Positions 1-64,000 of a stretch of 64,000 nt of DNA are shown one piece after another; positions within the stretch are counted from its first letter, which is position 1, and every line of letters starts with the position of its first letter. This DNA is from Deltaproteobacteria bacterium (lineage in GTDB: Bacteria > Myxococcota_A > Polyangia > JAAYKL01), in NCBI GenBank assembly GCA_030595125.1, contig JAUVDV010000005.1:1-64000 (forward strand). Reading direction: 5' to 3'. Below the pieces are notes generated by a model, which saw only the letters and a program-made list of their open reading frames with translations, had not been told where the DNA came from and ran no database searches. The translations under genes were made by a program, and so were the position numbers.

Positions 1-80
1 TCACGAATAACCGAACGTTTCTCATCCACGATGCAGAAATTGCTCGACTTCTTTCCCAGATCCAATCCACAGTAATGCAT
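1..80 (-). CDS. IS110-family transposase, N-terminal fragment (runs off window)
   Basis: Only the first 26 codons lie in the window; the gene continues beyond base 1. The ATG is at base 80, preceded by an AGGGG ribosome-binding site about 8 bases upstream. The translation contains GLDLGKKSSNFCIVDEK, which fits the start of the DEDD (RuvC-like) domain of IS110 transposases; the Asp in GLDLG would be the first catalytic acidic residue. IS110 enzymes recombine a circular element into its target using a bridge RNA. The fragment is short, so the family call rests on this motif alone. Whether the rest of the element is intact cannot be seen. Confidence 0.7.
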   Translation of the reverse strand, partial: MHYCGLDLGKKSSNFCIVDEKRSVIR

Positions 81-219
81 GGTCGGTCCCCTTCTGTGCC
101 TTTTTGAGCACGTTTTGGTCTTGTAACCATGCGGCTATCACGATGTGGTAGCCCTCGAAAGGGGCCGGCCGCTTTATCCCATCAGACACATTTTTTCTCA
201 GGTGCCTTTTCGCGAACAT
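81..219 (-). ncRNA. Candidate IS110 left end with bridge-RNA gene
   Basis: This non-coding stretch lies directly upstream of the IS110 transposase start. In IS110-group elements the bridge RNA is made from that position (known for the family). A hairpin is visible at 133-153: arms of 9 bases around a 3-base loop, with one mismatch on the minus-strand RNA. A weaker 4-bp stem lies at 96-99/108-111. The element's outer boundary and the RNA ends cannot be fixed from one copy, so the coordinates are approximate. A 65-codon open frame across this region is treated as spurious. Confidence 0.3.
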
Positions 220-228
220 TGGTAGAAT
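220..228 (+). promoter_or_regulatory. Extended -10 promoter element (TGGTAGAAT)
   Basis: TGGTAGAAT ends 29 bases before the ATG of the following lipoprotein gene. The same TGNTAGAAT pattern sits 29-32 bases before three other lipoprotein genes in the window. It matches an extended sigma-70 -10 element (TGN plus a TATAAT-like hexamer). I see no good -35 hexamer, as is usual for extended -10 promoters. Confidence 0.5.
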
Positions 229-257
229 ATTCCAATGTGCGAGATGAGAGGTAGGGC

Positions 258-1475
258 ATGAGGTATTTAGTTCTTATCGGGCTGGCGACCGTGCTGGTTT
301 TCAGTGGGTGCTCGCACGTTTCGCCCATAGGAGACGGTGGGACGAACGATACCGACACGGATACGGACACGGACACCGATGCCGACACAGACATCGATAC
401 AGACCCGGTAGAGTGCAATCTGGGAGAGTATAGCGGCGATTTCGAGATCAATACACAATCGGATATCGCGAACCTCGCGGGATACACCTCGATCTCGGGA
501 AACCTTACAATCAACTGTCCGTCATGTACCGACTTGAGCGAGTTATTTTGTCTCACCTCGGTGGGCGGGGCCCTGGTTCTCAGAGGCAACGCCGCCCTCA
601 CTACGTTGGATGGTTTTGGCGCCCTAATCTTCGTTGGTGGGAGCTTGCAAATCGGGAGCGTTGTGTTCGAAGGAAATGACGATCTCACCAGTTTGGACGG
701 TTTGGGTTCCCTCACTTCGGTGGGTGGCCTGGAAGTACATGAAAATGCCGCCCTCACCAGTTTGGACGGTTTGGACGCCCTCACCTCGGCGGGCTGGTGC
801 CTGTACATTGTGGACAACGCCGCGCTCACCAGCCTGGACGGTCTGAGCGGCATCACCGGCTCGGTGGGAGGGTACTTTTCAATCTCCAGGAACGGAGCGC
901 TCACCAGCCTGGACGGCCTGAGCGGGATCACCTCGGTGGATGGGAGTTTGGTGGTTGAAGGCAACGATGCCCTCACCAACGTGGACGGGCTGAGTGGGAT
1001 CACCTCGGTGGACGGGAGCTTGGTGGTTGAAGGCAACGATGCCCTCACCAACGTGGACGGGCTGAATGGGATCACCTCGGTGGGGGGGGATTTACGGATT
1101 GCCAATAGTATGCTCACCAGCTTGGACGGCTTTGGCGCCCTCACTACGGTGGGTGGGGACATGAATATCAACGACAATGATGCCCTCACGAGCCTTGACG
1201 GCTTTGGCGCCCTCACCACGGTGGATAATGAAATGACGATTGAAAACAATGACGTCCTAACCAACCTTGACGGCCTTGGCGCCCTCACCTCGGTGGGTCC
1301 CCTCACTGGGACAGGGGATTCTTGGGGCGCTGATTTTCGTGTCGATTACAACGCCGTTCTTCCCGACTGTGAAGTGTGCGATCTTCTGGATCAGTTCATG
1401 AGTGGCTACATCGCAGAATATGTCCATGACAACCTCGACGATTCCTGTACGCCGGTTCCCGACAACTGTCCTTGA
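258..1475 (+). CDS. Surface lipoprotein with Asp-Thr linker and leucine-rich-like repeats
   Basis: A 405-residue exported lipoprotein of unknown function. The signal peptide ends in a lipobox (LVFSGC, lipid-carrying Cys18). An Asp-Thr linker follows at about residues 30-49. Residues 55-350 are tandem units of about 20-25 residues built on the theme [15 protein letters not shown]...I..N.A, resembling receptor-L/leucine-rich repeat domains. The C-terminus carries a paired-Cys tail (LPDCEVCDLLDQF, then CTPVP). Three paralogues are encoded at 21563, 50379 and 57641. The start is supported by an AGGTAGGGC ribosome-binding site and by the upstream TGGTAGAAT element. Two adjacent repeat units near 940-1080 are almost identical in DNA, which suggests recent duplication. 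The IS110 end lies just upstream. Binding or adhesion at the cell surface is inferred only from the repeat fold. Confidence 0.85.
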   Translation: MRYLVLIGLATVLVFSGCSHVSPIGDGGTNDTDTDTDTDTDADTDIDTDPVECNLGEYSGDFEINTQSDIANLAGYTSISGNLTINCPSCTDLSELFCLTSVGGALVLRGNAALTTLDGFGALIFVGGSLQIGSVVFEGNDDLTSLDGLGSLTSVGGLEVHENAALTSLDGLDALTSAGWCLYIVDNAALTSLDGLSGITGSVGGYFSISRNGALTSLDGLSGITSVDGSLVVEGNDALTNVDGLSGITSVDGSLVVEGNDALTNVDGLNGITSVGGDLRIANSMLTSLDGFGALTTVGGDMNINDNDALTSLDGFGALTTVDNEMTIENNDVLTNLDGLGALTSVGPLTGTGDSWGADFRVDYNAVLPDCEVCDLLDQFMSGYIAEYVHDNLDDSCTPVPDNCP

Positions 1476-1494
1476 ACTTTTAAAAAGAGGCTTT

Positions 1495-2646
1495 TCAGCA
1501 GCCGATGTAGCGGGAGATTACCATGCGCTGAATTTCGGAGGTGCCCTCGCCGATCTCGAGCAGCTTCTGATCGCGGAAGAAGCGCTCCACGTCGTACTCT
1601 TTCATGAGGCCGTAGCCGCCGTGGATCTGGACCGCTTCGGTGGCGACGTACTTGAAGATCTCCGAGCAGAACAGCTTGGACATCGCCGCGAGCTTCTGGA
1701 ACGGCTGTTTCTGCTCGCGCTGCCAGCAGGCCTTGTAGAGCATGTTGCGCGCCGCCTCGATCTGTGTGGCCATGTTGGCCAGCTTGAACGCGATCGCCTG
1801 ATTCTTGCAGATGGGCCTGCCGAATTGCTTGCGTTCCTGGGAGTATGCCAGGGCTTTCTCGTAGGCTCCCTGCGCTCCTCCCAGACCCATCGCGGCGATG
1901 GAGAGTCTTCCGCCGTCAAGGGTCTCGAGCATCTGATGGAAGCCCTCTCCCTGTTTGCCCAGCAGAGCGTTGCCCGGAACCCTCATGTCGTCGAAGAACA
2001 GCTCGGCTGTGTTGGATGAGCGCCACATCAGCTTGCCGTGCATCTCGTTGGCGGTAAGGCCGGGAGTCTTGGCGGGTACCAGGAAGCAGGAGTATTCCTT
2101 GCGCCCCTTGTCGTTCTTTCCGGTGACCGCCTGAACGACGGTGACCGAGGTGAGGGGATTTGCTGCGTTTGTGATGAAAATTTTGGAGCCGTTGATGATC
2201 CAGTCATCACCGTCCTTCACTGCGGTGGTCTTGGAGCCCCCGGCGTCCGAACCGGCGTCCGGCTCGGTGAGGCCGAAGCCCGCCAGTGTGTTACCCTCGC
2301 AGAGATCGGGCAGGTAATTTTTTTTCTGATCTTCGCTCCCGAAGTAGTAGATGGGTCCTATCCCCAGTGAGTTGCCCGCGGCGATCGTGGCCGCGTGGGA
2401 TCCGTCCACCCTGGCGATCTCCTCCACCGCGATGACATAGGCGATGTAACCCATCTCGGTTCCGCCGTACTCTTCGGAGACGAACATGCCAAAGAGCCCC
2501 AGCTCGCCCATCTTTTTGGTCAACTCTACGGAGAACTGCTCCTTTTCGTCGAGTTCCTGCGCAACGGGCGCGATCTCGTTTTGCGCAAAATCGCGGACCG
2601 TATCTCTCAAGATCTTCTGTTCCTCGGTCAGTTCAAAACTCAGCAC
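1495..2646 (-). CDS. Acyl-CoA dehydrogenase (short/medium-chain, butyryl-CoA dehydrogenase-like)
   Basis: A 383-residue flavoenzyme of normal family length that would oxidise acyl-CoA to the trans-2-enoyl-CoA, passing electrons to an electron-transfer flavoprotein. Family signatures are GFGLTEPDAGSDAGG (substrate/FAD region), the Arg-rich YSQERKQFGRPI segment and the C-terminal LEIGEGTSEIQRMVI, in which the Glu of GEGT is the expected catalytic base. The start is GTG, placed by AAAGGTAG about 8 bases upstream and by the conserved LTEEQKILRDTVRDF opening. It lies 15 bases downstream of the lipoprotein gene at 2662 on the same strand, so the two may be co-transcribed. The exact chain length of the substrate cannot be read from sequence. 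Confidence 0.93.
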   Translation of the reverse strand: MLSFELTEEQKILRDTVRDFAQNEIAPVAQELDEKEQFSVELTKKMGELGLFGMFVSEEYGGTEMGYIAYVIAVEEIARVDGSHAATIAAGNSLGIGPIYYFGSEDQKKNYLPDLCEGNTLAGFGLTEPDAGSDAGGSKTTAVKDGDDWIINGSKIFITNAANPLTSVTVVQAVTGKNDKGRKEYSCFLVPAKTPGLTANEMHGKLMWRSSNTAELFFDDMRVPGNALLGKQGEGFHQMLETLDGGRLSIAAMGLGGAQGAYEKALAYSQERKQFGRPICKNQAIAFKLANMATQIEAARNMLYKACWQREQKQPFQKLAAMSKLFCSEIFKYVATEAVQIHGGYGLMKEYDVERFFRDQKLLEIGEGTSEIQRMVISRYIGC

Positions 2647-2661
2647 AGTAAGCTACCTTTC

Positions 2662-4029
2662 CTATTTGGGTGCGCGTTCGGGACCCATTTTGTAGTCGAA
2701 TACATCGAGATAGAAAGTGTTTTTGTCGGGGACCTTGACCTCCAACCGAAACGGGCGCTCGAAACGCTGTCTCGGGAAGACCAGCTTCCCCGAAACGCTC
2801 GAGCCGGAGGCGATGGATTCCGATGTGTCGATCTGCCCCAGCGCCTTGGTAACCGGTTTTTGCCACTTGCCAGGAGAGGTTTCCATCCGTGTGGCGAATC
2901 CCTTGAGAGATCCCTCTTCTTCTCCCAAAAAGGCGACAGAGATATCCACGATGGCCAGAAACTGGTCCTCGCCCTTGTGCGCGTAACCGCCGAACTCCTT
3001 GGCGTGGGAAATTCCGGACACCTCCACCTTCCACTTATCGGAGGAGGCGTTCACCGGGAACGCAGCAGACGGACCCTTCGCGATATCTCCGGCCTGCGCT
3101 GTGGACGAGCGCTTCAGCCACTCGGTCTTGCCCGTCAGGCGGGTGACGAGAACCTTGCCCAGCTGGCTATAGAGCGCGTCGGCGGGCTCCTCGACGGTCT
3201 CCTTTTTCTGCTTCTTGAGAACGTTTATTTGCTGGCGCAGCGCCATTCCGATGACTTCTTCCCAGTGCAGGGCCTCGAACACGATCGGATAGTCATTGCG
3301 TCCCTTGTTGATTCCCCAGGTTGCCAACTCCACGAACGCCTTCGCCTCGTCCGGCATGACCTCGCAGAACGCCTCGCTCAGGGAGCGGGACTCCCAGTGG
3401 AAATTGCGTGACTCACCCTTGACCCAGGGGTCGGCTCCCCTTATTTCCCGCTCGAAGCGCGATACCGGCTTCGACCGTCCGTAGTAGCCGCCGTAACTTA
3501 CTTCTTTTACGTGGGCCTCGGCGAAACGATCCGCTCCGAAGCGAAGATACATCTCACCATCGAGCTTGGCCGCGTAGAGCATGTCCTCTCCCGTGTAGGT
3601 CATGGTTCCCTCTACGATCGCGCGTATTCCGGAGGAACTCTTGCGTTTTCCAGGGTCGTCGCCTCGCGCGCACGATCCGTCCACGTAAGAGTGAAGGATT
3701 TTGACCTCGAATGGAGAGCCGGCGATCTTTTGCTCCTTGGCCTTGAAATAGGCGGCACGACTGCGTTCCTCGTTGATGCATTCGCCGACACATCGTTTTT
3801 CGCAGTACGCGAGTATCCTGCATTCTTTTTCCGGATCTTCGTTCGATCCGGCTGTCGGGTTTGCCACGGTTTTTTGCAGGAGTGTCGCGGCCTTCTCGAC
3901 AAGTGTGGCCTTGCCCTTTTGAGCAGGCGCGCCGGTGGCGTCTGCCGGCGGGGTCGCATCGTCGTCGCCGCAGGCGGCGAGGAGAAGATTAATGGACAGG
4001 AACACAAGGCAAGGCAGTCTCTTAATCAT
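2662..4029 (-). CDS. Hypothetical lipoprotein with N-terminal Cys-rich segment
   Basis: A 455-residue protein I do not recognise. The ATG at 4029 is chosen over longer frames because it follows GGAGGTTCC and opens a clear lipoprotein signal (LLLAACGDDD). After a low-complexity Ala/Pro/Thr stretch there is a six-Cys cluster (CRILAYCEKRCVGECIN plus nearby Cys) that could form disulphides. The rest is a mixed soluble domain with charged helices in the middle and beta-rich sequence toward the end. It should be anchored on the periplasmic face of a membrane. It precedes the acyl-CoA dehydrogenase gene by 15 bases, but nothing links the two functionally. Confidence 0.75.
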   Translation of the reverse strand: MIKRLPCLVFLSINLLLAACGDDDATPPADATGAPAQKGKATLVEKAATLLQKTVANPTAGSNEDPEKECRILAYCEKRCVGECINEERSRAAYFKAKEQKIAGSPFEVKILHSYVDGSCARGDDPGKRKSSSGIRAIVEGTMTYTGEDMLYAAKLDGEMYLRFGADRFAEAHVKEVSYGGYYGRSKPVSRFEREIRGADPWVKGESRNFHWESRSLSEAFCEVMPDEAKAFVELATWGINKGRNDYPIVFEALHWEEVIGMALRQQINVLKKQKKETVEEPADALYSQLGKVLVTRLTGKTEWLKRSSTAQAGDIAKGPSAAFPVNASSDKWKVEVSGISHAKEFGGYAHKGEDQFLAIVDISVAFLGEEEGSLKGFATRMETSPGKWQKPVTKALGQIDTSESIASGSSVSGKLVFPRQRFERPFRLEVKVPDKNTFYLDVFDYKMGPERAPK

Positions 4030-4094
4030 GGGGAACCTCCTTGAACTTTTGCTCCTTTTAACCCAGGAGCATTGATGTCGTCCAGAGTGGACGT

Positions 4095-5051
4095 TCAACT
4101 GAGGGTTTTCTTTCCCACAGCGACGCTCAGCAGGTGATTTCCGGCGGGAACGATCCGATTGACGGAAACATCGTTGATCAGACCGTGATTCAGGAGTGTG
4201 CGGCATGGGCAGTGGACAGGAGCGCCGGCCGGATGTCCGCCGGACATGGGCTCGACGGAAAGGCAATATCGGCGTCTCTTTGCGTTGTCGAGAAGAACCC
4301 ACAGCCGATCTTCCGCGTCGCCCTCGGGGCCGAGGGTGCACCGGGCCAGTTCTTCCAGTTGCTCGTGTTCGTCAGTAACCTGCATCCGGAAAAGCAATGA
4401 ATCCAGCCCCGGTTCCGCCTCGATCACTGCGCGGTATCCGGGGAGATCGGCCACCGATGATTCGGGATCGGGAAAGGAGAGGACGCACACATGGGACAGG
4501 GCGAGCAGTGGATCGCCCGCCGGACGAGCCGGGTAGGGCAATAATCCACCCGATCCGTTGGGAGAGTATGTGATCAGCAGATCGCACTCGTTGTGTATCG
4601 CTTTGACTTGTTCGGAATCCAGTTCGAGGCCCTCGGCCGGGCGGTTGTACGAAACCACGTCGACCAGAACACCGTGCTCCGCCCCCGATCTGGTCAGATT
4701 GCCTCGCAGCAGGGAGCCCAGTCCGCGAGAAGGGGTGGCGAAGGAAGCGTGGATGAAAGACGCCCCCCTGAAACGCTTGCCGAGGGTGTCTATGATCGGC
4801 AGGGCCGCACGGGCGCCGTCGCCTCCGCCCTGCCTGTCCATGAAGAGGACCACGGGTTTGTCGGGTAGACGGCGTCGCTCCAGGTGGGCTTTGAGGGCTT
4901 CCAGGAGGAGCCTGGCCGGAACGAAACGGTCAAAGGGATCGGCTCCGCGAAGGAGTTGTCGGGCGATTCGCTGTTTCTCGGTGCAACTGGAGGGCACATT
5001 TTGTAGAGCGTTGGACAGGAGCCTGGCCGTCAGGGTGGCCGGATCGGTCAT
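4095..5051 (-). CDS. Hypothetical protein, translationally coupled to the upstream gene
   Basis: A 318-residue cytoplasmic protein without a recognised domain. Its ATG overlaps the TGA of the gene at 5048 in an ATGA junction, which fixes the start and implies coupled translation and related function. The middle holds a Rossmann-like run (KPVVLFMDRQGGGDGARAAL, then a glycine-rich LLITYSPNGSGGLLPYP), suggesting a nucleotide- or phosphate-binding alpha/beta core. That is inference from the pattern only. Four Cys occur near the end (CPCR and single Cys). There is no signal peptide or membrane segment. Confidence 0.7.
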   Translation of the reverse strand: MTDPATLTARLLSNALQNVPSSCTEKQRIARQLLRGADPFDRFVPARLLLEALKAHLERRRLPDKPVVLFMDRQGGGDGARAALPIIDTLGKRFRGASFIHASFATPSRGLGSLLRGNLTRSGAEHGVLVDVVSYNRPAEGLELDSEQVKAIHNECDLLITYSPNGSGGLLPYPARPAGDPLLALSHVCVLSFPDPESSVADLPGYRAVIEAEPGLDSLLFRMQVTDEHEQLEELARCTLGPEGDAEDRLWVLLDNAKRRRYCLSVEPMSGGHPAGAPVHCPCRTLLNHGLINDVSVNRIVPAGNHLLSVAVGKKTLS

Positions 5052-6001
5052 ACAGTGAGCTTCTTGGTCCAGAGAATCTGATCTACCGGCCCCTCCTTGG
5101 TCATCAGCTGACGATGCATCCAGCCACTGTTGCGAAAGCCGGCGCTGAAGAAAAGAGCGTTGGTCTCCAGGTCGTCCGCTCTGACGAGCGAGAATATCGC
5201 AACGGCGCCGATGACCTCGAGCCAGTCGACAAACGAATTCAGGCCGTGCCGGGCTATGGCGAGATCGGCCTTTGTTTTGGGCTTGAAAAACAGGTCCATC
5301 TTGGCGTTTCCGAAGCACCCCTGATACTCGGCGCCGAAGAGGTTGAGTTGCTTTGTGCGACGGTTGCTGCAGATAAAGAAATGGCTGTCCGTTTCCCTGC
5401 TGAACTGGGGGAACACCGGATCTTCGATGACCTGGCTGAAGGACGTTTTCTTGGTCTCCTTGCCGCCCGCCGTCTTTGCGCCCTTGGTCTTCTTGGTCGT
5501 CGCAGCCTTTTTTGCCAGGCGCGCAAACTCGGTCTTGAGGAGACCAGAAATCTCCTCTGCTGCAACGTGCTCGGCCCTGAGTCCGGAGGCCTTGAGATCG
5601 GTCAGTTCATCGCCCAGAATCTTTGCATCGTTGAGGATGTTCTTTCTTTCCGGCTGATCCTCGATTTCGCGAATTCCCTCCCAATCATCGTCATAGATCC
5701 GTGCCATGATGTAGGCGTCGGACCTCTTGTAATAGCCGGGAATCGTTCCTTCCCTGTGGTAACCAACACGGCTCCAGCCGCTCATGTCGTCGCGTTCGAT
5801 GAGCGTGAAGATCTTGCGCATTCCATCGGACAGGAGGACCCGCTCCAGGTAATTGTGCTTCAGCTGGAAATTGCCACCGCGAAAGTCGATAACCCTGATC
5901 GACTTGTTCGTCTGGTTGATCAGCAGGCTGCAGAATATGTCGTTGTTGCGAACCATTCGCTGTGACAACTGGTTAGTATTGTTCTTTTTTCGTTCAGCCA
6001 T
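5048..6001 (-). CDS. Probable GNAT-like acetyltransferase, distantly AblB-like
   Basis: A 317-residue protein. The ATG at 6001 follows AAAGGAGG with good spacing. The segment GYHREGTIPGYYKRSDAYIM resembles the conserved region of beta-lysine N-acetyltransferase (AblB: Gly-Phe/Tyr, acidic, IPG-Phe/Tyr, then an aromatic-acidic run), and the C-terminal NSGWMHRQL...QILWTKKL fits the end of that family. Between them (about residues 150-200) lies a Lys/Thr-rich insertion (KKAATTKKTKGAKTAGGKE) not expected in AblB. No lysine 2,3-aminomutase gene (ablA) is in the window, so a role in beta-lysine osmolyte synthesis is unproven. It is coupled by ATGA to the unknown gene at 4095. Confidence 0.5.
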   Translation of the reverse strand: MAERKKNNTNQLSQRMVRNNDIFCSLLINQTNKSIRVIDFRGGNFQLKHNYLERVLLSDGMRKIFTLIERDDMSGWSRVGYHREGTIPGYYKRSDAYIMARIYDDDWEGIREIEDQPERKNILNDAKILGDELTDLKASGLRAEHVAAEEISGLLKTEFARLAKKAATTKKTKGAKTAGGKETKKTSFSQVIEDPVFPQFSRETDSHFFICSNRRTKQLNLFGAEYQGCFGNAKMDLFFKPKTKADLAIARHGLNSFVDWLEVIGAVAIFSLVRADDLETNALFFSAGFRNSGWMHRQLMTKEGPVDQILWTKKLTV

Positions 6002-6095
6002 CGACAAAAACCCTCCTTTGAGGAGTTTGAAAGGGCGGCATACTACCATCCAGGAAATCTTGATTCAACGTCCGTGAGAAAATCCTTTTAAAAAT

Positions 6096-8048
6096 TTACT
6101 TTTTGTCGCCATGCAATGCGAGCATGTCTTCCACGAGGGCAATCAGCTCCGTTTTCATGCGGGAAGCGCCGACTTTTCTTCCGTTCACGAATAACGAGGG
6201 TGTTCCGGTGAGTTTGAGAGATCGTGCGAGCTTCCGGTTTTTCCTGACGCTATTCGCATGTAATTCCTGATCGAGGGCAATTCGCATCTTGTCGGCATCC
6301 AGCCCGGCTGTGCCGGCCAGGTTAATCAGGTTCTCATGCGACAGATTTTCCCGGTTGTCCATCAGAACCCCGTGAAAATCCCAGAAATGTCCCTGCTCGG
6401 CCGCTTCGACCGCCGCCTGTGCCGCGACGAAAGCGTGTTCGTGGCCCGCCAAAGGATAGTGGATCCAGGCGATCCTCACGCGGTCCGCGTAGCGCTCACG
6501 AATCTTTTCGAGTAAAGCGCCGGCCCGGGCGCAAGCTCCGCATTGATAGTCACCGAACTCCACCACGGTGACCGGGGCATCCGATGGCCCGAGCATTGGT
6601 GTGTCGTCCGCTAGGTCGAGGTCGTACACCCGGTGCTTCCCGTCGCTCACGATCTCCGGGTCGTAAATGGCGGAGCCGAGTTCCTGGTATACCGGCTTGG
6701 TGGCACCCTTTTCTATGAGCCGGGTATACAGGTCACCGGGACCGCCGTCCGAGGGACTCAGTTGCGACGCGTGCCGGATCCGGGGAAGGGAAAGGGCTAC
6801 CAGCTGGTCAAAGGAGCGGGAGCCCCTCTCCATGATTCCATTGAAGAAGAAGTACGGTGTTCCCTTGAGATCCAGGGAGGCGGCCAGCTTTCTGTCGCGT
6901 TCGATTTGCGCCTGGTGACGTCCATCGGCCAGAGCAGCCTCAAGAGCGTTCATGTCCAATTTTGCGATTCTTGCGGCGTCGAGAATCTTTTCCCTGTCGA
7001 GACCGTCCCAGTCTTCGAAGACCGCCTTGCAATACTCCCAGAAGAGACCCTGCGACTGTGCCTCCAGTGACGCCTGTGCCGCGATATCCGCGTTGGGATG
7101 GGAGGATTGGGGGAAATGTTTGATGACCATGCGCACATCCGGAGCCAATTCTGCGACCAATCTCACGATGGCGCGGTAGTTGCGCGCGCAAAAAGGGCTT
7201 TCGAAATCAATGAAGGCGACCACAGTCAGCGGTGCATCGGAGGGTCCGATGACCGGGTCGTCCGGCGAGACCGGGATCCGGTATCGGGTGTCAGGATCGA
7301 GTAGCTTGCGGCTCAGGTTTTGAGTTCTGGGAAGGTGTTTCTTCGCGCCCAGGATGAGCGTTTCGTAGACGTCTTTCTTCGCCTTGCCATCGGCTACCAG
7401 CGCTCTCGCTAGCCGAATTTCGTCGTCTACCAGGGAGTAGGCATCCTCGGGGAATCGTATGGGGTCAAGTGGCCTTCCGTTGATGAAATTGAACGGGGCG
7501 TTGTCGACGCCTATCTCCAGGGCCGCCTGCCGATCCGCTGCCGCCTGCTCCATCAACCGTGGGTCGTCCATGTCCTTCAAGAGCCTGCCTGTGTCGCAAC
7601 CAGCCTTTTTTGCGGCCGCGAGCAGATCGGGCTCCCGGATCTCCGTGCGCTCGAACAGCGCGTCGTGAAACTCCCAGAACCTGCCCTGGCGATGGGCGGC
7701 GCGGGCCGCAGCCTCAGCTCTGCTGGCGTCCGGGTGCTTGGGGAGGGGGTTCGCTCGATAGACGATCCTCACCGCGTCTCCGAACTTCTTCGCGATCTTT
7801 CTCAGGGAACGGGCGTTTCGAGATCCTTTTGCTGCCTGAAAATCCGAGAAGCAGACTACGGTTACCTCGGCGTCCCTTGGACCGATGGAGGGCGCGCCGG
7901 TCGGAGCGTCAACGGCATATCGCTTCGGAGCCGGACCCTCCTTCGTGGCGGATGATTTCGACGGTTCCTTTTCTGAGCCGCAGGCGGCGAGCAGCGCCAT
8001 GAGTCCGGTGACGATCAGTGCCCGTGCAGCTGATGAGTCGATCTTCAT
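6096..8048 (-). CDS. Lipoprotein with three tandem DsbA-like thioredoxin domains
   Basis: A 650-residue exported lipoprotein (lipobox LLAAC, Cys23). Three DsbA-type thioredoxin modules follow at about residues 45-200, 250-420 and 480-645, each with the family's PVTVV.F.D(F/Y) strand and a downstream Pro-containing loop (NAPFNFING, GTPYFFFNG, GTPSLFVNG). The redox site differs: module 3 has an intact CGAC (Cys503/Cys506), module 2 keeps only the second Cys (SPFC, Cys287), and module 1 has none (AAKG). The protein should therefore have one dithiol-active domain and two that may bind substrate or dimerise. Its ATG overlaps the miaA stop (ATGA), so it is translated as the last gene of a mutL-miaA-dsbA-like unit. 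Confidence 0.88.
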   Translation of the reverse strand: MKIDSSAARALIVTGLMALLAACGSEKEPSKSSATKEGPAPKRYAVDAPTGAPSIGPRDAEVTVVCFSDFQAAKGSRNARSLRKIAKKFGDAVRIVYRANPLPKHPDASRAEAAARAAHRQGRFWEFHDALFERTEIREPDLLAAAKKAGCDTGRLLKDMDDPRLMEQAAADRQAALEIGVDNAPFNFINGRPLDPIRFPEDAYSLVDDEIRLARALVADGKAKKDVYETLILGAKKHLPRTQNLSRKLLDPDTRYRIPVSPDDPVIGPSDAPLTVVAFIDFESPFCARNYRAIVRLVAELAPDVRMVIKHFPQSSHPNADIAAQASLEAQSQGLFWEYCKAVFEDWDGLDREKILDAARIAKLDMNALEAALADGRHQAQIERDRKLAASLDLKGTPYFFFNGIMERGSRSFDQLVALSLPRIRHASQLSPSDGGPGDLYTRLIEKGATKPVYQELGSAIYDPEIVSDGKHRVYDLDLADDTPMLGPSDAPVTVVEFGDYQCGACARAGALLEKIRERYADRVRIAWIHYPLAGHEHAFVAAQAAVEAAEQGHFWDFHGVLMDNRENLSHENLINLAGTAGLDADKMRIALDQELHANSVRKNRKLARSLKLTGTPSLFVNGRKVGASRMKTELIALVEDMLALHGDKK

Positions 8049-9001
8049 TTCGCCTCCACTTTATCGAAGAACTCGGCAGCGACCTCGATGATCCTGTTTG
8101 CTGTTGGATCGATCCACTCGAGTCCGGGCTCGCGATTGAACCATTTGCGTTGTCGCCGCGCCAGACGCCGGGTATCGGTTTTTGTCTTCTCTATGGCTTC
8201 GTCCATGGACAGATCCCCGGCCATATGCTCGCACAGTCGTTTGTATCCCAGCGCCTGCATGGGTTTGAGCGATGATGGGTAGCCGGCCTCGATGAGGCTC
8301 TCGACCTCCGAGGCAAAGCCGCCCCGAATCATTCCGTCCACCCGGTCGTTGATCCTGGCGTGGAGCAAATCCCTCGGTTGGTCCAGACCCACGATGGCGG
8401 CCTGGTAGCGGTCCTCTTCGAATGCGTGATCATCCTGCCACCTGGAAATCGGCACGCCGCTTTGTCGAACCACCTCCAGTGCCCGGAGAATTCTCACGCC
8501 GTCGTTGGGGTGAAGCCTCCGGGCCGTCTCGGGATCCAGGTCGGCAAGCTCCATGTGCAGCGCGGGCCATCCCAGCTCCTTTGCCTTCGCAGTGATCTCG
8601 TCGCGAAGAACCGGATCGGGTGGCGGACCTGCCTGCAGGCCATGCAGCAGCACTCTGATATACAGCCCCGTTCCTCCGACGAGAAGAACGCGCCTGCCCC
8701 CTGCCGCGATCCGGGTAATGACCCTGTCCGCCTGCGCGATGTATGCGGCGACGTCGTAGGTTTCATCCGGGTTCACGATATCGATCATGTGATGGGGGAT
8801 ACCTCGCAGTTCGTCCAGTGTCGGTGTTGCCGTGCCGATGTTCATGTGACGGTACACCTGCATGGAGTCGGCGCCCACGATCTCCGCGTCGAGAGCCTGC
8901 GCAGCCGCGACGGCGAGATCGGTCTTGCCAGTAGCGGTGGGCCCGGCGATCACAAAGATCGGTATGCGCCTTTTTGGAGCCTCTGAACGTTCGTCGGTCA
9001 C
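8045..9001 (-). CDS. miaA: tRNA dimethylallyltransferase
   Basis: A 318-residue enzyme that transfers a dimethylallyl group to the N6 of adenosine 37 in tRNAs reading UNN codons. The P-loop IAGPTATGKTDLA is at the N-terminus, followed by the expected GADSMQVYRHMNIGTATP (substrate-binding Asp-Ser), LVGGTGLYIRVL and the RLARRQRKWFNREP tail. The GTG start at 9001 overlaps the mutL TGA (GTGA), which is preferred to a longer frame lying wholly inside mutL. Its own stop overlaps the next gene by ATGA. Linkage of mutL and miaA is widespread in bacteria. Confidence 0.96.
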   Translation of the reverse strand: MTDERSEAPKRRIPIFVIAGPTATGKTDLAVAAAQALDAEIVGADSMQVYRHMNIGTATPTLDELRGIPHHMIDIVNPDETYDVAAYIAQADRVITRIAAGGRRVLLVGGTGLYIRVLLHGLQAGPPPDPVLRDEITAKAKELGWPALHMELADLDPETARRLHPNDGVRILRALEVVRQSGVPISRWQDDHAFEEDRYQAAIVGLDQPRDLLHARINDRVDGMIRGGFASEVESLIEAGYPSSLKPMQALGYKRLCEHMAGDLSMDEAIEKTKTDTRRLARRQRKWFNREPGLEWIDPTANRIIEVAAEFFDKVEAK

Positions 9002-10818
9002 CGATCCCGCCCGACCCGATGTTCGAGATCCGACCACTTGAGGCGTGTCAGGACGGGGCGACCGTGTGGGCAATGACCGGCAAAATCGACCATATCCATT
9101 TCTCGAAGGAGTGCCGTCACCTCGTCGTCCAGGATGATCCTTCCGGCCCGGATGGAGCCGTGGCAGGCCATCGTCGACAAAACAAGCTCTTCTGTGGTTC
9201 CCCTCGAGTCGTTCCGCCCTTCCTCGAGGGCGATTACAAGATCCGCCAGGAGTCTGTCGGGTGATGTTCCGGAGATCTCGGCGGGGACCGCGCGAATGGC
9301 GATCCTGTCCGGACCGGCGCGGGACACCTCCAGACCGAGATCATTGAGTCTGTCCTCGTGGCCGACGATCCGCTCGACCTGCGAGGGACCAAGGTCGACC
9401 ATGTGAGGGACCAGGAGGCGCTGAGACGAGATCCGACCGGACGCCAGCTGGCTCTTCAGTCGCTCGTAGGTGACGCGCTCGTGAGCGGCGTGCTGATCGA
9501 TCACGACAAGATCCCGATCGTCCTCCAGCAGAAGAAACATGCCCCGGGCCTGGCCGATGTACTTCATGGATGAGAAACGACCGGCGCCGGGATCGTGGGC
9601 GACGGGCGTCAACTGCGTCTGTACGGGAGCTGTCGGTACCGGACCTCCGACGGGCCTGTCGCCCCCTGTGACCACGCTCGATGGGCGCGCCTTGCCCGCG
9701 GGGTTCAGGTGGGATGGCGGCGGCACGAACCTTCCGGCCGGGATCTCCCCGTATGTGTACTCGTTGCTCTCGGAGATTTTATTCGGGCCGGTCTCGGGCT
9801 TGACGTTGACGGGTGCCTCGCCGAGCGCCCACACAGATCTTGCGGCCATCTCCCCCACGACTCGAGTTACGGCGCGAAACACCGAGTTTCGATCGGCGAA
9901 GCGAACTTCGGTTTTCTGTGGATGGACGTTTACGTCGAAGGCCTGCGGCGGCACGGTCAGGGCGATGAATCCCACCGGGTACCTGCCCGGATCCAGTGTG
10001 CCTGCGAATGCTCCGGTGACGGCCTTGAGGAGGGTCCTGTCGCGGATGAAGCGGCCGTTGACATAGGTATACAAGGAACCGGCTCCAGCCCTTGCGCGTT
10101 CGGGAGGACCGAGGATTGCCCTGACGTCGACTCCGCTGTGCGAGCCTTGCGCCACCGCGAGTACCTCGTCCGGGAAGAGGGCGGCGACACGTTCTTGTGG
10201 GTCCTCCACGCGGACAAGCTCCCTGGTCTTGCGGCCGTTGGAGATCATGGCGAATGAGACCTCGGGCCTGACCAGAGCCAGTCTGACCAGCGCCTCGGCG
10301 CAGTGTCCCGTCTCGGTGTTCTCCTTCTTGAGAAACTTGAGACGGGCGGGTGTGTTGAAGAAGAGATTGGCGACCTCGAAGTCGGTGCCCTGCGGACAGC
10401 CCACCTCCCTGCGCTCGATCACCTCGCCACCCTTCAGGACCAGCCGGTGTCCCTCCACCGCGTCGGCTATTCGCGTCTGAACCGTGACTTGCGAGACGGA
10501 AGCGATGGACGGGAGAGCCTCGCCCCGGAAGCCGAAGGTGACCACCTTTTCGAGATCGTCGATGGAGGATATCTTGCTGGTGGCGTGCCTTGTGAACGCC
10601 AGATCGAGTTCGTCCTCGGTGAGACCGTATCCGTTGTCCAGGACGCGGATGCGGATAGACCCGCCGCCGTCCACCTCTACCCGGATACTGGTGGCGCCGG
10701 CGTCGATGCTGTTTTCAAGCAGCTCCTTGACGACCGATGCGGGGCGTTCCACCACCTCCCCGGCGGCTATTTGATCGGCGACGATGCGGTCGAGGACTCT
10801 GATTTTCGCTTCGGTCAT
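8998..10818 (-). CDS. mutL: DNA mismatch repair protein MutL (endonuclease type)
   Basis: A 606-residue MutL. The ATG at 10818 follows CGGAGG; an in-frame TTG 18 bases upstream is less likely. The N-terminal GHKL ATPase has KELLENSIDAGAT, DNGYGL and TFGFRGEALPSIA. The C-terminal domain has the endonuclease metal motif DQHAAHERVTYE, and the zinc-site partners SMACHGSIRAG and CPHGRPV. This is therefore a nicking MutL of the kind used in mismatch repair without Dam/MutH strand marking. Between the domains is a Pro/Gly-rich linker at about residues 330-400. It is the first gene of the mutL-miaA-dsbA-like translationally coupled unit; no mutS is present here. Confidence 0.97.
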   Translation of the reverse strand: MTEAKIRVLDRIVADQIAAGEVVERPASVVKELLENSIDAGATSIRVEVDGGGSIRIRVLDNGYGLTEDELDLAFTRHATSKISSIDDLEKVVTFGFRGEALPSIASVSQVTVQTRIADAVEGHRLVLKGGEVIERREVGCPQGTDFEVANLFFNTPARLKFLKKENTETGHCAEALVRLALVRPEVSFAMISNGRKTRELVRVEDPQERVAALFPDEVLAVAQGSHSGVDVRAILGPPERARAGAGSLYTYVNGRFIRDRTLLKAVTGAFAGTLDPGRYPVGFIALTVPPQAFDVNVHPQKTEVRFADRNSVFRAVTRVVGEMAARSVWALGEAPVNVKPETGPNKISESNEYTYGEIPAGRFVPPPSHLNPAGKARPSSVVTGGDRPVGGPVPTAPVQTQLTPVAHDPGAGRFSSMKYIGQARGMFLLLEDDRDLVVIDQHAAHERVTYERLKSQLASGRISSQRLLVPHMVDLGPSQVERIVGHEDRLNDLGLEVSRAGPDRIAIRAVPAEISGTSPDRLLADLVIALEEGRNDSRGTTEELVLSTMACHGSIRAGRIILDDEVTALLREMDMVDFAGHCPHGRPVLTRLKWSDLEHRVGRDR

Positions 10819-10886
10819 GGGGCCTCCGGGGGTCAATCTGGTTTCCCACGGACCGGAATGCTGCGCAAGAGGTTGTTTGGATAGGG

Positions 10887-11750
10887 CTAAACCTTCACCT
10901 TCTTTGCCACGGCCATGAAGAAGTCCCGCGACCAGATCTCTACCAGGGATGTGTCGGGGAGAAACCTCGCAACGTCAGCCCTGGCCCTGTCCACGTTCAG
11001 CGAGGCAATCTTCTCCATCAGGATCTTCCGGAACCTGTCCTCCGTGAGGATCCCCTTCTCGGAGTAGTGGCCACTGCGGCGCATGCGGGTCTCGAGGTGG
11101 TGCAAATCGAGTTTCGTACCACGCCCGACGTACCAGATGAAATCGTACCAGTCTCTGCCCTTGATCCTGCTTTTCCAGCTACGGCAGAGAAGCGCGTGCA
11201 TCTTCCCGGCAAAGAGGCAGGGAGGTGTGTAGGCGCGCACGGAGAAGGGGATGGGTTGTAGACAGAACCTGGTCTCAGTGTCGAAATCTGGTGGCGGATC
11301 CGTATCGACTTCAAACTTGATCTTGAGCACCTGGTTGGCAGGAATGCCGGCGGCGACCTCCTCGCCGGCCTCTATGATCAGAAGCTGTTCCCTCGTGTTT
11401 GCCTTCAAGAATGCGGACTCGATGGCGCTCCGTGTGGACTTTTTTTTTGTTTCTATCTTTGCCGTGAAACCCCAGGAGGAGAGTTCCTTTTCCACGTAAG
11501 GGTGGTATCGCTCAAGGTTGAAGGAGTCATCAGGGGAGAGCGTGGAGAAGTCCATGTCCTCGCTGAAGCGGTCCAGCCCATAGAGGATGCGAAGCGCCGT
11601 GCCGCCGTAGAAGGCTGCATTTTCGAAGAACTTCCCGCGCCAGAGGCCGAGCAGGGCTATCTCCTGAAGAACTTCGCGAAGGGCGTTGAGGTTTTCGTCT
11701 GCGCTTCTTCGGGGATACCTGGCAAGCATATCCGCAAGTGCCGGGTTCAT
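10887..11750 (-). CDS. AbiEii-type nucleotidyltransferase toxin
   Basis: A 287-residue member of the AbiEii/AbiGii toxin family, the toxic half of type IV toxin-antitoxin and phage-exclusion pairs. The nucleotidyltransferase signature is visible as FYGGTALRILYGLDRFSEDMDF, with the GG(T/S) motif and the metal-binding Asp-x-Asp (DMDF); downstream CLFAGKMHALLCR and RDWYDFIWYV fit the family's second half. The ATG overlaps the TGA of the antitoxin gene (ATGA at 11747-11750), so the two are translationally coupled. Characterised relatives modify tRNA or bind GTP; the target here is unknown. Confidence 0.9.
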   Translation of the reverse strand: MNPALADMLARYPRRSADENLNALREVLQEIALLGLWRGKFFENAAFYGGTALRILYGLDRFSEDMDFSTLSPDDSFNLERYHPYVEKELSSWGFTAKIETKKKSTRSAIESAFLKANTREQLLIIEAGEEVAAGIPANQVLKIKFEVDTDPPPDFDTETRFCLQPIPFSVRAYTPPCLFAGKMHALLCRSWKSRIKGRDWYDFIWYVGRGTKLDLHHLETRMRRSGHYSEKGILTEDRFRKILMEKIASLNVDRARADVARFLPDTSLVEIWSRDFFMAVAKKVKV

Positions 11751-12388
11751 TGTCTCCTCCTGATCTTGTGCAAGAGCTTCGCGCAGTAGGCGACCTTGCG
11801 GGAGCCGAGCGCATCGGCGAGTTGATGAAGGAATCCAGGGTCCAGTTCCCGAAAAGCCGATTCGTTCACGCGGAGATCTTCGAAGAGATAACTCTCGGCG
11901 TCGCCCAGGGAGCTTATGCTTGCCGACCTGTCCTCCCTCACCTTATCAGCGAGAGCTCGCTCTGGAGACGCAATAAGGAAGGAGGAGTCTCCCTGTTCGA
12001 CCCGGCTCATTCCGAGATGGAAGGAGCCCCGAGGCGCGCGGCGGTATACGAAAGTACCCACCGGGGTCTTGAACTCCCTTGCGCGTCCCGTGGTCACCGA
12101 AGTCAATTGCTCAACGCGTTCGGGGATGAGGCCATGGTAGGAGAGGGCGTAATCCAGGGAGAGGAAGGAGGGGCCGTAGACCAGGTTGGCCAGGAGTTCT
12201 CGGGAATAGGGGCGGAGTCGATAATCCTCACCGAATACGTAAATGCCCTTTTTCACGCGGACGATGACGCCCTTTCGCAGGAGCGACGTGACCTTTCCAC
12301 TCGCGTTCGCATACTCCCCAAGCGCCGCCATGAGCGCCGGGTAATCGAACTCCTCTCTGCCGATATGCCTGCGAAGCCGGATATCCAT
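11747..12388 (-). CDS. AbiEi-type antitoxin / transcriptional autorepressor
   Basis: A 213-residue antitoxin of the AbiEi family. The N-terminal ~70 residues form a winged-helix-like region (DYPALMAALGEYANASGKVTSL... KGIYVFGEDYR), followed by the family's C-terminal part (YGPSFLSLDYALSYHGLIPE, TTGRAREFKTPVGTF). AbiEi proteins neutralise AbiEii and bind inverted repeats in their own promoter. A strong inverted repeat lies just upstream at 12393-12443. The spacing between repeat and ATG is only 4 bases, so I see no strong ribosome-binding site and the message may have a very short leader. Confidence 0.88.
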   Translation of the reverse strand: MDIRLRRHIGREEFDYPALMAALGEYANASGKVTSLLRKGVIVRVKKGIYVFGEDYRLRPYSRELLANLVYGPSFLSLDYALSYHGLIPERVEQLTSVTTGRAREFKTPVGTFVYRRAPRGSFHLGMSRVEQGDSSFLIASPERALADKVREDRSASISSLGDAESYLFEDLRVNESAFRELDPGFLHQLADALGSRKVAYCAKLLHKIRRRQ

Positions 12389-12392
12389 ACCA

Positions 12393-12443
12393 CCATTTGA
12401 ACATAGTATACCCTAGAAAACAAGGGTTACTATGTCAAAATGG
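12393..12443 (-). promoter_or_regulatory. Inverted-repeat operator/promoter of the AbiE pair
   Basis: Two arms, 12393-12413 and 12424-12443, are near-perfect inverted repeats of about 20 bases separated by 10 bases. On the minus strand TTGACA (12438-12433) lies in the distal arm and TATACT (12410-12405) in the proximal arm; the 22-base spacing is long for a sigma-70 promoter, so the exact -10 is uncertain. The layout matches negative autoregulation by an AbiEi dimer or co-operative pair. Confidence 0.65.
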
Positions 12444-12467
12444 TAGAAAAAGCAGATGAAAATGGCG

Positions 12468-12500
12468 TCGGATGAAAGTCGGATGAAAGTGACTGGCACC
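12468..12500. repeat. Tandem 11-mer followed by AAAGTGACTGGCACC
   Basis: TCGGATGAAAG occurs twice in tandem (12468-12478, 12479-12489) and runs into AAAGTGACTGGCACC (12486-12500). That 15-mer recurs exactly at 49192-49206, also between genes. It may be part of a dispersed intergenic repeat family. Confidence 0.5.
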
Positions 12501-12542
12501 CATGCGGGCCTTGGCTCTGGAGGACCTTCGCTCTAATTTGAT

Positions 12543-13067
12543 CTAAAAGGGTTCTAATCCGTACTGGTTCGCTATCTGGTCGAACGCCTCTTCTGTCTGG
12601 CAGCGGTATTTGGAGAATGATTGGTCGAGCATGGTTAGCCAACGAGTTACGTCGTCTACTAGTTTCGGGTTCAAGGCTGAATTTTCCGAGGGCACGATCT
12701 CGACCCTTGATCCGGGTATCAGCCTGAATGTCATCCACGCACAATGGAGAGGGTTGTTTCGCAGGCAAGCCCGTGCCTCAATTGACCGGCTATCGCCATC
12801 GACGAGTCCTATCTTCCATTCTCGCTCCTGCAACGCCGCCAATATCCCTGCGAAGGAACGGTAATCCAGACTACCTCGTCCTTTCGGATTGGCACATGGT
12901 AAAAAGACCTCCCTGACCTTGAGAGCTTGCCCGAAGTCGAGTTCGTGGTTGGCTTTCTCGGCCCAAACAGGCTGTCGGACACCGGCTTGAGGGTAACAGC
13001 CGGAGAGAAGAACGAACTGAACCGCTGCCAGGAAGTGCACCAAAATAGAGAACGGTACTCGCATCAT
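12543..13067 (-). CDS. Small hypothetical lipoprotein
   Basis: A 174-residue protein that I do not recognise. Two ATG codons lie side by side at 13067 and 13064, with GGGAG about 10 bases upstream. The hydrophobic start ends in a lipobox (FVLLSGC). The mature part of about 150 residues is soluble with four Cys (LPCANPKG, EARACLRNNPLHC, KYRCQTEE) that could form two disulphides. It is flanked by the AbiE operator region downstream and a convergence-free gap upstream, so its neighbours give no functional hint. Confidence 0.65.
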   Translation of the reverse strand: MMRVPFSILVHFLAAVQFVLLSGCYPQAGVRQPVWAEKANHELDFGQALKVREVFLPCANPKGRGSLDYRSFAGILAALQEREWKIGLVDGDSRSIEARACLRNNPLHCAWMTFRLIPGSRVEIVPSENSALNPKLVDDVTRWLTMLDQSFSKYRCQTEEAFDQIANQYGLEPF

Positions 13068-13215
13068 TTCACCGTCTACTCCCTTGGGTTTTCCCCGACA
13101 AAATTGCCCCTCCAGAGGGAACTATATCGCAAGATGAGGTAAGAGACAGCCGAATTGTCGACTCAGTCAGCTGGGAAATAATGACTTCCAAAAGGGAAGG
13201 CACTCATCCGGGGAT

Positions 13216-13884
13216 TCAGGGAACCTCTGCGTGAAACGTCGCTTCCAAGTGGGCTGTGACATCGCCCTTTTGCAGGGTGGCGTCCAGGTCGCCCTCTACC
13301 AGGCCGCCGGATGACAAATTCACTGTGGTAAGGGTCACTGTGCCGTTGTTGGTGTCGCCATAATAAAATCCCTGTGCGTCCGCCGGGAGGGATGAGTCGT
13401 TTTCAGAGAGGGTCACGTATGCGCCGGTGTAGTCGGGGGTGAGATTGTGCACGCCGGTTGTCATGGCATTTGGGATGTAGAGTGCCCAGATGGTGTAGCC
13501 TCCGCCTTGCTGGTAGCGGATCATGGTGTGGGTGCCCACGTCGTTGATGTCGCAAAAGTAGCAGTTGTTCAGATTGACGGTTTCATCGACGGTTGTGCTC
13601 TGGTAGTGGATTGTGGTGTCGGCCCACAGGGGGTCCGTGTCGCTGTCGGTATCCGTATCCGTGTCGGAGTCGGTATCGGAGTCGGTATCGGAATCGGTGT
13701 CCGTGTCGGAGTCGATGTCTGTGTCCGAATCGGTATCGGAGTCGCTGTCGGAGTCGCTATCGGAATCACTGTCGGAGTCGCTATCCGAATCGCTGTCGGC
13801 ATCCCCGCCGCCGACGCTGCTATCGTCCGAGCACCCGCCACAAACCAGCACGGTTGCAAGCAACATTAAAAGCAAACACTTCAT
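13216..13884 (-). CDS. Lipoprotein with long Asp-Ser/Asp-Thr linker
   Basis: A 222-residue exported lipoprotein (lipobox LVCGGC, Cys18). Residues 28-84 are an uninterrupted Asp-Ser/Asp-Thr repeat, giving a long, very acidic, flexible stalk. The remaining ~135 residues are beta-rich with one close Cys pair (NCYFCD) and show no family I recognise; unlike the other D/T lipoproteins here they have no leucine-rich-like units. The stalk probably holds the globular head away from the membrane, and dense Asp may bind calcium (inference). AGGTAGGGCA precedes the ATG, and the shared extended -10 element lies 30 bases upstream. Confidence 0.8.
13633..13803 (-). repeat. Coding hexamer repeat (GAY + Ser/Thr codon)
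   Basis: About 28 copies of a degenerate 6-base unit encode the Asp-Ser/Asp-Thr linker of the lipoprotein gene. Comparable but shorter arrays lie at 345-404, 22313-22504, 26112-26198, 51096-51218 and 57776-57829. Because the unit is six bases, length changes keep the reading frame. Confidence 0.8.
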
Positions 13885-13914
13885 TGCCCTACCTTTCGAT
13901 ACGCACGTGAAAAT

Positions 13915-13923
13915 ATTCTACCA
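13915..13923 (-). promoter_or_regulatory. Extended -10 promoter element (TGGTAGAAT)
   Basis: TGGTAGAAT on the minus strand, ending 30 bases before the ATG of the D/S-linker lipoprotein. The following leader (ATATT, CACGTGCG, AAAGGTAGGGCA) also resembles that of the lipoprotein at 258, so the two promoters are probably related by descent. Confidence 0.55.
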
Positions 13924-13987
13924 GTGATCGCGGAAAGTCGCCCAATCAAAATGAATCAGCACCCGGTTACGAACGTTCGACGCAGTA

Positions 13988-16900
13988 CTAGTTATCCAGC
14001 GGGTTGACTTTGCTCTGGGCCTTCCAGATGGGCGCTCTGGGTCGGATGGGAGGGGGCGGGACGCTGAGGCCGGCCTTTTTACGGGCGTGTTGGGCGTGTA
14101 TCTCGTAGGCGAAGTTGTCCAGAACCTCCGGATCCACGGGATCTCCGTTGAGGTGGAGAGTGAGCGAACGCAACCCCTCCTTTTCGGCCACGTGGAAGAA
14201 CTGGGTTTCTGCGATCTTATTGGGCATGCACTCCAGCGGGCCCACGCTTACCACGCCGTCGATGATGCCCTCCCTCCATTCGTGGAGAGGGCCGCCCAAT
14301 GTGAGCACCGCCTCACCGGAGAGCTGCTCTCTGATATACGGCTTTGCCGCCAGCAGGGAATCCTGCACCGTGGTCCTTTTGTGCCATCCCATGATCCTGG
14401 CCATCGCGAAGTACAGTTGGTGCTGTATGGAGGCCTGCATATAGCCGGTTACGTACTCCGGGATATTGTTCTTTCGGGTGTCCTGGTAGTCGGTGTACTC
14501 GAGCCATTCGTTGAACGGGGCGAATCGGCACCGGATTCCGCGCTTCTCCAGCTTGTCCACGACAAAGTTGTTGGAGAATGGATCGCAGCGCACGTAGATC
14601 TCTCCGACCACGAGCACCTCCGGCATGTCCTTCTCGCCGGTGATGTCCTGATACGCCACGCCGGCGCGTTTGAGCAGATCCACGACGCCGAAAATGTTAC
14701 CTCCCATGACCTGCGCCACCACGGCCCCCGCAGATAGATTTCCCCGGGCCGAGCGCTCCGACAGATCGACGAGCTCCTTCATGTAGTAGCTCCAGATCTC
14801 ATGAGCGGCGCCGGGTCGGGTCTCTGTCGGGCGGGAGTGGTAGAGACCTTCGAGCAGGAGATCCGAGGCCGTCAGCACGGCGTACACCAGCGCCGCGAAG
14901 CCGTCCGGGACGGTCTCGAAATAGTCGGCGTCCACCGGCGCCCAGATGGAAACACGGTCTTTCCAGCCGAGCCGCTCCAGGACTATCCGGTCCAGAGTGA
15001 CGTAGGCGCCGAAGCGGCAAGGTCCATTGGCGGTGGGCATGAAGAAGGAGAATTTCTTGTCCGGATCCTTCTCGTGCTCGAGACGTTTCAAGAGGCTTCC
15101 AAGAGTGATCACCATGGGGAAGCACTCCTTGCCCGACGTGTACCGACGGCCCAGGGAAAGGGCCTCCTGATCGGGTATGGGCAGAGCCTCGGCGTCCAGA
15201 TCGATACCCCTCAAACAAGCCGCCAGGGCATCCGCACCGGCGCCCATGCGCGGGATGAGGACGACGGCGTTGCGTGACTGGATCTCTGCCACGCTGTCGG
15301 TTCGACTCTGCAGCTTGAGCAGGTCCCTCACGCCGTTGTGCGTCGAGTCCTCCATGCTCTTGTCCTCGTGGACGCAGTACAGGAACGCCTCGATCCGCGT
15401 CTTGGTACCCGCGTCCCCGGAGTGTCCGTCAGTCTCGATGATGGCGAAGGGTTTCCCCTCCATCACATAGGCGTAAAAGTGCACGTTGAAGCTGTCCGGT
15501 CCGCACGCGTAGTTGCTTGCGTAGAGACTGTATATTCCGGGTGTGCGCCGGATCTGGTGGGCCGCCCTGATGTTGCGGTGTCCGTACCCCCAGTACGCTC
15601 GATCATAGATCGGGATTTCGTCCGAGACGGGGTAACAGTCGACCGGGACAGCGATTACACCCTGTTCCCGCAGGAGAGTGGGCACGTTGGAATTCAGCAC
15701 GGTATTGTAGATTGTGTAGGTTCTGCCGAGCACCACAACCGGAGTGACATCGTTTTCGTTGCAGAAATCGAGGGCGCGTTGTCCGATGACCAGACATTCG
15801 GCGTCGAATTCCTCCTGCACCCCGACAGCGGCCTCGTAGACGGGTAGCCACGTCTCCTGATCGACATTCAGCTCGTCCGCAAGCGCGGTGATGCTGTCCA
15901 TGAATAGTTTGGAGCGGAAATTGTCCTTGCCGATGTTGATGACAGGCGAAACGATCACGCTGGGTGTTCCCTCAAGATCAGCCTTGAGAACGTCCGCGCT
16001 GCCCTGGATGATCGGGCACAGGCGGGCCCACGGTTCGTTTTCGAGTCGCGGTATGCCGCGTAACATCGGAAAGAAGAGGTAGTCCGGTTTCCCCTCGGCC
16101 ATGGCGCTGGCAAGGCCGTGGTACTGCTGCATCGGCGCGCAGAAGGGCACGTTGGCGTCCTCAATGCCGCGCTTGAGGGTGGCCTGGTCTGCATCGAAAT
16201 GAAACACGGGATCGAAGCCGATTCCGTGCAGGAAAGTGGCGAAGAACGGGAACAAGCCCTTGAGCACGACCTCGTCGGTGATGGCGATGGTCTTGTTGCC
16301 CCGGGGCGTCTTGAGCCTGTCTCGGATAGCGGCCACAAGGTTCTCGCGCTCTCTGAACGGGTCCGGGGCGAGGTCGGGCAGCTTCTTTTTTCCGGTTCCC
16401 TTGTCGTACAGGGAGCACGAGCCGCCCCATGTGAACTTCCGGCGCACGCCGCCGACGAGGGTGGTGATCCTATCAATTCGACAGTGGTTACCCGAGCCGC
16501 CGCAGCCCTTGGTGGACTTGCATATGAAAACGTCTTTCTTTTCGACGACGGCCTCAAGGAAATGGCCGATGTCCAGGCCCTTCGCCTTTTTCAGGTTCAG
16601 TTCCTTGAGGGTAAGCAGGGCTATCCCCAGCGCGCCCACGGTTCCCGGGTTGGGTGGAACGATTACCTGGGATCCGGTCTGCCTCGCCACCGCAGCGGCG
16701 AGCGCGTTTGATGAGAAGGGCATTCCCTGGCAGAAGATCACCTGCCCCACGGATCGGCTTCCCTTTACCCTGTTGAGATAGTTCTGGATGATCGAGTCGT
16801 AGATGCCGGCGATGATCGCCCGCCGGGGAATGTCGGCGGCCACCGCCTCGTCGATGATCTCCGCCATGAAGACACTGCAGTGCTGTCCGAGAGAGACGCC

Positions 16901-18313
16901 GCTCTTTGCCTCCTGCGCTTCTTCTCCGAGCTGCACGACGCTCTCGATGCCCGAGAACTTGCGCCCCTGTTCCTCGATGAAAGAACCCGTGCCCGCGCTG
17001 CAGGCTTCGTTCATCGCCGCGTCGATCACGCGCCCGTCGGAGAGCCTGATATACTTGGCGTCCTGGCCTCCAATCTCGAATATCGTATCGACTCGCGGAT
17101 CAAAATGGAGCGCCCCTTCCGCGTGGGCGGCGATCTCGTTGAGCACGAAGACGGAGTCCGTACCGTAACATGTTGACATGAGAGATCCGACGATCTCTCG
17201 GCCGCTTCCGGTGGCTCCCACCGCCATGACAGTGGACTTCGCGTGGGAGCTGTCCGCAAATTTCTTCATGAGCGCCTGGGCAGCCTTGACCGGCGCGCCG
17301 TTGGTGTTGACATAAGTGTCCCACACCTCTTCTCTCGTCTTCATGTCGAGGGCGATGAGCTTGGATCCCGTGGAACCGATGTCGAAGCCAAGGATGAGCG
17401 ATGACGTGCTTTTTTTTGTGGGCTTCTTCCTGGGTTTCAGTCGTTTGACCTGCGAAAGGTACTCTGCGAGCGGTGGGAGTCTGTCCAGATCGTGATCCCC
17501 GGGCGGTCCGATAAGATCAGCGATAGATGACACCGGGGCAGGGTTCCTCGCCGCGATGACTGCGCAACCGAGTGCCTCGAAAAAGAGCCCGTCGTCGTCC
17601 GCAGGTAGAACCAACTCCATGTCGTGCCGCTTCGCGAACTGCGCGAAGTTATTCTTTATCCGGTCGGCTCTGGCTACCCCGCCTATCAGGGTCATCTTCT
17701 TCGGGCTGAGTCGCGGTTTGATGAGCACCTGAACGTTTTCGCAGACCGCATCGTACAGTCCCGCGAGGATCCGCTCCTTTGGTTCTCCCTTGTTCGCCAG
17801 GTGGGTCATGTCGGTCTTGAGGATCACCGGACAGCGGCCGGAAAGTGGGGCCGGGTCCGAGACACCTTTGCAGAGAGCTGAGGCCTCCTCGATGCTCATG
17901 TCGAATCGTTCAACAAGCTGCCGCAGGAAGTTACCCGTACCCTGGGAGCAACGATGGTTTTCACGGAACATCTCCAGTTGAGACGAGCGAAGCTCGAGCA
18001 CGGAGAATCCGTGGCTCCCGATGGAAACCACCGCAGCGGGCTCGTCCCCGAAGAGGAACCGGAACCCGGAGAGCTGAGCTTGCTTGAGGGGGATTCTTTC
18101 GAGCCTGATGTTTCGGCTCAGTCGTCCCGTGATCGCCGCGCCGTCGATGCCATCCCACCCCCAACTTTCCAGCATATCGATCAGCACCACGCCGGGCTCC
18201 TTGTGGTGCTCGCGCAGGGCTCTTCTCGTCCAGGCAGGCTTGCCGTCCTCGCCGAGGGTAAGCTCCGCGATTTTTACTGTCTCGGCTCCGACATCAATTC
18301 CAATTGTTCTCAT
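13988..18313 (-). CDS. 2-hydroxyacyl-CoA dehydratase activase fusion (two activase modules plus dehydratase-like domains)
   Basis: A ~1441-residue multidomain protein. Module A (1-260) and module B (304-570) are BadF/HgdC-type ATPases, which couple ATP hydrolysis to low-potential electron transfer. Module B has GFDIGSTGSK, EIGGQDAK and cluster Cys at ACSAGTG (438) and QHCSVF (479). Module A has IGIDVGAETVK and equivalent Cys (RCSQGTG, 122; GRCPVI, 161), but its GGQDAK site is degenerate. A Cys-rich stretch (about 598-611) and a DUF2229-like region follow (FCAPMQQYHGLASAM). The C-terminal third resembles the dehydratase subunit (GGNIFGVVDLL, YVRCDPFSNNFVV). MRTIGIDVG is taken as the start; in-frame ATGs 6-18 bases upstream are possible. 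The substrate is unknown; no separate dehydratase genes are adjacent. Confidence 0.88.
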   Translation of the reverse strand: MRTIGIDVGAETVKIAELTLGEDGKPAWTRRALREHHKEPGVVLIDMLESWGWDGIDGAAITGRLSRNIRLERIPLKQAQLSGFRFLFGDEPAAVVSIGSHGFSVLELRSSQLEMFRENHRCSQGTGNFLRQLVERFDMSIEEASALCKGVSDPAPLSGRCPVILKTDMTHLANKGEPKERILAGLYDAVCENVQVLIKPRLSPKKMTLIGGVARADRIKNNFAQFAKRHDMELVLPADDDGLFFEALGCAVIAARNPAPVSSIADLIGPPGDHDLDRLPPLAEYLSQVKRLKPRKKPTKKSTSSLILGFDIGSTGSKLIALDMKTREEVWDTYVNTNGAPVKAAQALMKKFADSSHAKSTVMAVGATGSGREIVGSLMSTCYGTDSVFVLNEIAAHAEGALHFDPRVDTIFEIGGQDAKYIRLSDGRVIDAAMNEACSAGTGSFIEEQGRKFSGIESVVQLGEEAQEAKSGVSLGQHCSVFMAEIIDEAVAADIPRRAIIAGIYDSIIQNYLNRVKGSRSVGQVIFCQGMPFSSNALAAAVARQTGSQVIVPPNPGTVGALGIALLTLKELNLKKAKGLDIGHFLEAVVEKKDVFICKSTKGCGGSGNHCRIDRITTLVGGVRRKFTWGGSCSLYDKGTGKKKLPDLAPDPFRERENLVAAIRDRLKTPRGNKTIAITDEVVLKGLFPFFATFLHGIGFDPVFHFDADQATLKRGIEDANVPFCAPMQQYHGLASAMAEGKPDYLFFPMLRGIPRLENEPWARLCPIIQGSADVLKADLEGTPSVIVSPVINIGKDNFRSKLFMDSITALADELNVDQETWLPVYEAAVGVQEEFDAECLVIGQRALDFCNENDVTPVVVLGRTYTIYNTVLNSNVPTLLREQGVIAVPVDCYPVSDEIPIYDRAYWGYGHRNIRAAHQIRRTPGIYSLYASNYACGPDSFNVHFYAYVMEGKPFAIIETDGHSGDAGTKTRIEAFLYCVHEDKSMEDSTHNGVRDLLKLQSRTDSVAEIQSRNAVVLIPRMGAGADALAACLRGIDLDAEALPIPDQEALSLGRRYTSGKECFPMVITLGSLLKRLEHEKDPDKKFSFFMPTANGPCRFGAYVTLDRIVLERLGWKDRVSIWAPVDADYFETVPDGFAALVYAVLTASDLLLEGLYHSRPTETRPGAAHEIWSYYMKELVDLSERSARGNLSAGAVVAQVMGGNIFGVVDLLKRAGVAYQDITGEKDMPEVLVVGEIYVRCDPFSNNFVVDKLEKRGIRCRFAPFNEWLEYTDYQDTRKNNIPEYVTGYMQASIQHQLYFAMARIMGWHKRTTVQDSLLAAKPYIREQLSGEAVLTLGGPLHEWREGIIDGVVSVGPLECMPNKIAETQFFHVAEKEGLRSLTLHLNGDPVDPEVLDNFAYEIHAQHARKKAGLSVPPPPIRPRAPIWKAQSKVNPLDN

Positions 18314-18446
18314 AACCATCATTAACCTCATTAAGAGCAGGAAGCACTATAACCAGACTGAGGGGTCCGTCCAGTTTCAAAACCGTGAATCTTTTTCTGT
18401 TTTCCTATATTCTGTTCAAATTCTGATTGTTAATGTGGAGGAATAA

Positions 18447-19910
18447 ATGACGTCTCGGGTTCCCAAAAGTGATCATCGGCTCACCGATGTAAAGCGCGAA
18501 TTTTTTGATGGAGTGGCCGATAATTACCTCACACCGGGGCCGTTCAAGAGCTACTACTACGAGAGGCTGCGCAAGCTGGTGGGTTTCAACGTGCCGAAGG
18601 GCTCGTCGGTGGTGGAGCTCGGTTGCGGCGTGGGAGATCTGCTGGCCTTCCTCCAGCCGAAACGCGGGCTCGGCATCGACTTCAGCACGGAGATGATCAA
18701 CCTTGCGAAGGAACGTCATCCCGATCTCGAGTTCATGGCGGCTGACATCCAGCACCTCGATATCGACGAGCATTTCGATTTTATTTTGCTCTCCAATGTG
18801 GTCGGCGATGTGGTGGATGTGCAGCGAGTGGTAGCCGGTATCAAGCGCCTTTGCCACGAGCGTACCCGCATCATCATTATCGATTTCAACTACCTGTGGG
18901 GTCCGCTGGTCAAGATGGCCGAACTCATGGGTATCAAGCCACGTCAACGGGACCAGAACTGGCTGGAGCTCGCCGATCTGGAGAACCTGCTTTCCCTCGA
19001 GGGAATCGAGCCGGTCAAGCGTGGCCGCGACATGGTCTGTCCGGTGAAGATTCCGGTGATCTCCGATCTCATAAACGACTTTTTCGGCACTGTTCCGGGG
19101 TTGAGTCGGCTGTCGATAAACGAGCTGCTCGTGGCCAGGAAATCACCGGATGGCCCCCGCAAGGACTACACGGTTTCGGTGATCGTGGCCTGCAAGGACG
19201 AACGGGGCAACATCGAGGAGTTATTCCGGACCGTTCCCAAAATGGGGCTCGGTACGGAAATGATCTTTGTTGATGGTAATTCGCAGGACGGCACGGTGGA
19301 GGAGATCGAGCGCTGCATGAAAATAAGGGGCGAACTCAACCCCGATCTCGATAACGTGCGGGTGTTTGTCCAGCCGGGCAAGGGAAAGGGCGACGCGGTT
19401 CGGATGGGCTTCGATGAGGCCGTTGGCGATGTGCTGATGATCCTGGACGCGGATATCACGGTCCGGCCCGAAGACCTGCCCAAATTCTACGAGGCCCTCG
19501 TGGAGGGCACAGGGGAGTTCATCAACGGTTCACGCCTGGTCTATCCCATGGAAGATCAGGCGATGCGATTTCTAAACATGCTCGGCAACCACTTCTTCGG
19601 ATGGGTGTTCAGTTGGCTTCTGGACCAGCGGCTCACAGACACGCTGTGCGGCACCAAGGTTCTATTCAAGCGGGACTACGAGGCCATCGAGCGGGGTCGT
19701 TCGTTCTTTGGGGAGTTCGATCCGTTCGGAGACTTCGACCTGCTGTTCGGGGCCGCCAAGCAGAACCTCAAGATCCGCGAGGTTCCCATTCGATACCGTA
19801 ACCGCGAGTATGGCGAAATCAAGATCAGCAGATTCCGCCACGGCCTGCTGCTACTCAAGATGTCGGCCCTGGCGTTCAGGAGATTCAAGTTGTACCGGGG
19901 ATTGGATTGA
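18447..19910 (+). CDS. SAM-dependent methyltransferase / family 2 glycosyltransferase fusion
   Basis: A 487-residue two-domain enzyme. Residues 1-200 are a class I methyltransferase (SVVELGCGVGDLLAFL as the SAM-binding loop, LGIDFSTEMI, FDFILLSNVVGDV). Residues 230-487 are a GT2 glycosyltransferase (YTVSVIVACKDERGNIEEL, FVDGNSQDGT, GKGDAVRMGF, ILDADITV containing the metal-binding DxD, and DTLCGTKVLFKRDY), resembling dolichyl-phosphate sugar synthases. The start has a strong GGAGGAAT site. Its stop overlaps the TTG start proposed for the next gene, a GT-C membrane enzyme. A likely scheme is that the GT2 half makes a lipid-linked sugar used by the GT-C partner; the methyl acceptor is unknown. 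Confidence 0.9.
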   Translation: MTSRVPKSDHRLTDVKREFFDGVADNYLTPGPFKSYYYERLRKLVGFNVPKGSSVVELGCGVGDLLAFLQPKRGLGIDFSTEMINLAKERHPDLEFMAADIQHLDIDEHFDFILLSNVVGDVVDVQRVVAGIKRLCHERTRIIIIDFNYLWGPLVKMAELMGIKPRQRDQNWLELADLENLLSLEGIEPVKRGRDMVCPVKIPVISDLINDFFGTVPGLSRLSINELLVARKSPDGPRKDYTVSVIVACKDERGNIEELFRTVPKMGLGTEMIFVDGNSQDGTVEEIERCMKIRGELNPDLDNVRVFVQPGKGKGDAVRMGFDEAVGDVLMILDADITVRPEDLPKFYEALVEGTGEFINGSRLVYPMEDQAMRFLNMLGNHFFGWVFSWLLDQRLTDTLCGTKVLFKRDYEAIERGRSFFGEFDPFGDFDLLFGAAKQNLKIREVPIRYRNREYGEIKISRFRHGLLLLKMSALAFRRFKLYRGLD

Positions 19911-21559
19911 AACGGTCGCGATCGATGAGCATTGCGAGGTGGGTCCTCGCGGGTCTCGCTGCGGTTGGTTTTGCGCTCTGGGCGGGCGCGTTTATTTACA
20001 AGACGTCGTTTGTGTCGTTTGACGGCGTTCGCCGGTACTGTCTCTTCGACGACGCAATGATATCGATGCGGTACGCCTGGAACCTGTCCCACGGGTACGG
20101 CCTGGTGTGGAACGTCGCGGAGCGCGTGGAGGGAATCACCAATCTTCTGATGACGCTCTACATGTCCATATGGACCCTTGCCCTCGACAAGCATCTGGCC
20201 GTGCTCGCCGTTCAGATCTCCGGGGTGGCCTTCCTGTTGGCGGCGGGATTCGCCACCATGCGGACGGGTGAAGCCATGCTGGACAAGAGCGGGATAAAGG
20301 GCGGCCCCGTGCTCTCCGTTCTCTTCTTCTCGAGCGCGCTTCTCTACTATCCGCTGGACTACTGGACCCTCATGGGCATGGAGAACGGCCTGCTGTGCGT
20401 GCTGGTCTTCGCCGCAGTGTGGCGGGCGATAGCCATGAGCGGGGAGGTGAGGTTTCATCCTGCGCTTCCCGTCCTGCTGGGCCTGGCTTACATGACCCGT
20501 CCGGACACAGCGGTATTCGCGGCGTTGATAATGCTCCACAGACTCCTTGGGGTTGTCAGGAAGAAGGGCGGGATCAAGCTGATCGCGTCGGAGGCGTTGC
20601 TGCTCGCTGCTATCGTTGGAGCGGTTACCATTTTTCGTCTGGCATACTACGGGAGCATAGTTCCCAACACCTTCACGCTCAGGCTCACGGGGTCCACCCT
20701 CGGGTTCAGGGTCGAGAACGGGATCATTTTCGTCAAACCGTTCCTCGAGGTCATGGCGCTGCCCCTGGCGTTGGGCATCGGCGCTGTGGCGCTGCTTCGC
20801 AATCGACACGCGGCTCTCCTCCTGGGGTTGTTTCTTTCGTCGGTGGGATATCAGGTCTACGTGGGGGGCGGCGCGTGGACTTGCTGGAGGCTGATGTCCA
20901 CAATGGTCCCGATCCTCATGGTGCTCGTCGTTATCGGTGTTGCAAAGGCGTTCACGATCCGCAGATGGCTCGACCGGGTGCTCGGGGAAGCGAAGGGATG
21001 GCGGTTTAATCCGGCGGGAGCAATAGTCGCGGCGACAGCTTTTTGTGTGTGGTCATACGCCTATCTGGAGGCGAACGATCGTTTCGTCGAAAATATAGTC
21101 TTCGACAAGCCACCGCTGTACCTGAAGTACAGCAAGATCAACACAGACACCGGGCTGGCGCTCAAGTCGTTGCTTCATCCCGACGCCACCATCGGCGTGA
21201 CATGGGCCGGGAGTATTCCGTACTACTCCGGCCTGCCTGCCATCGATTTTCTCGGCAAGAACGACCGATACATCGCCGGTCTTCCTCCGGATCATTCGGG
21301 GAAGCTCAAGATGTTCGGCATGAAGACCCTCCCGGGGCACGACAAGTACGACCTGCGGTATTCCATTATCAAGCTGAAGCCCACTTACTTGCAGGTGTTC
21401 CGCTGGGGCCGTCACAACATGTCCAAGTATTTCAGAGCGAACTATCGGCGGATACGGCACAAGGGCGTATGGGTTCATGTGATGAAGGAATCCTCCGACG
21501 TGCGCTGGGAACTTGTCAATCCGAGGTATCGGGCAAAGTGGTGGAAAGAGGGTAAATAG
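19907..21559 (+). CDS. GT-C membrane glycosyltransferase, AftB-like motif
   Basis: A ~550-residue polytopic membrane protein with an N-terminal helix and roughly eight to ten further hydrophobic segments. After the first helix, FDDAMISMRYAWNLSHGYGL and then ERVEGITNLL match the catalytic loop of GT-C arabinofuranosyltransferase-like enzymes (DDAYIS.RYA.NL.....VEGYTNFLW theme); the Asp pair is the expected catalytic site on the periplasmic face. It would use a polyprenyl-phosphate sugar donor. The TTG at 19907 overlaps the upstream stop (TTGA); an ATG at 19925 is an alternative, and neither has a strong ribosome-binding site. It is coupled to the MTase/GT2 gene. The C-terminal ~130 residues are soluble. 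Confidence 0.82.
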   Translation: MKRSRSMSIARWVLAGLAAVGFALWAGAFIYKTSFVSFDGVRRYCLFDDAMISMRYAWNLSHGYGLVWNVAERVEGITNLLMTLYMSIWTLALDKHLAVLAVQISGVAFLLAAGFATMRTGEAMLDKSGIKGGPVLSVLFFSSALLYYPLDYWTLMGMENGLLCVLVFAAVWRAIAMSGEVRFHPALPVLLGLAYMTRPDTAVFAALIMLHRLLGVVRKKGGIKLIASEALLLAAIVGAVTIFRLAYYGSIVPNTFTLRLTGSTLGFRVENGIIFVKPFLEVMALPLALGIGAVALLRNRHAALLLGLFLSSVGYQVYVGGGAWTCWRLMSTMVPILMVLVVIGVAKAFTIRRWLDRVLGEAKGWRFNPAGAIVAATAFCVWSYAYLEANDRFVENIVFDKPPLYLKYSKINTDTGLALKSLLHPDATIGVTWAGSIPYYSGLPAIDFLGKNDRYIAGLPPDHSGKLKMFGMKTLPGHDKYDLRYSIIKLKPTYLQVFRWGRHNMSKYFRANYRRIRHKGVWVHVMKESSDVRWELVNPRYRAKWWKEGK

Positions 21560-21562
21560 ACT

Positions 21563-22591
21563 CTACGGGGGACAGTTCGCCGGAACGGGCGTGCAAGTGT
21601 CGTCGAGGTTGTCGACGACATTGATCGACGAGGGTAGGCTGGTGAACTGGTCCAGCAGGTCACATGCCTCGCAATCGGGCAGGACGTCGTTTTCCACAAC
21701 GTATAACCATCCCGCCGAGGTGATTCCGCTCAAACCATCAAGGGTGGTGAGGGCGTTGTTCGTTTCGATGTATAATATCCAACCCACCGAGGTGATGTTG
21801 TTCAGTCCGTCCATGTCGGTAAGAGCCATGTTGTGGATGATGCGTAAATCCCCAACCACGGAGGTTATCCCGCTCAGGCCGTCCAGGTTGGTGAGGGCGG
21901 CGTTGTACTCGATCCTCAAGTCCCAGCCCACGGAGTTGATCCCGCTCAGGCCGTCCAGGTTTGTAAGGGTGGAGTTAATGCCGACAAGCAGGTACCCGCC
22001 CAGTGAGGTTAACCCGCTCAGTGCATTCAGGTCTGCAAGGTCGTAATTGGCCCACAGATGCAAGGCGCCGGCTATCGAGGTGAGGCCGTCAAGCCCGTCC
22101 AGGGTTGTAAGGGAGGTGCAATACCTTATCTTCAAGTCCCCGCCCACCGAGGTGAGACAATCCAACTCGCTCAGGTCGGTGCATGTATCGCAATAGATGT
22201 CCAGGGTTCCCGAGATAGAGGTGTATCCCGCGAGGGTTGTGACATCCCATTGCGTGCCGATAGTGAAATTTCCGCTGTACGTCCCGAGATTGCATTCGAG
22301 CGGACCGGTGTCGGTGTCTGGGCCGGTATCGGTGTCACTGTTGGTGTCTGTATCGGTATCAGTGTCTGTATCGGTGTCAGTATCTGTATCGATGTCACTG
22401 TCAGTGTCGGCATCGGAGTCGCTATCCGCATCCGAATCGCTATCCGCATCCGAATCGATGTCCGTATCTATATCCGTGTCACTGTCGGAGTCCGCACCGG
22501 TATCAGGCTCAACGTCTGGTACGACTTCTTGCTGGGACCAGCATCCCACCGAGATTGCGGCTGCCAATCCGACAATGATGAATTGTCTCAT
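21563..22591 (-). CDS. Surface lipoprotein with Asp-Ser/Asp-Thr linker and leucine-rich-like repeats
   Basis: A 342-residue paralogue of the lipoproteins at 258, 50379 and 57641. Lipobox ISVGC places the lipid on Cys17. The acidic linker spans about residues 30-93 and is followed by [15 protein letters not shown], very close to the equivalent PVECNLGEYSGDFEI of the protein at 258. Repeat units ([19 protein letters not shown]) fill residues 115-300, and the tail has the paired-Cys [13 protein letters not shown]...[10 protein letters not shown]. The ATG at 22591 is preferred to an in-frame GTG 15 bases upstream because GGCGGGG sits in front of it and the signal peptide begins there. It converges on the GT-C gene with 3 bases between stops. 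Confidence 0.85.
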
Positions 22592-22621
22592 CACCCCGCC
22601 TTTCACCTCGTGCCCAACATC

Positions 22622-22630
22622 ATTCTAACA
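22622..22630 (-). promoter_or_regulatory. Extended -10 promoter element (TGTTAGAAT)
   Basis: TGTTAGAAT on the minus strand, ending 30 bases before the lipoprotein ATG at 22591. It is the third of four TGNTAGAAT elements in the window and lies back-to-back with the promoter of the TrpR-like gene. Confidence 0.5.
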
Positions 22631-22645
22631 GGATAATGATTTTTA

Positions 22646-22674
22646 TTGACACGTTGACCCGACATAAGTATGTT
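22646..22674 (+). promoter_or_regulatory. Sigma-70 promoter of the trpR-like/trpB operon
   Basis: TTGACA (22646-22651), 17 bases, then TATGTT (22669-22674). The -35 is a perfect consensus and the spacing ideal. The -10 overlaps the first of two palindromic operator sites, the usual position for repression. Confidence 0.6.
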
Positions 22675-22707
22675 TCTGCCCGTAGAAACGTTTCTACGCA
22701 TAGAAAC
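22672..22707 (+). promoter_or_regulatory. Two contiguous 18-bp palindromic operators (GTTTCT-N6-AGAAAC)
   Basis: GTTTCTGCCCGTAGAAAC (22672-22689) is immediately followed by GTTTCTACGCATAGAAAC (22690-22707). Each is an inverted repeat with six-base arms and a six-base centre, and the junction forms a further palindrome (GTAGAAACGTTTCTAC). They lie between the promoter -10 and the start of the TrpR-like gene, so that repressor is the likely ligand. Confidence 0.7.
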
Positions 22708-22727
22708 ATCGAGTCCGGGAGGAGAAA

Positions 22728-23012
22728 TTGCCCAAACACCTCAAAGAGCTATCCGAGCTGCTGTGCAAGATCGATGATCCGAATCTCATCGAAAAGTTTT
22801 TGGCGCGTCTGTTCACCCCCCGGGAGGTGCTGGACGTAGCCTCTCGCTGGGAGCTGGTAAAGTTGCTCGACCAGGGGTTGAGCCAGCGGCAGATCTCCGC
22901 GCAGCTGGGGATAAGCCTGTGCAAGATCACCAGAGGCTCCAGGGAACTCAAACAGAAGAACTCTGTCTTTCGGAAAATACTCAGCCTGCGAGAAGACGGC
23001 AATCTGCCGTAG
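22728..23012 (+). CDS. TrpR/YerC-family transcriptional repressor
   Basis: A 94-residue DNA-binding protein of the Trp-repressor superfamily. The family core is visible: [38 protein letters not shown] followed by [14 protein letters not shown], a helix-turn-helix with the expected conserved Arg/Ser-Arg spacing. The start is TTG at 22728, with GGGAGGAG ideally placed. It is followed 31 bases later by a tryptophan synthase beta-like gene on the same strand, and preceded by two tandem palindromic sites overlapping its promoter. Autoregulation and repression of the synthase gene in response to tryptophan is the simplest model, but ligand binding cannot be confirmed from sequence. Confidence 0.85.
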
Positions 23013-23043
23013 TGCTCCGGGCTGCTTGAAAGGAGTGACCATA

Positions 23044-24417
23044 GTGACAACGAAAGTATTTCTCACCGAAGAGGAGATGCCTCGCAGCTGGTACAACCTG
23101 GCCGCCGATCTCCCGAGCCCTCCCTTGCCGCCCCTCGGGCCCGACGGGAATCCGATCACTCCGGACATGCTGGCGCCGGTTTTTCCCATGAACCTGATCG
23201 AGCAGGAGGTCTCAACGGAGCGGTGGATCGACATCCCCGTCGGTATTCTGGAAATGCTTCATCGTTGGCGTCCCTCGCCGCTGCACAGGGCAGTTCACCT
23301 GGAGAAAGCCCTTGGTACACCGGCGAAGATCTATTTCAAAAACGAGAGCCTTTCACCCGCGGGTAGCCACAAGCCCAACACCGCCGTGGCCCAGGCCTGG
23401 TACAATAAGGAGTTCGGAATCAAGCGACTGACCACCGAAACCGGGGCCGGCCAGTGGGGGAGCGCGCTTTCCTTCGCCTGCTCTCTCCTCGGAATGGAGT
23501 GCAAGGTCTTCATGGTTCGAATCAGCTTTGACCAGAAGCCGTTTCGAAAGGTCATGATGCAGACCTGGGGAGGGGAGTGTGTCGCGAGCCCCAGCTCGGA
23601 GACCAATATTGGCAGGGAGATCCTCGAGAAGATGCCGGACACACCCGGTAGTCTGGGAATCGCCATCAGTGAGGCGGTGGAGGCCGCTGTCTCCGACGAG
23701 TCCGGGCAGACCCGCTACTCCCTGGGCAGCGTCCTCAACCACGTGATGTTGCACCAGACGATCATCGGTCAGGAGGCGAAGATGCAGCTCGCGAAGTTTG
23801 GCGAAAAGAAGGTCGATTCGGTCATCGCCTGCGCGGGGGGAGGGAGCAACTTTGCGGGTCTGGCGTTCCCGTTTGTGAACGACAAGATAAACGGGGCGGA
23901 CATCGACATCATTCCCGTCGAGCCGGCCTCTTGCCCCACTCTCACCCGCGCTCCTTACGCGTATGACCACGGTGACGTGGCCAGGATGACACCGCTGTTG
24001 GCTATGTACTCCCTGGGTCACGGCTTTATTCCGCCGGCCATACACGCGGGTGGCCTGCGCTACCACGGGATGTCCCCGTTGGTCTCCCAGACGGTGGCGG
24101 AAGGGCTCTGCAACCCTCGCTCCATCAACCAACTCGAGTGCTACAAGGCCGCCGTGACGTTCGCAAGAACCGAGGGCATCATACCCGCCCCGGAAACGAG
24201 CCACGCCATTGCGGCGGTAATTCAGGAGGCCGAAAAAGCCAGGGAGGAGGGCGTGGAGAAGACCATCCTCTTCGGTTTCAGCGGTCACGGTTTGATGGAT
24301 CTCAAGGGTTACCAGCTATACTTCGCCAACGAGCTGAAAGACCACGAACTCTCCGAGGAAGATCTGATCGCCTCCCTCGAAAGCATCAAAGATCTCCCGC
24401 AAATTCCTCATCGGTGA
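23044..24417 (+). CDS. trpB: Tryptophan synthase beta chain, TrpB2 type
   Basis: A 457-residue PLP enzyme that condenses indole with serine to tryptophan. The PLP lysine lies in [11 protein letters not shown], with GAGQWGSAL and the phosphate-binding [11 protein letters not shown]. The length, the N-terminal extension ([19 protein letters not shown]) and the motif [10 protein letters not shown] mark the TrpB2 group, which often stands without a nearby trpA and may scavenge indole. The GTG at 23044 is chosen because AAAGGAG sits about 8 bases upstream; the same frame extends to a TTG that would overlap that site. It is the second gene after the TrpR-like repressor and no trpA lies in the window. 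Confidence 0.92.
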
Positions 24418-24422
24418 AACGG

Positions 24423-25823
24423 TCAGCTGTTCTCACGCAGCTTCATCACCCACGCCTGCCAATCCTCCTGAAACTGCGCGATGTCGTCGATCTGAAGGAG
24501 CTTCATCAGGGTGTCAATCCCGGTGGGGTCGTCGTGGCGGTTTTCGTAGAAGGCGTGGTAGTAGTCGACCAGCAATCCCTTCTCCTGCAGGTAGTAGCAG
24601 AGGTAGCGCGACTGTGCGTAGTTGCTGCCGGGATCTTCGCCGTAGAACTGGTCCTCCGTCTGGGAGAAGAGCCACTCGAACGCGGGAAGACGATCGGTGA
24701 TGATCGCTGTTTTGAGGTAGGGCAGGCGCCAGTTGACGAGGCCGCGAATGTGACCGTTCACCGCCGCAGGATACTCGTAGAGTGACGCCAGCCCCTCGTC
24801 GAACCAGGCCGGACATTGCGGAAAATTGGAGTGGATGAACGGGTGGACGATCTCGTGAACCAGCGTGCCGCCGCCGGTGGAGATGTTCATTACCAGGGCC
24901 TTGTGCCGGTTGGAGTAGTAGCCGTATGGGGTATCCGGGGAATGTCCGAAGATGGTTTGCGTGTGGTGCCTGTAACTGACGTCGTCCTTGAACAGCCAGA
25001 TGTTGATGATATCTTCCGGATTTTTGACGAAGAAATCTTTCTTGAGCAGCTCCACCGCCCGTCTTACGAGCCCCGTGGAATGACCGGTCACCTCCACCTG
25101 GTGGGCGTCGCCTATCACGACGAACGGTTTCTCCACGACAACCGTGAAACCATCGGGGATGGTCTCTTTGAGCTTCAATACGTGCTGAGCGAAGTCTGCG
25201 CCGGTGAGCCCGTCCGAGGCGTCGCCGTAATCCAGGTCCTCCGCGTCCAGGCGCATCCGGATCACCCCCCACTGAAACTGACCCTGCAGCGCCCACAGCT
25301 CCATGAACTCGTCCCTGGGCATTCGCAGGTACGATCCCTCCGGCTCGGAGGACTCGTGATAAATCACCGCATCTTCCCGGGCGTCATATCCCAGCACGAG
25401 TCGGAAGTGCTCGTCGTCGTCTTCTTTCGAGAAGTGCATGCACACGATAGAAGGGATCTTGTTGACCAGATCGCGGTGGAGTGCGGAGAACTGTTCCTCG
25501 AGCTCCGCCTCGTTTTCGAGGGGACTCCATACGTTGCCCACGTTGAAACCGATCTCTTCGAGGGCGGCCGCCAGCTCGGCCGCGTGGGCTCCCCGCCCCT
25601 CGGAGGGGTTGGCCCCGGAACGATCGAAAACGTAGTCCTGGTCCATGTTCTCGCCGAGCTTGCGCAAGAACATCTCCGCGCTCGCCTCCCCGCAGAAGTC
25701 GGGTTTCTGCAGTACGTGTGGGACGCCCTGGAACAGGACGCTTCGATATTTTGGGATGGTGTCCTGGGCCTGGGTGGTGATCACCACGGTCAAGATGGCG
25801 AGCTGCAGTAGCTTTTTATGCAT
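24423..25823 (-). CDS. Secreted protein with C39-like cysteine-peptidase and HEXXH metallopeptidase domains
   Basis: A 466-residue exported protein with a cleavable signal peptide (hydrophobic to about residue 18). The N-terminal half resembles C39/papain-like peptidases: Cys44 in QKPDFCGEASAEM as nucleophile and His139 in EHFRLVLGYD as base, followed by AVIYHESSEP. The C-terminal half is a gluzincin-type metallopeptidase: GGTLVHEIVHPFIHSNFP supplies zinc ligands His323/His327 and catalytic Glu324, and PAWFDEGLASLYE supplies the third ligand Glu343. Both catalytic sets look complete. Combining two unrelated protease classes in one chain is unusual. It converges on trpB with 5 bases between the genes; no partner gene is evident. 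Confidence 0.8.
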   Translation of the reverse strand: MHKKLLQLAILTVVITTQAQDTIPKYRSVLFQGVPHVLQKPDFCGEASAEMFLRKLGENMDQDYVFDRSGANPSEGRGAHAAELAAALEEIGFNVGNVWSPLENEAELEEQFSALHRDLVNKIPSIVCMHFSKEDDDEHFRLVLGYDAREDAVIYHESSEPEGSYLRMPRDEFMELWALQGQFQWGVIRMRLDAEDLDYGDASDGLTGADFAQHVLKLKETIPDGFTVVVEKPFVVIGDAHQVEVTGHSTGLVRRAVELLKKDFFVKNPEDIINIWLFKDDVSYRHHTQTIFGHSPDTPYGYYSNRHKALVMNISTGGGTLVHEIVHPFIHSNFPQCPAWFDEGLASLYEYPAAVNGHIRGLVNWRLPYLKTAIITDRLPAFEWLFSQTEDQFYGEDPGSNYAQSRYLCYYLQEKGLLVDYYHAFYENRHDDPTGIDTLMKLLQIDDIAQFQEDWQAWVMKLRENS

Positions 25824-25941
25824 CGCGCTCTTCCTGTGGGCTTCCGTTTTTCCAGACCATTAATTGTTTGACTCTAATAGAAACGAATAAGTTCCTTCAT
25901 TGATCTAAAAAATGTGTAAATTAATTGTAAAAGTAATGAGA

Positions 25942-25987
25942 AACCCCATCCCGGCCTTCCCCTGCGAGGGGAAGGGGAAGATGATGG
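25942..25987. repeat. Palindromic intergenic repeat (REP-like), copy 1
   Basis: A ~46-base unit containing a perfect 9-bp stem (25955-25963 with 25967-25975) around a GCG loop. A second copy in opposite orientation lies at 54455-54502 and shares both flanks and stem, differing mainly in the loop. It sits between genes, just before the fibro-slime lipoprotein. Confidence 0.75.
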
Positions 25988-26015
25988 CGGCCTCTTTAAC
26001 AAGGGAGGGACAATC

Positions 26016-26825
26016 ATGTGGAAAAACGCGCTAGCTGTGATCGTGTTGGTTTTCTTCGCAACCGCGTGCGGTAACGATGCCGCTCCGGTTATATCGGACG
26101 GCGGCACCGCCGATACGGACACGGACACCGACACAGACGCGGATGGAGACACAGACGCGGACTCTGACACCGATGCCGACACTGACACGGATTCGGACGG
26201 CGGCGTCAATCCCGGTGAGCTCATCGGGACGATTCGCGACTTTCACGACACGCACCCGGATTTCGAGGCGGAGCTGGGCGCGGAGACCGGCATTGTCGAG
26301 GATGTGTTGGGGAGTGACGGCAAGCCCGTGTACGCGGGAGGAGCCGGCACCGTCACCACACACGGGGAGGCCGCGTTCGACCAGTGGTACAACGACACGG
26401 TGGACGTGAACATGTCAACGCAGTGGACCATCCAGCTCGTGGAGGGCACGGACGGGGTGTGGGTGTTCGACGACCAGGAGTTCTTCCCCATCGACGGGAT
26501 GCTCTTCGGAGAGGAGGGTAATCCGCACAACTATCACTTCACCTACGAGCTTCACACGCAGTTCACCTACAATGGCGGTGAGGTCTTCCGCTTTACGGGC
26601 GACGACGATCTGTGGGTGTTCATCAACAACCGCCTGGCCATCGATCTCGGCGGGGTTCACGGTCAGCTCACGCAGGAAGCGGATCTCGACGACCAGGCCG
26701 CGGATCTGGGTATTTCAACAGGAAACGTTTACACCCTGGATTTCTTCTTCGCCGAGCGCCACCTTGTCGAGTCCCATTTCAGGATCGACACCACGATAAG
26801 CGACCTGGCCCCCCCCATCGATTAG
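26016..26825 (+). CDS. Fibro-slime domain lipoprotein
   Basis: A 269-residue lipoprotein (lipobox FFATAC, Cys18). An Asp-Thr linker covers about residues 33-61. The rest fits the fibro-slime domain: GTIRDFHDTHPDFEAELG near its start, then the PA14-like core with EVFRFTGDDDLWVFINNRLA followed by IDLGGVHG and the closing LDFFFAERH. Fibro-slime domains occur in large surface proteins of Myxococcota and Fibrobacterota and are thought to bind carbohydrate or calcium; the acidic GDDD loop would be the metal site. GGGAGGGAC precedes the ATG. The gene stands alone between a palindromic repeat and bioB. Confidence 0.88.
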   Translation: MWKNALAVIVLVFFATACGNDAAPVISDGGTADTDTDTDTDADGDTDADSDTDADTDTDSDGGVNPGELIGTIRDFHDTHPDFEAELGAETGIVEDVLGSDGKPVYAGGAGTVTTHGEAAFDQWYNDTVDVNMSTQWTIQLVEGTDGVWVFDDQEFFPIDGMLFGEEGNPHNYHFTYELHTQFTYNGGEVFRFTGDDDLWVFINNRLAIDLGGVHGQLTQEADLDDQAADLGISTGNVYTLDFFFAERHLVESHFRIDTTISDLAPPID

Positions 26826-26910
26826 ACCGCAGCGGATCCTTCTTCGTGGCAGAGTCTACGGAAATAGAGTATCTTTTGCATCGAACGCCGAACCGCTTGA
26901 GGGGTTTTGA

Positions 26911-27894
26911 ATGACCGGTCTGTTTGCAAAGGACGCTCGGGGGATACTCGATCTGGACGGGACACTCCTGTTCAACGCCATGGCCGAGGCGAATCGGTTG
27001 CGAGAACTGCGACACGGGCAATCGATCAACCTGTGCTGGATAGTCAACGCCAAGAGCGGCGGGTGCGATCAGAACTGCAATTTCTGTTCTCAATCCACTC
27101 AATCCACGGCCGATATCTCCGAGTACGACCTCATCGGCGCGGACGAGATCGTCGCGGCTGCCGAGGAGGCATCCAGGAACGGGGCGGTGAGGTTCAGCAT
27201 CGTCACATCGGGCGGGGCAGTGGAAGAAGGGCGCGAACTCGCCACGATACTGGAATCCGTGGGTCGCATCGCGGACGAAACGGCTTTAAACGTCTGCGTG
27301 TCCCTGGGCTGCGTCGATCGTTACGTGCTTGCCGCCCTGCGCAAGGCGGGAGTCAAGCGTTATCATCACAATATGGAAACGGCGGAGTCCTACTGGTCCA
27401 GGGTGTGCACCACCCGCACGTACGAGGAGTCCCGCCGGGTCATTCGGGAGGCCCAGGAAGAGGGGTTGGAAGTTTGCAGCGGGGGTATTTTCGGAATGGG
27501 TGAAAGCCTGGACCAGCGCATCGAGCTCCTCGATGAGGTCAAGAGCCTCGGGGTCGAGTCAGTGGCCATCAACTTTTTTGTTCCAATCCCCGGGACGCCG
27601 TTCGCCGAGATACAACCCATCGCGCCCCTGGAGTGTCTGAAGATTGTGATTGCGGCCCGGATGATGATGCCCAGGCGGGATATCCGTGTATGCGGAGGGC
27701 GTGAGAAAAACGTCCGGGACCTGCAGTCCATGCTGGTTACTTCGGGTGTGTCCGGGTTGATGATCGGCGGATATCTGACTACCCCGGGGCGTTCCGCGCA
27801 AGAAGATCTGGCCATGATTCGTGATCTGGGGCTCACCCCGGACACCATTCCCCAGGGCAGAACTACAATTACTATGAATCCCGACAGGCGATGA
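26911..27894 (+). CDS. bioB: Biotin synthase, variant auxiliary-cluster site
   Basis: A 327-residue radical-SAM enzyme inserting sulphur into dethiobiotin. The SAM-binding [4Fe-4S] site is GGCDQNCNFC (Cys52/56/59) after NAKSG. Aligned by eye to the well-known E. coli enzyme, the second and third auxiliary-cluster Cys are kept (LNVCVSLG, Cys129; EVCSGG, Cys189) and the Arg ligand lies in CGGRE (Arg264). The first auxiliary Cys position is Ser96 in RFSIVTSG. That pattern suggests an auxiliary cluster other than the classical [2Fe-2S], as in biotin synthases of strict anaerobes. The ATG follows TTGAGGGG. It overlaps the ThiF-like gene by ATGA; other biotin genes are absent. Confidence 0.88.
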   Translation: MTGLFAKDARGILDLDGTLLFNAMAEANRLRELRHGQSINLCWIVNAKSGGCDQNCNFCSQSTQSTADISEYDLIGADEIVAAAEEASRNGAVRFSIVTSGGAVEEGRELATILESVGRIADETALNVCVSLGCVDRYVLAALRKAGVKRYHHNMETAESYWSRVCTTRTYEESRRVIREAQEEGLEVCSGGIFGMGESLDQRIELLDEVKSLGVESVAINFFVPIPGTPFAEIQPIAPLECLKIVIAARMMMPRRDIRVCGGREKNVRDLQSMLVTSGVSGLMIGGYLTTPGRSAQEDLAMIRDLGLTPDTIPQGRTTITMNPDRR

Positions 27895-28622
27895 CGGAGA
27901 GCAGATACAATCGCCAGGAGCTGGTCAGGGGCGTCGGGGTCGACGGGCAGCGGCGCCTGCGGGAGGCAAGGGTTGCCGTTGTGGGAGTGGGCGCGCTCGG
28001 TTGCGCCATCAGTGACCAGATCGTCCGGGGCGGGGTGGGCTATCTGAGGCTCATCGATCCGGATATTCCGGAGATCTCCAACCTCCAGCGCCAGGTGCTC
28101 ATAGACGAGCGCGATGTGGAGCAACACACTCCCAAGGCCCGCGCAGCCGCAGCGAAACTCGTTGTAGCGAACAGCGAGGTGGAGATCGAGGCTCACGTGG
28201 ATCTTCTCGACGAGGAGAACGCTGCGTCCCTGCTCGACGGCGTGGATCTCGTGCTCGACGGAACCGACAACTTTTCGGCTCGCTACCTGATCAACCGTAC
28301 CTGTCGACAGGCGGGCATACCGTGGATCTTCGGCGGTGTTCTGGGATCTTCCGGGATGTCCTTTCCTGTGCTCACGAACGGGCCTTGCCTTCACTGTGCG
28401 CTGGGACCGCAGCCGCCTGTGGGCAAGACGCCTACCACTGCGCAGATGGGGGTGCTGTGCTCCATTGTGGCGACCATCGCGTCCCTGGAGGTGGTTCGCG
28501 CGCTCAAGTTGCTATGCGGTCACGAGATTTTACCGGAGCTGGCAGTGGTGGATCTCTGGAACGAGACCATGCGCACGGTCGCCGTGGATCGCGATCCCCG
28601 GTGCCCCGTATGTGCGAAGTAG
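27891..28622 (+). CDS. ThiF/MoeB/HesA-family E1-like adenylyltransferase
   Basis: A 243-residue E1-like enzyme that would adenylate the C-terminus of a ubiquitin-like sulphur carrier (ThiS or MoaD type). Visible motifs are YNRQELVRGVG, the nucleotide loop VVGVGALGC, DPDIPEISNLQRQVL (Asp and Arg contacting ATP), DGTDNFSARYLIN and the zinc-binding pairs CLHC and CPVC. Length equals simple ThiF/MoeB proteins with no rhodanese domain. The ATG overlaps the bioB stop, so it is translationally coupled to a sulphur-inserting enzyme. No ThiS/MoaD-like gene is visible, so thiamin, molybdopterin or a biotin-linked role cannot be told apart. Confidence 0.88.
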   Translation: MTESRYNRQELVRGVGVDGQRRLREARVAVVGVGALGCAISDQIVRGGVGYLRLIDPDIPEISNLQRQVLIDERDVEQHTPKARAAAAKLVVANSEVEIEAHVDLLDEENAASLLDGVDLVLDGTDNFSARYLINRTCRQAGIPWIFGGVLGSSGMSFPVLTNGPCLHCALGPQPPVGKTPTTAQMGVLCSIVATIASLEVVRALKLLCGHEILPELAVVDLWNETMRTVAVDRDPRCPVCAK

Positions 28623-28628
28623 CCGCCC

Positions 28629-29630
28629 CTATTTTTTCTTGCGTTTGACCTTGCGCACTTCGGGCTTCGCTGGTTCGGTTTCGGTCGGCGGCGCGGCGCC
28701 TTCACCCAGAAACATGGCGCCCTCAGGGTCTGTCTTTGCCCGTCTGGAAAGAAAATACCAGGCCACGGCGGCTGCCGCGAAGGTGAGGATGCCCACAATC
28801 TGGGACGTGGAGAGGATCCATATTCCCCCGCGTTGCGTGTCGCCCCGGATGATCTCCATGAGGGCGCGGGTTACACCGTAGTACGCCATGAAGATCAGAA
28901 ATATCTGACCCCGGAACCGTGTCCTGCGCCGGGCGATCATGAGTATGGCGAAGGCTATCCAGCCGTTGGCCACCGCCATGAGCTGGGTCGGATAGACCAG
29001 GGCGGAGTATTCGGCGCCGGCTGATATCAGGTGGTCGTGGACGTGGTGCTGGAAAGCGGGAGATCCATCGATGGAAGCCAGAGAGCCGGTGAGCCCATCC
29101 GAGACCTTTTCGCGCATGCCGGCAAAATGGATGTCCCAGTTGGGAAATCGCAGACCGACGGCTTTGATCCACCCGGGGGCGTCCGAAGGTATGGGTTTGC
29201 CGTAGTCGCAGCCGTAGAGGAAGCAGCCGATTCTGGTGATGCCCAGGCCCGTGGCCAGGGTTGGAACCACCACGTCCGCCCAGGGTAGAAGCCGGATCTT
29301 TACCCTGCGCAGGTAGAGCCAGGATCCCACAAACCCTCCCAGGAATCCGCCGTATGCCACCAGCCCGCCCTTGCGCACGTTGATCAGATCAATCAACCCG
29401 CCGGATGTGAACTCGTGCAAGTTGGTTGCGATGTACAGAAGTCGCGCTCCGATCATCGCCGCCACCGCTGTCCAGACGTAGCAGGAGGCCATCTTGTCTC
29501 CCGGCAGGCCGTCGGCGCCCCCGAGCCTCATCACCAGGTACCAGCCCACCACCAGGGACAGGCCGAGCATCACCCCGTACGAGTAAATTGGCAGATCTAT
29601 AAACGGAATCGTGAACAGAATGGGATACAT
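28629..29630 (-). CDS. lgt: Prolipoprotein diacylglyceryl transferase
   Basis: A 333-residue inner-membrane enzyme with about seven hydrophobic segments. It transfers diacylglycerol from phosphatidylglycerol to the lipobox Cys of prolipoproteins. The signature segment reads GITRIGCFLYGCDYGKP, a variant of the family's GRIGNF.NGE..G seen in many related bacteria, with the essential Arg kept; YSYGVMLGLSL near the start and KGGLVAYGGFLGG (the conserved HGG-like region) also fit. A Lys-rich cytoplasmic tail of about 40 residues follows the last helix. It is the enzyme needed to mature the many lipoproteins in this window. It converges on the thiF-like gene. Confidence 0.93.
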   Translation of the reverse strand: MYPILFTIPFIDLPIYSYGVMLGLSLVVGWYLVMRLGGADGLPGDKMASCYVWTAVAAMIGARLLYIATNLHEFTSGGLIDLINVRKGGLVAYGGFLGGFVGSWLYLRRVKIRLLPWADVVVPTLATGLGITRIGCFLYGCDYGKPIPSDAPGWIKAVGLRFPNWDIHFAGMREKVSDGLTGSLASIDGSPAFQHHVHDHLISAGAEYSALVYPTQLMAVANGWIAFAILMIARRRTRFRGQIFLIFMAYYGVTRALMEIIRGDTQRGGIWILSTSQIVGILTFAAAAVAWYFLSRRAKTDPEGAMFLGEGAAPPTETEPAKPEVRKVKRKKK

Positions 29631-29722
29631 GCTCGAACCGTATTACCGGAGGAAGGGATGTGCAACCGAACCTTGAATGAATATTGTTCCGGCTGGTAAC
29701 GTAGAACTCACGGAGGTGATTC

Positions 29723-31132
29723 ATGTCCAGACTGATTTTACTGATGGGGGTTGTGGTTTTGTTTGCAGCGCCGGGTTGTAGCGGGGAGGGCAGTTCTACT
29801 GTCGAGGGTGAGATCGGACCGCAAGGGGAAATCGGGCCGCAAGGAGTGGAAGGGCCCGCCGGACCGCAAGGGGAAATCGGGCCACAGGGAGTGGAAGGGC
29901 CTGCCGGATCGGAGGGGCCTGCCGGTGCTTCCGGAGTAGACGGAGCGGACGGCTTGCCTGGCCCCCAGGGGATTCAGGGTGTTCCCGGAACAGCCGGAGT
30001 GGACGGAGTAAACGGAGTAGACGGGGTTGACGGAGTGAACGGTCTTGGCCTCGTGTGGCTCGGGACCTTTGCGGCTCCTCCGGGGGCGCCTTCGGAAAAC
30101 GACGCTTATTACAATTCGACTGATGGCATCGCGTATGTTTTTGATAGCGTCACCTGGCAAATCCTGGCCAAAGATGGATTGGACGGATTGGACGGAGTGG
30201 ACGGAGTCCAGGGACCGCAGGGGATTCAGGGTGTTCCTGGAACTGCCGGAGTAGACGGCGCCGACGGGGCAGACGGGTCCGACGGCTTGCCGGGGCCACA
30301 GGGGGCTGCGGGGCCGGCCGGGCCTCCTGGGAGCGTGTGGGGCGAGCCAGCCGCCGTCTTCGCCGGGTTTACCACTGGATTGTACGACGGAAATCAAAGC
30401 GGTCATTCAGGTATGAACGCTGTCTGCGACTCGGAGTTCGTCGGCAGTCATTTGTGTCACGTGTCGGAGTACCTCCTTTGCAACTCGGCCACCCCGGCGC
30501 CCGCGCTGGGCGCGTGGGTTGCCGACAGTTGCGGGGTGTCGGGCTTTGGAACGGAGACTACCTTGATAGGCAATCACCTGGCGGGCAAGAGCATCTCCGT
30601 ATCCACCTACCGGAATTGTTACAATTGGACCATCAACGACGCCACCTACACTGGTAATGCAATCACCACTGAGCGGACCACGTACACCGGCAAGAACTGC
30701 GATGTTCCGAGACCTCTGGCGTGCTGTAGCACACCTTATCGGGAGGTCTTTTCAGGCTTCACGAGCACATCGTACACAGGCGACATGGGCGGGCAAGCGG
30801 GAGTACATTTCCTTTGCGGGCTCGATTTTCCCGGGAGTCACATGTGCCACATGGCGGAATACTATCGGGCAAATACAACCAATTTGCCGCCGGCCGACGG
30901 CGCCTGGATCGACAAGAGCGCCGGCTTCAAGATGGGCGCGGGCGGCACCTTCACCACCACCGTCTGCGCCAGCTCCGAGCTGGGACGCTCCATTGCATGC
31001 AGTACCTACAATAACTGCTATAACTGGACCACCAGCGACAACACCTACAGTGGCAACACGGTGACAGAGTTGAATGTCACCTACACCGGCAAGAACTGCG
31101 ACACCCCGCGCCCCATCGCCTGCTGCGAGTAG
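29723..31132 (+). CDS. Collagen-like lipoprotein with duplicated Cys-rich head
   Basis: A 469-residue lipoprotein (lipobox FAAPGC, Cys19). Two Gly-X-Y blocks (about residues 31-106 and 151-203: GPQG, GPAG, GVDG, GLPG units) are separated by a ~45-residue globular insert (LVWLGTFAAPPGAPSEN) like those in phage-tail/collagen proteins. The C-terminal half is two copies of a ~115-residue Cys-rich domain, each with FSGFT...Y.G, GSH.CH.(S/A)EY, CYNWT and a PRP(L/I)ACC end, resembling DUF1554-type lectin-like heads. Gly-X-Y repeats should trimerise into a rod, presenting the heads outward. ACGGAGGTGATTC before the ATG is an excellent ribosome-binding site. Ligand unknown. Confidence 0.88.
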   Translation: MSRLILLMGVVVLFAAPGCSGEGSSTVEGEIGPQGEIGPQGVEGPAGPQGEIGPQGVEGPAGSEGPAGASGVDGADGLPGPQGIQGVPGTAGVDGVNGVDGVDGVNGLGLVWLGTFAAPPGAPSENDAYYNSTDGIAYVFDSVTWQILAKDGLDGLDGVDGVQGPQGIQGVPGTAGVDGADGADGSDGLPGPQGAAGPAGPPGSVWGEPAAVFAGFTTGLYDGNQSGHSGMNAVCDSEFVGSHLCHVSEYLLCNSATPAPALGAWVADSCGVSGFGTETTLIGNHLAGKSISVSTYRNCYNWTINDATYTGNAITTERTTYTGKNCDVPRPLACCSTPYREVFSGFTSTSYTGDMGGQAGVHFLCGLDFPGSHMCHMAEYYRANTTNLPPADGAWIDKSAGFKMGAGGTFTTTVCASSELGRSIACSTYNNCYNWTTSDNTYSGNTVTELNVTYTGKNCDTPRPIACCE

Positions 31133-31238
31133 AGGTATTGGGGTCGCAAACAGTTGGCTATCAAGACGTTTTCTTATCCCCCTCTTCCTTGTCATTTTCG
31201 GGATTTCATCGTCTACTTTCGCAAGGAGGCCGGCTTTC

Positions 31239-32867
31239 ATGCCGCCGAAAAAGAAGATGTCAAAGAGTTTTCACGAGCTGTCGCACTGGATACTGCTCTG
31301 CGCCAACCGGGGGCGTCCCAATATCGATTTTCTCATCGAGATCGCCGGGGAGTTGATCTCATTTCTGGAATGCGACTCTCTTGAAATATGGCTGAATGAG
31401 GGGAGCAGGTGCTCTCGCTGGGGCGGTACGCGAAAACCCAGGCGCCTCTATCGGATGACTGATGTTTCGACTTCTGTGCTTCAGTCGATTCTGGAGGGCG
31501 GGATTGTCTGGACCAATGACGCCGGAAATACTGCGGCTGGTCAATTGGAAAAAGCTCGAACCATGATGCCTGATGATGAGTGTTCGAATGGTCAGTTCCT
31601 GTCCCTGGCGTGTTTCCCTACGACGATCGGTGATGATGACACCGGTTTGATGGTCATAAAGAACAAACAGCGGGATTTTTTTCGCGAAGAAACGCTCACC
31701 CTGTATGAGGATCTGGCCCAGATCCTGGCCATCGCTGTGACCTTTCAGCGAGTGCGCCTCGCGCAAAGAGAGCGAGTCAAAGAGTTGACTTGTCTTTACA
31801 AGATCGGCAAGGCGAGCTCTGCGCCCGGTGATGGAATCGATATTATCCTGCAGCGTATCGCGGACTGCCTTCCCCCCGCCTGGCAATATCCCGAGCTTAC
31901 CTGGGCGAGGATAGTTATCGACGGCAAGACCTACTCGACAAAGGAAAATGGAAAGAAAAGACATTCAATGCGGACCGATGTTCTCGTGGGGGGGAAGCGG
32001 CGCGGTGTCATCGAGGTGATATACGCGGAAGAAAAACCCGATATCGATGAAGGACCTTTCTTGCAAGAGGAACGGAAACTGATCGATCTGATAGGGCGGG
32101 AAGTGGCGATAGCTATCGAGCAAAAGGAAGCCGAGGCCGACCGCTCCAGACTTCAAGAACAGCTCCGACATGCGGATCGCCTGGCCACCATCGGTCAACT
32201 TGCGGCCGGCGTAGCCCATGAGCTGAACGAGCCCCTCGGAAGCAGCCTCGGCTTTGCTCAGCTGGCTCGCAAGCACCCGGATCTTCCCGCGCAGGTCGAC
32301 GAGGATCTTCAGAGAATTGAAGCTTCTTCCCTGCACGCGCGCGAGGTTATTCGCAAGCTCATGCTGTTCGCCAGGCAGGCGCCGCCTGCCAAGACACGCG
32401 TCAACCTGAACCGAGTAGTCGAAGACGGTATCTTCTTTTTGGAAGCGCGTTGCGCCAAGATGGACATCAAGCTGGAATGTCTCCTCGCCCCGGATCTGCC
32501 CGAAATCGTGGCCGACCCGGCGCAGATAAACCAGGTGTTGATCAACCTTGTGGTCAACTCGATCCAGGCCATGCCCGATGGCGGCGAGCTGACGATAAGA
32601 ACAGCGAAAACCGGCGAGGATATCTCTCTTTTCATTTCCGATACCGGCATCGGGATGTCCAGGGACGTTATGCAAAAGATATTCGATCCGTTTTTCACCA
32701 CAAAGGACATAGGAGAAGGCACCGGACTCGGCCTGGCTGTTGTCCATGGGATCGTAATTTCTCACGGTGGTCTAATAAAATTCGACAGCGAGATCGGACA
32801 TGGTACGAAGTGTGAAGTAAAGCTCCCAATAACGGACCCAAATAATGACGCAGAAGAAATCAAATAA
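31239..32867 (+). CDS. Soluble sensor histidine kinase with two GAF-like modules
   Basis: A 542-residue cytoplasmic kinase without membrane segments. The ATG at 31239 follows AAGGAGG; longer frames overlap the preceding lipoprotein gene. Residues ~25-170 and ~177-297 are GAF-like modules. The dimerisation domain has the phospho-accepting His327 in LAAGVAHELNEPLG, followed by the ATPase domain: N-box LVVNSIQAMPDGG, SDTGIGM, FDPFFTTKDIGEGTGLGLA. This is an NtrB-like class of kinase. The next gene, an NtrC-type regulator, begins 23 bases before its stop, so the pair should act together. The second GAF-like module is closely mirrored at the N-terminus of the protein at 42040. Confidence 0.93.
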   Translation: MPPKKKMSKSFHELSHWILLCANRGRPNIDFLIEIAGELISFLECDSLEIWLNEGSRCSRWGGTRKPRRLYRMTDVSTSVLQSILEGGIVWTNDAGNTAAGQLEKARTMMPDDECSNGQFLSLACFPTTIGDDDTGLMVIKNKQRDFFREETLTLYEDLAQILAIAVTFQRVRLAQRERVKELTCLYKIGKASSAPGDGIDIILQRIADCLPPAWQYPELTWARIVIDGKTYSTKENGKKRHSMRTDVLVGGKRRGVIEVIYAEEKPDIDEGPFLQEERKLIDLIGREVAIAIEQKEAEADRSRLQEQLRHADRLATIGQLAAGVAHELNEPLGSSLGFAQLARKHPDLPAQVDEDLQRIEASSLHAREVIRKLMLFARQAPPAKTRVNLNRVVEDGIFFLEARCAKMDIKLECLLAPDLPEIVADPAQINQVLINLVVNSIQAMPDGGELTIRTAKTGEDISLFISDTGIGMSRDVMQKIFDPFFTTKDIGEGTGLGLAVVHGIVISHGGLIKFDSEIGHGTKCEVKLPITDPNNDAEEIK

Positions 32868-34194
32868 GAATCAGGTCGCTGAAAAGGAGTGCATACTCGC
32901 GGTTGATGACTCGCTCGATGCCCTGGAGATTGTCAGGAGAAACTTGACCTCCGGGGGGTATCGGGTCGTCACCGCACGCGGGGTGGCCGAAGCAATAGAA
33001 ACTTTGGGGGCGGAGCGTATCGACCTCGTGATCACAGATCTCAAGATGCCCAAGACCAGTGGGATGGATCTCGTCCGCCATGTCAGGGAGAACTTCAAAG
33101 ACACCGAAGTGATGATGATCACAGGATACGCCACCATCGAAGGCGCGGTCGAGGCGATGAAGATGGGCGCCGAGGAGTACTTGTCGAAGCCGTTTACCGA
33201 CGACGAACTTTTCACGGCCGTGAAGCGGGCGCTCGACAAGTTGCATACACTCAGGATTGCGAGGTCCAGAGCCATTGCCACGCCCAGGACGCCGCAGGGC
33301 TTTATCGGCGACTCCGGGGCAATGGATCGAGTCTACCGCGCCGTAGCAAAGGCCGCCAACTCCAGGGCGACCGTGTTGATCTCGGGCGAGAGCGGCACAG
33401 GGAAGGAGCTCGTGGCCCGGGCGATCCATTACAGCTCCCCGCGCGCGGCTGCGCCGTTCATCGCGGTCAACTGCGGAGGAATCCCGGAAAACCTGCTGGA
33501 AAGCGAGATGTTTGGGCATATCAAGGGGGCATTCACCGGCGCGATTGAGACCAGGGCGGGGTTCTTCCAGACAGCGGATGGCGGGACGATCTTTCTCGAC
33601 GAGGTGAGCGAGATGAGCCTCGCGATGCAGGTCAAGTTGCTCCGCGTGCTTCAGGAGCGGGAGATCTGCATGGTCGGAACCAACCGCGTGAGCAAGGTGG
33701 ATGTGCGGGTCCTCGCGGCAACAAACAAGGACCTGGCCGCCATGGTCGCAAAGGGCTCGTTTCGGGAGGATCTCTACTACCGGCTGAACGTCATCGCCCT
33801 CGAACTGCCGCCTCTTCGCGAACGGGACGACGATATCCTCAAGCTCATCACTCAGTTTTCCGAAGAGTACGCGACCGAGGCAGGGCGAAAGACTCCCCGG
33901 TTCTCGGACAAGGCCCTCGATATGCTCCGAAAGTACCACTGGCCCGGCAATGTCCGCGAGCTTCAAAACGTGATCAATCGGCTGGTCGTGATGACCGACA
34001 GTAATATCATCGACATGCCGGATTTGCCTTCCCTGATGCGCGGCAATCACATCAAGCAGACCGGCTTCAACCGCCCCCTTGCCGAGGTAGAGGCCGAGCA
34101 CATTCAGAACGTCCTGGCGAGTGTGGACGGAAACAAGACCCGGGCCGCCGAGATCCTGGGTATCGATCGCAAGACCCTCCGCAAGAAACTCTGA
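32845..34194 (+). CDS. Sigma-54-dependent response regulator, NtrC family
   Basis: A 449-residue activator. Residues 15-130 are a receiver with phospho-acceptor Asp65 (VITDLKMP). Residues ~150-385 are the AAA+ domain: GESGTGKE Walker A, HIKGAFTGA (the loop that contacts sigma-54), GGTIFLDEVSEM Walker B, and an arginine-finger region DLYYRLNVI. The C-terminal Fis-type helix-turn-helix (GNKTRAAEILGIDRKTLRKKL without its ends) binds enhancer DNA. It is paired with the overlapping histidine kinase gene. A sigma-54 promoter match lies 143 bases after its stop, in front of the Fe-S/flavoprotein operon, which is thus the most likely target. Confidence 0.95.
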   Translation: MTQKKSNKNQVAEKECILAVDDSLDALEIVRRNLTSGGYRVVTARGVAEAIETLGAERIDLVITDLKMPKTSGMDLVRHVRENFKDTEVMMITGYATIEGAVEAMKMGAEEYLSKPFTDDELFTAVKRALDKLHTLRIARSRAIATPRTPQGFIGDSGAMDRVYRAVAKAANSRATVLISGESGTGKELVARAIHYSSPRAAAPFIAVNCGGIPENLLESEMFGHIKGAFTGAIETRAGFFQTADGGTIFLDEVSEMSLAMQVKLLRVLQEREICMVGTNRVSKVDVRVLAATNKDLAAMVAKGSFREDLYYRLNVIALELPPLRERDDDILKLITQFSEEYATEAGRKTPRFSDKALDMLRKYHWPGNVRELQNVINRLVVMTDSNIIDMPDLPSLMRGNHIKQTGFNRPLAEVEAEHIQNVLASVDGNKTRAAEILGIDRKTLRKKL

Positions 34195-34201
34195 CGTCCC
34201 A

Positions 34202-34290
34202 GGCCGGGAAAATTCTCCCCGGTGGGTCGAAATTCCCCGGCCGATCGGTCTTTCTATTTCGTGGCGGTTCGCTCCTGGAGTGTTTTTTTT
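34202..34290 (+). terminator. Possible rho-independent terminator region after the regulator gene
   Basis: Two structures follow the stop codon. An inverted repeat with GGCCGGG-type arms lies at 34202-34214/34231-34242, and a short 5-bp stem with a CTG loop (34270-34282) runs straight into eight T (34283-34290). The second has terminator form but a weak stem, so partial read-through is possible. Confidence 0.4.
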
Positions 34291-34336
34291 AACTAAAGTT
34301 CAATGAATTCGGGGCCTCGCTCCTTCGCGCAATTGC

Positions 34337-34352
34337 TGGCACGCGGGCTGCA
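34337..34352 (+). promoter_or_regulatory. Sigma-54 (-24/-12) promoter
   Basis: TGGCACGCGGGCTGCA matches the sigma-54 consensus TGGCACG-N4-TTGCA at all but one position. The invariant GG (34338-34339) and GC (34350-34351) are exactly 10 bases apart. It lies about 90 bases before the first ATG of the Stn-like operon and just downstream of an NtrC-family activator gene. Confidence 0.75.
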
Positions 34353-34440
34353 TAGCTCACCAGCGGAAGTTGACCAGGAAAACCTTTGAAATATAACTAT
34401 CAAAACGTGCATCAATCGAAAAGACCGGGAGGGGGGGGTG

Positions 34441-34650
34441 ATGTTCTGTGAAGAGTTCGACGATCGTGCCCCTGTTGATAAGAATGGGAAAAAGTTGGAA
34501 AGCGAAAAGAGCGATACGGCGATCGCCTTGCCGGAAAAGACGAAAGATGCGAGTAAGCGCCGGGGGCTTTGTGTGAGCTGCCTGCACCGCGAAACGTGCA
34601 CTTTCCCGATCGTCGAAGGCGGCGTCTGGCATTGCGAAAAATACGAGTAG
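34441..34650 (+). CDS. Small Cys-rich protein heading the Fe-S/flavoprotein operon
   Basis: A 69-residue hydrophilic protein. ATG at 34441 is preferred to the GTG just before it because GGAGG lies 8 bases upstream. The first 40 residues are charged and probably disordered; the last 28 have four Cys in LCVSCLHRETCTFP and VWHCEKYE (C-x2-C-x5-C...C), a likely zinc or Fe-S site. It is the first gene after the sigma-54 promoter and lies 13 bases before the NuoE-like gene. I do not recognise a named family; an assembly or regulatory role for the complex is inferred from position only. Confidence 0.7.
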   Translation: MFCEEFDDRAPVDKNGKKLESEKSDTAIALPEKTKDASKRRGLCVSCLHRETCTFPIVEGGVWHCEKYE

Positions 34651-34663
34651 GGAGGTCAATCGA

Positions 34664-35551
34664 ATGGTTGAACGGGCTGTACAACCGCTCAAAGAAAACG
34701 ATGAAGTGACTCCGGAACGGATCCGGAAGATCATCGACAAGCACGAAGGCGCCCTGGGTGGTCTGATCGCTATTCTGGAAGGGGTCCAGGCGCAATTCGG
34801 ATATCTTTCCGAGAAGGCGTTGGGGATAGTGGCGCAAGAGACCGGTCGTTCCCTCGTCGATATATACGGCGCGGCGACCTTCTATCATTCGTTCACCCTG
34901 AAGCCACGGGGCAAGCACGTCGTTTCCGTATGCGTGGGCACGGCCTGTCACGTGCGTGGCGCGCCCGCTATCGTGAGCGAGTTTCAGCAGCGGCTTGGAA
35001 TAGAAGTGGACGAAACCACGGAAGACAAGGAGTTCACTCTGAAGACGGTGAACTGCCTCGGGGCATGCGCGCTCGGGCCTGTCGCCGTGATCGACGGCCG
35101 GTATTTTTCCAAGCTGAAAAAATCCGACGTCGAGAAGCTGCGCCACGATGCCCAGGAGGGCTATGACAAGGCTGAAGGCGAAGAAGACCCGAGAATCTTC
35201 CCGGTCGATGTCGGCTGTCCGTTTTGCAATCACAGCTTCATGGACAGTGGTTTCTACATCAACGGCCGCCCGTCTATTCGGGTAACAGTGTCGTTTGGTG
35301 ACAAGCACGGCTGGTTCAGGATGTCCTCGCTGTACGGCAGGTACGACATCTTCTCCGAATACGATATTCCCGTTGACACGGTATCCCACTTTTTCTGCCC
35401 GCATTGCCATGCGGAGTTGATCGGCTCCTGGGAATGTTCATCGTGCGAGGCGCCGATGGTGCCGATGCTTGTTCGTGGAGGAGGAACGATTCGGATTTGC
35501 TCTCGCAGCGGATGTACAGGATCGGACGGCCACATGTTGGATTTGAGGTGA
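34664..35551 (+). CDS. NuoE-like [2Fe-2S] thioredoxin-fold subunit with zinc-ribbon-like extension (StnA-like)
   Basis: A 295-residue subunit. Residues 15-160 are the NuoE/HndA fold: four cluster ligands Cys90, Cys95, Cys131 and Cys135 in CVGTACHVRG and CLGACALGP hold a [2Fe-2S] cluster. A C-terminal extension of about 120 residues carries Cys pairs CPFC, CPHC, CSSC and a final CSRSGC, which look like zinc-ribbon or rubredoxin-like knuckles and are absent from standard NuoE. GGGAGGT precedes the ATG. It is followed by the NuoF-GltD fusion and NuoG-N-like genes. The order and domain set match the Stn-type transhydrogenase, where this subunit passes electrons next to the FMN subunit. Confidence 0.88.
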   Translation: MVERAVQPLKENDEVTPERIRKIIDKHEGALGGLIAILEGVQAQFGYLSEKALGIVAQETGRSLVDIYGAATFYHSFTLKPRGKHVVSVCVGTACHVRGAPAIVSEFQQRLGIEVDETTEDKEFTLKTVNCLGACALGPVAVIDGRYFSKLKKSDVEKLRHDAQEGYDKAEGEEDPRIFPVDVGCPFCNHSFMDSGFYINGRPSIRVTVSFGDKHGWFRMSSLYGRYDIFSEYDIPVDTVSHFFCPHCHAELIGSWECSSCEAPMVPMLVRGGGTIRICSRSGCTGSDGHMLDLR

Positions 35552-35632
35552 GCGGCGCGGTTTCGTGATTTTTAGAAACAATTGCGAAAAAAACAGCGCG
35601 TGCCGAAAAACAGAGAAGCGGAAGTTGAAGAC

Positions 35633-38600
35633 ATGAAGCAAATTCAATCAATCGACGATTTTGGAATGCTGAGTAGTCGTTTGCACGGAGACAGGGATAT
35701 GGAGATCCCTACAATAGTCATCTCGGCCGGTACGTGCGGGCAAGCATGCGGCGCCAATGACTTAATACGGATAGTCAAACGTGAAATTATTTCAAACGGG
35801 CTACTGGGAAAGGTCGGGTTGCGAGTTACGGGGTGTCACGGATTTTGTCAGATAGAGCCGTTGATGTTGATAGAGCCGGCGGGGACGCTATATCCAAATG
35901 TTGAGATGGATGATGTGGCGAGAATTGTCGAGGCCGTTGTCAACAACGACATAGTTGAGGAGCTTCTTCCCAGAGATCCGGAAAGCGGGAACCCCATAAC
36001 ACAGGAAAGCGATCTGCCTTTTTATAGAAATCAAAGAATGACGATATTGGAGCGAAATAAGAAAATAGATCCAATCAAGATATATGATTACGTCGTGTGG
36101 GATGGGTACAAGGGGCTGGCTTCATTGCTGGCCAAATCCGAGCCGAAAGAGGTGGTCGAGGAGGTCAAACGTTCCGGTATAAGAGGTCGCGGCGGCGCCG
36201 GGTTTTCCACCGGAATGAAGTGGGAGTTCCTGTCCAGACAGCCCGGCGACAAGGGCAAATTTCTGGTATGCAATGCGGATGAAGGCGATCCCGGCGCCTA
36301 CATGGATCGCAGCATCCTCGAGGGAAATCCGCACAGCATTATCGAGGGGATGATCATCGGGGCGTACGGCACAGGTGCCACCAGGGGCGTCATATATGCG
36401 CGTGCCGAATATCCTCTGGCGATAAAGCATCTGACCATCGCGCTTCGGCAAGCTCGCGATCTGGGTGTTCTGGGCGAGAATATATTGGGGACCGGGTTCT
36501 CCTTTGACATCGACATAGTGAGAGGCGCTGGGGCGTTTGTTTGCGGCGAGGAGACCGCGCTCATACGCTCGATCGAAGGAAAGATGGGCGAGCCGCGTCA
36601 GCGACCCCCGTTTCCCATAACAAAAGGTATCCACGGCAAGCCGACCGCGATCAACAATGTCGAGACATGGGCCAATGTCCCCGTGATCTTCAGGCTAGGG
36701 GCAGGGGAGTATGCAAAGGTAGGAACAAAGGGCAACTCAGGTACCAAGATCTTCAGCCTCGTGGGCAAGATCAAGAACACCGGGCTGGTCGAGGTTCCCA
36801 TGGGCACGACCATCGGAGAAATTGTTTTCGACATCGGTGGCGGATCACCCGGAGATGCCAGGATCAAGGCCGTGCAGACGGGAGGGCCTTCGGGCGGCTG
36901 CATCCCCGTTGAAAAATTCGATCTTCCCGTAGATTACGACAGCCTTGCCAAGGCCGGATCGATCATGGGCTCGGGCGGCATGATCGTGATGGACGAGAAC
37001 ACCTGCATGGTCGACGTGGCCAAGTATTACATGAACTTCCTCAAGGACGAGTCGTGCGGCAAGTGTTTCTCATGTCGCAAGGGCACCCAGCGGATGTACG
37101 AGATCCTGGACGGCATCTCAAAGGGAGAAGGTACACTTGATGATCTGGACCTCCTCGAGGAGCTGGCCATAGCGGTCAAGGACTCGACAATGTGTGGCCT
37201 GGGACAGACCGCGTCCAACCCGGTCCTGAGCACGCTCAAGTATTTCACGGAGGAGTACCGGCGCCACATCGTGGACAAGAGATGCGACGCCCTCGTATGC
37301 AAGGAGCTGACAGGAGCGCCTTGCCAGGCGACGTGTCCGGTGGGAACCGAGGCCTGGCGTTACATTGCGCATATCGGAAAGGGAGAGTTCGAGAAGGCCT
37401 ATCTGGCCATCAGAGAACCGAACCCGTTCCCGTCCGTTTGCGCGCGCGTCTGCAATCACCCGTGCGAATCGAGATGCCGCGCGGGGGAGAGCGGCGGCGA
37501 GCCGATCGCGATAAGGGCTCTCAAACGTTTTGTTACAGACCGTGTCGATCCGGGCGCCTACAAGCCGATGCGCCTCGTGAAAAGCGATCCCAAGATGCCA
37601 GGGATCGCGATTGTAGGCTCCGGGCCGGCCGGTTTGACTGCGGCCCATGGGTTGTCGCTTATGGGATATAAGGTCACGATTTTCGAAGCAGAGGATAGTC
37701 CCGGAGGCATGTTGACGGCGGCCATTCCGGCCTATCGCCTGCCTCGCGAGGTGCTGCAAAAAGAGATCGATTCGCTCATCGACGAGAATGTCACGCTCGA
37801 ATGCAACCGCGCGTTGGGCCGTGACTTCACCCTCCAGGAGCTGTTGGACGACGATTACAAGGCGGTCTACCTGGCGATGGGCGCGCACAAGAGCAGACGA
37901 CTCGGGCTGGCGGACGAAGACGCAAAGGGTGTGCATCCGTCTATCAATTTCCTGAAGGCGTTCAATCTGCGTGGCGAGAGTCTGGTAGAAGGCCGTGTCG
38001 GGGTCGTGGGCGGCGGCAACTCGGCGATCGACGCAGCCCGGGTGGCGCTTCGGCAGGAAAAAGTGGACAGCGTCACGATTCTGTATCGCAGAACCCGCGA
38101 GGAGATGCCCGCTTTCCCCGAGGAGATAGACGCCGCGCTCGAAGAGGGGATAGAGCTTGTTACACTGGTCACCCCTGCAAAGATCCTCTCCAGGGACGGG
38201 CAGCTGGAAGGAATCGAATGTCTCAGGAACGAGCTCGGTGCTTACGACTCGAGCGGTCGCAGAAGGCCGATCCCGATCGATGGGTCGGAGTACACAATCC
38301 CGCTCGACAACCTGATCGTGGCCATCAGCGAAAGTTCCGATCTGGACTGCGTTGAGGGGTCCGGCGAAGCAAAGATCGACACAGCTGACAATGACCGAAT
38401 CAAGGTTAACCCCAAAACGCTCTGCACAAACCTGCCAGGCGTATTTGCCGGCGGGGACGTTACGACCGGTCCGTCCACCGTGGTAGAGGCCGTCGCTGCG
38501 GGCAAGAAGGCCGCAGTTGTGATCGACCGTTACGTCCGAGGTGACGAACTTGAACAACCTGCTTCTCCGGTTGTTCCCAAGATCTACATAGAGCCCGGGG

Positions 38601-38812
38601 CGTCTGTCGATGAAGAGAGCGAAGCATCGCGGCCTCGGCAGCCGGAGATTTCCGCAGAGTCGAGAAAACGCGGTTTCGAAGAAGTGGAGCTGTCACTGAC
38701 AGAGGAGGATGCGATTCGCGAATCATCCAGGTGTCTAAGGTGCGATCTTGAATTCACCAGGCCGAATCAGGATGAGGTTGAAAAATCGACAGCAGAAAGC
38801 AAACCGGCATGA
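35633..38812 (+). CDS. NuoF-GltD fusion flavoprotein (StnB-like)
   Basis: A ~1059-residue fusion. Residues 25-110 are a thioredoxin-like [2Fe-2S] domain (Cys35/39/68/72). Residues 125-545 are NuoF/HydB-like: FMN/NADH-binding GRGGAGFSTGMKWEF, GEETALIRSIEG and a [4Fe-4S] site SCGKCFSC plus Cys521. Residues 551-970 are GltD/NfnB-like: two Fe-S motifs (CQATCPVG; CARVCNHPCESRC), FAD loop VGSGPAGLTAAHGL and NAD(P) loop VGGGNSAIDAARVALR. A last CLRC motif ends the chain. Pairing an NADH-type FMN site with an NfnB-type FAD site suggests flavin-based electron bifurcation among NADH, NADPH and ferredoxin. The start at 35633 has GGAAG upstream; an upstream TTG in frame is possible. The stop overlaps the next ATG (ATGA). 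Confidence 0.9.
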   Translation: MKQIQSIDDFGMLSSRLHGDRDMEIPTIVISAGTCGQACGANDLIRIVKREIISNGLLGKVGLRVTGCHGFCQIEPLMLIEPAGTLYPNVEMDDVARIVEAVVNNDIVEELLPRDPESGNPITQESDLPFYRNQRMTILERNKKIDPIKIYDYVVWDGYKGLASLLAKSEPKEVVEEVKRSGIRGRGGAGFSTGMKWEFLSRQPGDKGKFLVCNADEGDPGAYMDRSILEGNPHSIIEGMIIGAYGTGATRGVIYARAEYPLAIKHLTIALRQARDLGVLGENILGTGFSFDIDIVRGAGAFVCGEETALIRSIEGKMGEPRQRPPFPITKGIHGKPTAINNVETWANVPVIFRLGAGEYAKVGTKGNSGTKIFSLVGKIKNTGLVEVPMGTTIGEIVFDIGGGSPGDARIKAVQTGGPSGGCIPVEKFDLPVDYDSLAKAGSIMGSGGMIVMDENTCMVDVAKYYMNFLKDESCGKCFSCRKGTQRMYEILDGISKGEGTLDDLDLLEELAIAVKDSTMCGLGQTASNPVLSTLKYFTEEYRRHIVDKRCDALVCKELTGAPCQATCPVGTEAWRYIAHIGKGEFEKAYLAIREPNPFPSVCARVCNHPCESRCRAGESGGEPIAIRALKRFVTDRVDPGAYKPMRLVKSDPKMPGIAIVGSGPAGLTAAHGLSLMGYKVTIFEAEDSPGGMLTAAIPAYRLPREVLQKEIDSLIDENVTLECNRALGRDFTLQELLDDDYKAVYLAMGAHKSRRLGLADEDAKGVHPSINFLKAFNLRGESLVEGRVGVVGGGNSAIDAARVALRQEKVDSVTILYRRTREEMPAFPEEIDAALEEGIELVTLVTPAKILSRDGQLEGIECLRNELGAYDSSGRRRPIPIDGSEYTIPLDNLIVAISESSDLDCVEGSGEAKIDTADNDRIKVNPKTLCTNLPGVFAGGDVTTGPSTVVEAVAAGKKAAVVIDRYVRGDELEQPASPVVPKIYIEPGASVDEESEASRPRQPEISAESRKRGFEEVELSLTEEDAIRESSRCLRCDLEFTRPNQDEVEKSTAESKPA

Positions 38813-39486
38813 TTAATTTGACGATCAACGGGTTGAAGGTTTCGATCGAGGACGGATCGACGGTTCTTGAAGCCGCGCAATTCCTGGGTTTTCCCATCCC
38901 CACGCTCTGTCACATGGAAGGCCTCGAGCCGTACGGCGCCTGCCGCCTCTGTCTGGTGGAAATCGGAAAAGCGCCGAATGCAAAATTGGTTTCTTCGTGC
39001 ACGTATCCGGCGCAAGAAGGACTCGTCGTTCGCACGGCGTCCTCGCGCGTCTTGAAGGCGCGCAAGATGGTCATCGAATTGCTTCTGGCGAGCTGCCCTC
39101 AATCGAAGGTGATTCAGGACATAGCGGCGGCTCACGCGGTGAATCAGCAACGCTTCAAGCAGGAGCACGAGGACTGCATCCTTTGCGGGCTGTGCGTGCG
39201 GATGTGCAAGGAGCAGATGATGGCTGGCGCAATCGGCTTTCGGGGCAGGGGCGAGAACCGTAGTCTGGGTACGCCGTTCGATGCGAAATCCGAGGAGTGT
39301 CGTTTTTGCGGCGGCTGTATGTATGTCTGCCCTGCGTGTCAGCTCAGATGCACCTTTAACGAACCGGAAAAGGCGATCTGCGGTGGTTGTCAGAACCTTA
39401 GCCCCCCTTGCGTGGAAGAAGAAAAGTTCGACGACATGATGTGCTACATGTCGCCCTGCGTCGCCTGTGAAATCGATAAGTCGTGA
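38809..39486 (+). CDS. NuoG N-terminal-like ferredoxin subunit (StnC-like)
   Basis: A 225-residue Fe-S protein. Residues 1-80 are a plant-type [2Fe-2S] ferredoxin domain with ligands Cys34, Cys45, Cys48 and Cys64 (LCHMEGLEPYGACRLC...SSC). Residues ~117-190 hold two [4Fe-4S] motifs (CILCGLCVRMCK; CRFCGGCMYVCP) with additional C-terminal Cys (CGGC, CYMSPCVAC) that may carry a further cluster. It lacks the molybdopterin-like or hydrogenase catalytic domain that follows in NuoG or HydA, so it should serve as the ferredoxin-facing electron entry or exit of the complex. Its ATG overlaps the stop of the NuoF-GltD fusion, implying matched synthesis. Confidence 0.88.
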   Translation: MINLTINGLKVSIEDGSTVLEAAQFLGFPIPTLCHMEGLEPYGACRLCLVEIGKAPNAKLVSSCTYPAQEGLVVRTASSRVLKARKMVIELLLASCPQSKVIQDIAAAHAVNQQRFKQEHEDCILCGLCVRMCKEQMMAGAIGFRGRGENRSLGTPFDAKSEECRFCGGCMYVCPACQLRCTFNEPEKAICGGCQNLSPPCVEEEKFDDMMCYMSPCVACEIDKS

Positions 39487-39509
39487 TTTTCAAAAAGGAG
39501 TAAACCGCA

Positions 39510-41090
39510 ATGTCATTTTCAAAAGTCAACCGTTCTGCGGCAACACTGAGCAAGAACAGAACCGAGGATTCAATCCATCCGGGTTCGGGTATGTGCACCA
39601 CCTGCGTGGACGGTTGCATCGGCATGTGTGAAATCGGTAAGTCCGCGTATCGTGGTCACGAGGTGATCTATCCCCAGCCGTTTGGAGTGATAACAACGGC
39701 GTCTGAAAAGGATTACCCGGTGGACTACTCGCACCTCAACATAATCGGTGGAGTCGTCGGCGCCCAGGGCATCGAAGCGGACAGCGACAAGGCGGTCTTC
39801 CCGGCCGTGGATCTCGAGGTGCGCTTTGGCCACGACGACGGATTGAAGTTCCGTTTGCCGATCATGATCCCGGGCATCGGATCGACCAACATCGCAAAGA
39901 ACAACTGGGAAGGTCTCGCCATCGGAACGGCCCTCGCCGGCACCGGCCTGACCATCGGAGAGAACGTCGTGGGCATGGATCCCGAGTCGGTCTTCAAGAA
40001 CGGCAAGGTTGTGAGCGCGGTTGATCTCAAGAGGCGGGTCAAGCTGTTCAAGGATAACCAGATCGACGGCTACGGCGCGATTGTCGTCCAGGCCAATGTG
40101 GAAGACACGAGGTTGGGCATTCAGGAGTACGCCATCAATACCCTGGGCGCCGAGGTCGTGGAATTGAAATGGGGCCAGGGCGCCAAGAACATCGGCGGCG
40201 AGGTCAAGATCCGCGATTTGAAAAAGGCCCAGATGCTCTACGATCGCGGTTATGTGGTGTTGCCCAACCCAACCGATCCCACTGTGATCGAGGCCTTCAA
40301 GCGCGGAGCATTCAAGGAGTTCGAGCGCCATTCCAGGGTGGGCATGGTCACCGAAGAGGGCTTTGCAAAGCGAGTGGAAGAACTGCGCAAGGCCGGCGCA
40401 AAGTACATCTTCCTGAAAACCGGCGCGTACAGGCCTGAGGCGCTGGCGATGGCTATCTCCTTCGCATCGAAATACAAAATTGATTTGCTCACGGTGGACG
40501 GGGCCGGCGGCGGTACGGGAATGAGCCCTTGGAGGATGATGAACGAGTGGGGCATCCCCCCGGTGGAACTACACTCGCTTCTCTATCAATACGCCAAGCG
40601 CCTGGACGACAAGGGAGAGCACGTGCCCGCGATCGCAGTGGCCGGCGGTTTCACATTCGAGGACCAGATGTTCAAGGCCCTGGCCATGGGCGCGCCCTAT
40701 GTAAAGCTGGTTGGCATGGCCCGCGCTCCCATCGCGGCCGCCATGGTGGGCAAGACGATCGGCAAGGCGATCCGCGAGTACAACCTGCCGGTATACGTGG
40801 AGCGGTTCGGCAACAACATCGACGAGGTCTTCGTGACCGCCGCACATCTTCGCAAGGAGATGGGCGACAAGGAGTTCGACAGCCTCCCGACCGGGGCGAT
40901 CGGGCTCTACACGTACTACGAGCGCCTCGGGCAGGGCCTGCGCCAGCTCATGGCCGGAAGCCGCAAGTTCGCTCTGAAGTACATGACGCGGGACGACCTC
41001 ACGTGCCTGACAAAGGAATCCGCCGAGATCACCGGCATCCCTTACGTGATGGATCTCGACAAGAAGAGAGTGGACGAAATTCTCGGTTAA
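39510..41090 (+). CDS. FMN-binding glutamate-synthase-like protein (GltB central domain, no glutaminase domain)
   Basis: A 526-residue protein equal to the FMN/Fe-S synthase domain of GltB, as in the archaeal-type stand-alone subunit. Core motifs are IMIPGIGSTNIAKNNWEGLAIG, VVELKWGQGAKNIGGE (the GQGAK motif), LTVDGAGGGTGMSPW and AVAGGFTFEDQMFKALAMGA. The N-terminus has an unusual four-Cys motif CTTCVDGCIGMC (Cys29/32/36/40), a possible [4Fe-4S] site. There is no N-terminal amidotransferase domain to release ammonia from glutamine. AAAGGAG precedes the ATG. As last gene of the sigma-54 operon, its electrons could come from the GltD-like part of the preceding fusion. Whether it makes glutamate is unproven. 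Confidence 0.9.
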   Translation: MSFSKVNRSAATLSKNRTEDSIHPGSGMCTTCVDGCIGMCEIGKSAYRGHEVIYPQPFGVITTASEKDYPVDYSHLNIIGGVVGAQGIEADSDKAVFPAVDLEVRFGHDDGLKFRLPIMIPGIGSTNIAKNNWEGLAIGTALAGTGLTIGENVVGMDPESVFKNGKVVSAVDLKRRVKLFKDNQIDGYGAIVVQANVEDTRLGIQEYAINTLGAEVVELKWGQGAKNIGGEVKIRDLKKAQMLYDRGYVVLPNPTDPTVIEAFKRGAFKEFERHSRVGMVTEEGFAKRVEELRKAGAKYIFLKTGAYRPEALAMAISFASKYKIDLLTVDGAGGGTGMSPWRMMNEWGIPPVELHSLLYQYAKRLDDKGEHVPAIAVAGGFTFEDQMFKALAMGAPYVKLVGMARAPIAAAMVGKTIGKAIREYNLPVYVERFGNNIDEVFVTAAHLRKEMGDKEFDSLPTGAIGLYTYYERLGQGLRQLMAGSRKFALKYMTRDDLTCLTKESAEITGIPYVMDLDKKRVDEILG

Positions 41091-41124
41091 CCCCTCCTCA
41101 ACGACTATCTTCGACTCGCGGAAG

Positions 41125-41152
41125 TTGACGCGAGCGGGGAATAGACTAGAAA
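41125..41152 (+). promoter_or_regulatory. Possible promoter of the phosphoesterase gene (leaderless candidate)
   Basis: TTGACG (41125-41130), 16 bases, then TAGAAA (41147-41152). The ATG at 41160 lies only 7 bases after the -10 and no ribosome-binding site is visible, so if this is the promoter the transcript would be leaderless or nearly so. Confidence 0.35.
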
Positions 41153-41159
41153 AAGATAC

Positions 41160-42023
41160 ATGACTCGCTGTTTTTTTGTCTCCGATCTGCACGGGTTCCA
41201 GGATCGATATCGCAAGCTCTTCGATGTGATCCTCGATGAGGCACCCGGGGCGGTTTTTATGGGCGGAGATTTGCTTCCATCCGGCCTGCTTCCCGAGACA
41301 TCGACAGAGGCCTGGCATCAGGATTTTGCAAACGATTTCCTGGCAAGGGAGTTGGAGAAGCTCAGGGTCGATATGGGAACGCGTTTTCCAAGGATCTTCG
41401 TGATCATGGGAAACGACGACCCTCGTTTTCATGAGCCTTCGATGCAGGCGGTGGCGGCAAGAGGCTTGTGGGAGTACATCAACGAACGGCATGTGTCCCT
41501 GGGTGAGTACTCCATTTTCGGGTATTCGTACGTTCCGCCTACACCGTTTCGCTTAAAGGACTGGGAGCGTTACGATGTCTCCAGATACGTGGATCCGGGC
41601 TGCGTGTCACCGGAAGAGGGGGCGAGATCCATCCCTGTCACCGAGTCCCAGGCGAGGTATTCCACCATCGCCGGGGATCTTAAATCTCTGATTGACGGAT
41701 ATGACCTCGATAACTCTGTATTTCTCTTTCATTCTCCGCCGTACAAGAGTGTTCTCGATCGTGCCGGGCTCGATGGGAAAATGATAGATTACGTGCCTCT
41801 GGACGTGCATGTGGGCAGCATCGCGATACAGCGGTTCATTTCGGAGATGCAACCTTCAATTACACTTCACGGCCATATTCATGAGTCCGTCAGGATTACA
41901 GGATCGTGGCGGGAGCAAGTAGGGCGAACTCATGTCTTTGGAGCCGCCCACGACGGGTCTGAACTCGCCCTTGTGAGGTTTGATCTGGAAAACCCGCAAG
42001 ATGCAACTCGCGAATTACTTTGA
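41160..42023 (+). CDS. Calcineurin-like metallophosphoesterase
   Basis: A 287-residue cytoplasmic protein with the full metallophosphoesterase motif set in order: FFVSDLHG (Asp-x-His), FMGGDLLPSG (Gly-Asp), IMGNDDPRF (Gly-Asn-Asp), LFHSPPYK (His) and TLHGHIHES (Gly-His-x-His), forming a dinuclear metal site. Family members hydrolyse phosphomonoesters, cyclic nucleotides or other phosphodiesters; the substrate here is unknown. It follows the glutamate-synthase-like gene by 69 bases, may have its own promoter, and its stop faces the convergent gene at 42040. Confidence 0.88.
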   Translation: MTRCFFVSDLHGFQDRYRKLFDVILDEAPGAVFMGGDLLPSGLLPETSTEAWHQDFANDFLARELEKLRVDMGTRFPRIFVIMGNDDPRFHEPSMQAVAARGLWEYINERHVSLGEYSIFGYSYVPPTPFRLKDWERYDVSRYVDPGCVSPEEGARSIPVTESQARYSTIAGDLKSLIDGYDLDNSVFLFHSPPYKSVLDRAGLDGKMIDYVPLDVHVGSIAIQRFISEMQPSITLHGHIHESVRITGSWREQVGRTHVFGAAHDGSELALVRFDLENPQDATRELL

Positions 42024-42039
42024 GGAGATCTCGTGTGTG

Positions 42040-45000
42040 CTATTCCTTCTTGAGCGGAAGCTGTAGCGCCGCATCGGTGACGGCTCCGATCTTTATGGCG
42101 AAGCTGCTGCGTTTCTCGATGTCCTCGTCGGTGATGATATGCACGTCCAGCAAGCCATCGCTGCGACTGCCCGTCTTCAGGTAGTTCAACTCATCGAGGC
42201 AATTACTCCATCCCTCCAGCCAATGCTCCAGCTCCCGTCGCTGCTGTTCGTTACCGCTGAAATGGATCAGGAGATCTACATCGCTTGCCGGCCCTGCCGT
42301 GGCGTTCTTGGTGCTGCCAAAAAGATATATGCCATCGACTCCGTATCGCTGAGCGTCGAGGGTGGCGCCAATTCTTTCGGCCATTCTGTGACGCCATTTC
42401 CAATGATCCTCAATTTCGAGTCCCCTGCTTTCCATTGACTCGTCTTCGTAGGCGACGGGCGACTCGGGTGGACAAAGAATTCCTACCGCTTCTTCCCTGG
42501 CCGCGTTCATCAGAATTCTGAGTATTTTTCCATCGGTCACTTTTTGGATGTCGATGACCTTTATAACTTTTTCCAGATCCCCAAACTGCGGCAGGATGTT
42601 CTTGAGGAGGTTTGGTGAGTTCGAGAGGAAATCTTCGTTGAAGGAAATGCCCTTGTCGTCCGGATAGAGCGGCAGATAGCGGATAGATGCCTCTACCAGA
42701 TCCTGGAAGAAATGCGTGCCAAAGGAAAGATCCGGGACATAGGCGCCTTTCTTGCGCGCTATCTCGATGAGCACCGCCGTGTTGTTGATGTCCGAATATG
42801 TTACTCGAATACCCAGTTTGATATCACCGCGACTCCCCCAACGTCCCGGCCCCATCAACACGAACTGTCGTTTGGGCAGCAGCTTGTTCAGCTGACCTAT
42901 CGCCATTCCGACCGACACCAGCGAAGAATGATCCTCGAGTTTTCCGTATTCGTCCGGCGAAACGTAGACTACGTGAGTGATGTCCGGGATTCGCCCATTC
43001 GATATGTACTTGTTCGCGCTAAAGAGAAGGTTCTCAGGGGGGATATGTTTGGGTATCTGGGCACTCTCAACGTCCATGGAATGGCTCTGTGGCCGACATT
43101 GAAGGAGGTACAGGACGTTTCCCACCGAAGCGAACTCGATATCTACAGGAGTACCCATGGATTCTTCGAGTGTCTGGAGAATCGCGCGCATCTGTTTTAG
43201 AAACGGCGTGTTGCGAAAGAGCCCTTCAAAGGTGATGACGATGTCATCCTCTCGATAGTCGGTGGTCAGCGCGTTTGGCGCCTTCAATCTGTCGTCGCTG
43301 TATACTGAAACTATTTGTTCTATCTGTGGGAATTCGTTTCCGAGATCACGGATGATGGAGGAAAATTCCATGGTCTGGAACTTGTTGTTTACGAGATCAA
43401 TTACATCCAGGTATTTCGGCGAGTACCTGACCATGTCTTCAAATGATGCATTTACTCGCAGGCGCGGCTGTCCCGGAGCGGCCAACACCGGATAATCATC
43501 GGTCAGCCTGTCAACAGCGCGAGTTCCGAGGCCGGGTACAATTCGAACAAGACCGTCCTCGCGTCTGATTCTCGACGACCAACGGAACTCATTGTTGCTG
43601 AATGATACTCCGGCAAAGGATGGCAAGAAATAGTTACCGGCCCGTGTTCCCACTACCTCCTGGATCATGATCCCCATCTCTTCAAAGAAATCAAGGAGAC
43701 CTCGTTCGGCTCTGTACTCAATAGGGTCCGGGCCGAACGTGGAGGCGTATACCTCGGCGATGGCGTCCATGAGCGCTTCGAGGCGAGCCTCCTTGTCACC
43801 CTGGTTCGCGAGAAATAGGCTCTTGTATTTACCGGAGAAAGCAGAACCGAGTCTGTCCTCCAGAAGGCTGGAACTACGTACTATCAGAGGCACATCTCCA
43901 AAGTCGTCCAGAGCCATGGAGAGGCCCTTTTTCATCTCCTGGGGGAAGTGTAAGTTCTTGAACACCTTGACGAGGTGTGGATACTCCTGGCGAACCTCTT
44001 CTACGGTTTTGTATTTTTGCTCGTGAACGTCCTCGATGGCGTTGAACCTGACGAACTCCAACAATCCATCGGAGGCCACGTACCAGGTTTTTGGGACGCG
44101 AATTTCACCGAGATCACCAGTGTGATGATTGTTGTTTTGCAGGATTTTGTTTGCGAGGAACAAGCCGGCACTCTTGCCGCCCAGCTTTCCGTTGCTCCCG
44201 GCGGGAGAGACCATTCTCCCCACCAGTTCGAAGAAATCCTCAATCTCTACGTGGTTCTTTGCGATATTGATGAACTCAAGTTGATCGGTAAAGAAACGCC
44301 TTGTCAGGGAGACGCATGCGCTCGCGAGCGCGGAGCGAGGCAGTTCGGATTTATCATGGACAAGATGTTGATACTTCATCAGCGCGTCGGTGATGGTGGA
44401 GAGTGGGGCGTGTGCGTTGACCAATGATCTTACCAGGAAGCCGGACTTGTCCTCGCCGATCCACTTCTTGATAGAGGCCAAAATTTCCAGATCGCTCAGG
44501 TATAACGTGGCGATCCGGAAGGCCTCCTCGCCAAGCGAAACAAGACCTTCTGTGTCGGTCTTCTTCAGGGGCTGGTTGGTTTCCCCGATGACGCCATCTG
44601 TCCACATACCCCCACCATATCTCGCAAGCAGAGACTCGGCCTCATCCACCCCGCGCCAGCACAGGTGATTCATCATCTTTCGAATGATCCTGCCGAAGAG
44701 GTTGGGATCGGTTTGCCACATGAGATCCAGTGCGAGACGCCATTCTCCGCGATCCCCGCCATTGTTTCTCTGAGGGGTCCTGGACAACACCCGGAACATC
44801 TCTCTGGTTTGTTGGTGAAGAATGAAGTGTCCGAGGCGATCTGCGATTGTCTCAATGAGCTTGGATTCCTCCTTGAGAAAAGGCCCATCGTCAGCTGGTG
44901 GTCGGTCTTCGTTGTATGAAACCAGGAGTCTTCCGCTCAGGGATTCACCAGCGTAAATATCCGCGCATTGCGTCCACTGCGTCTCCTTGAATCCTGTTGT

Positions 45001-45237
45001 CTGATAGGTCTCTTCGTTATGAGATATCTGAGCCTGACAAATGTCCGAATACTGCCAACCAGGAGGAATCACCTCCACTACCATTTTGAAAATATCGCCC
45101 AGTGACCTGTTGGGATCAAAGAGCACTTCTTCCACAGCATAAAGACATGACAGTTCTTTGGCGCGTTCCTGGAGCGTTGAAAGAAGACTACCCACCGCCC
45201 GTGTAGTCCGGCTGTGATCGTTGTCGTGCTCAGTCAT
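42040..45237 (-). CDS. PPDK-type ATP-grasp protein with N-terminal sensory module and C-terminal nucleotidyltransferase domain
   Basis: A 1065-residue protein. Residues 21-145 match the second GAF-like module of the histidine kinase at 31239 (ER.KEL.CLY, WQY, then DDGPFLKEESKLIETIA). Residues ~340-740 are the ATP-grasp domain of PEP synthase/pyruvate phosphate dikinase (NGKLGGKSAGLFLANKIL, IVRSSSLLEDRLGSAFSGKY, IMIQEVVGTRAGNYFLP, YLLQCRPQS). A linked region has VLMGPGRWGSRGDIKLGI. The C-terminal ~130 residues form a nucleotidyltransferase domain (IYLFGSTKN...SDVDLLIHF). I see no phosphohistidine swivel or PEP-binding barrel, so it is not a normal PEP synthase. The start overlaps the next gene upstream by 8 bases. 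Function unknown; regulatory phosphotransfer or nucleotidylation is possible. Confidence 0.82.
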   Translation of the reverse strand: MTEHDNDHSRTTRAVGSLLSTLQERAKELSCLYAVEEVLFDPNRSLGDIFKMVVEVIPPGWQYSDICQAQISHNEETYQTTGFKETQWTQCADIYAGESLSGRLLVSYNEDRPPADDGPFLKEESKLIETIADRLGHFILHQQTREMFRVLSRTPQRNNGGDRGEWRLALDLMWQTDPNLFGRIIRKMMNHLCWRGVDEAESLLARYGGGMWTDGVIGETNQPLKKTDTEGLVSLGEEAFRIATLYLSDLEILASIKKWIGEDKSGFLVRSLVNAHAPLSTITDALMKYQHLVHDKSELPRSALASACVSLTRRFFTDQLEFINIAKNHVEIEDFFELVGRMVSPAGSNGKLGGKSAGLFLANKILQNNNHHTGDLGEIRVPKTWYVASDGLLEFVRFNAIEDVHEQKYKTVEEVRQEYPHLVKVFKNLHFPQEMKKGLSMALDDFGDVPLIVRSSSLLEDRLGSAFSGKYKSLFLANQGDKEARLEALMDAIAEVYASTFGPDPIEYRAERGLLDFFEEMGIMIQEVVGTRAGNYFLPSFAGVSFSNNEFRWSSRIRREDGLVRIVPGLGTRAVDRLTDDYPVLAAPGQPRLRVNASFEDMVRYSPKYLDVIDLVNNKFQTMEFSSIIRDLGNEFPQIEQIVSVYSDDRLKAPNALTTDYREDDIVITFEGLFRNTPFLKQMRAILQTLEESMGTPVDIEFASVGNVLYLLQCRPQSHSMDVESAQIPKHIPPENLLFSANKYISNGRIPDITHVVYVSPDEYGKLEDHSSLVSVGMAIGQLNKLLPKRQFVLMGPGRWGSRGDIKLGIRVTYSDINNTAVLIEIARKKGAYVPDLSFGTHFFQDLVEASIRYLPLYPDDKGISFNEDFLSNSPNLLKNILPQFGDLEKVIKVIDIQKVTDGKILRILMNAAREEAVGILCPPESPVAYEDESMESRGLEIEDHWKWRHRMAERIGATLDAQRYGVDGIYLFGSTKNATAGPASDVDLLIHFSGNEQQRRELEHWLEGWSNCLDELNYLKTGSRSDGLLDVHIITDEDIEKRSSFAIKIGAVTDAALQLPLKKE

Positions 45238-46957
45238 GATGTACTACTCCCCGACCGTTTCTGCCGTCCACCTTTACGGTCAACGGAGAATCGACACGGA
45301 CGTGCTTTGTGTATTTGTGCTCAGAGATAACCTGTTGACGCTCGATCCACTCCATATCCAGCTTGAAGCCTTGCCCGGAAGGCACGTGGAAATAGCTGAC
45401 GTCGAAGCTGGTCATGTTGTGGAAGAAGTGTGACCCCTGACTGAAATCAGATCGAGCCTCCTCCATCTCCGCCTCGACGATCGCTTTGGCTCCGGAGATT
45501 TGATCCCAGACTACGGGTATGCCGCGCCATGGATCGGTGGTCCCCCAACGACCATATCCTATCAACAGATATGGTCTTTCTTCTTTCTGGAGATGGGAGT
45601 TGATTCGGCCGATTTCCTGCGCGGCAATAAGGCTGTTCTTGGGTTCGAAGGTATCAGGTCGCACGAATACGATATCTTCTATGACGCGATGCACCCCGTG
45701 TCCCATAACTCGAGTCGAGAATACTACACTGTCGGGTGACTCACTCGTCCATGCGTCGATCTCAATTTCGGACTGGACGCTTGCGGTTGGTCGCACCTGG
45801 AGCAATCCGAATCGTCCATCGAATCCGCGGCTCTTGCTGAAGGTTATTGCAAACTCGATTTCGACGTTCTCGCCGTTCGATTTTTCACATACCGCCAGAA
45901 CATTGCGGATTATCGTGTTCAACGGCGACTCATTCAGTCCGAGCGCGGGCGCAAAATTGATCACCCTTGGACCATTCGCGCCTATCCCCATTTCAATTCT
46001 GTCTGATGGGGCGTTGTACGTAGAAGCTATCCGATGAAGAGTGTTGTCATATTCGGCATCACTGAGAAGCCCTTGTGCCAGGAATTCGTTCTCCTGGGTG
46101 GGATGATATTCGGAGATACTGCTCATGTTGACGGCCCAGAAATTGTTCTGAGTGCACTTCAATAGATCGGAGATGCCGTTGAATGGAGGTGGAGACATAG
46201 GGTAGGCCGGGCAATACGACCAGGTAGGCTCTCCATCGACAATGGCCTTCCCGAGTCCGAGCGCCAGATTTACTACTCCGTCAGCCGGCTGCGCATGTCC
46301 AAACGGATAGTAGTTATGTGAGCGTGCGACGCCCGAGATGTCAGGATAGAATCGATCATTGTGCCTCGTGCCCACCACCTCCTGAATTATTACGGCCATC
46401 TTTTCGTCGGAGGAATTCTTCCCGATTGCTTGCGCGTAACGACGTGCTCCCTCGAAGAAAGTCGAGGCGTAGACGAGCTTGATCGCCTGCACAAGTTTTT
46501 GAAATCGCTGATCCTCATTGGGCTGGTTGTTTGGGATCATTTTTGTTGCGTATACACCAGCAAATGGGTGTTTGAGCGCATCCTCGAGCATGCTCGAAGA
46601 ACGCACTGCCAGGGGCATGTTAACTTCTCTTGCAATAGATCGCAGGTCGCCCACAAGACGAACCGGAAGGGATGCATTTTGAAACTCCTCGGCAATACGA
46701 TCATCGGGAATTTTGCTCAGGGCGGCATCGTAGAGCCGGTTTTGTTCCATGAAATCATCGAAAAGATCGGTCGCGATAACGACCATCCTGGGGATGCTGA
46801 TAGTGACTTCACTATCAGTATTGATTGTGGCGTCCGCCTCAATTGCTTCAGTGATATCAACCAGGCCTGTAGCCTTTCCCCCTATTGCACCGGAGCCGAT
46901 GCGTAGAGGGTACATATCGTCCGTGTAGAATCTTCTCTGGAATTCAGCCAGCTTCAT
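45230..46957 (-). CDS. PPDK-type ATP-grasp protein, paralogous partner
   Basis: A ~575-residue protein dominated by a PPDK/PEP-synthase ATP-binding domain: AIGGKATGLVDITEAI, LAVRSSSMLEDALKHPFAGVY, AVIIQEVVGTRHNDRFYPDISG and GLLQVRPTA. Its C-terminal part (YLLIGYGRWGTTDPWRGIPV...SQGSHFFHNMTSF) corresponds to PGRWGSRGD...SFGTHFFQDL in the partner at 42040, so the two are diverged paralogues and may form a heteromer. It too lacks the phosphohistidine and PEP domains. The start is uncertain: ATG at 46957 leaves a 35-base gap to glutamate dehydrogenase, while a TTG at 47017 would overlap it; neither has a clear ribosome-binding site. Confidence 0.82.
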   Translation of the reverse strand: MKLAEFQRRFYTDDMYPLRIGSGAIGGKATGLVDITEAIEADATINTDSEVTISIPRMVVIATDLFDDFMEQNRLYDAALSKIPDDRIAEEFQNASLPVRLVGDLRSIAREVNMPLAVRSSSMLEDALKHPFAGVYATKMIPNNQPNEDQRFQKLVQAIKLVYASTFFEGARRYAQAIGKNSSDEKMAVIIQEVVGTRHNDRFYPDISGVARSHNYYPFGHAQPADGVVNLALGLGKAIVDGEPTWSYCPAYPMSPPPFNGISDLLKCTQNNFWAVNMSSISEYHPTQENEFLAQGLLSDAEYDNTLHRIASTYNAPSDRIEMGIGANGPRVINFAPALGLNESPLNTIIRNVLAVCEKSNGENVEIEFAITFSKSRGFDGRFGLLQVRPTASVQSEIEIDAWTSESPDSVVFSTRVMGHGVHRVIEDIVFVRPDTFEPKNSLIAAQEIGRINSHLQKEERPYLLIGYGRWGTTDPWRGIPVVWDQISGAKAIVEAEMEEARSDFSQGSHFFHNMTSFDVSYFHVPSGQGFKLDMEWIERQQVISEHKYTKHVRVDSPLTVKVDGRNGRGVVHHD

Positions 46958-46992
46958 GTTTCTGCTTTTGCTGTCATCAATACGATCAGTGC

Positions 46993-48279
46993 TCAGATCC
47001 AGCTTCTGTCTTTGCAAGCTTGCGCAACCCGGCTGATGGCAATTACATACGCCGCATCCCGCGTGGATAGTTTTTTCTTTTTGGCGAGCTCACTGACCGC
47101 GATAAACGCCGAAGTCATCTTCTGATCGAGCTTTCCAAGCACTTCGTCGCGCTCCCAGAAGTAGTTAATGTTGCACTGGACCTGTTCGAAGTAGCTGCAG
47201 ATAACGCCGCCCGCGTTGGCAATGAAATCCGGTATGACGAAGACACCCATTTTCTTGAGAAATTTGTCGGCTTGCGGGGATGTTGGTCCGTTGGCGCCCT
47301 CTGCCAGGATCTTGACACTCGGTTTGATGCTTTGCACCGTATCGGCGTTGACCTGATTCTCCAGCGCTGATGGCACCAGGATATCAACCGGTTGTTCGAT
47401 CCAGGCATCCCCGGGCTGCAATTGGTATCCCAACTCCGTAGCTTTCGCCCTGTCAATGCACCCGAACCTGCTCGTAATGCCTTGCAGCTCGGCCAGATCG
47501 ATTCCGTCTTTTCTTGTGTACGAATACGCAACCTGGTCGTTTTGATCCCAACAAGAAACACAGACTGTCTTTCCGCCGAGCTGGTGATACAGATCGATTG
47601 CGTATTGGGCGACGTTGCCGAACCCCTGGAAGGAGGCAGTGGTGTCCTCGCACCGAATCCCCAGCTCCTTCAACGCTTCTCTGAGGGTGAAGACCACGCC
47701 GTAGCCTGTGGCCTCCTTTCGCCCAAGGGACCCTCCCATCCCCACGGGCTTGCCGGTGATGAAGCCGGGATACTTGTTGCCCTGGATCGTCTCGTATTCG
47801 TCGAGCATCCAGAGCATATGCTGGGCGTTGGTCATGACGTCGGGCGCCGGAATGTCCGACAAAGGTCCGATGTTTTTGGATATCTGACGGACCCAACCTC
47901 TGCATAGTCGCTCCTGTTCGCCGGTGGTCAGGTCGTGCGGATCACAGATGACGCCGCCCTTTCCACCTCCCAGCGGGAGGTCTACGACTGCGCACTTCCA
48001 TGTCATCCACATTGCCTGCGCACGAACCGTGTCAATGGTCTCTTGTGGGTGGAACCGAATGCCGCCATTGAAAGGTCCTCTGGCATCGTTGTGTTGAACG
48101 CGAAAGCCTCTGAAAATTTTGGTGGATCCGTCATCCATCTTGACTGGAATGGCGAAATTGAATTCGCGCATTGAATCCCGCAGGAGGTTCCTGGTTGGAG
48201 CGTCGAGATCGAGCTTGTCCGCAATGTTGTCGAACTGCTTCTGTGCCGTCTCGTACGGGTTGAATGATGAGTGGGGCAT
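46993..48279 (-). CDS. gdhA: Glutamate dehydrogenase (Glu/Leu/Phe/Val dehydrogenase family)
   Basis: A 428-residue hexameric-type dehydrogenase, normal length, interconverting glutamate and 2-oxoglutarate plus ammonia. The catalytic lysine region reads VVDLPLGGGKGGVICDP, preceded by GPFNGGIRFHP; the cofactor domain has TGYGVVFTLREAL and ASFQGFGNVAQYAIDLY (GxGxxA-type loop), and NAGGVICSYFEQVQ near the end. The ATG at 48279 (AAAGGAA upstream) gives the expected N-terminus. It is the first gene of an operon with the two ATP-grasp proteins at 45230 and 42040. Together with the glutamate-synthase-like gene opposite, this ties the region to ammonia metabolism. NAD versus NADP preference is not clear. 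Confidence 0.93.
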   Translation of the reverse strand: MPHSSFNPYETAQKQFDNIADKLDLDAPTRNLLRDSMREFNFAIPVKMDDGSTKIFRGFRVQHNDARGPFNGGIRFHPQETIDTVRAQAMWMTWKCAVVDLPLGGGKGGVICDPHDLTTGEQERLCRGWVRQISKNIGPLSDIPAPDVMTNAQHMLWMLDEYETIQGNKYPGFITGKPVGMGGSLGRKEATGYGVVFTLREALKELGIRCEDTTASFQGFGNVAQYAIDLYHQLGGKTVCVSCWDQNDQVAYSYTRKDGIDLAELQGITSRFGCIDRAKATELGYQLQPGDAWIEQPVDILVPSALENQVNADTVQSIKPSVKILAEGANGPTSPQADKFLKKMGVFVIPDFIANAGGVICSYFEQVQCNINYFWERDEVLGKLDQKMTSAFIAVSELAKKKKLSTRDAAYVIAISRVAQACKDRSWI

Positions 48280-48405
48280 GGCCTTGTTCCTTTCCCTGGA
48301 TCTCCTGCATTTGGAGTGGGTAAAAAACGTTGTCATGAGCATAGCGGTGACGCCGGTCGGGCGCAAGGATACTGGTGGCAGATGTGGACGAAATCTTCGG
48401 CTAGT

Positions 48406-48816
48406 TTAGAGCCCCTGGATTGGAACCTTACAGCGGCGGGCGGCCTTGCGGATTGCCTTGTCCATCGTGGCGATCGGCAGGCGACGCCGCATCGCCAGGT
48501 CGAGATAGGAAGCGTCGTAGGAGGTCAGGCCGGTGTCGCGGGCGAGCGACAGGATTTCGCCCATGATGCGGTCTCGCGACTCGATCTCGACATGGATCGG
48601 CAACCGGTGCAGGAGCGCGAGAAAGGCGGTGCCGTCCGCCCTGGATAATCGCTTGCCGCGTTCCGCCGCGAGAATCACGTTGGCCACCTCCAGCGGCCAG
48701 ATGGACGGCGCCACGGCCTCCTCGGCTGCCAGCATGCCGAGCGCGTCGTCGGCGTATCTGGACGACTCGTCCTCAAAACACCATGCCATTACCACGGAGT
48801 TGTCGACTACGAACAT
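48406..48816 (-). CDS. PIN-domain toxin, VapC-like
   Basis: A 136-residue PIN-domain ribonuclease. Acidic residues expected at the active site are visible: Asp5 in MFVVDNSVVMAW, Glu in PLEVANVILAAE, Asp in LTSYDASYLDLA and Asp in IATMDKAIRKAA. Such toxins cleave tRNA or rRNA when freed from their antitoxin. The ATG follows AGAGGGCAGG and directly abuts the stop of the antitoxin gene (antitoxin TAA at 48817-48819), giving a compact two-gene toxin-antitoxin operon. It lies between glutamate dehydrogenase and an intergenic repeat. Confidence 0.93.
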   Translation of the reverse strand: MFVVDNSVVMAWCFEDESSRYADDALGMLAAEEAVAPSIWPLEVANVILAAERGKRLSRADGTAFLALLHRLPIHVEIESRDRIMGEILSLARDTGLTSYDASYLDLAMRRRLPIATMDKAIRKAARRCKVPIQGL

Positions 48817-49056
48817 TTATCGCCTGCCCTCTTCTATCATCTCTTTGATTGATGATTCGCCCAGGCTCCGTCCCTTGCGGAAAGCCCTGAGCTTTTCGAT
48901 TACAATAGTGGGGTCTTCTACAATAGACGGTTCGGACGGCTGCAAAACAGCCACCGGGACGCCGTGTTTCGTGATAGTTATTCGCTCCCCCTGCGCAACT
49001 CGTTTGAGAAGCTTGGGCAGATGGGTCTTGGCTTCGTATGCGCCGATCGTGTCCAT
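48817..49056 (-). CDS. Phd/YefM-type antitoxin
   Basis: A 79-residue antitoxin. MDTIGAYEAKTHLPKLLKRVAQGERITITKHGVPVAVLQP is the typical Phd/YefM DNA-binding and dimerisation half (quoted here in two parts by sense: MDTIGAYEAKTHL, ITITKHGVPVAVL). The remaining tail is charged and would wrap the VapC-like toxin. The ATG at 49056 follows GGAGGAAATCC, which excludes a five-codon longer frame. A candidate operator of two 11-base direct repeats lies just upstream, consistent with autoregulation. Confidence 0.9.
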   Translation of the reverse strand: MDTIGAYEAKTHLPKLLKRVAQGERITITKHGVPVAVLQPSEPSIVEDPTIVIEKLRAFRKGRSLGESSIKEMIEEGRR

Positions 49057-49075
49057 GGATTTCCTCCGCAACCTG

Positions 49076-49100
49076 TTTAGACCAGTCTTAGACTAGTTTA
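49076..49100 (-). promoter_or_regulatory. Candidate operator of the toxin-antitoxin operon
   Basis: Two tandem 11-mers, TTAGACCAGTC (49077-49087) and TTAGACTAGTT (49088-49098), agree at 9 of 11 bases. Their junction forms the palindrome AGTCTTAGACT. The site ends about 20 bases before the antitoxin start. Confidence 0.5.
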
Positions 49101-49170
49101 ATACCGAAAGCCGAATAGCGCAATAGAAATTTGCGGGAAATCCCCAACCCCCGTCTTTGCTCGATAATCG

Positions 49171-49206
49171 CCTTCTCCGACCGGAGAGGGAAAAGTGACT
49201 GGCACC
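49171..49206. repeat. Intergenic hairpin followed by AAAGTGACTGGCACC
   Basis: A 9-bp stem (49171-49179 with 49182-49190, one G-T pair) is followed directly by AAAGTGACTGGCACC (49192-49206), an exact copy of the 15-mer at 12486-12500. It lies between the toxin-antitoxin promoter and the next gene. Confidence 0.55.
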
Positions 49207-49216
49207 GACAGGGGGG

Positions 49217-50344
49217 CTAACTTCCATCTTGATTTCTTATTCTATTTGCAACGTACTGGAACGGACTATCTATCACTTTCCCTGTGTCAATATCGATTAT
49301 TCCTATGATTCGAGAGAGCTTGAAATGACGGACCTCTTCTCTTAAATGGCATAGCCCGACAACCAGCCAATCTCCGTCCAGTGTAGCCTGGTAGCTCGAA
49401 ACGGACACTTCTCTCTCTGTTACTTTTCCGTTTTGATCTGCATATCGAATCTGGAACTTCTCTTTGGTTGAAACTGTTTTCCCCCACAGTTCAGAGAATC
49501 TGGATATCTCGCTCATACCCCTGGGCTCGTAAAGGCTTGGAATTCGTTTTGGCACCGGAGAGAACCCACGTCTGGGACCGAACTGACAGTTGTGAGGAAA
49601 CCTGGCAAGAGCGTCGGCGCAATCAACGTCTTGGAAATTCATCTTTTTAAAATCACTTATCTCAAACACAACGGAGAGAACTGGTGCAATTTTCTGTATA
49701 CCATCCGTCGGATCGACGGAACTCGTCAGCACATGAGAAAAAACTACCGGCACCCCGAGCAGGGCAAACAACTCGCGTGCGATTCTAAAAGCACATCCCG
49801 CGACATAAGAATGCATGAGCCTGTTCTGGCGTTCATTCGAAAGTTTTTTTTGGAAAAATACTCCGTTGGGGCGTCTGCAATAAACAACCGAAGGAATAAT
49901 GCCATCGAATTTCAATAGAATGTTGGCCTCAACATACCAACCCTCTTCCAAAGAGAAGCGAATTTCTGCGCTTAAATCATCGAGGTTTCCGAAAGGATTT
50001 TTTCGCTTTATCGCCTCAAGATACGCGTCGGGATCTTGGGAGACAATTCTCTTTGCCAACTCCTGGTCCAGCTTGTGTTCGGCAATATCCTTCTCGTATT
50101 CTGCTTTTGCCTCGATGTATTCCGCGTTAAGTTTTCTCTGTTTTTTCTTGGCAAGCCCAAACAGTTGATCAAAAAAACCGGGTGAATAGTTTTTCCAATT
50201 TGCCTGTATCCTAGTCGTTTTTTCGCGTGAATGTTGCGCACGAGATGAGATTGGCTCCTCCAATATTCTTCGCCAATCGATTTCCGGGCCACATTTTTTG
50301 TGAACGCTCTCCAGCCGTCGAAGATGTTCCTCTGTAAACGGCAC
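49217..50344 (-). CDS. Hypothetical protein with C-terminal WYL-like domain
   Basis: A 375-residue protein. Residues 1-130 are highly charged and helical, probably coiled coil (KKKQRKLNAEYIEAKAEYEK). The middle (about 140-270) is an alpha/beta region I do not recognise. The last ~90 residues resemble a WYL-type ligand-sensing domain: FQIRYADQNGKVTEREVSV, then DGDWLVVGLCHLREEVRHF followed by KLSRIIGI. WYL domains often regulate defence or stress genes by binding nucleic acids or nucleotides, usually behind a DNA-binding domain, which I do not see here. It is a lone gene beside a toxin-antitoxin pair. Some rare-codon and AT-rich character compared with neighbours hints at horizontal origin (by eye). 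Confidence 0.72.
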   Translation of the reverse strand: MPFTEEHLRRLESVHKKCGPEIDWRRILEEPISSRAQHSREKTTRIQANWKNYSPGFFDQLFGLAKKKQRKLNAEYIEAKAEYEKDIAEHKLDQELAKRIVSQDPDAYLEAIKRKNPFGNLDDLSAEIRFSLEEGWYVEANILLKFDGIIPSVVYCRRPNGVFFQKKLSNERQNRLMHSYVAGCAFRIARELFALLGVPVVFSHVLTSSVDPTDGIQKIAPVLSVVFEISDFKKMNFQDVDCADALARFPHNCQFGPRRGFSPVPKRIPSLYEPRGMSEISRFSELWGKTVSTKEKFQIRYADQNGKVTEREVSVSSYQATLDGDWLVVGLCHLREEVRHFKLSRIIGIIDIDTGKVIDSPFQYVANRIRNQDGS

Positions 50345-50378
50345 CTTATTTACCTCTTTCTTTCATATCCACCGTACT

Positions 50379-51419
50379 CTACGGGGGGCAGTTCGCCGGG
50401 ACCGGCGTGCAGGAATCGTCGAGGTTATTATTAACAATTGTAGACATAGGTCCGCTTATAAGCTGGTCCAGCAGGTCGCACACCTCGCAGTCGGGAAGAA
50501 CGTCGTTGTAGTAGATGTAAAAGTTCCCGGCCACCGAGTTAAGGGAACTCAGCCCGCCCAGGTTGGAGAGGGCGGGGTTGAGGTAAATGTACAACATGGC
50601 TCCGCCCACCGAGGTGATCCCGCTCAGCCCGTCAAGGTTTGTTAGGGCGGCGTTAGAATTGATGTTCAAGTTTCCGCCCACTGAGGTAATGCCGCTCAGC
50701 CCGTTCATGTTCGTGAGCACGTCGTTTGCGGCGATACTCAAATCCCCAACAAACAAGCCGGTTATGCCGCTCAGCCCGTTCAGGTTGGTGAGGGCGTCGT
50801 TGTAGTAGATGTATAAGTACCCACCCACCGAAGTAAGGGAGCTCAGTCCGTCCAAGTTTGTGAGACCTGTGTTGTTGACACTAAGAGCACCCTCCACTGT
50901 CAGGAGGTTTGGCAGGTCCAGGTTTGGAAGCTCGGTAGCGCTGATGGTCAGGTTGCCGCCAATCGACTCAAGGTTGGGTAGCTCCACAGTGTCCATCCCA
51001 TCGGCCCAGATGTAGAGATGACCATCAATGCAGGTATATGGCTCGATGAACGCTATGTCGAAAACGTTTTCGATGGTGTAGCTGCCGTCGAGGCAATCCG
51101 TGTCCGTGTCGGTGTCTGTGTCCGTGTCGGTATCGGAATCAGTATCAGAATCGGTGTCTGAATCGGAGTCAGAATCGGAATCTGTGTCCGCGTCGGAGTC
51201 TGTGTCGCTGTCTGTGTCTCCGCTGCCGCCGTCGATGCAGAATACAAAGCCCTGGCAGTCGGGGTCGGCGCAGTCGATGAGGCCGTCGGCGTCATTGTCG
51301 GCAAGGTCCTGGCACTGGGCGGCGGAGATCTCCATTCCGTCAATGTCGTAGTTGTTGGTATCGCCGCAGCCGCTAAAAACCAGCGCGGTGGCGAGCGCCG
51401 TTAAAAGCAAGTACCTCAT
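50379..51419 (-). CDS. Surface lipoprotein with MopE-like Cys/Asp motif, acidic linker and leucine-rich-like repeats
   Basis: A 346-residue member of the lipoprotein family also found at 258, 21563 and 57641. Lipobox LVFSGC (Cys18). Residues 33-61 hold AAQCQDLADNDADGLIDC followed by ADPDC, the Cys/Asp-rich motif common in myxobacterial surface proteins and reminiscent of calcium-binding loops; the paralogues lack it. The acidic linker spans 68-108. Repeat units ([18 protein letters not shown]) run to about 305, ending in the shared LPDCEVCDLLDQL and [10 protein letters not shown] tail. The ATG at 51419 is set by the signal peptide, and the TGCTAGAAT element lies 32 bases upstream. Confidence 0.85.
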   Translation of the reverse strand: MRYLLLTALATALVFSGCGDTNNYDIDGMEISAAQCQDLADNDADGLIDCADPDCQGFVFCIDGGSGDTDSDTDSDADTDSDSDSDSDTDSDTDSDTDTDTDTDTDTDCLDGSYTIENVFDIAFIEPYTCIDGHLYIWADGMDTVELPNLESIGGNLTISATELPNLDLPNLLTVEGALSVNNTGLTNLDGLSSLTSVGGYLYIYYNDALTNLNGLSGITGLFVGDLSIAANDVLTNMNGLSGITSVGGNLNINSNAALTNLDGLSGITSVGGAMLYIYLNPALSNLGGLSSLNSVAGNFYIYYNDVLPDCEVCDLLDQLISGPMSTIVNNNLDDSCTPVPANCPP

Positions 51420-51451
51420 TGCCCCAAGCCTTTCGTTGTAAACGTGAAGGC

Positions 51452-51460
51452 ATTCTAGCA
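51452..51460 (-). promoter_or_regulatory. Extended -10 promoter element (TGCTAGAAT)
   Basis: TGCTAGAAT on the minus strand, ending 32 bases before the lipoprotein ATG. The leader that follows (TTCACGT, GAAAGG, GGGGCA) is similar to those of the lipoproteins at 13216 and 258. Confidence 0.5.
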
Positions 51461-51512
51461 TTGATAGGGGATGTTTGTTCATAAAGAACATTAGTCCAAT
51501 AGCACTTTTACA

Positions 51513-52367
51513 TTACTTTTTTTCGCTCTTGATTTTCTTACGCCGTTTCGTCTCCAGTTTTTTGATGCTCTCCGCGGTGGGAAGATCCTCGGGCATCGTG
51601 CCGCCCAATTCCTCGATGGTTTTACGAATTTTTGCCCCTACGTCCCTGTGCATCTTATTCGCTGCGGTTTTGCCACGAACTTCTTCGCGTCGGAGTTTCT
51701 CTTCTGTCTGTGTTGCTCGAAATAAATTGGCAGCCAATTCCGTGCTTCCCATGTGGTCGAGGATTTTCTGGCTCTTCTTCAGGCCTTTGTAATGGTGGAT
51801 GTCTTTTGCTCCCAGTCCCCCATAAAGCCCCATGTACCCATGGTTTTGAAAAATGGCATAGTCAATCGGCTTAACGACGCCGGCTCCCCTGGCAGCATCT
51901 GCAAGTTGCGTGTTGTGCCGCCGCAATTCATTGCGCAACAGAAGCCTACGATCCTCTTCTATCTCCTGATCCAGCCGAAGTTCGTCTTCGATTTCCTGTC
52001 GACGGGTTTGCACCGCAAAATAGGTTTGACCCTGTGCCACGATCTCTTTTCGCGGATCTGCGTTCTGAACCGCCAGGTAGCAGGCGTATCTCGACATAAA
52101 AACGGACTTTACGGCCCGGCGTCCGCCCTTGCCGATTGAGATCATTTCGGTGACGTCAACGAAATGATCCTCGACGCGGTGTCCGCTGTTGAAACAGGCC
52201 AGCTTGGCCTTTTCGACGACCGCTTCGAAATTGCGATAGTCGCCGTATTCCATCACGGCGGCAAAGTCACGACTCGACCAGTATTCCGCTCCTGAGTCGT
52301 TCGTGTGCCGAATACGCTCAAACGGCGAAATATGCCCCGCTGAAGGCCTTTTTATGTTGTTACTCAT
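51513..52367 (-). CDS. dinD: DNA damage-inducible protein D-like
   Basis: A 284-residue protein matching the DinD family along its length: SPFERIRHTNDSGAEYWSSR and RDFAAVMEYGDYRNFEAVVEK at the start, KSVFMSRYACYLAVQNADP, GQTYFAVQTRRQE, and IFQNHGYMGLYGGLGAKDIH later, with a Lys-rich end. In E. coli DinD inhibits RecA strand exchange and is SOS-induced. Here I see no LexA-box-like palindrome before the start and only a weak ribosome-binding site, so SOS control is not shown. It lies between a repeat lipoprotein and acetoacetyl-CoA synthetase, with no evident functional link. Confidence 0.88.
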   Translation of the reverse strand: MSNNIKRPSAGHISPFERIRHTNDSGAEYWSSRDFAAVMEYGDYRNFEAVVEKAKLACFNSGHRVEDHFVDVTEMISIGKGGRRAVKSVFMSRYACYLAVQNADPRKEIVAQGQTYFAVQTRRQEIEDELRLDQEIEEDRRLLLRNELRRHNTQLADAARGAGVVKPIDYAIFQNHGYMGLYGGLGAKDIHHYKGLKKSQKILDHMGSTELAANLFRATQTEEKLRREEVRGKTAANKMHRDVGAKIRKTIEELGGTMPEDLPTAESIKKLETKRRKKIKSEKK

Positions 52368-52446
52368 ATTTATTTGTTCACAGTTCCCGGCGCGTTGCGC
52401 CGGGATGGTATGTGTCAGCCTTTCAAGTCGAGAGCAAGTCCCGCTT

Positions 52447-54402
52447 TTAATCCTCGGTCAGTTCCTTGAGGTCGGCGTAGAGGAGGAGGGCTTCGGGGTT
52501 TCGGAGGGCGTCCTTGTTGAGAACGGCCTCTCCGTGGATGGTCTTCCTGACGGCGAGCTCGACCTTCTTCATGTTGAGCGTGTAGGGGATGTCCGCAACT
52601 GCGATGGTCTTTGCCGGCACATGTCTGGGCGAGGCGTTTTTGCGCAGGGTGACCTTTATCTTCTTAATCAGATCGTCGGTCAGCGAATGTCCCTGCGCCA
52701 CCTTGACGAAGAGCACCACGCGAACGTCGTTCTTCCAGTTTTGACCCACCACGATGCTGTCTTCCACTTCCTCCATGCTCTCCACGAGCCTGTAGATGTC
52801 GGCCGTGCCGATCCTCACGCCGCCGGGGTTGAGCGTGGCATCCGACCTCCCGTAAATGACCACACCTCCCCGATCGTTGATCTCGATGAAATCGCCGTGT
52901 CTCCAGATGTTGGGGTATGTGTCAAAATAGGCCGAGTGATATTTTTTGTTGTCGGGATCGTCCCAGAAATACAGCGGCATGGAGGGGAACGGCGCGCAAC
53001 AGACCAGCTCCCCCTTCTGGTTGATGACAGCCTTGCCATTCTCATCGAAAGATTCGACCTTCATGGCCAGCCCCCTGCATTGCAGCTCGCCGGCATAGAC
53101 AGGACCCATGGGGTTTCCCAGCGCAAAACATCCGTTGAGATCCGAGCCTCCGGAAATGGAGGCCAGCTGAAGGTCCTCTTTGACTTCGGTGTAGATATAC
53201 TCAAATCCTTCAACGGAGAGGGGCGAGCCGGTTGAGAGCACCGACTTCAGAGGTGTGAGGTCATACTCTGCGCCGGGCCTTGCCCCGGAGCTTTGAAGTG
53301 CGGCGATATATCCCGCGCTCGTTCCAAAGACGGTGATCTTCTCGTCCTGGGCCATCTTCCAGAGGGCTCCCGGATTGGGATGGAAGGGATTGCCGTCGAA
53401 AAGGACAAGCGTCGCGCCCACTCCCAATGAGCTCGTGAGCCAGTTCCACATCATCCAGCCGCACGTTGTGAAATAGAAGATGACATCCTCTCGCTTCAGA
53501 TCGGTGTGGAGTACTAACTCCTTGAGCTGATGGAGGAGAATTCCGCCGGCGCTCTGCACCATGCATTTGGGAAGTCCCGTGGTTCCCGATGAGTACATGA
53601 TGTAAAGAGGGTGATCGAAGGGTAGTTGCTCGAATTCAATCTCGAGATCGGAGTCTTTGGACATGAAATCCCCGTAGTGGACGGCATTTGGAATGGAGCT
53701 GATATCCGTTTCCTGCCTGGTATAGGGCACCACCACTACCTTTTCGATGCTCGACAGATCCTTCATGATGTTTGAAATGCGCTCAATGGAGTCGAGTGAT
53801 TTACCCTTGAACCAGTACCCGTCGGCAGTGAAGAGAACTTTGGGTTTGATCTGTCCGAACCGGTCGAGCACGCCCTTGATTCCGAAATCCGGGGAGCACG
53901 AAGACCAGACGGCCCCGAGACTTGCGGCGGCAAGCATGGCGACGATCGCCTCGGGCATGTTGGGCATGAACCCGACGACGCGATCGCCCGGCCCCACTCC
54001 CGTGTCCTTCAGGGCCTTTGCGACCCGGGCCGTGGCGTCATACAGCTGCGCATAGGTCATCCTGGTGCTGTCGTGATCCTCACCCTTGAAGACAAGGGCA
54101 ACCCGGTCATCCCGGTAGCGAAGAAGGTTCTGGGCGAAGTTGAGACGCGCTCCGGGGAACCATTTGGCGCCGGGCATTTTGGTTACGTCGTCAATTACCT
54201 GGTCGTAGGGTTTTGAAGCCTTGATCTCGGCAAAGTCCCACATGGCGGTCCAGAAGTCGGGGATGTTCTCGATGGACCACTGGTAAAGGGGTTCGTATTC
54301 GGTGAAGCTTTTCCCGTATTTCTCGTTGATGATACCCATGAATCGATGGAGGTTGGTGTTCTTGATCTTTTCCTGTGAAGGTTTCCATAACTGCTTGGCC
54401 AT
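52447..54402 (-). CDS. Acetoacetyl-CoA synthetase
   Basis: A 651-residue AMP-forming ligase of the acetoacetate-CoA ligase group, normal length. Adenylation motifs are YIMYSSGTTGLPKCMVQSAGG (P-loop-like), FTTCGWMMWNW and YGRSDATLNPGGVRIG; the C-terminal lid has NASPRHVPAKTI and KVELAVRKTIHG with the catalytic Lys. ATG at 54402 begins MAKQLWKPS, the family N-terminus; a longer frame would run through the palindromic repeat at 54455 and is rejected. It would activate acetoacetate (or a related short acid) to the CoA ester, for polymer or ketone-body use. It is a single gene; other acetoacetate genes are not nearby. Confidence 0.92.
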   Translation of the reverse strand: MAKQLWKPSQEKIKNTNLHRFMGIINEKYGKSFTEYEPLYQWSIENIPDFWTAMWDFAEIKASKPYDQVIDDVTKMPGAKWFPGARLNFAQNLLRYRDDRVALVFKGEDHDSTRMTYAQLYDATARVAKALKDTGVGPGDRVVGFMPNMPEAIVAMLAAASLGAVWSSCSPDFGIKGVLDRFGQIKPKVLFTADGYWFKGKSLDSIERISNIMKDLSSIEKVVVVPYTRQETDISSIPNAVHYGDFMSKDSDLEIEFEQLPFDHPLYIMYSSGTTGLPKCMVQSAGGILLHQLKELVLHTDLKREDVIFYFTTCGWMMWNWLTSSLGVGATLVLFDGNPFHPNPGALWKMAQDEKITVFGTSAGYIAALQSSGARPGAEYDLTPLKSVLSTGSPLSVEGFEYIYTEVKEDLQLASISGGSDLNGCFALGNPMGPVYAGELQCRGLAMKVESFDENGKAVINQKGELVCCAPFPSMPLYFWDDPDNKKYHSAYFDTYPNIWRHGDFIEINDRGGVVIYGRSDATLNPGGVRIGTADIYRLVESMEEVEDSIVVGQNWKNDVRVVLFVKVAQGHSLTDDLIKKIKVTLRKNASPRHVPAKTIAVADIPYTLNMKKVELAVRKTIHGEAVLNKDALRNPEALLLYADLKELTED

Positions 54403-54454
54403 CTGTCCTGTCCTTTCCTCTTTAAAGTCGGGATGGGGTTTATAAAGCCGGTCT

Positions 54455-54502
54455 CCATCATCTTCCCCTTCCCCTATCTCAGGGGAAGGCCGGGATGGGG
54501 TT
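54455..54502. repeat. Palindromic intergenic repeat (REP-like), copy 2
   Basis: Inverse-orientation copy of the element at 25942-25987: the same flanks and GGGGAAGG/CCTTCCCC stem, with a slightly longer loop. Just upstream, around 54429-54441, a fragment of the same unit (GGGATGGGGTTT) occurs again, so a partial second unit is nested here. It separates acetoacetyl-CoA synthetase from the sulfatase-fold gene. Confidence 0.75.
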
Positions 54503-54511
54503 TGTTTTGTT

Positions 54512-56023
54512 TCAGTGCTCACCCATGTAGCCGAGCCCTTTGAGTTTCTCCACTGTATCCTTGTCGAGGGTTGTCTCTTCGGCCTCGCCCTCGAGAGAGT
54601 CTTGATGGGCGCGCACCATGCTGTCGAAGCCGGCCGCGAGGCGGTTCGTATGGGCGTCGTGCTCGCCTGCAAGAAGATTCTTTTGCTCTTGGGGATCGCT
54701 CTGTAAATCGTATAGCTCGATACGGGCCGGATCGGGAGGGATGAAGTCGCGACCGTGCTTCTCCACGCTCTTTCTGGCGATGGTGATTATGTACTTGTAA
54801 CGATCAGTGCGGATGCTCTTCTTTTCTTCCTTGCGGGCCATGGCTTCAGTGAACACCCCCGGTCTTTTGGATTCGGGTTTTGCGCCCATCCAGTAGGGCT
54901 TGAGCGAGATGCCCTGCATCTGGTTCTTTTTTAGCGTGACTTCCAGGAAGTCGAGGATGGTGGGCATGATGTCGACAGTGCTGACCGGATCGCCGATGCG
55001 GGTTCCGCTTGCGTACTGCCCGGGAAGTTTGATGACGAGCGGAACGTGTATCATCTCTTCGTACAAAGTGTGCCCGTGCACATTGTAGAATAATTTGGGG
55101 TTGTGCTCACCGAACTCCTCGCCGTGGTCGCTGGTGAACACCAACATGGTGTTGTCGTACAGGCCCTCCTTCTTGAGGAGCTTGATCAGCTTGGCGAGCC
55201 ATCGATCCTGCTTGAGAACTCCGCCCACGTACAGGGATTCGCACACATCCATATTGAAAACGTCGTTGTTTTTGAGTACGGCACGCTGCTTTTTTCTCAA
55301 CTTGGAGGCGCCCGTCGGCCAGACCGAGGCCAGGGAGATGTCGGCGATGTGGTTCATCTGTCCCGTAACAATTTTTCCTTTGTCGCTCGGAAGGACGTCG
55401 GTCACGAAATCGGTGTTGAGATAGGGAGCGTGAACCTCGAAGTGATGCCAGAAGAGAAAGAACTGCTCGCGCGAGTTGTCGCGGATCCATTTGAACATCT
55501 CGTCCATGTTTTCATGGCGCAGTTTGAACATGGTGGTGCCGTAGTGTTCGAAGCCCTGGTCGAAACCGATGTCCGGATCCACCGGTCCTCCGGCGGTGAA
55601 GGCGACGGTCTTGAAACCGGAGGTCTTGAGAACCTCCGCCAGGGTAACCCGATGAGCGGGGAGCTTGAAGAAACCGCCCTTGCCGAAGAGGGCGCTCCAC
55701 ATGTCGATGAACGAAGAGGTGAGCCCGTGGGTGGATGGATACAGGGAGGTCAGCATGCTCAGGTGCGCGGGTGTGGTCCATGGGGATGTGGTGATCAGGT
55801 TCTCGAAGACGATGCCCTCCGATGCCATGGCGTCCAGAGTGGGGCTGGACCGGCGCTTGTCGTAACCGTAGCAGCCCAATCGATCGGCCCTGAGGGTGTC
55901 CGCCGAGATCAGGATGACGTTGAACTTCCCGGTTTTCGGATCCGGCGCGCTCGGTTTTTCCTCGCCCCCGCATGAGGCGAGTAGCAAGATGGGCAGCAGC
56001 GCTATTAAAGTCGCATGTTTCAC
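54512..56023 (-). CDS. Sulfatase-fold (alkaline phosphatase superfamily) lipoprotein
   Basis: A 503-residue lipoprotein (lipobox LLLASC). The fold is shown by VILISADTLRADRLGCYGY (first metal Asp), FTSDHGEEFGEHNP (second metal site) and VSTVDIMPTILDFL. At the nucleophile position, where sulfatases have Cys/Ser-x-Pro-x-Arg, it reads SPWTTPAHLSMLTSLYP: Thr replaces Cys and His replaces Arg. That excludes a classical formylglycine sulfatase and fits Thr-nucleophile phosphotransferases or hydrolases. The GTG at 56023 overlaps the stop of the GT39-type gene (GTGA), so the two are coupled and may build and decorate the same surface glycan. Confidence 0.85.
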   Translation of the reverse strand: MKHATLIALLPILLLASCGGEEKPSAPDPKTGKFNVILISADTLRADRLGCYGYDKRRSSPTLDAMASEGIVFENLITTSPWTTPAHLSMLTSLYPSTHGLTSSFIDMWSALFGKGGFFKLPAHRVTLAEVLKTSGFKTVAFTAGGPVDPDIGFDQGFEHYGTTMFKLRHENMDEMFKWIRDNSREQFFLFWHHFEVHAPYLNTDFVTDVLPSDKGKIVTGQMNHIADISLASVWPTGASKLRKKQRAVLKNNDVFNMDVCESLYVGGVLKQDRWLAKLIKLLKKEGLYDNTMLVFTSDHGEEFGEHNPKLFYNVHGHTLYEEMIHVPLVIKLPGQYASGTRIGDPVSTVDIMPTILDFLEVTLKKNQMQGISLKPYWMGAKPESKRPGVFTEAMARKEEKKSIRTDRYKYIITIARKSVEKHGRDFIPPDPARIELYDLQSDPQEQKNLLAGEHDAHTNRLAAGFDSMVRAHQDSLEGEAEETTLDKDTVEKLKGLGYMGEH

Positions 56024-57498
56024 CGAGGGGTCTTCTTTCGTCCAGTGTCTCTGGGTAAATACACCACGAACTTGTCGTTCCTCAAGGCAGGGCCGTAATT
56101 TGTTGTGATGGCCTTCATGAATGCGCGGTGTGCTTTTTTCGGTTGTCTGCGAAGGGACGGGCTTGACCACTTGAAGTTCCAGACCGAGTTCCCGATCATG
56201 AGCACTATCGCCGAGGGTACCTTGTCGTTTACCTCTTCGGTGACGAGCCTCAGAGTGGTGAAGTGCAGGCGTTTTGCCCGGTCCTCTTCGTTCGGCCCCA
56301 TGGCGCTGAACATACCCATTTCGGTGCCCGTGATGATCTCGCGGCCCGATTCCACCGCCACGATGGGAATCGGTGTGAGGATAGGGCCGTCGGGCGCAGA
56401 GCTTTCGATGAATGCCGCGACCTCATTCAGGGCGGTCGACTTGTCTTCCCCTGACAGCCTGGGCAGCGGGTGGAAGAGCACCAGTAGTGGAAGCAGCCAT
56501 ACTACGTGACGAAGGGGGCTGCCGTTTTTGGCGACCAGCGTCCAGCCGGCGGTCAGGCCTGCGACCGAGGCGGTCAACACTGCTGGTGTGATGTAGTTGC
56601 CGTACGAACTCAACGGGATCATGGGGAGGGTAATACCGGCGGTGGCCGCCGCGAGGAGTAACGCGACGGTCCATTGCCTCGTCTTGACCAGCCGGGGAAG
56701 GGTCATCAATCCGGTGGCCAGCACAATGATCGCAGCCGGGGAGATCTCCCACCACTGGATCCAGTTTCCCAGCACCCGGCGGTCGAAAATCGAGGCCAGG
56801 TGGTACTCCCACGTGTTGAACAACGCTGCCTGTGGATCCGCCGCAAAGAACGGGAGCAGGAAGGCAAGGACGAGCACCGACGGTACGGCGATCGCGAGCA
56901 ATCTATGCCGGGTGTCCGGCGCCTCGACAATGAAGATGACGGCCAGGATAGCCGTCACCGGCGCGACCGAGAGGCGACATCCGATGGCGAGGGCCGTGAA
57001 GACGCCGAACGCAATGAGACGCCGCATGTACGGGAACCTGGATATGGCGGCGGCGGTGGCGAGGGACAGGAACATGGTAGCGGCGCCGTGGCTGTTACCC
57101 ATCCCCACCAGCTGGACGAAGTGCGGGGATGACACCACGCAGAAGGCGGCCAGGATGCCAGGCTCCCATCTTCCGAGACGCTGGCGAAGGGCGAGAATAG
57201 CCGCGAGGAGTCCGATGCACGACCAGATTATGTTGAGGATCCGCTGGGTCGTATACCCGAAGCCGAAAACCTTCATCATCGCGCCGTTCAGGTACGGCAG
57301 CAGGGGCATCTGGGTGTACGAAAAATCGCGGTACGGGATCTCGCCGGACATCACGTTGCGCGCGGCGATTGCGTAAAACCCCTCGTCGGCGCCCATGCGC
57401 CCATGATCCAGGTAGTAGGAGAACAACCCCAGGTGGAGCCCGAACACCACCGCAAAACCCAGACATATCAGGGCTACTTTGGGAATGTTGATTCGCAC
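56020..57498 (-). CDS. GT39/ArnT-like polytopic glycosyltransferase
   Basis: A ~492-residue membrane protein with about ten hydrophobic helices. Between helices 1 and 2, GRMGADEGFYAIAARNVMSG is followed by EIPYRDFSYTQMPLLPYL, the classic GT-C (PMT/ArnT) loop with catalytic Asp-Glu. The soluble C-terminal ~150 residues (PDGPILTPIPIVAVESGREI) face the periplasm. It should move a sugar from a polyprenyl-phosphate donor to a surface acceptor. I chose GTG at 57498 (VRINIPKVALICL), right before the first helix; the frame extends 56 codons further through hydrophilic sequence without a good start site. Its stop overlaps the following sulfatase-fold gene. Confidence 0.85.
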   Translation of the reverse strand: MRINIPKVALICLGFAVVFGLHLGLFSYYLDHGRMGADEGFYAIAARNVMSGEIPYRDFSYTQMPLLPYLNGAMMKVFGFGYTTQRILNIIWSCIGLLAAILALRQRLGRWEPGILAAFCVVSSPHFVQLVGMGNSHGAATMFLSLATAAAISRFPYMRRLIAFGVFTALAIGCRLSVAPVTAILAVIFIVEAPDTRHRLLAIAVPSVLVLAFLLPFFAADPQAALFNTWEYHLASIFDRRVLGNWIQWWEISPAAIIVLATGLMTLPRLVKTRQWTVALLLAAATAGITLPMIPLSSYGNYITPAVLTASVAGLTAGWTLVAKNGSPLRHVVWLLPLLVLFHPLPRLSGEDKSTALNEVAAFIESSAPDGPILTPIPIVAVESGREIITGTEMGMFSAMGPNEEDRAKRLHFTTLRLVTEEVNDKVPSAIVLMIGNSVWNFKWSSPSLRRQPKKAHRAFMKAITTNYGPALRNDKFVVYLPRDTGRKKTPR

Positions 57499-57640
57499 AA
57501 TAGATCTTTGCCACGAGCGACCATGACGGGGCAACGATTTTATCCGAGGTGGTTCGGAGTGTTGCTGGAAATTCTGACGTTCCTTTCTTCTAACTGCGAT
57601 ACAATGTCTTTGAGGGGTTGTTTTGCCGCCGAGGAGCACC

Positions 57641-58876
57641 ATGTCTACTTTGAAATATTTCAACATGGCTTATGCGCTGACACTAGTAGCGGTTCTGCAC
57701 GGGATAGCGTTCTGCGTGGCGGGGTGCTGGCCGTTCTGGGATGATCCTGAACCTGACCATTACGACTACGTTGACAGTGGTTCCGATACGGATACCGATA
57801 TGGACATCGACACAGATTGGGATACCGATTGCACCCAAGGAACGTACACCGGCGATATTGAAATCCTCGACCAATATTACTTGATAGCCCTCGCGGGATA
57901 CACCTCGATATCGGGAAACCTGATAATCGAGTACCCGTCGTGCACCGACTTGAGTGAGTTGATTTGTCTCACCTCGGTGGGCGGTAGATTGATAATCTCC
58001 GAAAATGATGCCCTTACCAACCTGGACGGCCTGAGCGCTATTACCTCGATTGGCGAGGGCCTGTACATTTCGCGTAACGCCTCCCTCACCAACCTGAACG
58101 GCCTTGGCGCCCTCACCTCGGCGTACGGAATAAGCATCAACGATAACCCCGCCCTCACCGACCTTGACGGTTTGAACGGGCTCACGTCGCTAGTAGGGAG
58201 CTTGGGCATTAACAACAACGCCTCCCTCACCAACCTGGACGGCCTGAGCGGCATCACCTCTGGGGTTGAGTACTTGGTAATTGTCAACAACGACACCCTT
58301 GCTAATCTGAACGGGCTGAGCGGCATCACGTCTGTGGGGGTGGACATGGAAATCAACTCCAACTCCTCCCTCACCAACCTGGACGGTCTGAGTGCACTCA
58401 CCTCGGTGGGGGTGGACATGGACATCTGGAACAATGATGCCTTGATGAACCTGGATGGGCTGAGCGCTCTCACCTTGACGGGCGGGCGCTTGTTGATCAA
58501 CCACAACGGTGCCCTCGCAAACCTTGACGGGTTGGTTTCACTCACCTCGATTGGTGGAGGCATATACATTCAAACAAACAGTGCCCTCACAAACCTGGAC
58601 GGGCTGAGTTCACTCACCTCGGTTGGCGGGGACCTGGACATCTGGAACAATGATGTCCTGACGAACCTTGACGGTCTGAGCGCGCTCACATCAATGGGTT
58701 ATGATTTTTGGATCGAGGATAACAACCTTCTTCCTGACTGCGAGGTGTGCGATCTTCTCGACCAGTTCACTGCTGGACCCACATCCATTACTGTCCTTTC
58801 AAACCTCGACGACACATGCACGCCGGTGCCGGCCGATTGCCCCGGGCCTGATGCTGGTGTTGACGGTGGACCGTAG
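57641..58876 (+). CDS. Surface lipoprotein with short Asp-Thr linker and leucine-rich-like repeats
   Basis: A 411-residue paralogue of the proteins at 258, 21563 and 50379, with the most regular repeats of the four. The signal peptide is longer (lipobox FCVAGC, Cys29). The acidic linker is short (about 46-63). About a dozen units of 23-24 residues ([24 protein letters not shown]) fill residues 95-355. The tail has LPDCEVCDLLDQF and CTPVPADCPGPD. The ATG at 57641 follows GAGGAG; the same frame extends six codons to a TTG. Unlike the paralogues it lacks the TGNTAGAAT element; TACAAT lies at 57600-57605, 35 bases before the start. Confidence 0.85.
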   Translation: MSTLKYFNMAYALTLVAVLHGIAFCVAGCWPFWDDPEPDHYDYVDSGSDTDTDMDIDTDWDTDCTQGTYTGDIEILDQYYLIALAGYTSISGNLIIEYPSCTDLSELICLTSVGGRLIISENDALTNLDGLSAITSIGEGLYISRNASLTNLNGLGALTSAYGISINDNPALTDLDGLNGLTSLVGSLGINNNASLTNLDGLSGITSGVEYLVIVNNDTLANLNGLSGITSVGVDMEINSNSSLTNLDGLSALTSVGVDMDIWNNDALMNLDGLSALTLTGGRLLINHNGALANLDGLVSLTSIGGGIYIQTNSALTNLDGLSSLTSVGGDLDIWNNDVLTNLDGLSALTSMGYDFWIEDNNLLPDCEVCDLLDQFTAGPTSITVLSNLDDTCTPVPADCPGPDAGVDGGP

Positions 58877-58886
58877 AGAGGGGCAG

Positions 58887-60308
58887 CTAAAACTGGAAGT
58901 AGATGAATTGCTGGTGAGTGTCCGGGCTGCCGTAGAGTAACACTGCGAGCAAGACCACCCAGAGACCCGCCCGTAGCGGCGCAGGCATCTTGATTTCTTT
59001 CCGCTCGCTGCCGTGAAACACTCCCCTGGCCATGCAACCCACCCAGATGGCGACCGCCGCCGCCGCGTAGATCGACACGACCGGATCGACAGACCAGGAC
59101 CCGGTCAGCATGTCGGAGGCGATGGTCCGGGCATGCTCGATGGAGGGCGATCGGAACAAGATCGCCAGAGTAAAAATGTGAAGGTTCATGAGCGCCACCG
59201 CGACCGCCACGGACAGGGGGCCCTTGCCGAACAACGGCCTGGCCCGGGATCGACCGGTGAACAGATAGATGCCTTCGTAGAGCGAGATACCGATGCCCGC
59301 CATCAGACCGAACAGGATGAAGTTCCATCCGGGACCGTGCCACAACCCCATCAGGACCATCACGATTGTCAGGTTCAGGAGCCTTCGCGGAGCAGGAGGT
59401 CGCCGCCTTCCAACCATCAGGGCGGTGAAGAGATAGTCCCTGAACCACGTTCCCAGAGTGATGTGCCACCGGGACCAGAAGTCAGCCGGGTTGCGGGCGA
59501 GCATGGGCCATCGGAAATTCTCCGAAAGTCGGATACCCAACATGCGGGCCGTGCCGATGGCGATATCGCAGTACCCGCTGAAGTCCATGTAGACCTGCAA
59601 CGCGAAGCAGGCAGTCGCAACCAGAGCAGCCGGCGCCGAAGCATCCGCCGGGACCTCGTACACTCGATCCACGAACAGGCCGAGCCTGTCCGCCACCACC
59701 ATCTTTTTGGCCAATCCCCACAATATCCGCTGAAACCCGGCCTCCAGATCGCTCCGGTGAACGGTTTGCTTTGTTTGAAGCTGGGGCATCAACTTCGAGA
59801 AGCGCTCGATGGGTCCGGCCACCAGCTGCGGGAAGAACGCCACGTACAGGGAGAACCCCACGAAATCCCGGGTTGCCTTCTCCTTGCCGTAGTAGACATC
59901 GACTGTGTAGGAGAGGGTCTGGAATGTGTAGAAGGAGATGCCGATGGGCAGGGTCCAGCCCGGCACCGGCAACGTCGGGATCGTCAGCCAGGCAAGGGCG
60001 ACGTTTGCGCTTTCCGTAACGAACCCACCGTACTTGAACGAGGCCAGGAGCCCCAGGTTGACCAGGAGGCTGACGGCGAGCAACCCCTTTCGAGATCGCC
60101 GGTCGTCGGTTACCTCGATGCGTCTTGCGATATTGAAGTCCACGACTGTGGACGTGAGAAGAAGCAGGCAGTGCCAGGGCGTGCCCGCGCCGTAGAAAAC
60201 GTACGAGGCGATCAGCAGTGAAACTCGTCCGGCGCGCCACGGAAGCGTTCGATGGAGTAGCAGCACCACCGCGAGGAACAGGATAAAGGTGTAGCTGTCA
60301 AAGTTCAT
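58887..60308 (-). CDS. MBOAT-family O-acyltransferase (AlgI/DltB-like)
   Basis: A 473-residue polytopic membrane protein of the AlgI branch of the MBOAT family. It opens with NFDSYTFILFLAVVLLLHR, has PIGISFYTFQTLSYTVDVY, YVAFFPQLVAGPIERF and NPADFWSRWHITLGTWFRDYLF, and carries the catalytic His in MGLWHGPGWNFILFG. It would move an acyl (usually acetyl) group across the inner membrane for transfer to a polysaccharide. Its ATG overlaps the stop of the SGNH gene (ATGA), the usual partner that completes O-acetylation. It is the last of four coupled genes on this strand. Confidence 0.94.
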   Translation of the reverse strand: MNFDSYTFILFLAVVLLLHRTLPWRAGRVSLLIASYVFYGAGTPWHCLLLLTSTVVDFNIARRIEVTDDRRSRKGLLAVSLLVNLGLLASFKYGGFVTESANVALAWLTIPTLPVPGWTLPIGISFYTFQTLSYTVDVYYGKEKATRDFVGFSLYVAFFPQLVAGPIERFSKLMPQLQTKQTVHRSDLEAGFQRILWGLAKKMVVADRLGLFVDRVYEVPADASAPAALVATACFALQVYMDFSGYCDIAIGTARMLGIRLSENFRWPMLARNPADFWSRWHITLGTWFRDYLFTALMVGRRRPPAPRRLLNLTIVMVLMGLWHGPGWNFILFGLMAGIGISLYEGIYLFTGRSRARPLFGKGPLSVAVAVALMNLHIFTLAILFRSPSIEHARTIASDMLTGSWSVDPVVSIYAAAAVAIWVGCMARGVFHGSERKEIKMPAPLRAGLWVVLLAVLLYGSPDTHQQFIYFQF

Positions 60309-61417
60309 CGTTCATGCCCGCCGGGGATAACTTCGTCATCCAATATCGGTATCAACATCCGGGCGAACTTCCGGTGACCGCTCTCGTTGAAGTGACCGTG
60401 AGACAGGAAGTATCGGGATTCGATGGCGTCTGTCATGTCGTAGCTGCGCGCACCGCTTCGTTCAATTATCGAAGAGGCCTGTTCGTAAAATCGGCTCCTC
60501 ACCGATCGTCCGTTCCTGTTGGTTGATTCGAGGGCCACCGGATTCCACACCCACGTCAGTTTCGTCCCGCTCTTTTCGAGGCGCGAGTTGAAGAGTGGGT
60601 AGAATCGCCTGAATGTTTCGAAGCGCCTTGCCACCTGGTTTCTGTTGTAATCTCTGACCATGGTCTTTCTCGCCGCCCGACGTATTGCAAGCTCTTCCAC
60701 CGTCAGGTCCACGGCGGGATAATACGCCGAGATCCCCGGGTCCTTCAGGTCGTCGAGCCTCATTCCCGGACGTACTTCGTGACCTATGACAAGCGGATGC
60801 CACTTGAGGGGTGTGTGAGCCGCCACCAGATCGGTGACCGCCATTCGGCTGCGGGCCAGATTGCTCGACCACGTTACAAATTTGACCGCGAGATCCTCGA
60901 ATTTGGTGTTCTCCATGAAGAGAGTGTCACCCAGATAGGGCCACAGCCCCGGTTCGCCTGCAAGGAGGGTGATGTCCGAGAAGGGATAATCCAGGTTAAG
61001 CAGTTCGGGAGGATCGAAGTTGTTCACCGCCAGGACTACCAACAAGTGGTCAACGCCTCGCTGCGCCGCCTTGATGGTCAACAGCTCGATCTCGGTGGTC
61101 CGAAAGCCCCCCGTCGCCCAGTTCTCGAACCGGAACCCCTTGTCGGACAGGTGTTCCCCGAGAAAAGCTGCGTAGATCTTCTCGCGATCGGCAACCTCTC
61201 CACCAACCCCCTGGGAGTTGGAGATGAGAACCACCAGTGGCTGCTCGTCGTCCTCCACGTCCAGATACTCGGGCCAACCCCTGTGCTTTGTAGGGTTACG
61301 GGTAGTCTCGTCGGCCGTCGGACCGAGCTGATACGGCAAGCTCCACCAGGCCAGGATTTCCCCCAACGCGAGAAGAAGCACGAACCAGGGAAAGGCGCTC
61401 CTCGACAGCCCGTTCAC
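60305..61417 (-). CDS. SGNH-hydrolase-like acyltransferase partner
   Basis: A 370-residue protein with one N-terminal membrane segment (AFPWFVLLLALGEILAWW) and a periplasmic SGNH domain. The nucleophile block is VVLISNSQGVGGEV (Ser in NSQG), the oxyanion region is LAVNNFDPPELL, and the Asp/His block is SHGHFNESGHRKFARML. This matches AlgJ/AlgX-type or DltD-type partners that pass an acyl group from an MBOAT protein to a polymer. The start is GTG at 61417, overlapping the stop of the sulfatase-fold gene (GTGA) with GGGGGAG upstream. Its own stop overlaps the MBOAT start, so the three are translated together. Confidence 0.85.
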   Translation of the reverse strand: MNGLSRSAFPWFVLLLALGEILAWWSLPYQLGPTADETTRNPTKHRGWPEYLDVEDDEQPLVVLISNSQGVGGEVADREKIYAAFLGEHLSDKGFRFENWATGGFRTTEIELLTIKAAQRGVDHLLVVLAVNNFDPPELLNLDYPFSDITLLAGEPGLWPYLGDTLFMENTKFEDLAVKFVTWSSNLARSRMAVTDLVAAHTPLKWHPLVIGHEVRPGMRLDDLKDPGISAYYPAVDLTVEELAIRRAARKTMVRDYNRNQVARRFETFRRFYPLFNSRLEKSGTKLTWVWNPVALESTNRNGRSVRSRFYEQASSIIERSGARSYDMTDAIESRYFLSHGHFNESGHRKFARMLIPILDDEVIPGGHER

Positions 61418-62844
61418 TCGTCTCCCCCGATACGACCGGCGTCTCCCGAGTTGATGTACCCGAGCGACTCCAGCTGCGCCTTCACCGTTCCATTCAGCTC
61501 CACTTCTGTTTCCGTAAACGCTTGCGGGCGGGCGGTAATCAGCGCGTCCAGCATTGTTTTCAGCTCGGTCGCCGCCTCTTCGTCGCTCTCGAAAAGATCG
61601 TTCTTCTCCATTGGATCGGTGCCGAGGTCGAACACCAGGGGCGTCTCCTCTCCTTGCCGCCAATACGCCTTTCTTGTGCCGATCCGCAGCGTGGTCGGCA
61701 CAGGTGTCGAAACAGTGTCACGCTGGCTGACTGCGGGCCTCGGCTCGTCGTGCTCTCCTCTCACCAGCGGCATGATCGATCTGCCCTCCGCATGCGGAAG
61801 CGACTCGATCGACAGCAGTTCGAGCACGGTGGGCAACATGTCAATTCCGCGAACCTGATCCGAGATTCTGGTACCCGCTCCACTTCCGTCCGGGAGCCCG
61901 ATCAGGAGAGGTACCAGGAGCTGTTCGTCCCATAGCGCGTGGGAGTGCCAACCCATCATCCCGCGTTCCCCGAGTTCCTCTCCGTGATCGGAGGTAAACA
62001 CGATGATGGTGTTCTCCATCAGATCTCTGTCCGCAAGGCCGCTGAGCAGAACTCCGAAGGCGTCGTCCATAGATCTGATCTCCGCATCGTAAGCCGCGAT
62101 GATGTGTCGTTTGTCCTCTTCATCAACAGAAAGCTGCTCGTTGTTGATCTCCTGGAGCAGCGTCTTGTCTATGGTGTCGGGCAGAGCACCGGAGTACTTG
62201 TGTCCGATGGCATTGTAGAACTCGGCGTCGGGGTTGTAGGGGTGGTGTGTTTCGTAGGTATGCAGGAACATGAACCAGGGTGTCTTTGCTTCGGCGTTGT
62301 CGTCGAGCCAACGAAATACTCTTTTCACATTTCGCGCGAACTTCGCCTTTATCGATACTCCCGGAAGTGTGACGTACTCGTCAAAACCCTGGGACAGGCC
62401 CCACATGGCGTCCATCTGCCCGCCATCGTTTATCGATACTGTTCGATACCCTTTTTTCTTCAGGATCTCGGCCATGGTGACATGCTCGGGGGGCAAGGGA
62501 GCTCTGCGGGAAAAGAACGCGCCGTGGTGGACCGGCAACAGCGATGTGAAAATCGATGCGTGAGACGGTGTCGTCGATGGGGCCGCCGCAACTACAGTTT
62601 CAAAGAGGATGGCCTGTTTCTTTGCGAAGGTGTCCAGAATTGGGGATGTGTCCACGGGATATCCGTAGCTTCCCAGGTGATCCGCCCGCAAGGTATCTAT
62701 GGAGATCAGCAACAGATTCGGTTTTTGCCATGCATTCTCAAACAGCACAAACAGGACCGCGGCAGCGACCATCAGGAAAAACAACACTGCGGCGATCAAC
62801 AACCTCAAGCGCCTCGTGATTCTTTTTGCATCCGAGTGGTCCAC
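61414..62844 (-). CDS. Membrane-anchored sulfatase-fold protein
   Basis: A 476-residue protein: one N-terminal membrane helix (LLIAAVLFFLMVAAAVLFVL), then an alkaline-phosphatase-superfamily domain on the periplasmic side. Metal motifs are LLLISIDTLRADHLGSYGY and VFTSDHGEELGERG. At the nucleophile position it has AAPSTTPSHASIFTS, with Thr in place of the sulfatase Cys/Ser and His for Arg, as in the protein at 54512. The GTG at 62844 lies 2 bases after the stop of the preceding paralogue, with GAGG upstream; longer frames overlap that gene. It is coupled to the SGNH and MBOAT genes, so a role in modifying the same cell-surface polymer is likely. Confidence 0.85.
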   Translation of the reverse strand: MDHSDAKRITRRLRLLIAAVLFFLMVAAAVLFVLFENAWQKPNLLLISIDTLRADHLGSYGYPVDTSPILDTFAKKQAILFETVVAAAPSTTPSHASIFTSLLPVHHGAFFSRRAPLPPEHVTMAEILKKKGYRTVSINDGGQMDAMWGLSQGFDEYVTLPGVSIKAKFARNVKRVFRWLDDNAEAKTPWFMFLHTYETHHPYNPDAEFYNAIGHKYSGALPDTIDKTLLQEINNEQLSVDEEDKRHIIAAYDAEIRSMDDAFGVLLSGLADRDLMENTIIVFTSDHGEELGERGMMGWHSHALWDEQLLVPLLIGLPDGSGAGTRISDQVRGIDMLPTVLELLSIESLPHAEGRSIMPLVRGEHDEPRPAVSQRDTVSTPVPTTLRIGTRKAYWRQGEETPLVFDLGTDPMEKNDLFESDEEAATELKTMLDALITARPQAFTETEVELNGTVKAQLESLGYINSGDAGRIGGDE

Positions 62845-62846
62845 GG

Positions 62847-64000
62847 TTACCTCGTGTATCCAAGGGCCTTCAAACGCTCTACCATTTCGATGTATGACTG
62901 TATCGCCTCGTTGGTGGCCGGATCGGCGTCGGACCGGTTCTCCTTCATCCATTGCCGAAGTTCACGTGCCAGCTCCTGGCCCGCCGCGCTCTTACCCCAC
63001 AGGTTGGTGCGCTCGCCCGGATCCCGGTCGAGATCGTACAGCTCGTACCTCTCCTCGCCGGAAGTGTAAATGATCTTGAGATTATCACGAACAAGTGAAA
63101 ACTCGTTGGGCCGAGTGCGAAACTCCCGGGGGTGCTGGAGGTTCTTGCCGTAGTAGTGGAAGGCCCGGCTCACTACCGGGGGCGGCGATTCCAGGTCGCG
63201 CCCGTCCACTGCCGCAAGTACGTAGTTGTGGATGACCAGCGTGGATACAGGCTCCTCGACTCTTCCCCTGCTGTCCGAGCGTGGGTTCCAGATCATCAAC
63301 GGTACGTGAAGAAGCTCATTGTAGACGGTCCATTCGTGGCCGACACGCCCCCGCTCCATGAACTCCTCCCCGTGATCCCCTGCGATGATCACCAGGGTGT
63401 TGTCCGCAAGGTCGAGTTGATCCAGACGGCGCAAGATGCTCCCCACTAGGCGATCGGTTTCGAAGACCTCCGCGTGGTACAGGGCCTCAATGCACTTGAT
63501 CTCCTGCTTCGAGAGATCTTTCTCGATCTTGCGGATCTCCTCGATGTCCATTCCGAGCATCACGCGACCGCAATCTTCCTGCCGATAATCGAACGCCTTC
63601 CGCGCCTCGGCTCCCGGAACCCAGTTGTAGTGAGGGTCGAACAGGTGAGTCCAAAGGAAGAACCTCTTCGAACCGTGTTTCTCCAGCCACTTCTCGACAG
63701 CCTCACCAACATCGGCGGAGGTCTTCCCTGTCCTGCCCTTGCCCAGATTCTCGAACTGGTCGAAGTCCCTGATGAGCATCGAGGACTTGGGGCGCAGGTT
63801 CGACAGGTCTCCGAACCCCTTGTGATCGGTAATCCCCGCGGTGATGTAGCCCTTTTTCGATAGCCCGGCCGCTATCGAGGTCGGCCTGTCGTAGTGCGCT
63901 ATTATCTCGAGCAGATCCTCGTTGGAAACCAGGCTCCCGAACATGATGGCCCGCAACGCCGGCATGGTCACGGGGGCCGGGGTGTACGCGTTTTCGAACA
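62847..64000 (-). CDS. Sulfatase-fold protein, N-terminus beyond the window
   Basis: At least 384 residues of an alkaline-phosphatase-superfamily protein; the gene continues past base 64000. Frame analysis to the edge gives FENAYTPAPVTMPALRAIM, in which Thr again occupies the nucleophile position (the paralogue at 61414 has STTPSHAS). Metal-binding residues appear in VIIAGDHGEEFMERG, with LWTHLFDPHYNW earlier. The first metal Asp must lie outside the window. It heads the visible part of the operon 62847-58887 and is a close paralogue of the next gene; a start at the GTG near 63971 would cut through the conserved core and is rejected. Confidence 0.85.
   Translation of the reverse strand, partial: FENAYTPAPVTMPALRAIMFGSLVSNEDLLEIIAHYDRPTSIAAGLSKKGYITAGITDHKGFGDLSNLRPKSSMLIRDFDQFENLGKGRTGKTSADVGEAVEKWLEKHGSKRFFLWTHLFDPHYNWVPGAEARKAFDYRQEDCGRVMLGMDIEEIRKIEKDLSKQEIKCIEALYHAEVFETDRLVGSILRRLDQLDLADNTLVIIAGDHGEEFMERGRVGHEWTVYNELLHVPLMIWNPRSDSRGRVEEPVSTLVIHNYVLAAVDGRDLESPPPVVSRAFHYYGKNLQHPREFRTRPNEFSLVRDNLKIIYTSGEERYELYDLDRDPGERTNLWGKSAAGQELARELRQWMKENRSDADPATNEAIQSYIEMVERLKALGYTR

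What the first reader, a model, noticed from the sequence alone, without database searches (positions are those of the whole stretch)
26911..28622. Biotin synthase lacking one classical auxiliary-cluster Cys, coupled to an E1-like sulphur-activation gene
Ser96 stands where E. coli BioB has Cys97, while Cys129, Cys189 and Arg264 are kept and an extra Cys261 lies near the Arg. This resembles biotin synthases of strict anaerobes that use another auxiliary cluster as sulphur source. The ATGA overlap with a ThiF/MoeB-like gene raises the idea of carrier-based sulphur delivery to rebuild that cluster.
Basis: partly seen in the sequence, partly recalled or inferred. Interest (0 to 1): 0.6.

Follow-up and report, generated by a model that had tools for sequence, protein, structure and literature searches.

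The report
Anaerobe biotin synthase beside sulphur-carrier activator
The window holds an ordinary "type II" (anaerobe-type) biotin synthase gene overlapping the cell's only ThiS/MoaD-activating E1 gene; the pairing is confined to one genus, but close relatives of this biotin synthase almost always sit beside some sulphur-transfer gene, so the open question of how this enzyme gets its sulphur back becomes testable.

Summary
26911-27894 encodes BioB and 27891-28622 a ThiF/MoeB-type E1 with a 4-base ATGA overlap. Ser96 replaces E. coli Cys97. It also missed Cys42 and Cys166, which complete the type II cysteine pattern seen in the V. parvula and B. obeum crystal structures (8vdw, 8vcw). So this is a type II ([4Fe-5S]) BioB, already a known kind. 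The bioB-thiF pair occurs in only three species of one genus among 290 class genomes, and in none of 79 other bioB loci. The genome's thi operon (nadA-thiG-thiH-thiS) has no thiF and the other E1-fold proteins are a TcdA-like enzyme and an anti-phage protein, so this gene is most simply the thiamin E1. What is unexpected is the clade: 20 of 21 BioBs in one supported branch have larE, mnmA or thiF next door, often overlapping. Carrier-fed sulphur for BioB stays possible (about 12%) but unproven; co-expression of sulphur-using vitamin genes explains the data more cheaply.

The parts
26911..27894 (+). bioB, type II biotin synthase, 327 aa (radical SAM + BATS domains)
27034..27036 (+).
   Evidence: invariant in alignments A2 and A5
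27064..27087 (+). CxxxCxxC (Cys52, Cys56, Cys59) of the radical-SAM [4Fe-4S] cluster
27196..27198 (+). Ser96 codon, at the place of E. coli Cys97
27295..27297 (+). Cys129 codon (E. coli Cys128)
27406..27408 (+). Cys166 codon (E. coli Ile165; Cys in both type II structures)
27475..27477 (+). Cys189 codon (E. coli Cys188)
27685..27687 (+). Arg259 codon, the true equivalent of the E. coli cluster ligand Arg260
27691..27693 (+). Cys261 codon, extra cysteine two residues after Arg259; common in the lineage, Ala in 8vdw and 8vcw
27891..27894 (+). ATGA stop/start overlap of bioB and thiF, conserved in two sister species
27891..28622 (+). thiF-like E1 (ThiF/MoeB family), 243 aa; the only ThiS/MoaD-type E1 found in the genome
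28437..28439 (+). Thr183 codon of ThiF, where E. coli ThiF (Cys184), MoeB (Cys187) and the longer relatives have Cys

Best explanation
bioB encodes a type II biotin synthase: a radical-SAM enzyme whose second cluster is a four-iron cluster held by Cys42, Cys129, Cys189 and perhaps Cys166, with Arg259 nearby; an extra sulphide on it is the atom put into dethiobiotin (cluster type inferred from the homologues' structures). thiF encodes the cell's only E1 for ThiS/MoaD-type sulphur carriers and mainly serves thiamin-thiazole synthesis. The two are co-transcribed (inferred) because this lineage groups genes that draw on the same cysteine-derived sulphur pool (nadA, thiG, thiH, thiS, nifS, larE, mnmA, bioB, thiF) in shifting combinations; ThiF does not need to act on BioB.
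For: Type II: Cys42/Ser96/Cys129/Cys166/Cys189 is the pattern of 8vdw (V. parvula) and 8vcw (B. obeum), not of E. coli; 8vdw is the best hit by sequence and fold (TM 0.91). ThiF role: genome G000 has nadA-thiG-thiH-thiS without thiF; the other two PF00899 proteins are TcdA-like and an anti-phage 6A-MBL protein. Grouping: in 20 of 21 BioBs of one clade the neighbour is larE, mnmA or thiF; ThiF orthologues elsewhere sit with nadA (same 4-base overlap, same convergent lgt), thiG-thiH, nifS or mnmA. bioD is present at another locus.
Against: No expression data; co-transcription rests on the overlap. The MAG is about 95% complete, so a second thiF could be missing, though both sister genomes lack one too. 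Cluster type in this protein was not measured. The loss of the acceptor Cys in ThiF is unusual for a thiamin-type ThiF and leaves room for another role.
Confidence: 0.66

Rival explanations
1. Carrier-fed BioB: ThiF adenylates a ThiS-like carrier (the thi-operon ThiS or the orphan carrier on contig C14), cysteine desulfurase sulphur makes its thiocarboxylate, and the thiocarboxylate hands sulphide to the open iron of BioB's auxiliary cluster, regenerating the [4Fe-5S] form after each turnover, as TtuB does for TtuA.
For: TtuB passes sulphur from its thiocarboxylate to the [4Fe-4S] cluster of TtuA (PMC7138817), and T. maritima LarE is proposed to use a [4Fe-5S] cluster (PMC9283937), so the chemistry has precedents. 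The genome holds three GG-ending carriers and one E1; the C14 carrier has no other visible partner and tracks ThiF and this BioB in 290 genomes (9 and 10 of 13 hits). BioB's clade is tied to sulphur-transfer genes.
Against: The pair is limited to one genus. BioBs of the same clade occur in genomes without this ThiF orthologue (e.g. G008, G009, G010, where only weak, TcdA-range hits remain). ThiF has an ordinary thiamin job. The co-occurrence follows phylogeny and is not independent evidence.
Confidence: 0.12
2. Chance neighbours: a rearrangement in the ancestor of the genus put thiF behind bioB and nothing selected for it.
For: Only three closely related species have it (91-95% identity), and other neighbours (lgt, lipoprotein and sensor-kinase genes) are also conserved there.
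Against: The 4-base overlap is kept, the same thiF-lgt block in a sister genus carries nadA in front with the same overlap, and nearly every BioB of the clade has a sulphur-transfer neighbour.
Confidence: 0.15
3. LarE-type loading is the ancestral arrangement: the larE product, an ATP-dependent sulphur transferase with a CxxC...C cluster site, supplies sulphide to type II BioB in this clade, and the window genus has replaced that link by thiF.
For: larE directly precedes bioB, often overlapping, in 14 of 21 clade members over several families and one planctomycete-labelled MAG; most of these LarEs show the three-Cys pattern of the [4Fe-4S] LarE (PMC9283937).
Against: LarC of nickel-pincer cofactor synthesis is present in most of these genomes, so LarE already has its textbook job; G000 still has a larE elsewhere; G003 has the BioB but no larE hit over the cut-off.
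Confidence: 0.07

Closest known systems
Type II biotin synthase (Lachowicz et al. 2024; PDB 8vdw V. parvula, 8vcw B. obeum)
   Same: Cys42, Cys129, Cys166, Cys189 present, no Cys at the Cys97 place, Arg259 kept; same fold (TM 0.91 and 0.85); anaerobic setting
   Different: Extra Cys261 next to Arg259 (Ala in both structures); gene overlaps an E1 gene
E. coli ThiF and MoeB (1zud, 1jw9)
   Same: Fold, nucleotide-binding and Zn CxxC...CxxC residues
   Different: Thr in place of ThiF Cys184 / MoeB Cys187; scores below the curated cut-offs of both equivalog models, so ThiF versus MoeB role is not decided by sequence
TtuA/TtuB with its E1 (Thermus tRNA thiolation)
   Same: An E1-activated thiocarboxylate carrier feeding a four-iron cluster is the parallel for the rival idea
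   Different: TtuA is a PP-loop tRNA thiolase, unrelated to BioB; no interaction of ThiF or ThiS with BioB has been shown

Membership tests
Biotin synthase (TIGR00433) | Match over the curated model cut-off; CxxxCxxC; BATS domain | tested here: met
   354 bits versus 225; Pfam BATS and Radical_SAM; Cys52/56/59
Type II biotin synthase | No Cys at the E. coli Cys97 place, with Cys at 42, 129, 166 and 189 as in 8vdw and 8vcw | tested here: met
Type II biotin synthase | [4Fe-5S] auxiliary cluster used as sulphur source | not testable with these tools
   cluster type reported for the class in PMC11138216 and PMC11099021; the primary paper PMC10813225 was not held, so the ligand list is inferred from alignment
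Type I biotin synthase ([2Fe-2S], E. coli) | Cys97, Cys128, Cys188 and Arg260 all present | tested here: not met
   Cys97 is Ser96
ThiF/MoeB sulphur-carrier E1 | ThiF fold, GxGxxG, conserved Asp and Arg, Zn cysteines | tested here: met
   PF00899 213 bits; alignment A3; fold hits 1zud, 1jw9
Thiamin ThiF equivalog (TIGR02356) | Score over the equivalog cut-off; acceptor Cys (E. coli Cys184) | tested here: not met
   201.8 bits versus 275; Thr183 at that place. This lowers the name, not the likely role
Carrier-to-cluster sulphur delivery (TtuB/TtuA-like) | Physical transfer of sulphur from a thiocarboxylated carrier to the enzyme's cluster | not testable with these tools
   only gene context available

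The most novel reading that the evidence does not exclude
Type II biotin synthases of this clade are not sacrificial but catalytic: a dedicated sulphur-transfer partner (E1 plus thiocarboxylate carrier in the window genus, LarE-like or MnmA-linked elsewhere) reloads the extra sulphide on their four-iron cluster. To my knowledge this would be the first carrier-fed biotin synthase.
Probability: 0.12. Interest if true: 0.78.

Novelty: new member of a known kind. Interest (0 to 1): 0.42.

Why it matters
How biotin synthase regains sulphur after each turnover has long been disputed, and for type II enzymes nothing was found in the library about the donor. A clade whose bioB genes nearly all lie beside a sulphur-transfer gene gives named partners (ThiF with its carriers, LarE, MnmA-linked desulfurase) to test with simple deletions and reconstitution. 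If the partners prove irrelevant, the clusters still show that these anaerobes organise vitamin genes by shared sulphur supply.

Tried and rejected
Arg264 as cluster ligand: rejected, Arg259 aligns with E. coli Arg260. Riboswitch control (e.g. TPP): no Rfam match at gathering score in the window or the thi/bioB loci scanned. General bioB-thiF pairing across bacteria: rejected, 0 of 79 other loci. LarE as a BioB-only protein freed from nickel-pincer synthesis: weakened, LarC is present in most of these genomes. ThiF as part of a phage-defence E1-E2 system: only weak shared-fold matches. A literature search for LarE with biotin synthase found nothing; the search for BioB with ThiF/ThiS was blurred because 'ThiS' matches the word 'this'.

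Full report
Observation. The window carries bioB at 26911-27894 (+) and a thiF-like gene at 27891-28622 (+), sharing ATGA. NCBIfam names the first BioB (TIGR00433, 354 bits, cut-off 225); the second is a clear ThiF-family E1 (PF00899, 213 bits) that stays below the curated cut-offs of every ThiF and MoeB equivalog. Both genes, the overlap and the key residues are conserved in two sister species (91-95% identity). The upstream flank is not shared by all three: G001 differs from about 60 bases before the gene.

Residues. An alignment of BioBs with E. coli 1r30 and the type II structures 8vdw and 8vcw maps window Cys42 to E. coli Ser43, Ser96 to Cys97, Cys129 to Cys128, Cys166 to Ile165, Cys189 to Cys188, Cys261 to Ser262 and Arg264 to Arg265, so Arg259 is Arg260. 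That Arg260 is the unusual [2Fe-2S] ligand of the E. coli enzyme is established knowledge. Cys42 is invariant and Cys166 nearly so among the type II set. Cys261 occurs in many relatives but not in the two structures. The AlphaFold model (pLDDT 92) matches 8vdw, the biotin synthase of V. parvula, with TM 0.91, then 8vcw from B. obeum, then E. coli. Reviews state that biotin synthases of most anaerobes use a [4Fe-5S] cluster (PMC11099021, PMC11138216). No haem-copper oxidase was found in this genome or in 11 of the 13 other family genomes. I conclude that this is a type II BioB; the cluster itself is inferred, not measured.

Distribution of the pair. Among 290 genomes of the class, 23 have a BioB this close and 17 a ThiF this close; the two are adjacent only in the three species of the window's genus. 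In 79 bioB loci from many phyla none has thiF next door. The shared presence of ThiF and this BioB (12 genomes, 1.35 expected) follows phylogeny and is weak evidence.

What ThiF is for. The genome has three PF00899 places: this gene, a TcdA-like gene and the E1 part of an anti-phage 6A-MBL system. It has a thi operon, nadA-thiG-thiH-thiS, that lacks thiF, plus an orphan ThiS-like gene on C14 and a MoaD-like gene on C178 in a redox-enzyme cluster, all ending in GG. So one E1 must serve at least ThiS. In the window genus and in G006 and G007 the E1 lacks the acceptor cysteine (Thr183; PTT versus PTC) and the C-terminal extension of about 95 residues found in the longer relatives; the zinc cysteines are kept. 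In E. coli ThiF that cysteine forms an acyl disulphide with ThiS, while MoeB does without it (general knowledge), so a MoeB-like mode is likely.

The wider pattern. Orthologues of this ThiF sit behind nadA (G006, same 4-base overlap and same convergent lgt as in the window), with thiG-thiH (G011), nifS (G069) or mnmA (G046, G017). BioB shows the same habit. In one supported branch of the BioB tree (21 rows, SH-aLRT 95) 14 have larE immediately upstream, three have mnmA, three have thiF, and only G006 has none. Typical orders are nadA-thiG-thiH-thiS-(nifS)-larE-bioB and nadA-larE-bioB-mnmA. By genus, 11 of 15 have such a neighbour; even at a generous 2% chance per gene that is p about 1e-16, though genera are not independent. 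No paper in the library mentions LarE together with biotin synthase. LarC is present in most of these genomes, so LarE probably still serves the nickel-pincer cofactor.

Mechanism. Shown: gene identities, residues, overlap, missing thiF in the thi operon, clade-wide neighbourhood. Inferred: co-transcription, [4Fe-5S] chemistry, ThiF serving ThiS. The cheapest account is shared sulphur supply and co-expression. The bolder account, a thiocarboxylated carrier reloading BioB's cluster, has a direct precedent in TtuB/TtuA (PMC7138817) and a cousin in LarE of T. maritima (PMC9283937), but the relatives that lack this ThiF argue that it is at most a local solution.

Origin. A family member (G011) is the public MAG contig JAABTR010000563.1, identical over 5184 bases and placed in Myxococcota by NCBI, so the window comes from an uncultured, probably anaerobic member of that phylum.

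Noticed in passing
L078:9152-15198; L117-L120, L130-L135, L147: Conserved cluster nadA-thiG-thiH-thiS-(nifS)-larE-bioB-(mnmA); larE directly upstream of type II bioB in 14 of 21 clade members, not described in the library searched.
   Followed up: partly
L118 (G010), L122 (G009): Genomes of the same family with thiG-thiH-thiS but no ThiF found beyond TcdA-range hits: what charges ThiS there is unclear.
   Followed up: no
L082:6879-7952 and L070:11392-12375: Second BioB paralogue (about 38% identical) with His at the Cys42 place and Cys at the Cys97 place, next to larE, cysK and rrf2 (L082) or in an rrf2-cysK-larE-nifS-mnmA-thiF-cysK-metB cluster (L070).
   Followed up: partly
L129:6818-7012: Orphan ThiS-like carrier (FVFPLLIVRING...MSGG), found in 13 of 290 class genomes, mostly those with this BioB or ThiF; target unknown.
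   Followed up: partly
L081:3395-6816: Anti-phage 6A-MBL system (MBL-fold protein plus E1-JAB cap2_3 protein) in the same genome (NF058523 646 bits, NF058524 406 bits).
   Followed up: partly
window 29723-31132, 26016-26825, 21563-22606, 13216-13884: Lipoprotein-like genes with collagen-like GPQG repeats or long DTDTDSD-type acidic linkers, several per window.
   Followed up: no
window 34664-41090: Run of genes reading by eye like a NuoE/NuoF-type, ferredoxin-containing (NADH or hydrogenase) cluster, in keeping with an anaerobe.
   Followed up: no
window 10887-12388 and 48406-49071: Gene pairs that look by eye like toxin-antitoxin modules (an AbiEii/AbiEi-like pair and a PIN-domain pair).
   Followed up: no

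Follow-up and report, generated by a model that had tools for sequence, protein, structure and literature searches.

The window analysed here, a stretch of 64,000 nucleotides, carries on its plus strand a regulator pair followed by a promoter element and an operon. The first gene encodes a sensor histidine kinase (31074..32867; GAF, HisKA and HATPase_c domains by Pfam) and the second an NtrC-class response regulator (32845..34194; receiver, σ54 AAA+ domain with GAFTGA and Fis-type HTH, by Pfam). Behind them lie a σ54 −24/−12 type promoter element, TGGCACGCGGGCTGCA (34337..34352, plus strand), and the operon itself, which runs in the order given by an earlier, sequence-only reading of this DNA: a small cysteine-rich protein (34441..34650), a NuoE-like protein (34664..35551), a NuoF-GltD fusion (about 35627..38812), a NuoG-N-like protein (38809..39486) and a GltB-like protein (39510..41090), all on the plus strand. 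We compared the locus with its relatives, namely the 80 best-scoring of 583 confirmed stretches, which show 77–97% identity, come from many phyla and are all MAGs.

The promoter element splits into TGGCACG-CGGG-CTGCA, with the GG at 34338–34339 and the GC at 34350–34351 and ten bases between them, as had been read before. The σ54 consensus is TGGCACG-N4-TTGCW, and sites were scored against this consensus, with GG and GC obligatory, and not with a calibrated matrix. The element is the only one with a single mismatch among 8 matches in the window. Since matches with up to two mismatches occur there at chance level (8 found versus 8.9 expected), the strength of the site comes from its conservation across relatives and not from the single match in the window. 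We counted a relative as having such a site if 10 or more of the 12 consensus letters were matched in the 400 bp before the operon. This held for 18 of 35 NtrC-bearing relatives among the best 80 of 583, where randomly drawn 400-bp stretches of these loci would give 0.37, and for none of the 21 that lack NtrC (Fisher p = 2e-5). This grouped test excluded loci with too little upstream sequence as well as the window itself; an earlier scan, differently grouped and including the window, gave 18/36 versus 2/24.

The activator gene was also confirmed, its GAFTGA being intact and its domains placing it in the NtrC class. It scores below the cut-offs for NtrC proper (TIGR01818 ntrC, 429.6 bits versus 558.6) and for AtoC (442.3 versus 714). 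Of the 58 loci open to assessment, 37 have a relative of this regulator (at least 55% identity), 36 of them upstream of the operon and one (L081) downstream; in 31 of these 37 NtrC-bearing loci a histidine kinase relative (at least 35% identity) precedes the NtrC-class gene (best 80 of 583). The control by a two-component system and σ54 that had been proposed is thus supported as an arrangement conserved in many copies, not all, with sites that track the presence of NtrC, and we suggest that it may turn the operon on in many hosts. An imperfect palindrome of 19 bp, CCGGGAAAATTCTCCCCGG (34204..34222, unstranded), found by a palindrome scan of 34195–34336, is a speculative activator site. The small protein of 69 aa has a Cys-rich C-terminus (LCxxC...C...GGVWxCE) and matches no Pfam or NCBIfam family; its relatives occupy the same position in 33 of 35 NtrC-bearing loci and in 2 of 21 loci without NtrC (best 80 of 583). 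A metal-binding or assembly role is possible.

The next three proteins carry features of the Bfu family: a BfuB FMN core, a NuoE-like BfuC, and a BfuA with 2Fe-2S and 4Fe-4S domains. The NuoE/HydC/StnA-like [2Fe-2S] subunit (Pfam 2Fe-2S_thioredx) has 8a6t_C (HydC) and 7t2r_C as its nearest solved chains. It has an extra C-terminal part, in which Pfam gave no match and which carries Cys pairs that look Zn-ribbon-like by eye. The reading frame of the NuoF-GltD fusion is open from 35582 (TTG), with an ATG at 35627. Its HydB/StnB-like NADH-FMN core (residues about 30–562) contains Complex1_51K and NADH_4Fe-4S domains above the Pfam cut-off and an SLBB match of 22.7 bits, below the cut-off of 27. 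In a PDB sequence search this part matched HydB chains over their full length, the thioredoxin-like N-domain included, and HydB-type chains scored much better than NuoF of complex I (about 1e-105). These matches mark the NuoF part as a bifurcation core of the HydB/StnB type. In all 68 sequences compared (the window and 67 relatives) the B1-type cysteines C477, C480, C483 and C523 are invariant, and C70 and C74 of the N-domain and C553 and C558 of the linker are kept. The B3/B4 ferredoxin-type 2[4Fe-4S] domain is absent from the BfuB C-terminus; in its place is a GltD-like NAD(P)H-FAD domain with a DPD_II 4Fe-4S region (residues about 554–1040).

The NuoG-N gene starts in an overlap with the stop codon of the NuoF-GltD gene. 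Its product, a NuoG/HydA N-terminal electron-transfer subunit of 225 residues, has Fer2_4 and Fer4_7 domains above the Pfam cut-off and no catalytic domain by Pfam; 9mqx_A (a 247-aa NuoG-like protein) comes first among solved chains, ahead of HydA1 and StnC, with 8a6t_A also among the nearest. Invariant C-terminal cysteines are C177, C181, C191, C194, C201 and C212. With cluster motifs and no active-site domain, this subunit looks like an electron wire.

The sequence-only reading had matched the first three large subunits to Stn and taken the operon for a Stn-like NADPH/NAD/ferredoxin transhydrogenase. In this model the GltB-like protein would be an add-on fed directly by GltD as in GOGAT, which we consider quite improbable. 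The operon does have parts resembling StnA and StnB, and a GltD domain, in common with S. ovata Stn as described in portions of PMC7483475 and PMC10482914. The GltD domain finds its nearest solved chains in 9bov_A, NfnA-type and StnC chains, and NuoE and NuoF match StnA and StnB, although HydC- and HydB-type chains score higher. The architecture, however, differs: Stn carries GltD on a long NuoG, and its StnB still ends in a ferredoxin domain (PMC10482914, in part), whereas here GltD sits on NuoF in place of the ferredoxin domain, the NuoG part is just 225 aa with no long NuoG/FdhF-like domain, and a GltB-like gene is added. The claimed match is therefore unsupported, and we reject Stn membership on architecture. 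Moreover, 18 of 77 relatives that keep the GltB-like gene have a NuoF without GltD (best 80 of 583), so that the complex is not in general a transhydrogenase plus GltB. The electron route of GOGAT passes through a [3Fe-4S] cluster (PMC8097209, in part), and the ligands of that cluster are missing here.

In these 18 of the 77 relatives with a NuoF match, BfuB ends in a ferredoxin domain with an ordinary two-cluster Cys motif, and in the other 59 it ends in GltD (best 80 of 583). Counting swaps between the two forms gave 14 changes on a GltB tree and 10 on a BfuB-core tree, both made quickly and weak in many branches; at least 6 are required by the starred branches of the GltB tree. When the states were shuffled 500 times on that tree, 35 shuffles needed equally few changes, and the GltD and ferredoxin states are thus hardly clustered on it. 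For these counts 17 rows were assigned to the GltD form by the length of their ORF or the range of their match, and the BfuB rows were trimmed at 545 residues. An earlier count, with these 17 rows left without a state and with the start of the swapped part still in the BfuB rows, had given 14 (GltB tree) and 3 (BfuB tree).

Among described systems, Bfu Type 2 (Schut et al. 2022, PMC9304861, in the portions covered) likewise has a NuoE/NuoF-like core, a short BfuA-like wire and an additional catalytic subunit encoded in the operon. The ferredoxin-form relatives share its BfuB ferredoxin-type domain, whereas BfuB in the window carries GltD. The BfuB tree of this family has 57 clades, and 17 BfuB clades have no function assigned to them. 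As described in part of PMC11406978, a fusion of NuoF, DPD_II and an FAD/NAD(P) domain replacing B3/B4 is known in Hydrogenedentota as sub-type I BfuB and assigned to putative [FeFe]-hydrogenases; there, by comparison of descriptions, BfuA carries the H-cluster, whereas here a BfuA without H-cluster domain is followed by the GltB-like gene. With GltBD/GOGAT (PMC8097209, in part) the operon shares a GltD module and an FMN synthase barrel in a single system, but it has no glutaminase, GXGXG domain or [3Fe-4S] site and adds an NADH core and an electron wire. The earlier statement that no described system joins these parts thus stands only for the union with GltB, the NuoF-DPD_II-FAD fusion being already known (PMC11406978, in part). 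A union of a GltB-like subunit with NuoEF/HydBC was not found described in the main texts of the open-access literature searched, nor in the portions covered of PMC7483475, PMC10482914, PMC9304861, PMC11406978, PMC10134865, PMC6037941, PMC6349859 and PMC8097209; GltB and GltD have 0 occurrences in the main text of PMC9304861. What appears new is the joining of the GltB-like subunit to the NuoE/NuoF/NuoG-N operon.

Whether this union is kept across genomes could be read from the relatives. In all 80 of the best 80 of 583 loci NuoG-N lies immediately upstream of the GltB-like gene, with a gap of at most 60 bp in 73, and the GltB-like gene is the constant last gene of the operon. NuoF lies upstream in 77 and NuoE in 67 of these, and the remaining contigs stop within 3.6 kb upstream. 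The synteny check that had been asked of the GltB-like gene was therefore passed. Median identity to the window is 79% for the GltB-like and NuoG-N proteins, 63% for NuoF-GltD and 57% for NuoE. Here one may ask whether the GltB-like protein works as an enzyme on its own and merely shares a transcript with an NADH:NADPH(ferredoxin) oxidoreductase made by the other four genes. NuoG-N and GltB are indeed separate genes, their matched ends lying at least 11 bp apart in 80/80 loci of the best 80 of 583. Nevertheless, the same adjacency holds through many phyla, with or without the regulator and GltD, and the short NuoG-N would otherwise be left without an active-site partner in the operon. The extra invariant cysteines of NuoG-N and of the GltB N-terminus could also wire the two together, and we regard a separate enzyme as improbable.

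The GltB-like protein (526 aa) has PF01645 (Glu_synthase) as its only Pfam family (E 2.8e-17; 63.4 bits versus a cut-off of 20.4), a partial match over profile positions 185–303 of 369; Pfam found neither a glutaminase (PF00310) nor a GXGXG (PF01493) domain, and NCBIfam gave no family match. In an alignment of 40 sequences the N-terminal CxxCx3Cx3C, formed by C29, C32, C36 and C40, is invariant, with no invariant Cys past C40. A profile alignment gave 98.7% probability with short GltB proteins and 24.5% with canonical GltB. In it, K220-W-G-Q223-G-A-K226...GG aligns with KxGQGAK..GG of the short GltB proteins, and their CHTNNCPVGIATQ aligns with ...LPVYVERFG, the [3Fe-4S] cysteines of GOGAT being missing. 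In Synechocystis Fd-GltS, Lys, Gln and Arg take part in 2-oxoglutarate binding; the equivalent of this Arg was not cleanly aligned. From these family and profile matches, the protein has a glutamate-synthase barrel core. Canonical GOGAT is ruled out by architecture, given the missing [3Fe-4S] cysteines and glutaminase domain. PDB sequence searches with the single sequence and with a profile matched no solved chain. An AlphaFold2 model built with 39 close relatives was poor (pLDDT 58.7); with it, Foldseek placed glutamate synthase at rank 9, with lactate/glycolate oxidase, FabX and IMPDH alongside or higher, and in a second structure search glutamate synthase was not among the 50 matches listed. 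With so poor a model, the structure searches indicate only an FMN-type barrel and do not single out glutamate synthase.

We also inspected the surroundings of the operon for glutamate dehydrogenase (GDH) genes. The window has one at 46993..48366 (minus strand; Pfam ELFV_dehydrog), outside the operon transcript, and 12 of the best 80 of 583 loci have one near the operon, belonging to at least two subfamilies. These neighbours comprise 14 ORFs by clustering, 6 of them Pfam-checked, against a rough expectation of 0.3–0.6 genes that assumes 1.5–2.5 GDH copies per 3–4 Mb and takes the loci as independent though they are related. They are rarer with NtrC, in 1 of 37 loci versus 8 of 21 without (best 80 of 583). 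The recurrent neighbours support a link to glutamate metabolism; the role in nitrogen assimilation suggested earlier is one that we infer.

We also weighed whether the complex is of the Bfu type but its GltB-like subunit acts on another imine, 2-oxo acid or hydroxy acid, with the GDH neighbours sharing context only. In the fold search lactate/glycolate oxidase and IMPDH rank level with glutamate synthase or higher, which is consistent with this, as are the loss of the [3Fe-4S] Cys, the missing glutaminase and the lack of an NCBIfam family. Glu_synthase as sole Pfam family, the retained KxxQxxK..GG stretch and GDH neighbours from two subfamilies speak against it, and we hold such another substrate to be possible but unlikely.

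The reading we favour, tentatively and with close to even confidence, is that the operon encodes a soluble Bfu (HydABC-like) complex whose third-substrate subunit is a glutaminase-free glutamate-synthase barrel aminating 2-oxoglutarate or an analogue. All five proteins would form a single complex, for which we propose the name Glt-Bfu. NADH would be oxidised at the BfuB FMN; one electron would reach the GltB-like subunit through the NuoG-N wire, and its partner would be driven uphill, onto NADP+ in the GltD form and onto ferredoxin in the ferredoxin form. The GltB-like FMN would be the place where 2-oxoglutarate, or a closely related 2-oxo acid, is reductively aminated with ammonia to give glutamate. 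Alternatively, flow may be reversed, with NADPH or ferredoxin as co-donor. The glutamate/2-oxoglutarate redox potential is about −0.13 V. Loss of bifurcation in S. wolfei HydABC goes with absence of the B3/B4 ferredoxin domain (PMC11406978, in part), and the GltD form lacks B3/B4, which counts against bifurcation.

Ammonia assimilation is thought to depend mainly on GS-GOGAT and GDH. Classical GOGAT is missing from all seven chromosome-level operon genomes, which are all the loci titled 'chromosome' among the best 80 of 583 and lie outside the host's own group. The GXGXG domain was found in 0/7 of them and is absent in G000, and the GltB-type glutaminase PF00310 in 0/8 (the seven plus G000); the host genome, 95% complete, has neither PF00310 nor PF01493. 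The Phycisphaerales chromosome G411 has no GDH of the two tested families, PF00208 and PF05088, either, and its sole Glu_synthase match is within the operon; it has an alanine dehydrogenase-like gene, so another ammonia route is present. Within the host's own group, canonical GltB occurs in 4 of 8 operon genomes, clearly in G007 and G040, with a partial GXGXG match in G050 and a strong PF01645 match at a contig end, without GXGXG, in G014. Replacement of GOGAT gives no signal in this group (GXGXG in 3/8 operon genomes versus 24/51 operon-free relatives).

The operon may be the means by which some microbes that have no ordinary glutamate synthase produce or consume glutamate. A stronger form of the Glt-Bfu reading is an electron-bifurcating, glutaminase-free glutamate synthase in which exergonic NADH-driven amination of 2-oxoglutarate pays for NADP+ or ferredoxin reduction, with a repeatedly swapped terminus, serving as a main reductive ammonia entry in presumably anaerobic GOGAT-less bacteria of several phyla; this form we find doubtful and rather unlikely. 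If true, it would give uncultivated bacteria a further energy-coupled ammonia route, of consequence for the nitrogen cycle of sediments. It would also bring amination into the Bfu family; no such reaction appears among the third reactions tabulated for it (Table 1 of PMC9304861, in the portion covered). The exchange of ferredoxin and NADPH-FAD modules at one position of a complex that otherwise stays constant would be a natural experiment on the destination of the low-potential electron in Bfu enzymes. A scan of viral contigs with the GltB-like alignment gave no match, and the operon is sparse in the host's phylum, with matches at E <= 1e-30 in 4 of 377 genomes drawn from it, the host counted.

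The operon under study consists of genes for a 69 aa Cys protein (34441–34650), a NuoE-like subunit (34664–35551), a NuoF-GltD fusion (about 35627–38812), a NuoG-N-like subunit (38809–39486) whose start lies inside the NuoF-GltD stop, and a GltB-like FMN protein (39510–41090). By scanning the GltB-like protein against one genome per species we obtained at least 583 confirmed stretches and kept the best 80, with 77–97% identity to the window protein. All 80 are metagenome-assembled genomes, judged by record titles, from Myxococcota/Deltaproteobacteria, Zixibacteria, Planctomycetota, Calditrichota, Ignavibacteria, Latescibacterota, Neomarinimicrobiota, Acidobacteriota and other phyla. The synteny of the GltB-like gene with the other subunits is borne out: a NuoG-N gene lies directly 5′ of it in 80/80 of these relatives (gap ≤60 bp in 73), NuoF is found 5′ in 77 and NuoE in 67, every NuoE-less locus running out within 3.6 kb upstream of GltB. 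The NuoE-like subunit has a Zn-ribbon-like C-terminal extension (about residues 165–295), matched in most relatives and absent from the match in three loci (L080, L086 and L106).

The sequence-only reading had likened the operon to the Stn transhydrogenase, and its bifurcation core stands. Residues 30–562 of the fusion, N-terminal thioredoxin-like domain included, align end to end with HydB/StnB of bifurcating enzymes, with matches to 7t2r_B (NiFe enzyme subunit; E 5e-198), 7q4v_B (HydB; 2e-188) and 8oh5_B (2e-173), and with complex I NuoF far behind (E about 1e-105). The GltD part is closest among solved chains to 9bov_A, 9n5u_A and 8oh5_C, of Stn and NfnA type; we take 8oh5 and 9bov to be of Stn type, each entry having three chains. 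Identity with Stn itself is rejected, since in the part of its description considered here (PMC10482914) Stn has GltD on NuoG and StnB retains a C-terminal ferredoxin domain, whereas in the window GltD takes the place of that domain, on NuoF. A fusion of this type, alike by description, is already in print as the Hydrogenedentota sub-type I BfuB assigned to putative [FeFe]-hydrogenases (PMC11406978).

The window-like fusion is found in 59 of the 77 best relatives with a NuoF match. In the other 18, NuoF lacks GltD and has a classical two-cluster ferredoxin motif at its C-terminus; the 17 complete proteins measure 616–636 aa. Since the NuoG-N and GltB-like genes come next in both forms, the NADH core is constantly paired with the GltB-like gene, and GltD and the ferredoxin domain are alternative ends. 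On the GltB-like tree there are 14 changes between the two states (shuffled mean 16.4), of which well-supported branches force at least six; a tree built from the BfuB core, excluding the swapped part, gives 10. Both trees were built quickly and many of their branches are weak, which leaves the exact count uncertain, but a single switch is not supported. The alternation suggests that the exchangeable end is the docking place of the low-potential partner, NADP(H) in the window and ferredoxin in the other form.

The NuoG-N protein (225 aa) has retained its 2Fe-2S and dicluster regions; a Pfam scan found no catalytic domain in it. Its closest solved chain, 9mqx_A, is likewise a short NuoG-like subunit, from an entry of which we found no mention in the literature searched. 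Past the dicluster, six further Cys (C177, C181, C191, C194, C201 and C212), mostly outside matched domains, are invariant in 23/23 sequences. The GltB-like protein matches Pfam Glu_synthase with 63 bits over about one-third of the profile, and matches no NCBIfam family. In an alignment of 40 sequences (mean column identity 87%) C29, C32, C36 and C40 are invariant and so spaced that they could ligate a [4Fe-4S] cluster, and the KWGQGAK..GG stretch and DGAGGGTG loop align with their counterparts in short GltB proteins. Structure searches with the predicted model, a poor one, support an FMN-type barrel and no finer assignment. In GOGAT, according to the part of the source considered (PMC8097209), the FMN is fed by GltD via a [3Fe-4S] cluster, whereas in profile alignment the GltB-like protein lacks the three [3Fe-4S] Cys, and it has no glutaminase. 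With these Cys gone, electrons would enter by a different route, the simplest being from NuoG-N through the N-terminal Cys4 motif; with no glutaminase, the nitrogen donor would be ammonia or another amine.

The five proteins may form one complex, in which electrons would pass from NADH to the FMN of BfuB, through the clusters and NuoG-N to the Cys4 of GltB, and via its FMN to 2-oxoglutarate and NH3; a different oxo or imino acid is a possible substrate. The glutamate couple, at about −0.13 V, lies well above NADH; the GltB branch would therefore run downhill and could drive the uphill transfer of an electron, at the exchangeable end, to ferredoxin or NADP+. Possibly the system instead confurcates, the co-donor then being NADPH or ferredoxin. 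As bifurcation, the topology would be ordinary and the high-potential partner new. Compared with the Bfu family as described in the part of PMC9304861 considered, the window operon adds a GltB-like third subunit. That part, Table 1 included, lists no amination; in the main text, to which the count is confined, neither 'GltB' nor 'GltD' occurs. What appears new is the Bfu-type enzyme with this third subunit, an assembly of which we found no description in the literature searched.

Upstream of the operon a histidine kinase with a GAF domain (31074–32867) is followed by an NtrC-class response regulator (32845–34194) and, between the regulator and small Cys protein genes, a σ54-type element (34337–34352); the coordinates first read for the σ54 site and operon were borne out. 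As the regulator scores under the NCBIfam cut-offs for both NtrC and AtoC, the earlier label 'NtrC family' is correct and plain 'NtrC' would not be. An imperfect 19 bp palindrome (34204–34222) between the regulator gene and the σ54 site is a possible activator binding site. Directly 5′ of the kinase gene, 29723–31132 encodes collagen-like G-P/x-x repeats with a lipoprotein-like start.

Among the 80 best loci an NtrC-class gene (at least 55% identity) is present in 37 (36 upstream and one downstream of the operon) and absent from 21; 22 could not be judged. We compared 35 NtrC-bearing loci having 400 bp of readable upstream DNA with the 21 lacking NtrC. The proposed placing of a σ54 site under such an activator is kept in 18/35 against 0/21 at 10 or more of 12 consensus letters (0.37 expected in the former), and in 25/35 (2.6 expected) against 1/21 at nine or more. 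The small Cys protein splits likewise (33/35 against 2/21). Kinase, activator, σ54 site and small Cys protein are therefore a single regulatory cassette of many, not all, operon copies. In one relative (L081, 6374–10077) kinase, NtrC-class and small Cys protein genes sit 3′ of the GltB-like gene, as if leading into a second unit at the contig end.

Glutamate dehydrogenase (GDH) ORFs occur in 12 of the 80 best loci (14 by clustering, six checked with Pfam), against a rough chance expectation of 0.3–0.6; the window's lies at 46993–48366. They are commoner without the NtrC cassette (8/21 loci) than with it (1/37). The seven scanned, the window's included, come from at least two subfamilies: the GDH of locus L071 and one of L106 exceed the cut-off of the NADP-specific GdhA model, and the other five, including the window's, match archaeal- or halophile-type models under cut-off. 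In L106 one GDH of each subfamily flanks the operon. The GXGXG domain of GOGAT is absent from all seven chromosome-level hosts (present in 0/7, against 13/14 control genomes), as is a GltB-type glutaminase from these and the window's genome (present in 0/8, against 12/14 controls). A single additional weak Glu_synthase match (E about 1e-5 to 1e-4) occurs in each of four of the seven, within open frames some 500 aa long that are taken for putative IMP dehydrogenases. One of the seven, the Phycisphaerales genome G411, has no GDH of either family scanned and carries an alanine dehydrogenase-like gene. For GOGAT absence the wider group to which the window belongs gives a mixed result, with GXGXG in 3/8 operon genomes (one partial) against 24/51 others, and an additional strong PF01645 match at a contig end in a further operon genome (G014).

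Two PPDK_N (PEP synthase-like ATP-binding) proteins are encoded in the window on the minus strand (42040–45237 and 45230–47017), the longer starting with a stretch that by eye resembles the GAF region of the operon's kinase; a cluster of PPDK_N-type proteins occurs in 11 of the 80 best loci. A Zixibacteria locus (L034, 5993–15736) repeats window 41160–48366, with metallophosphoesterase, PPDK-like proteins and GDH adjoining the operon, suggesting that a larger block has moved between phyla.
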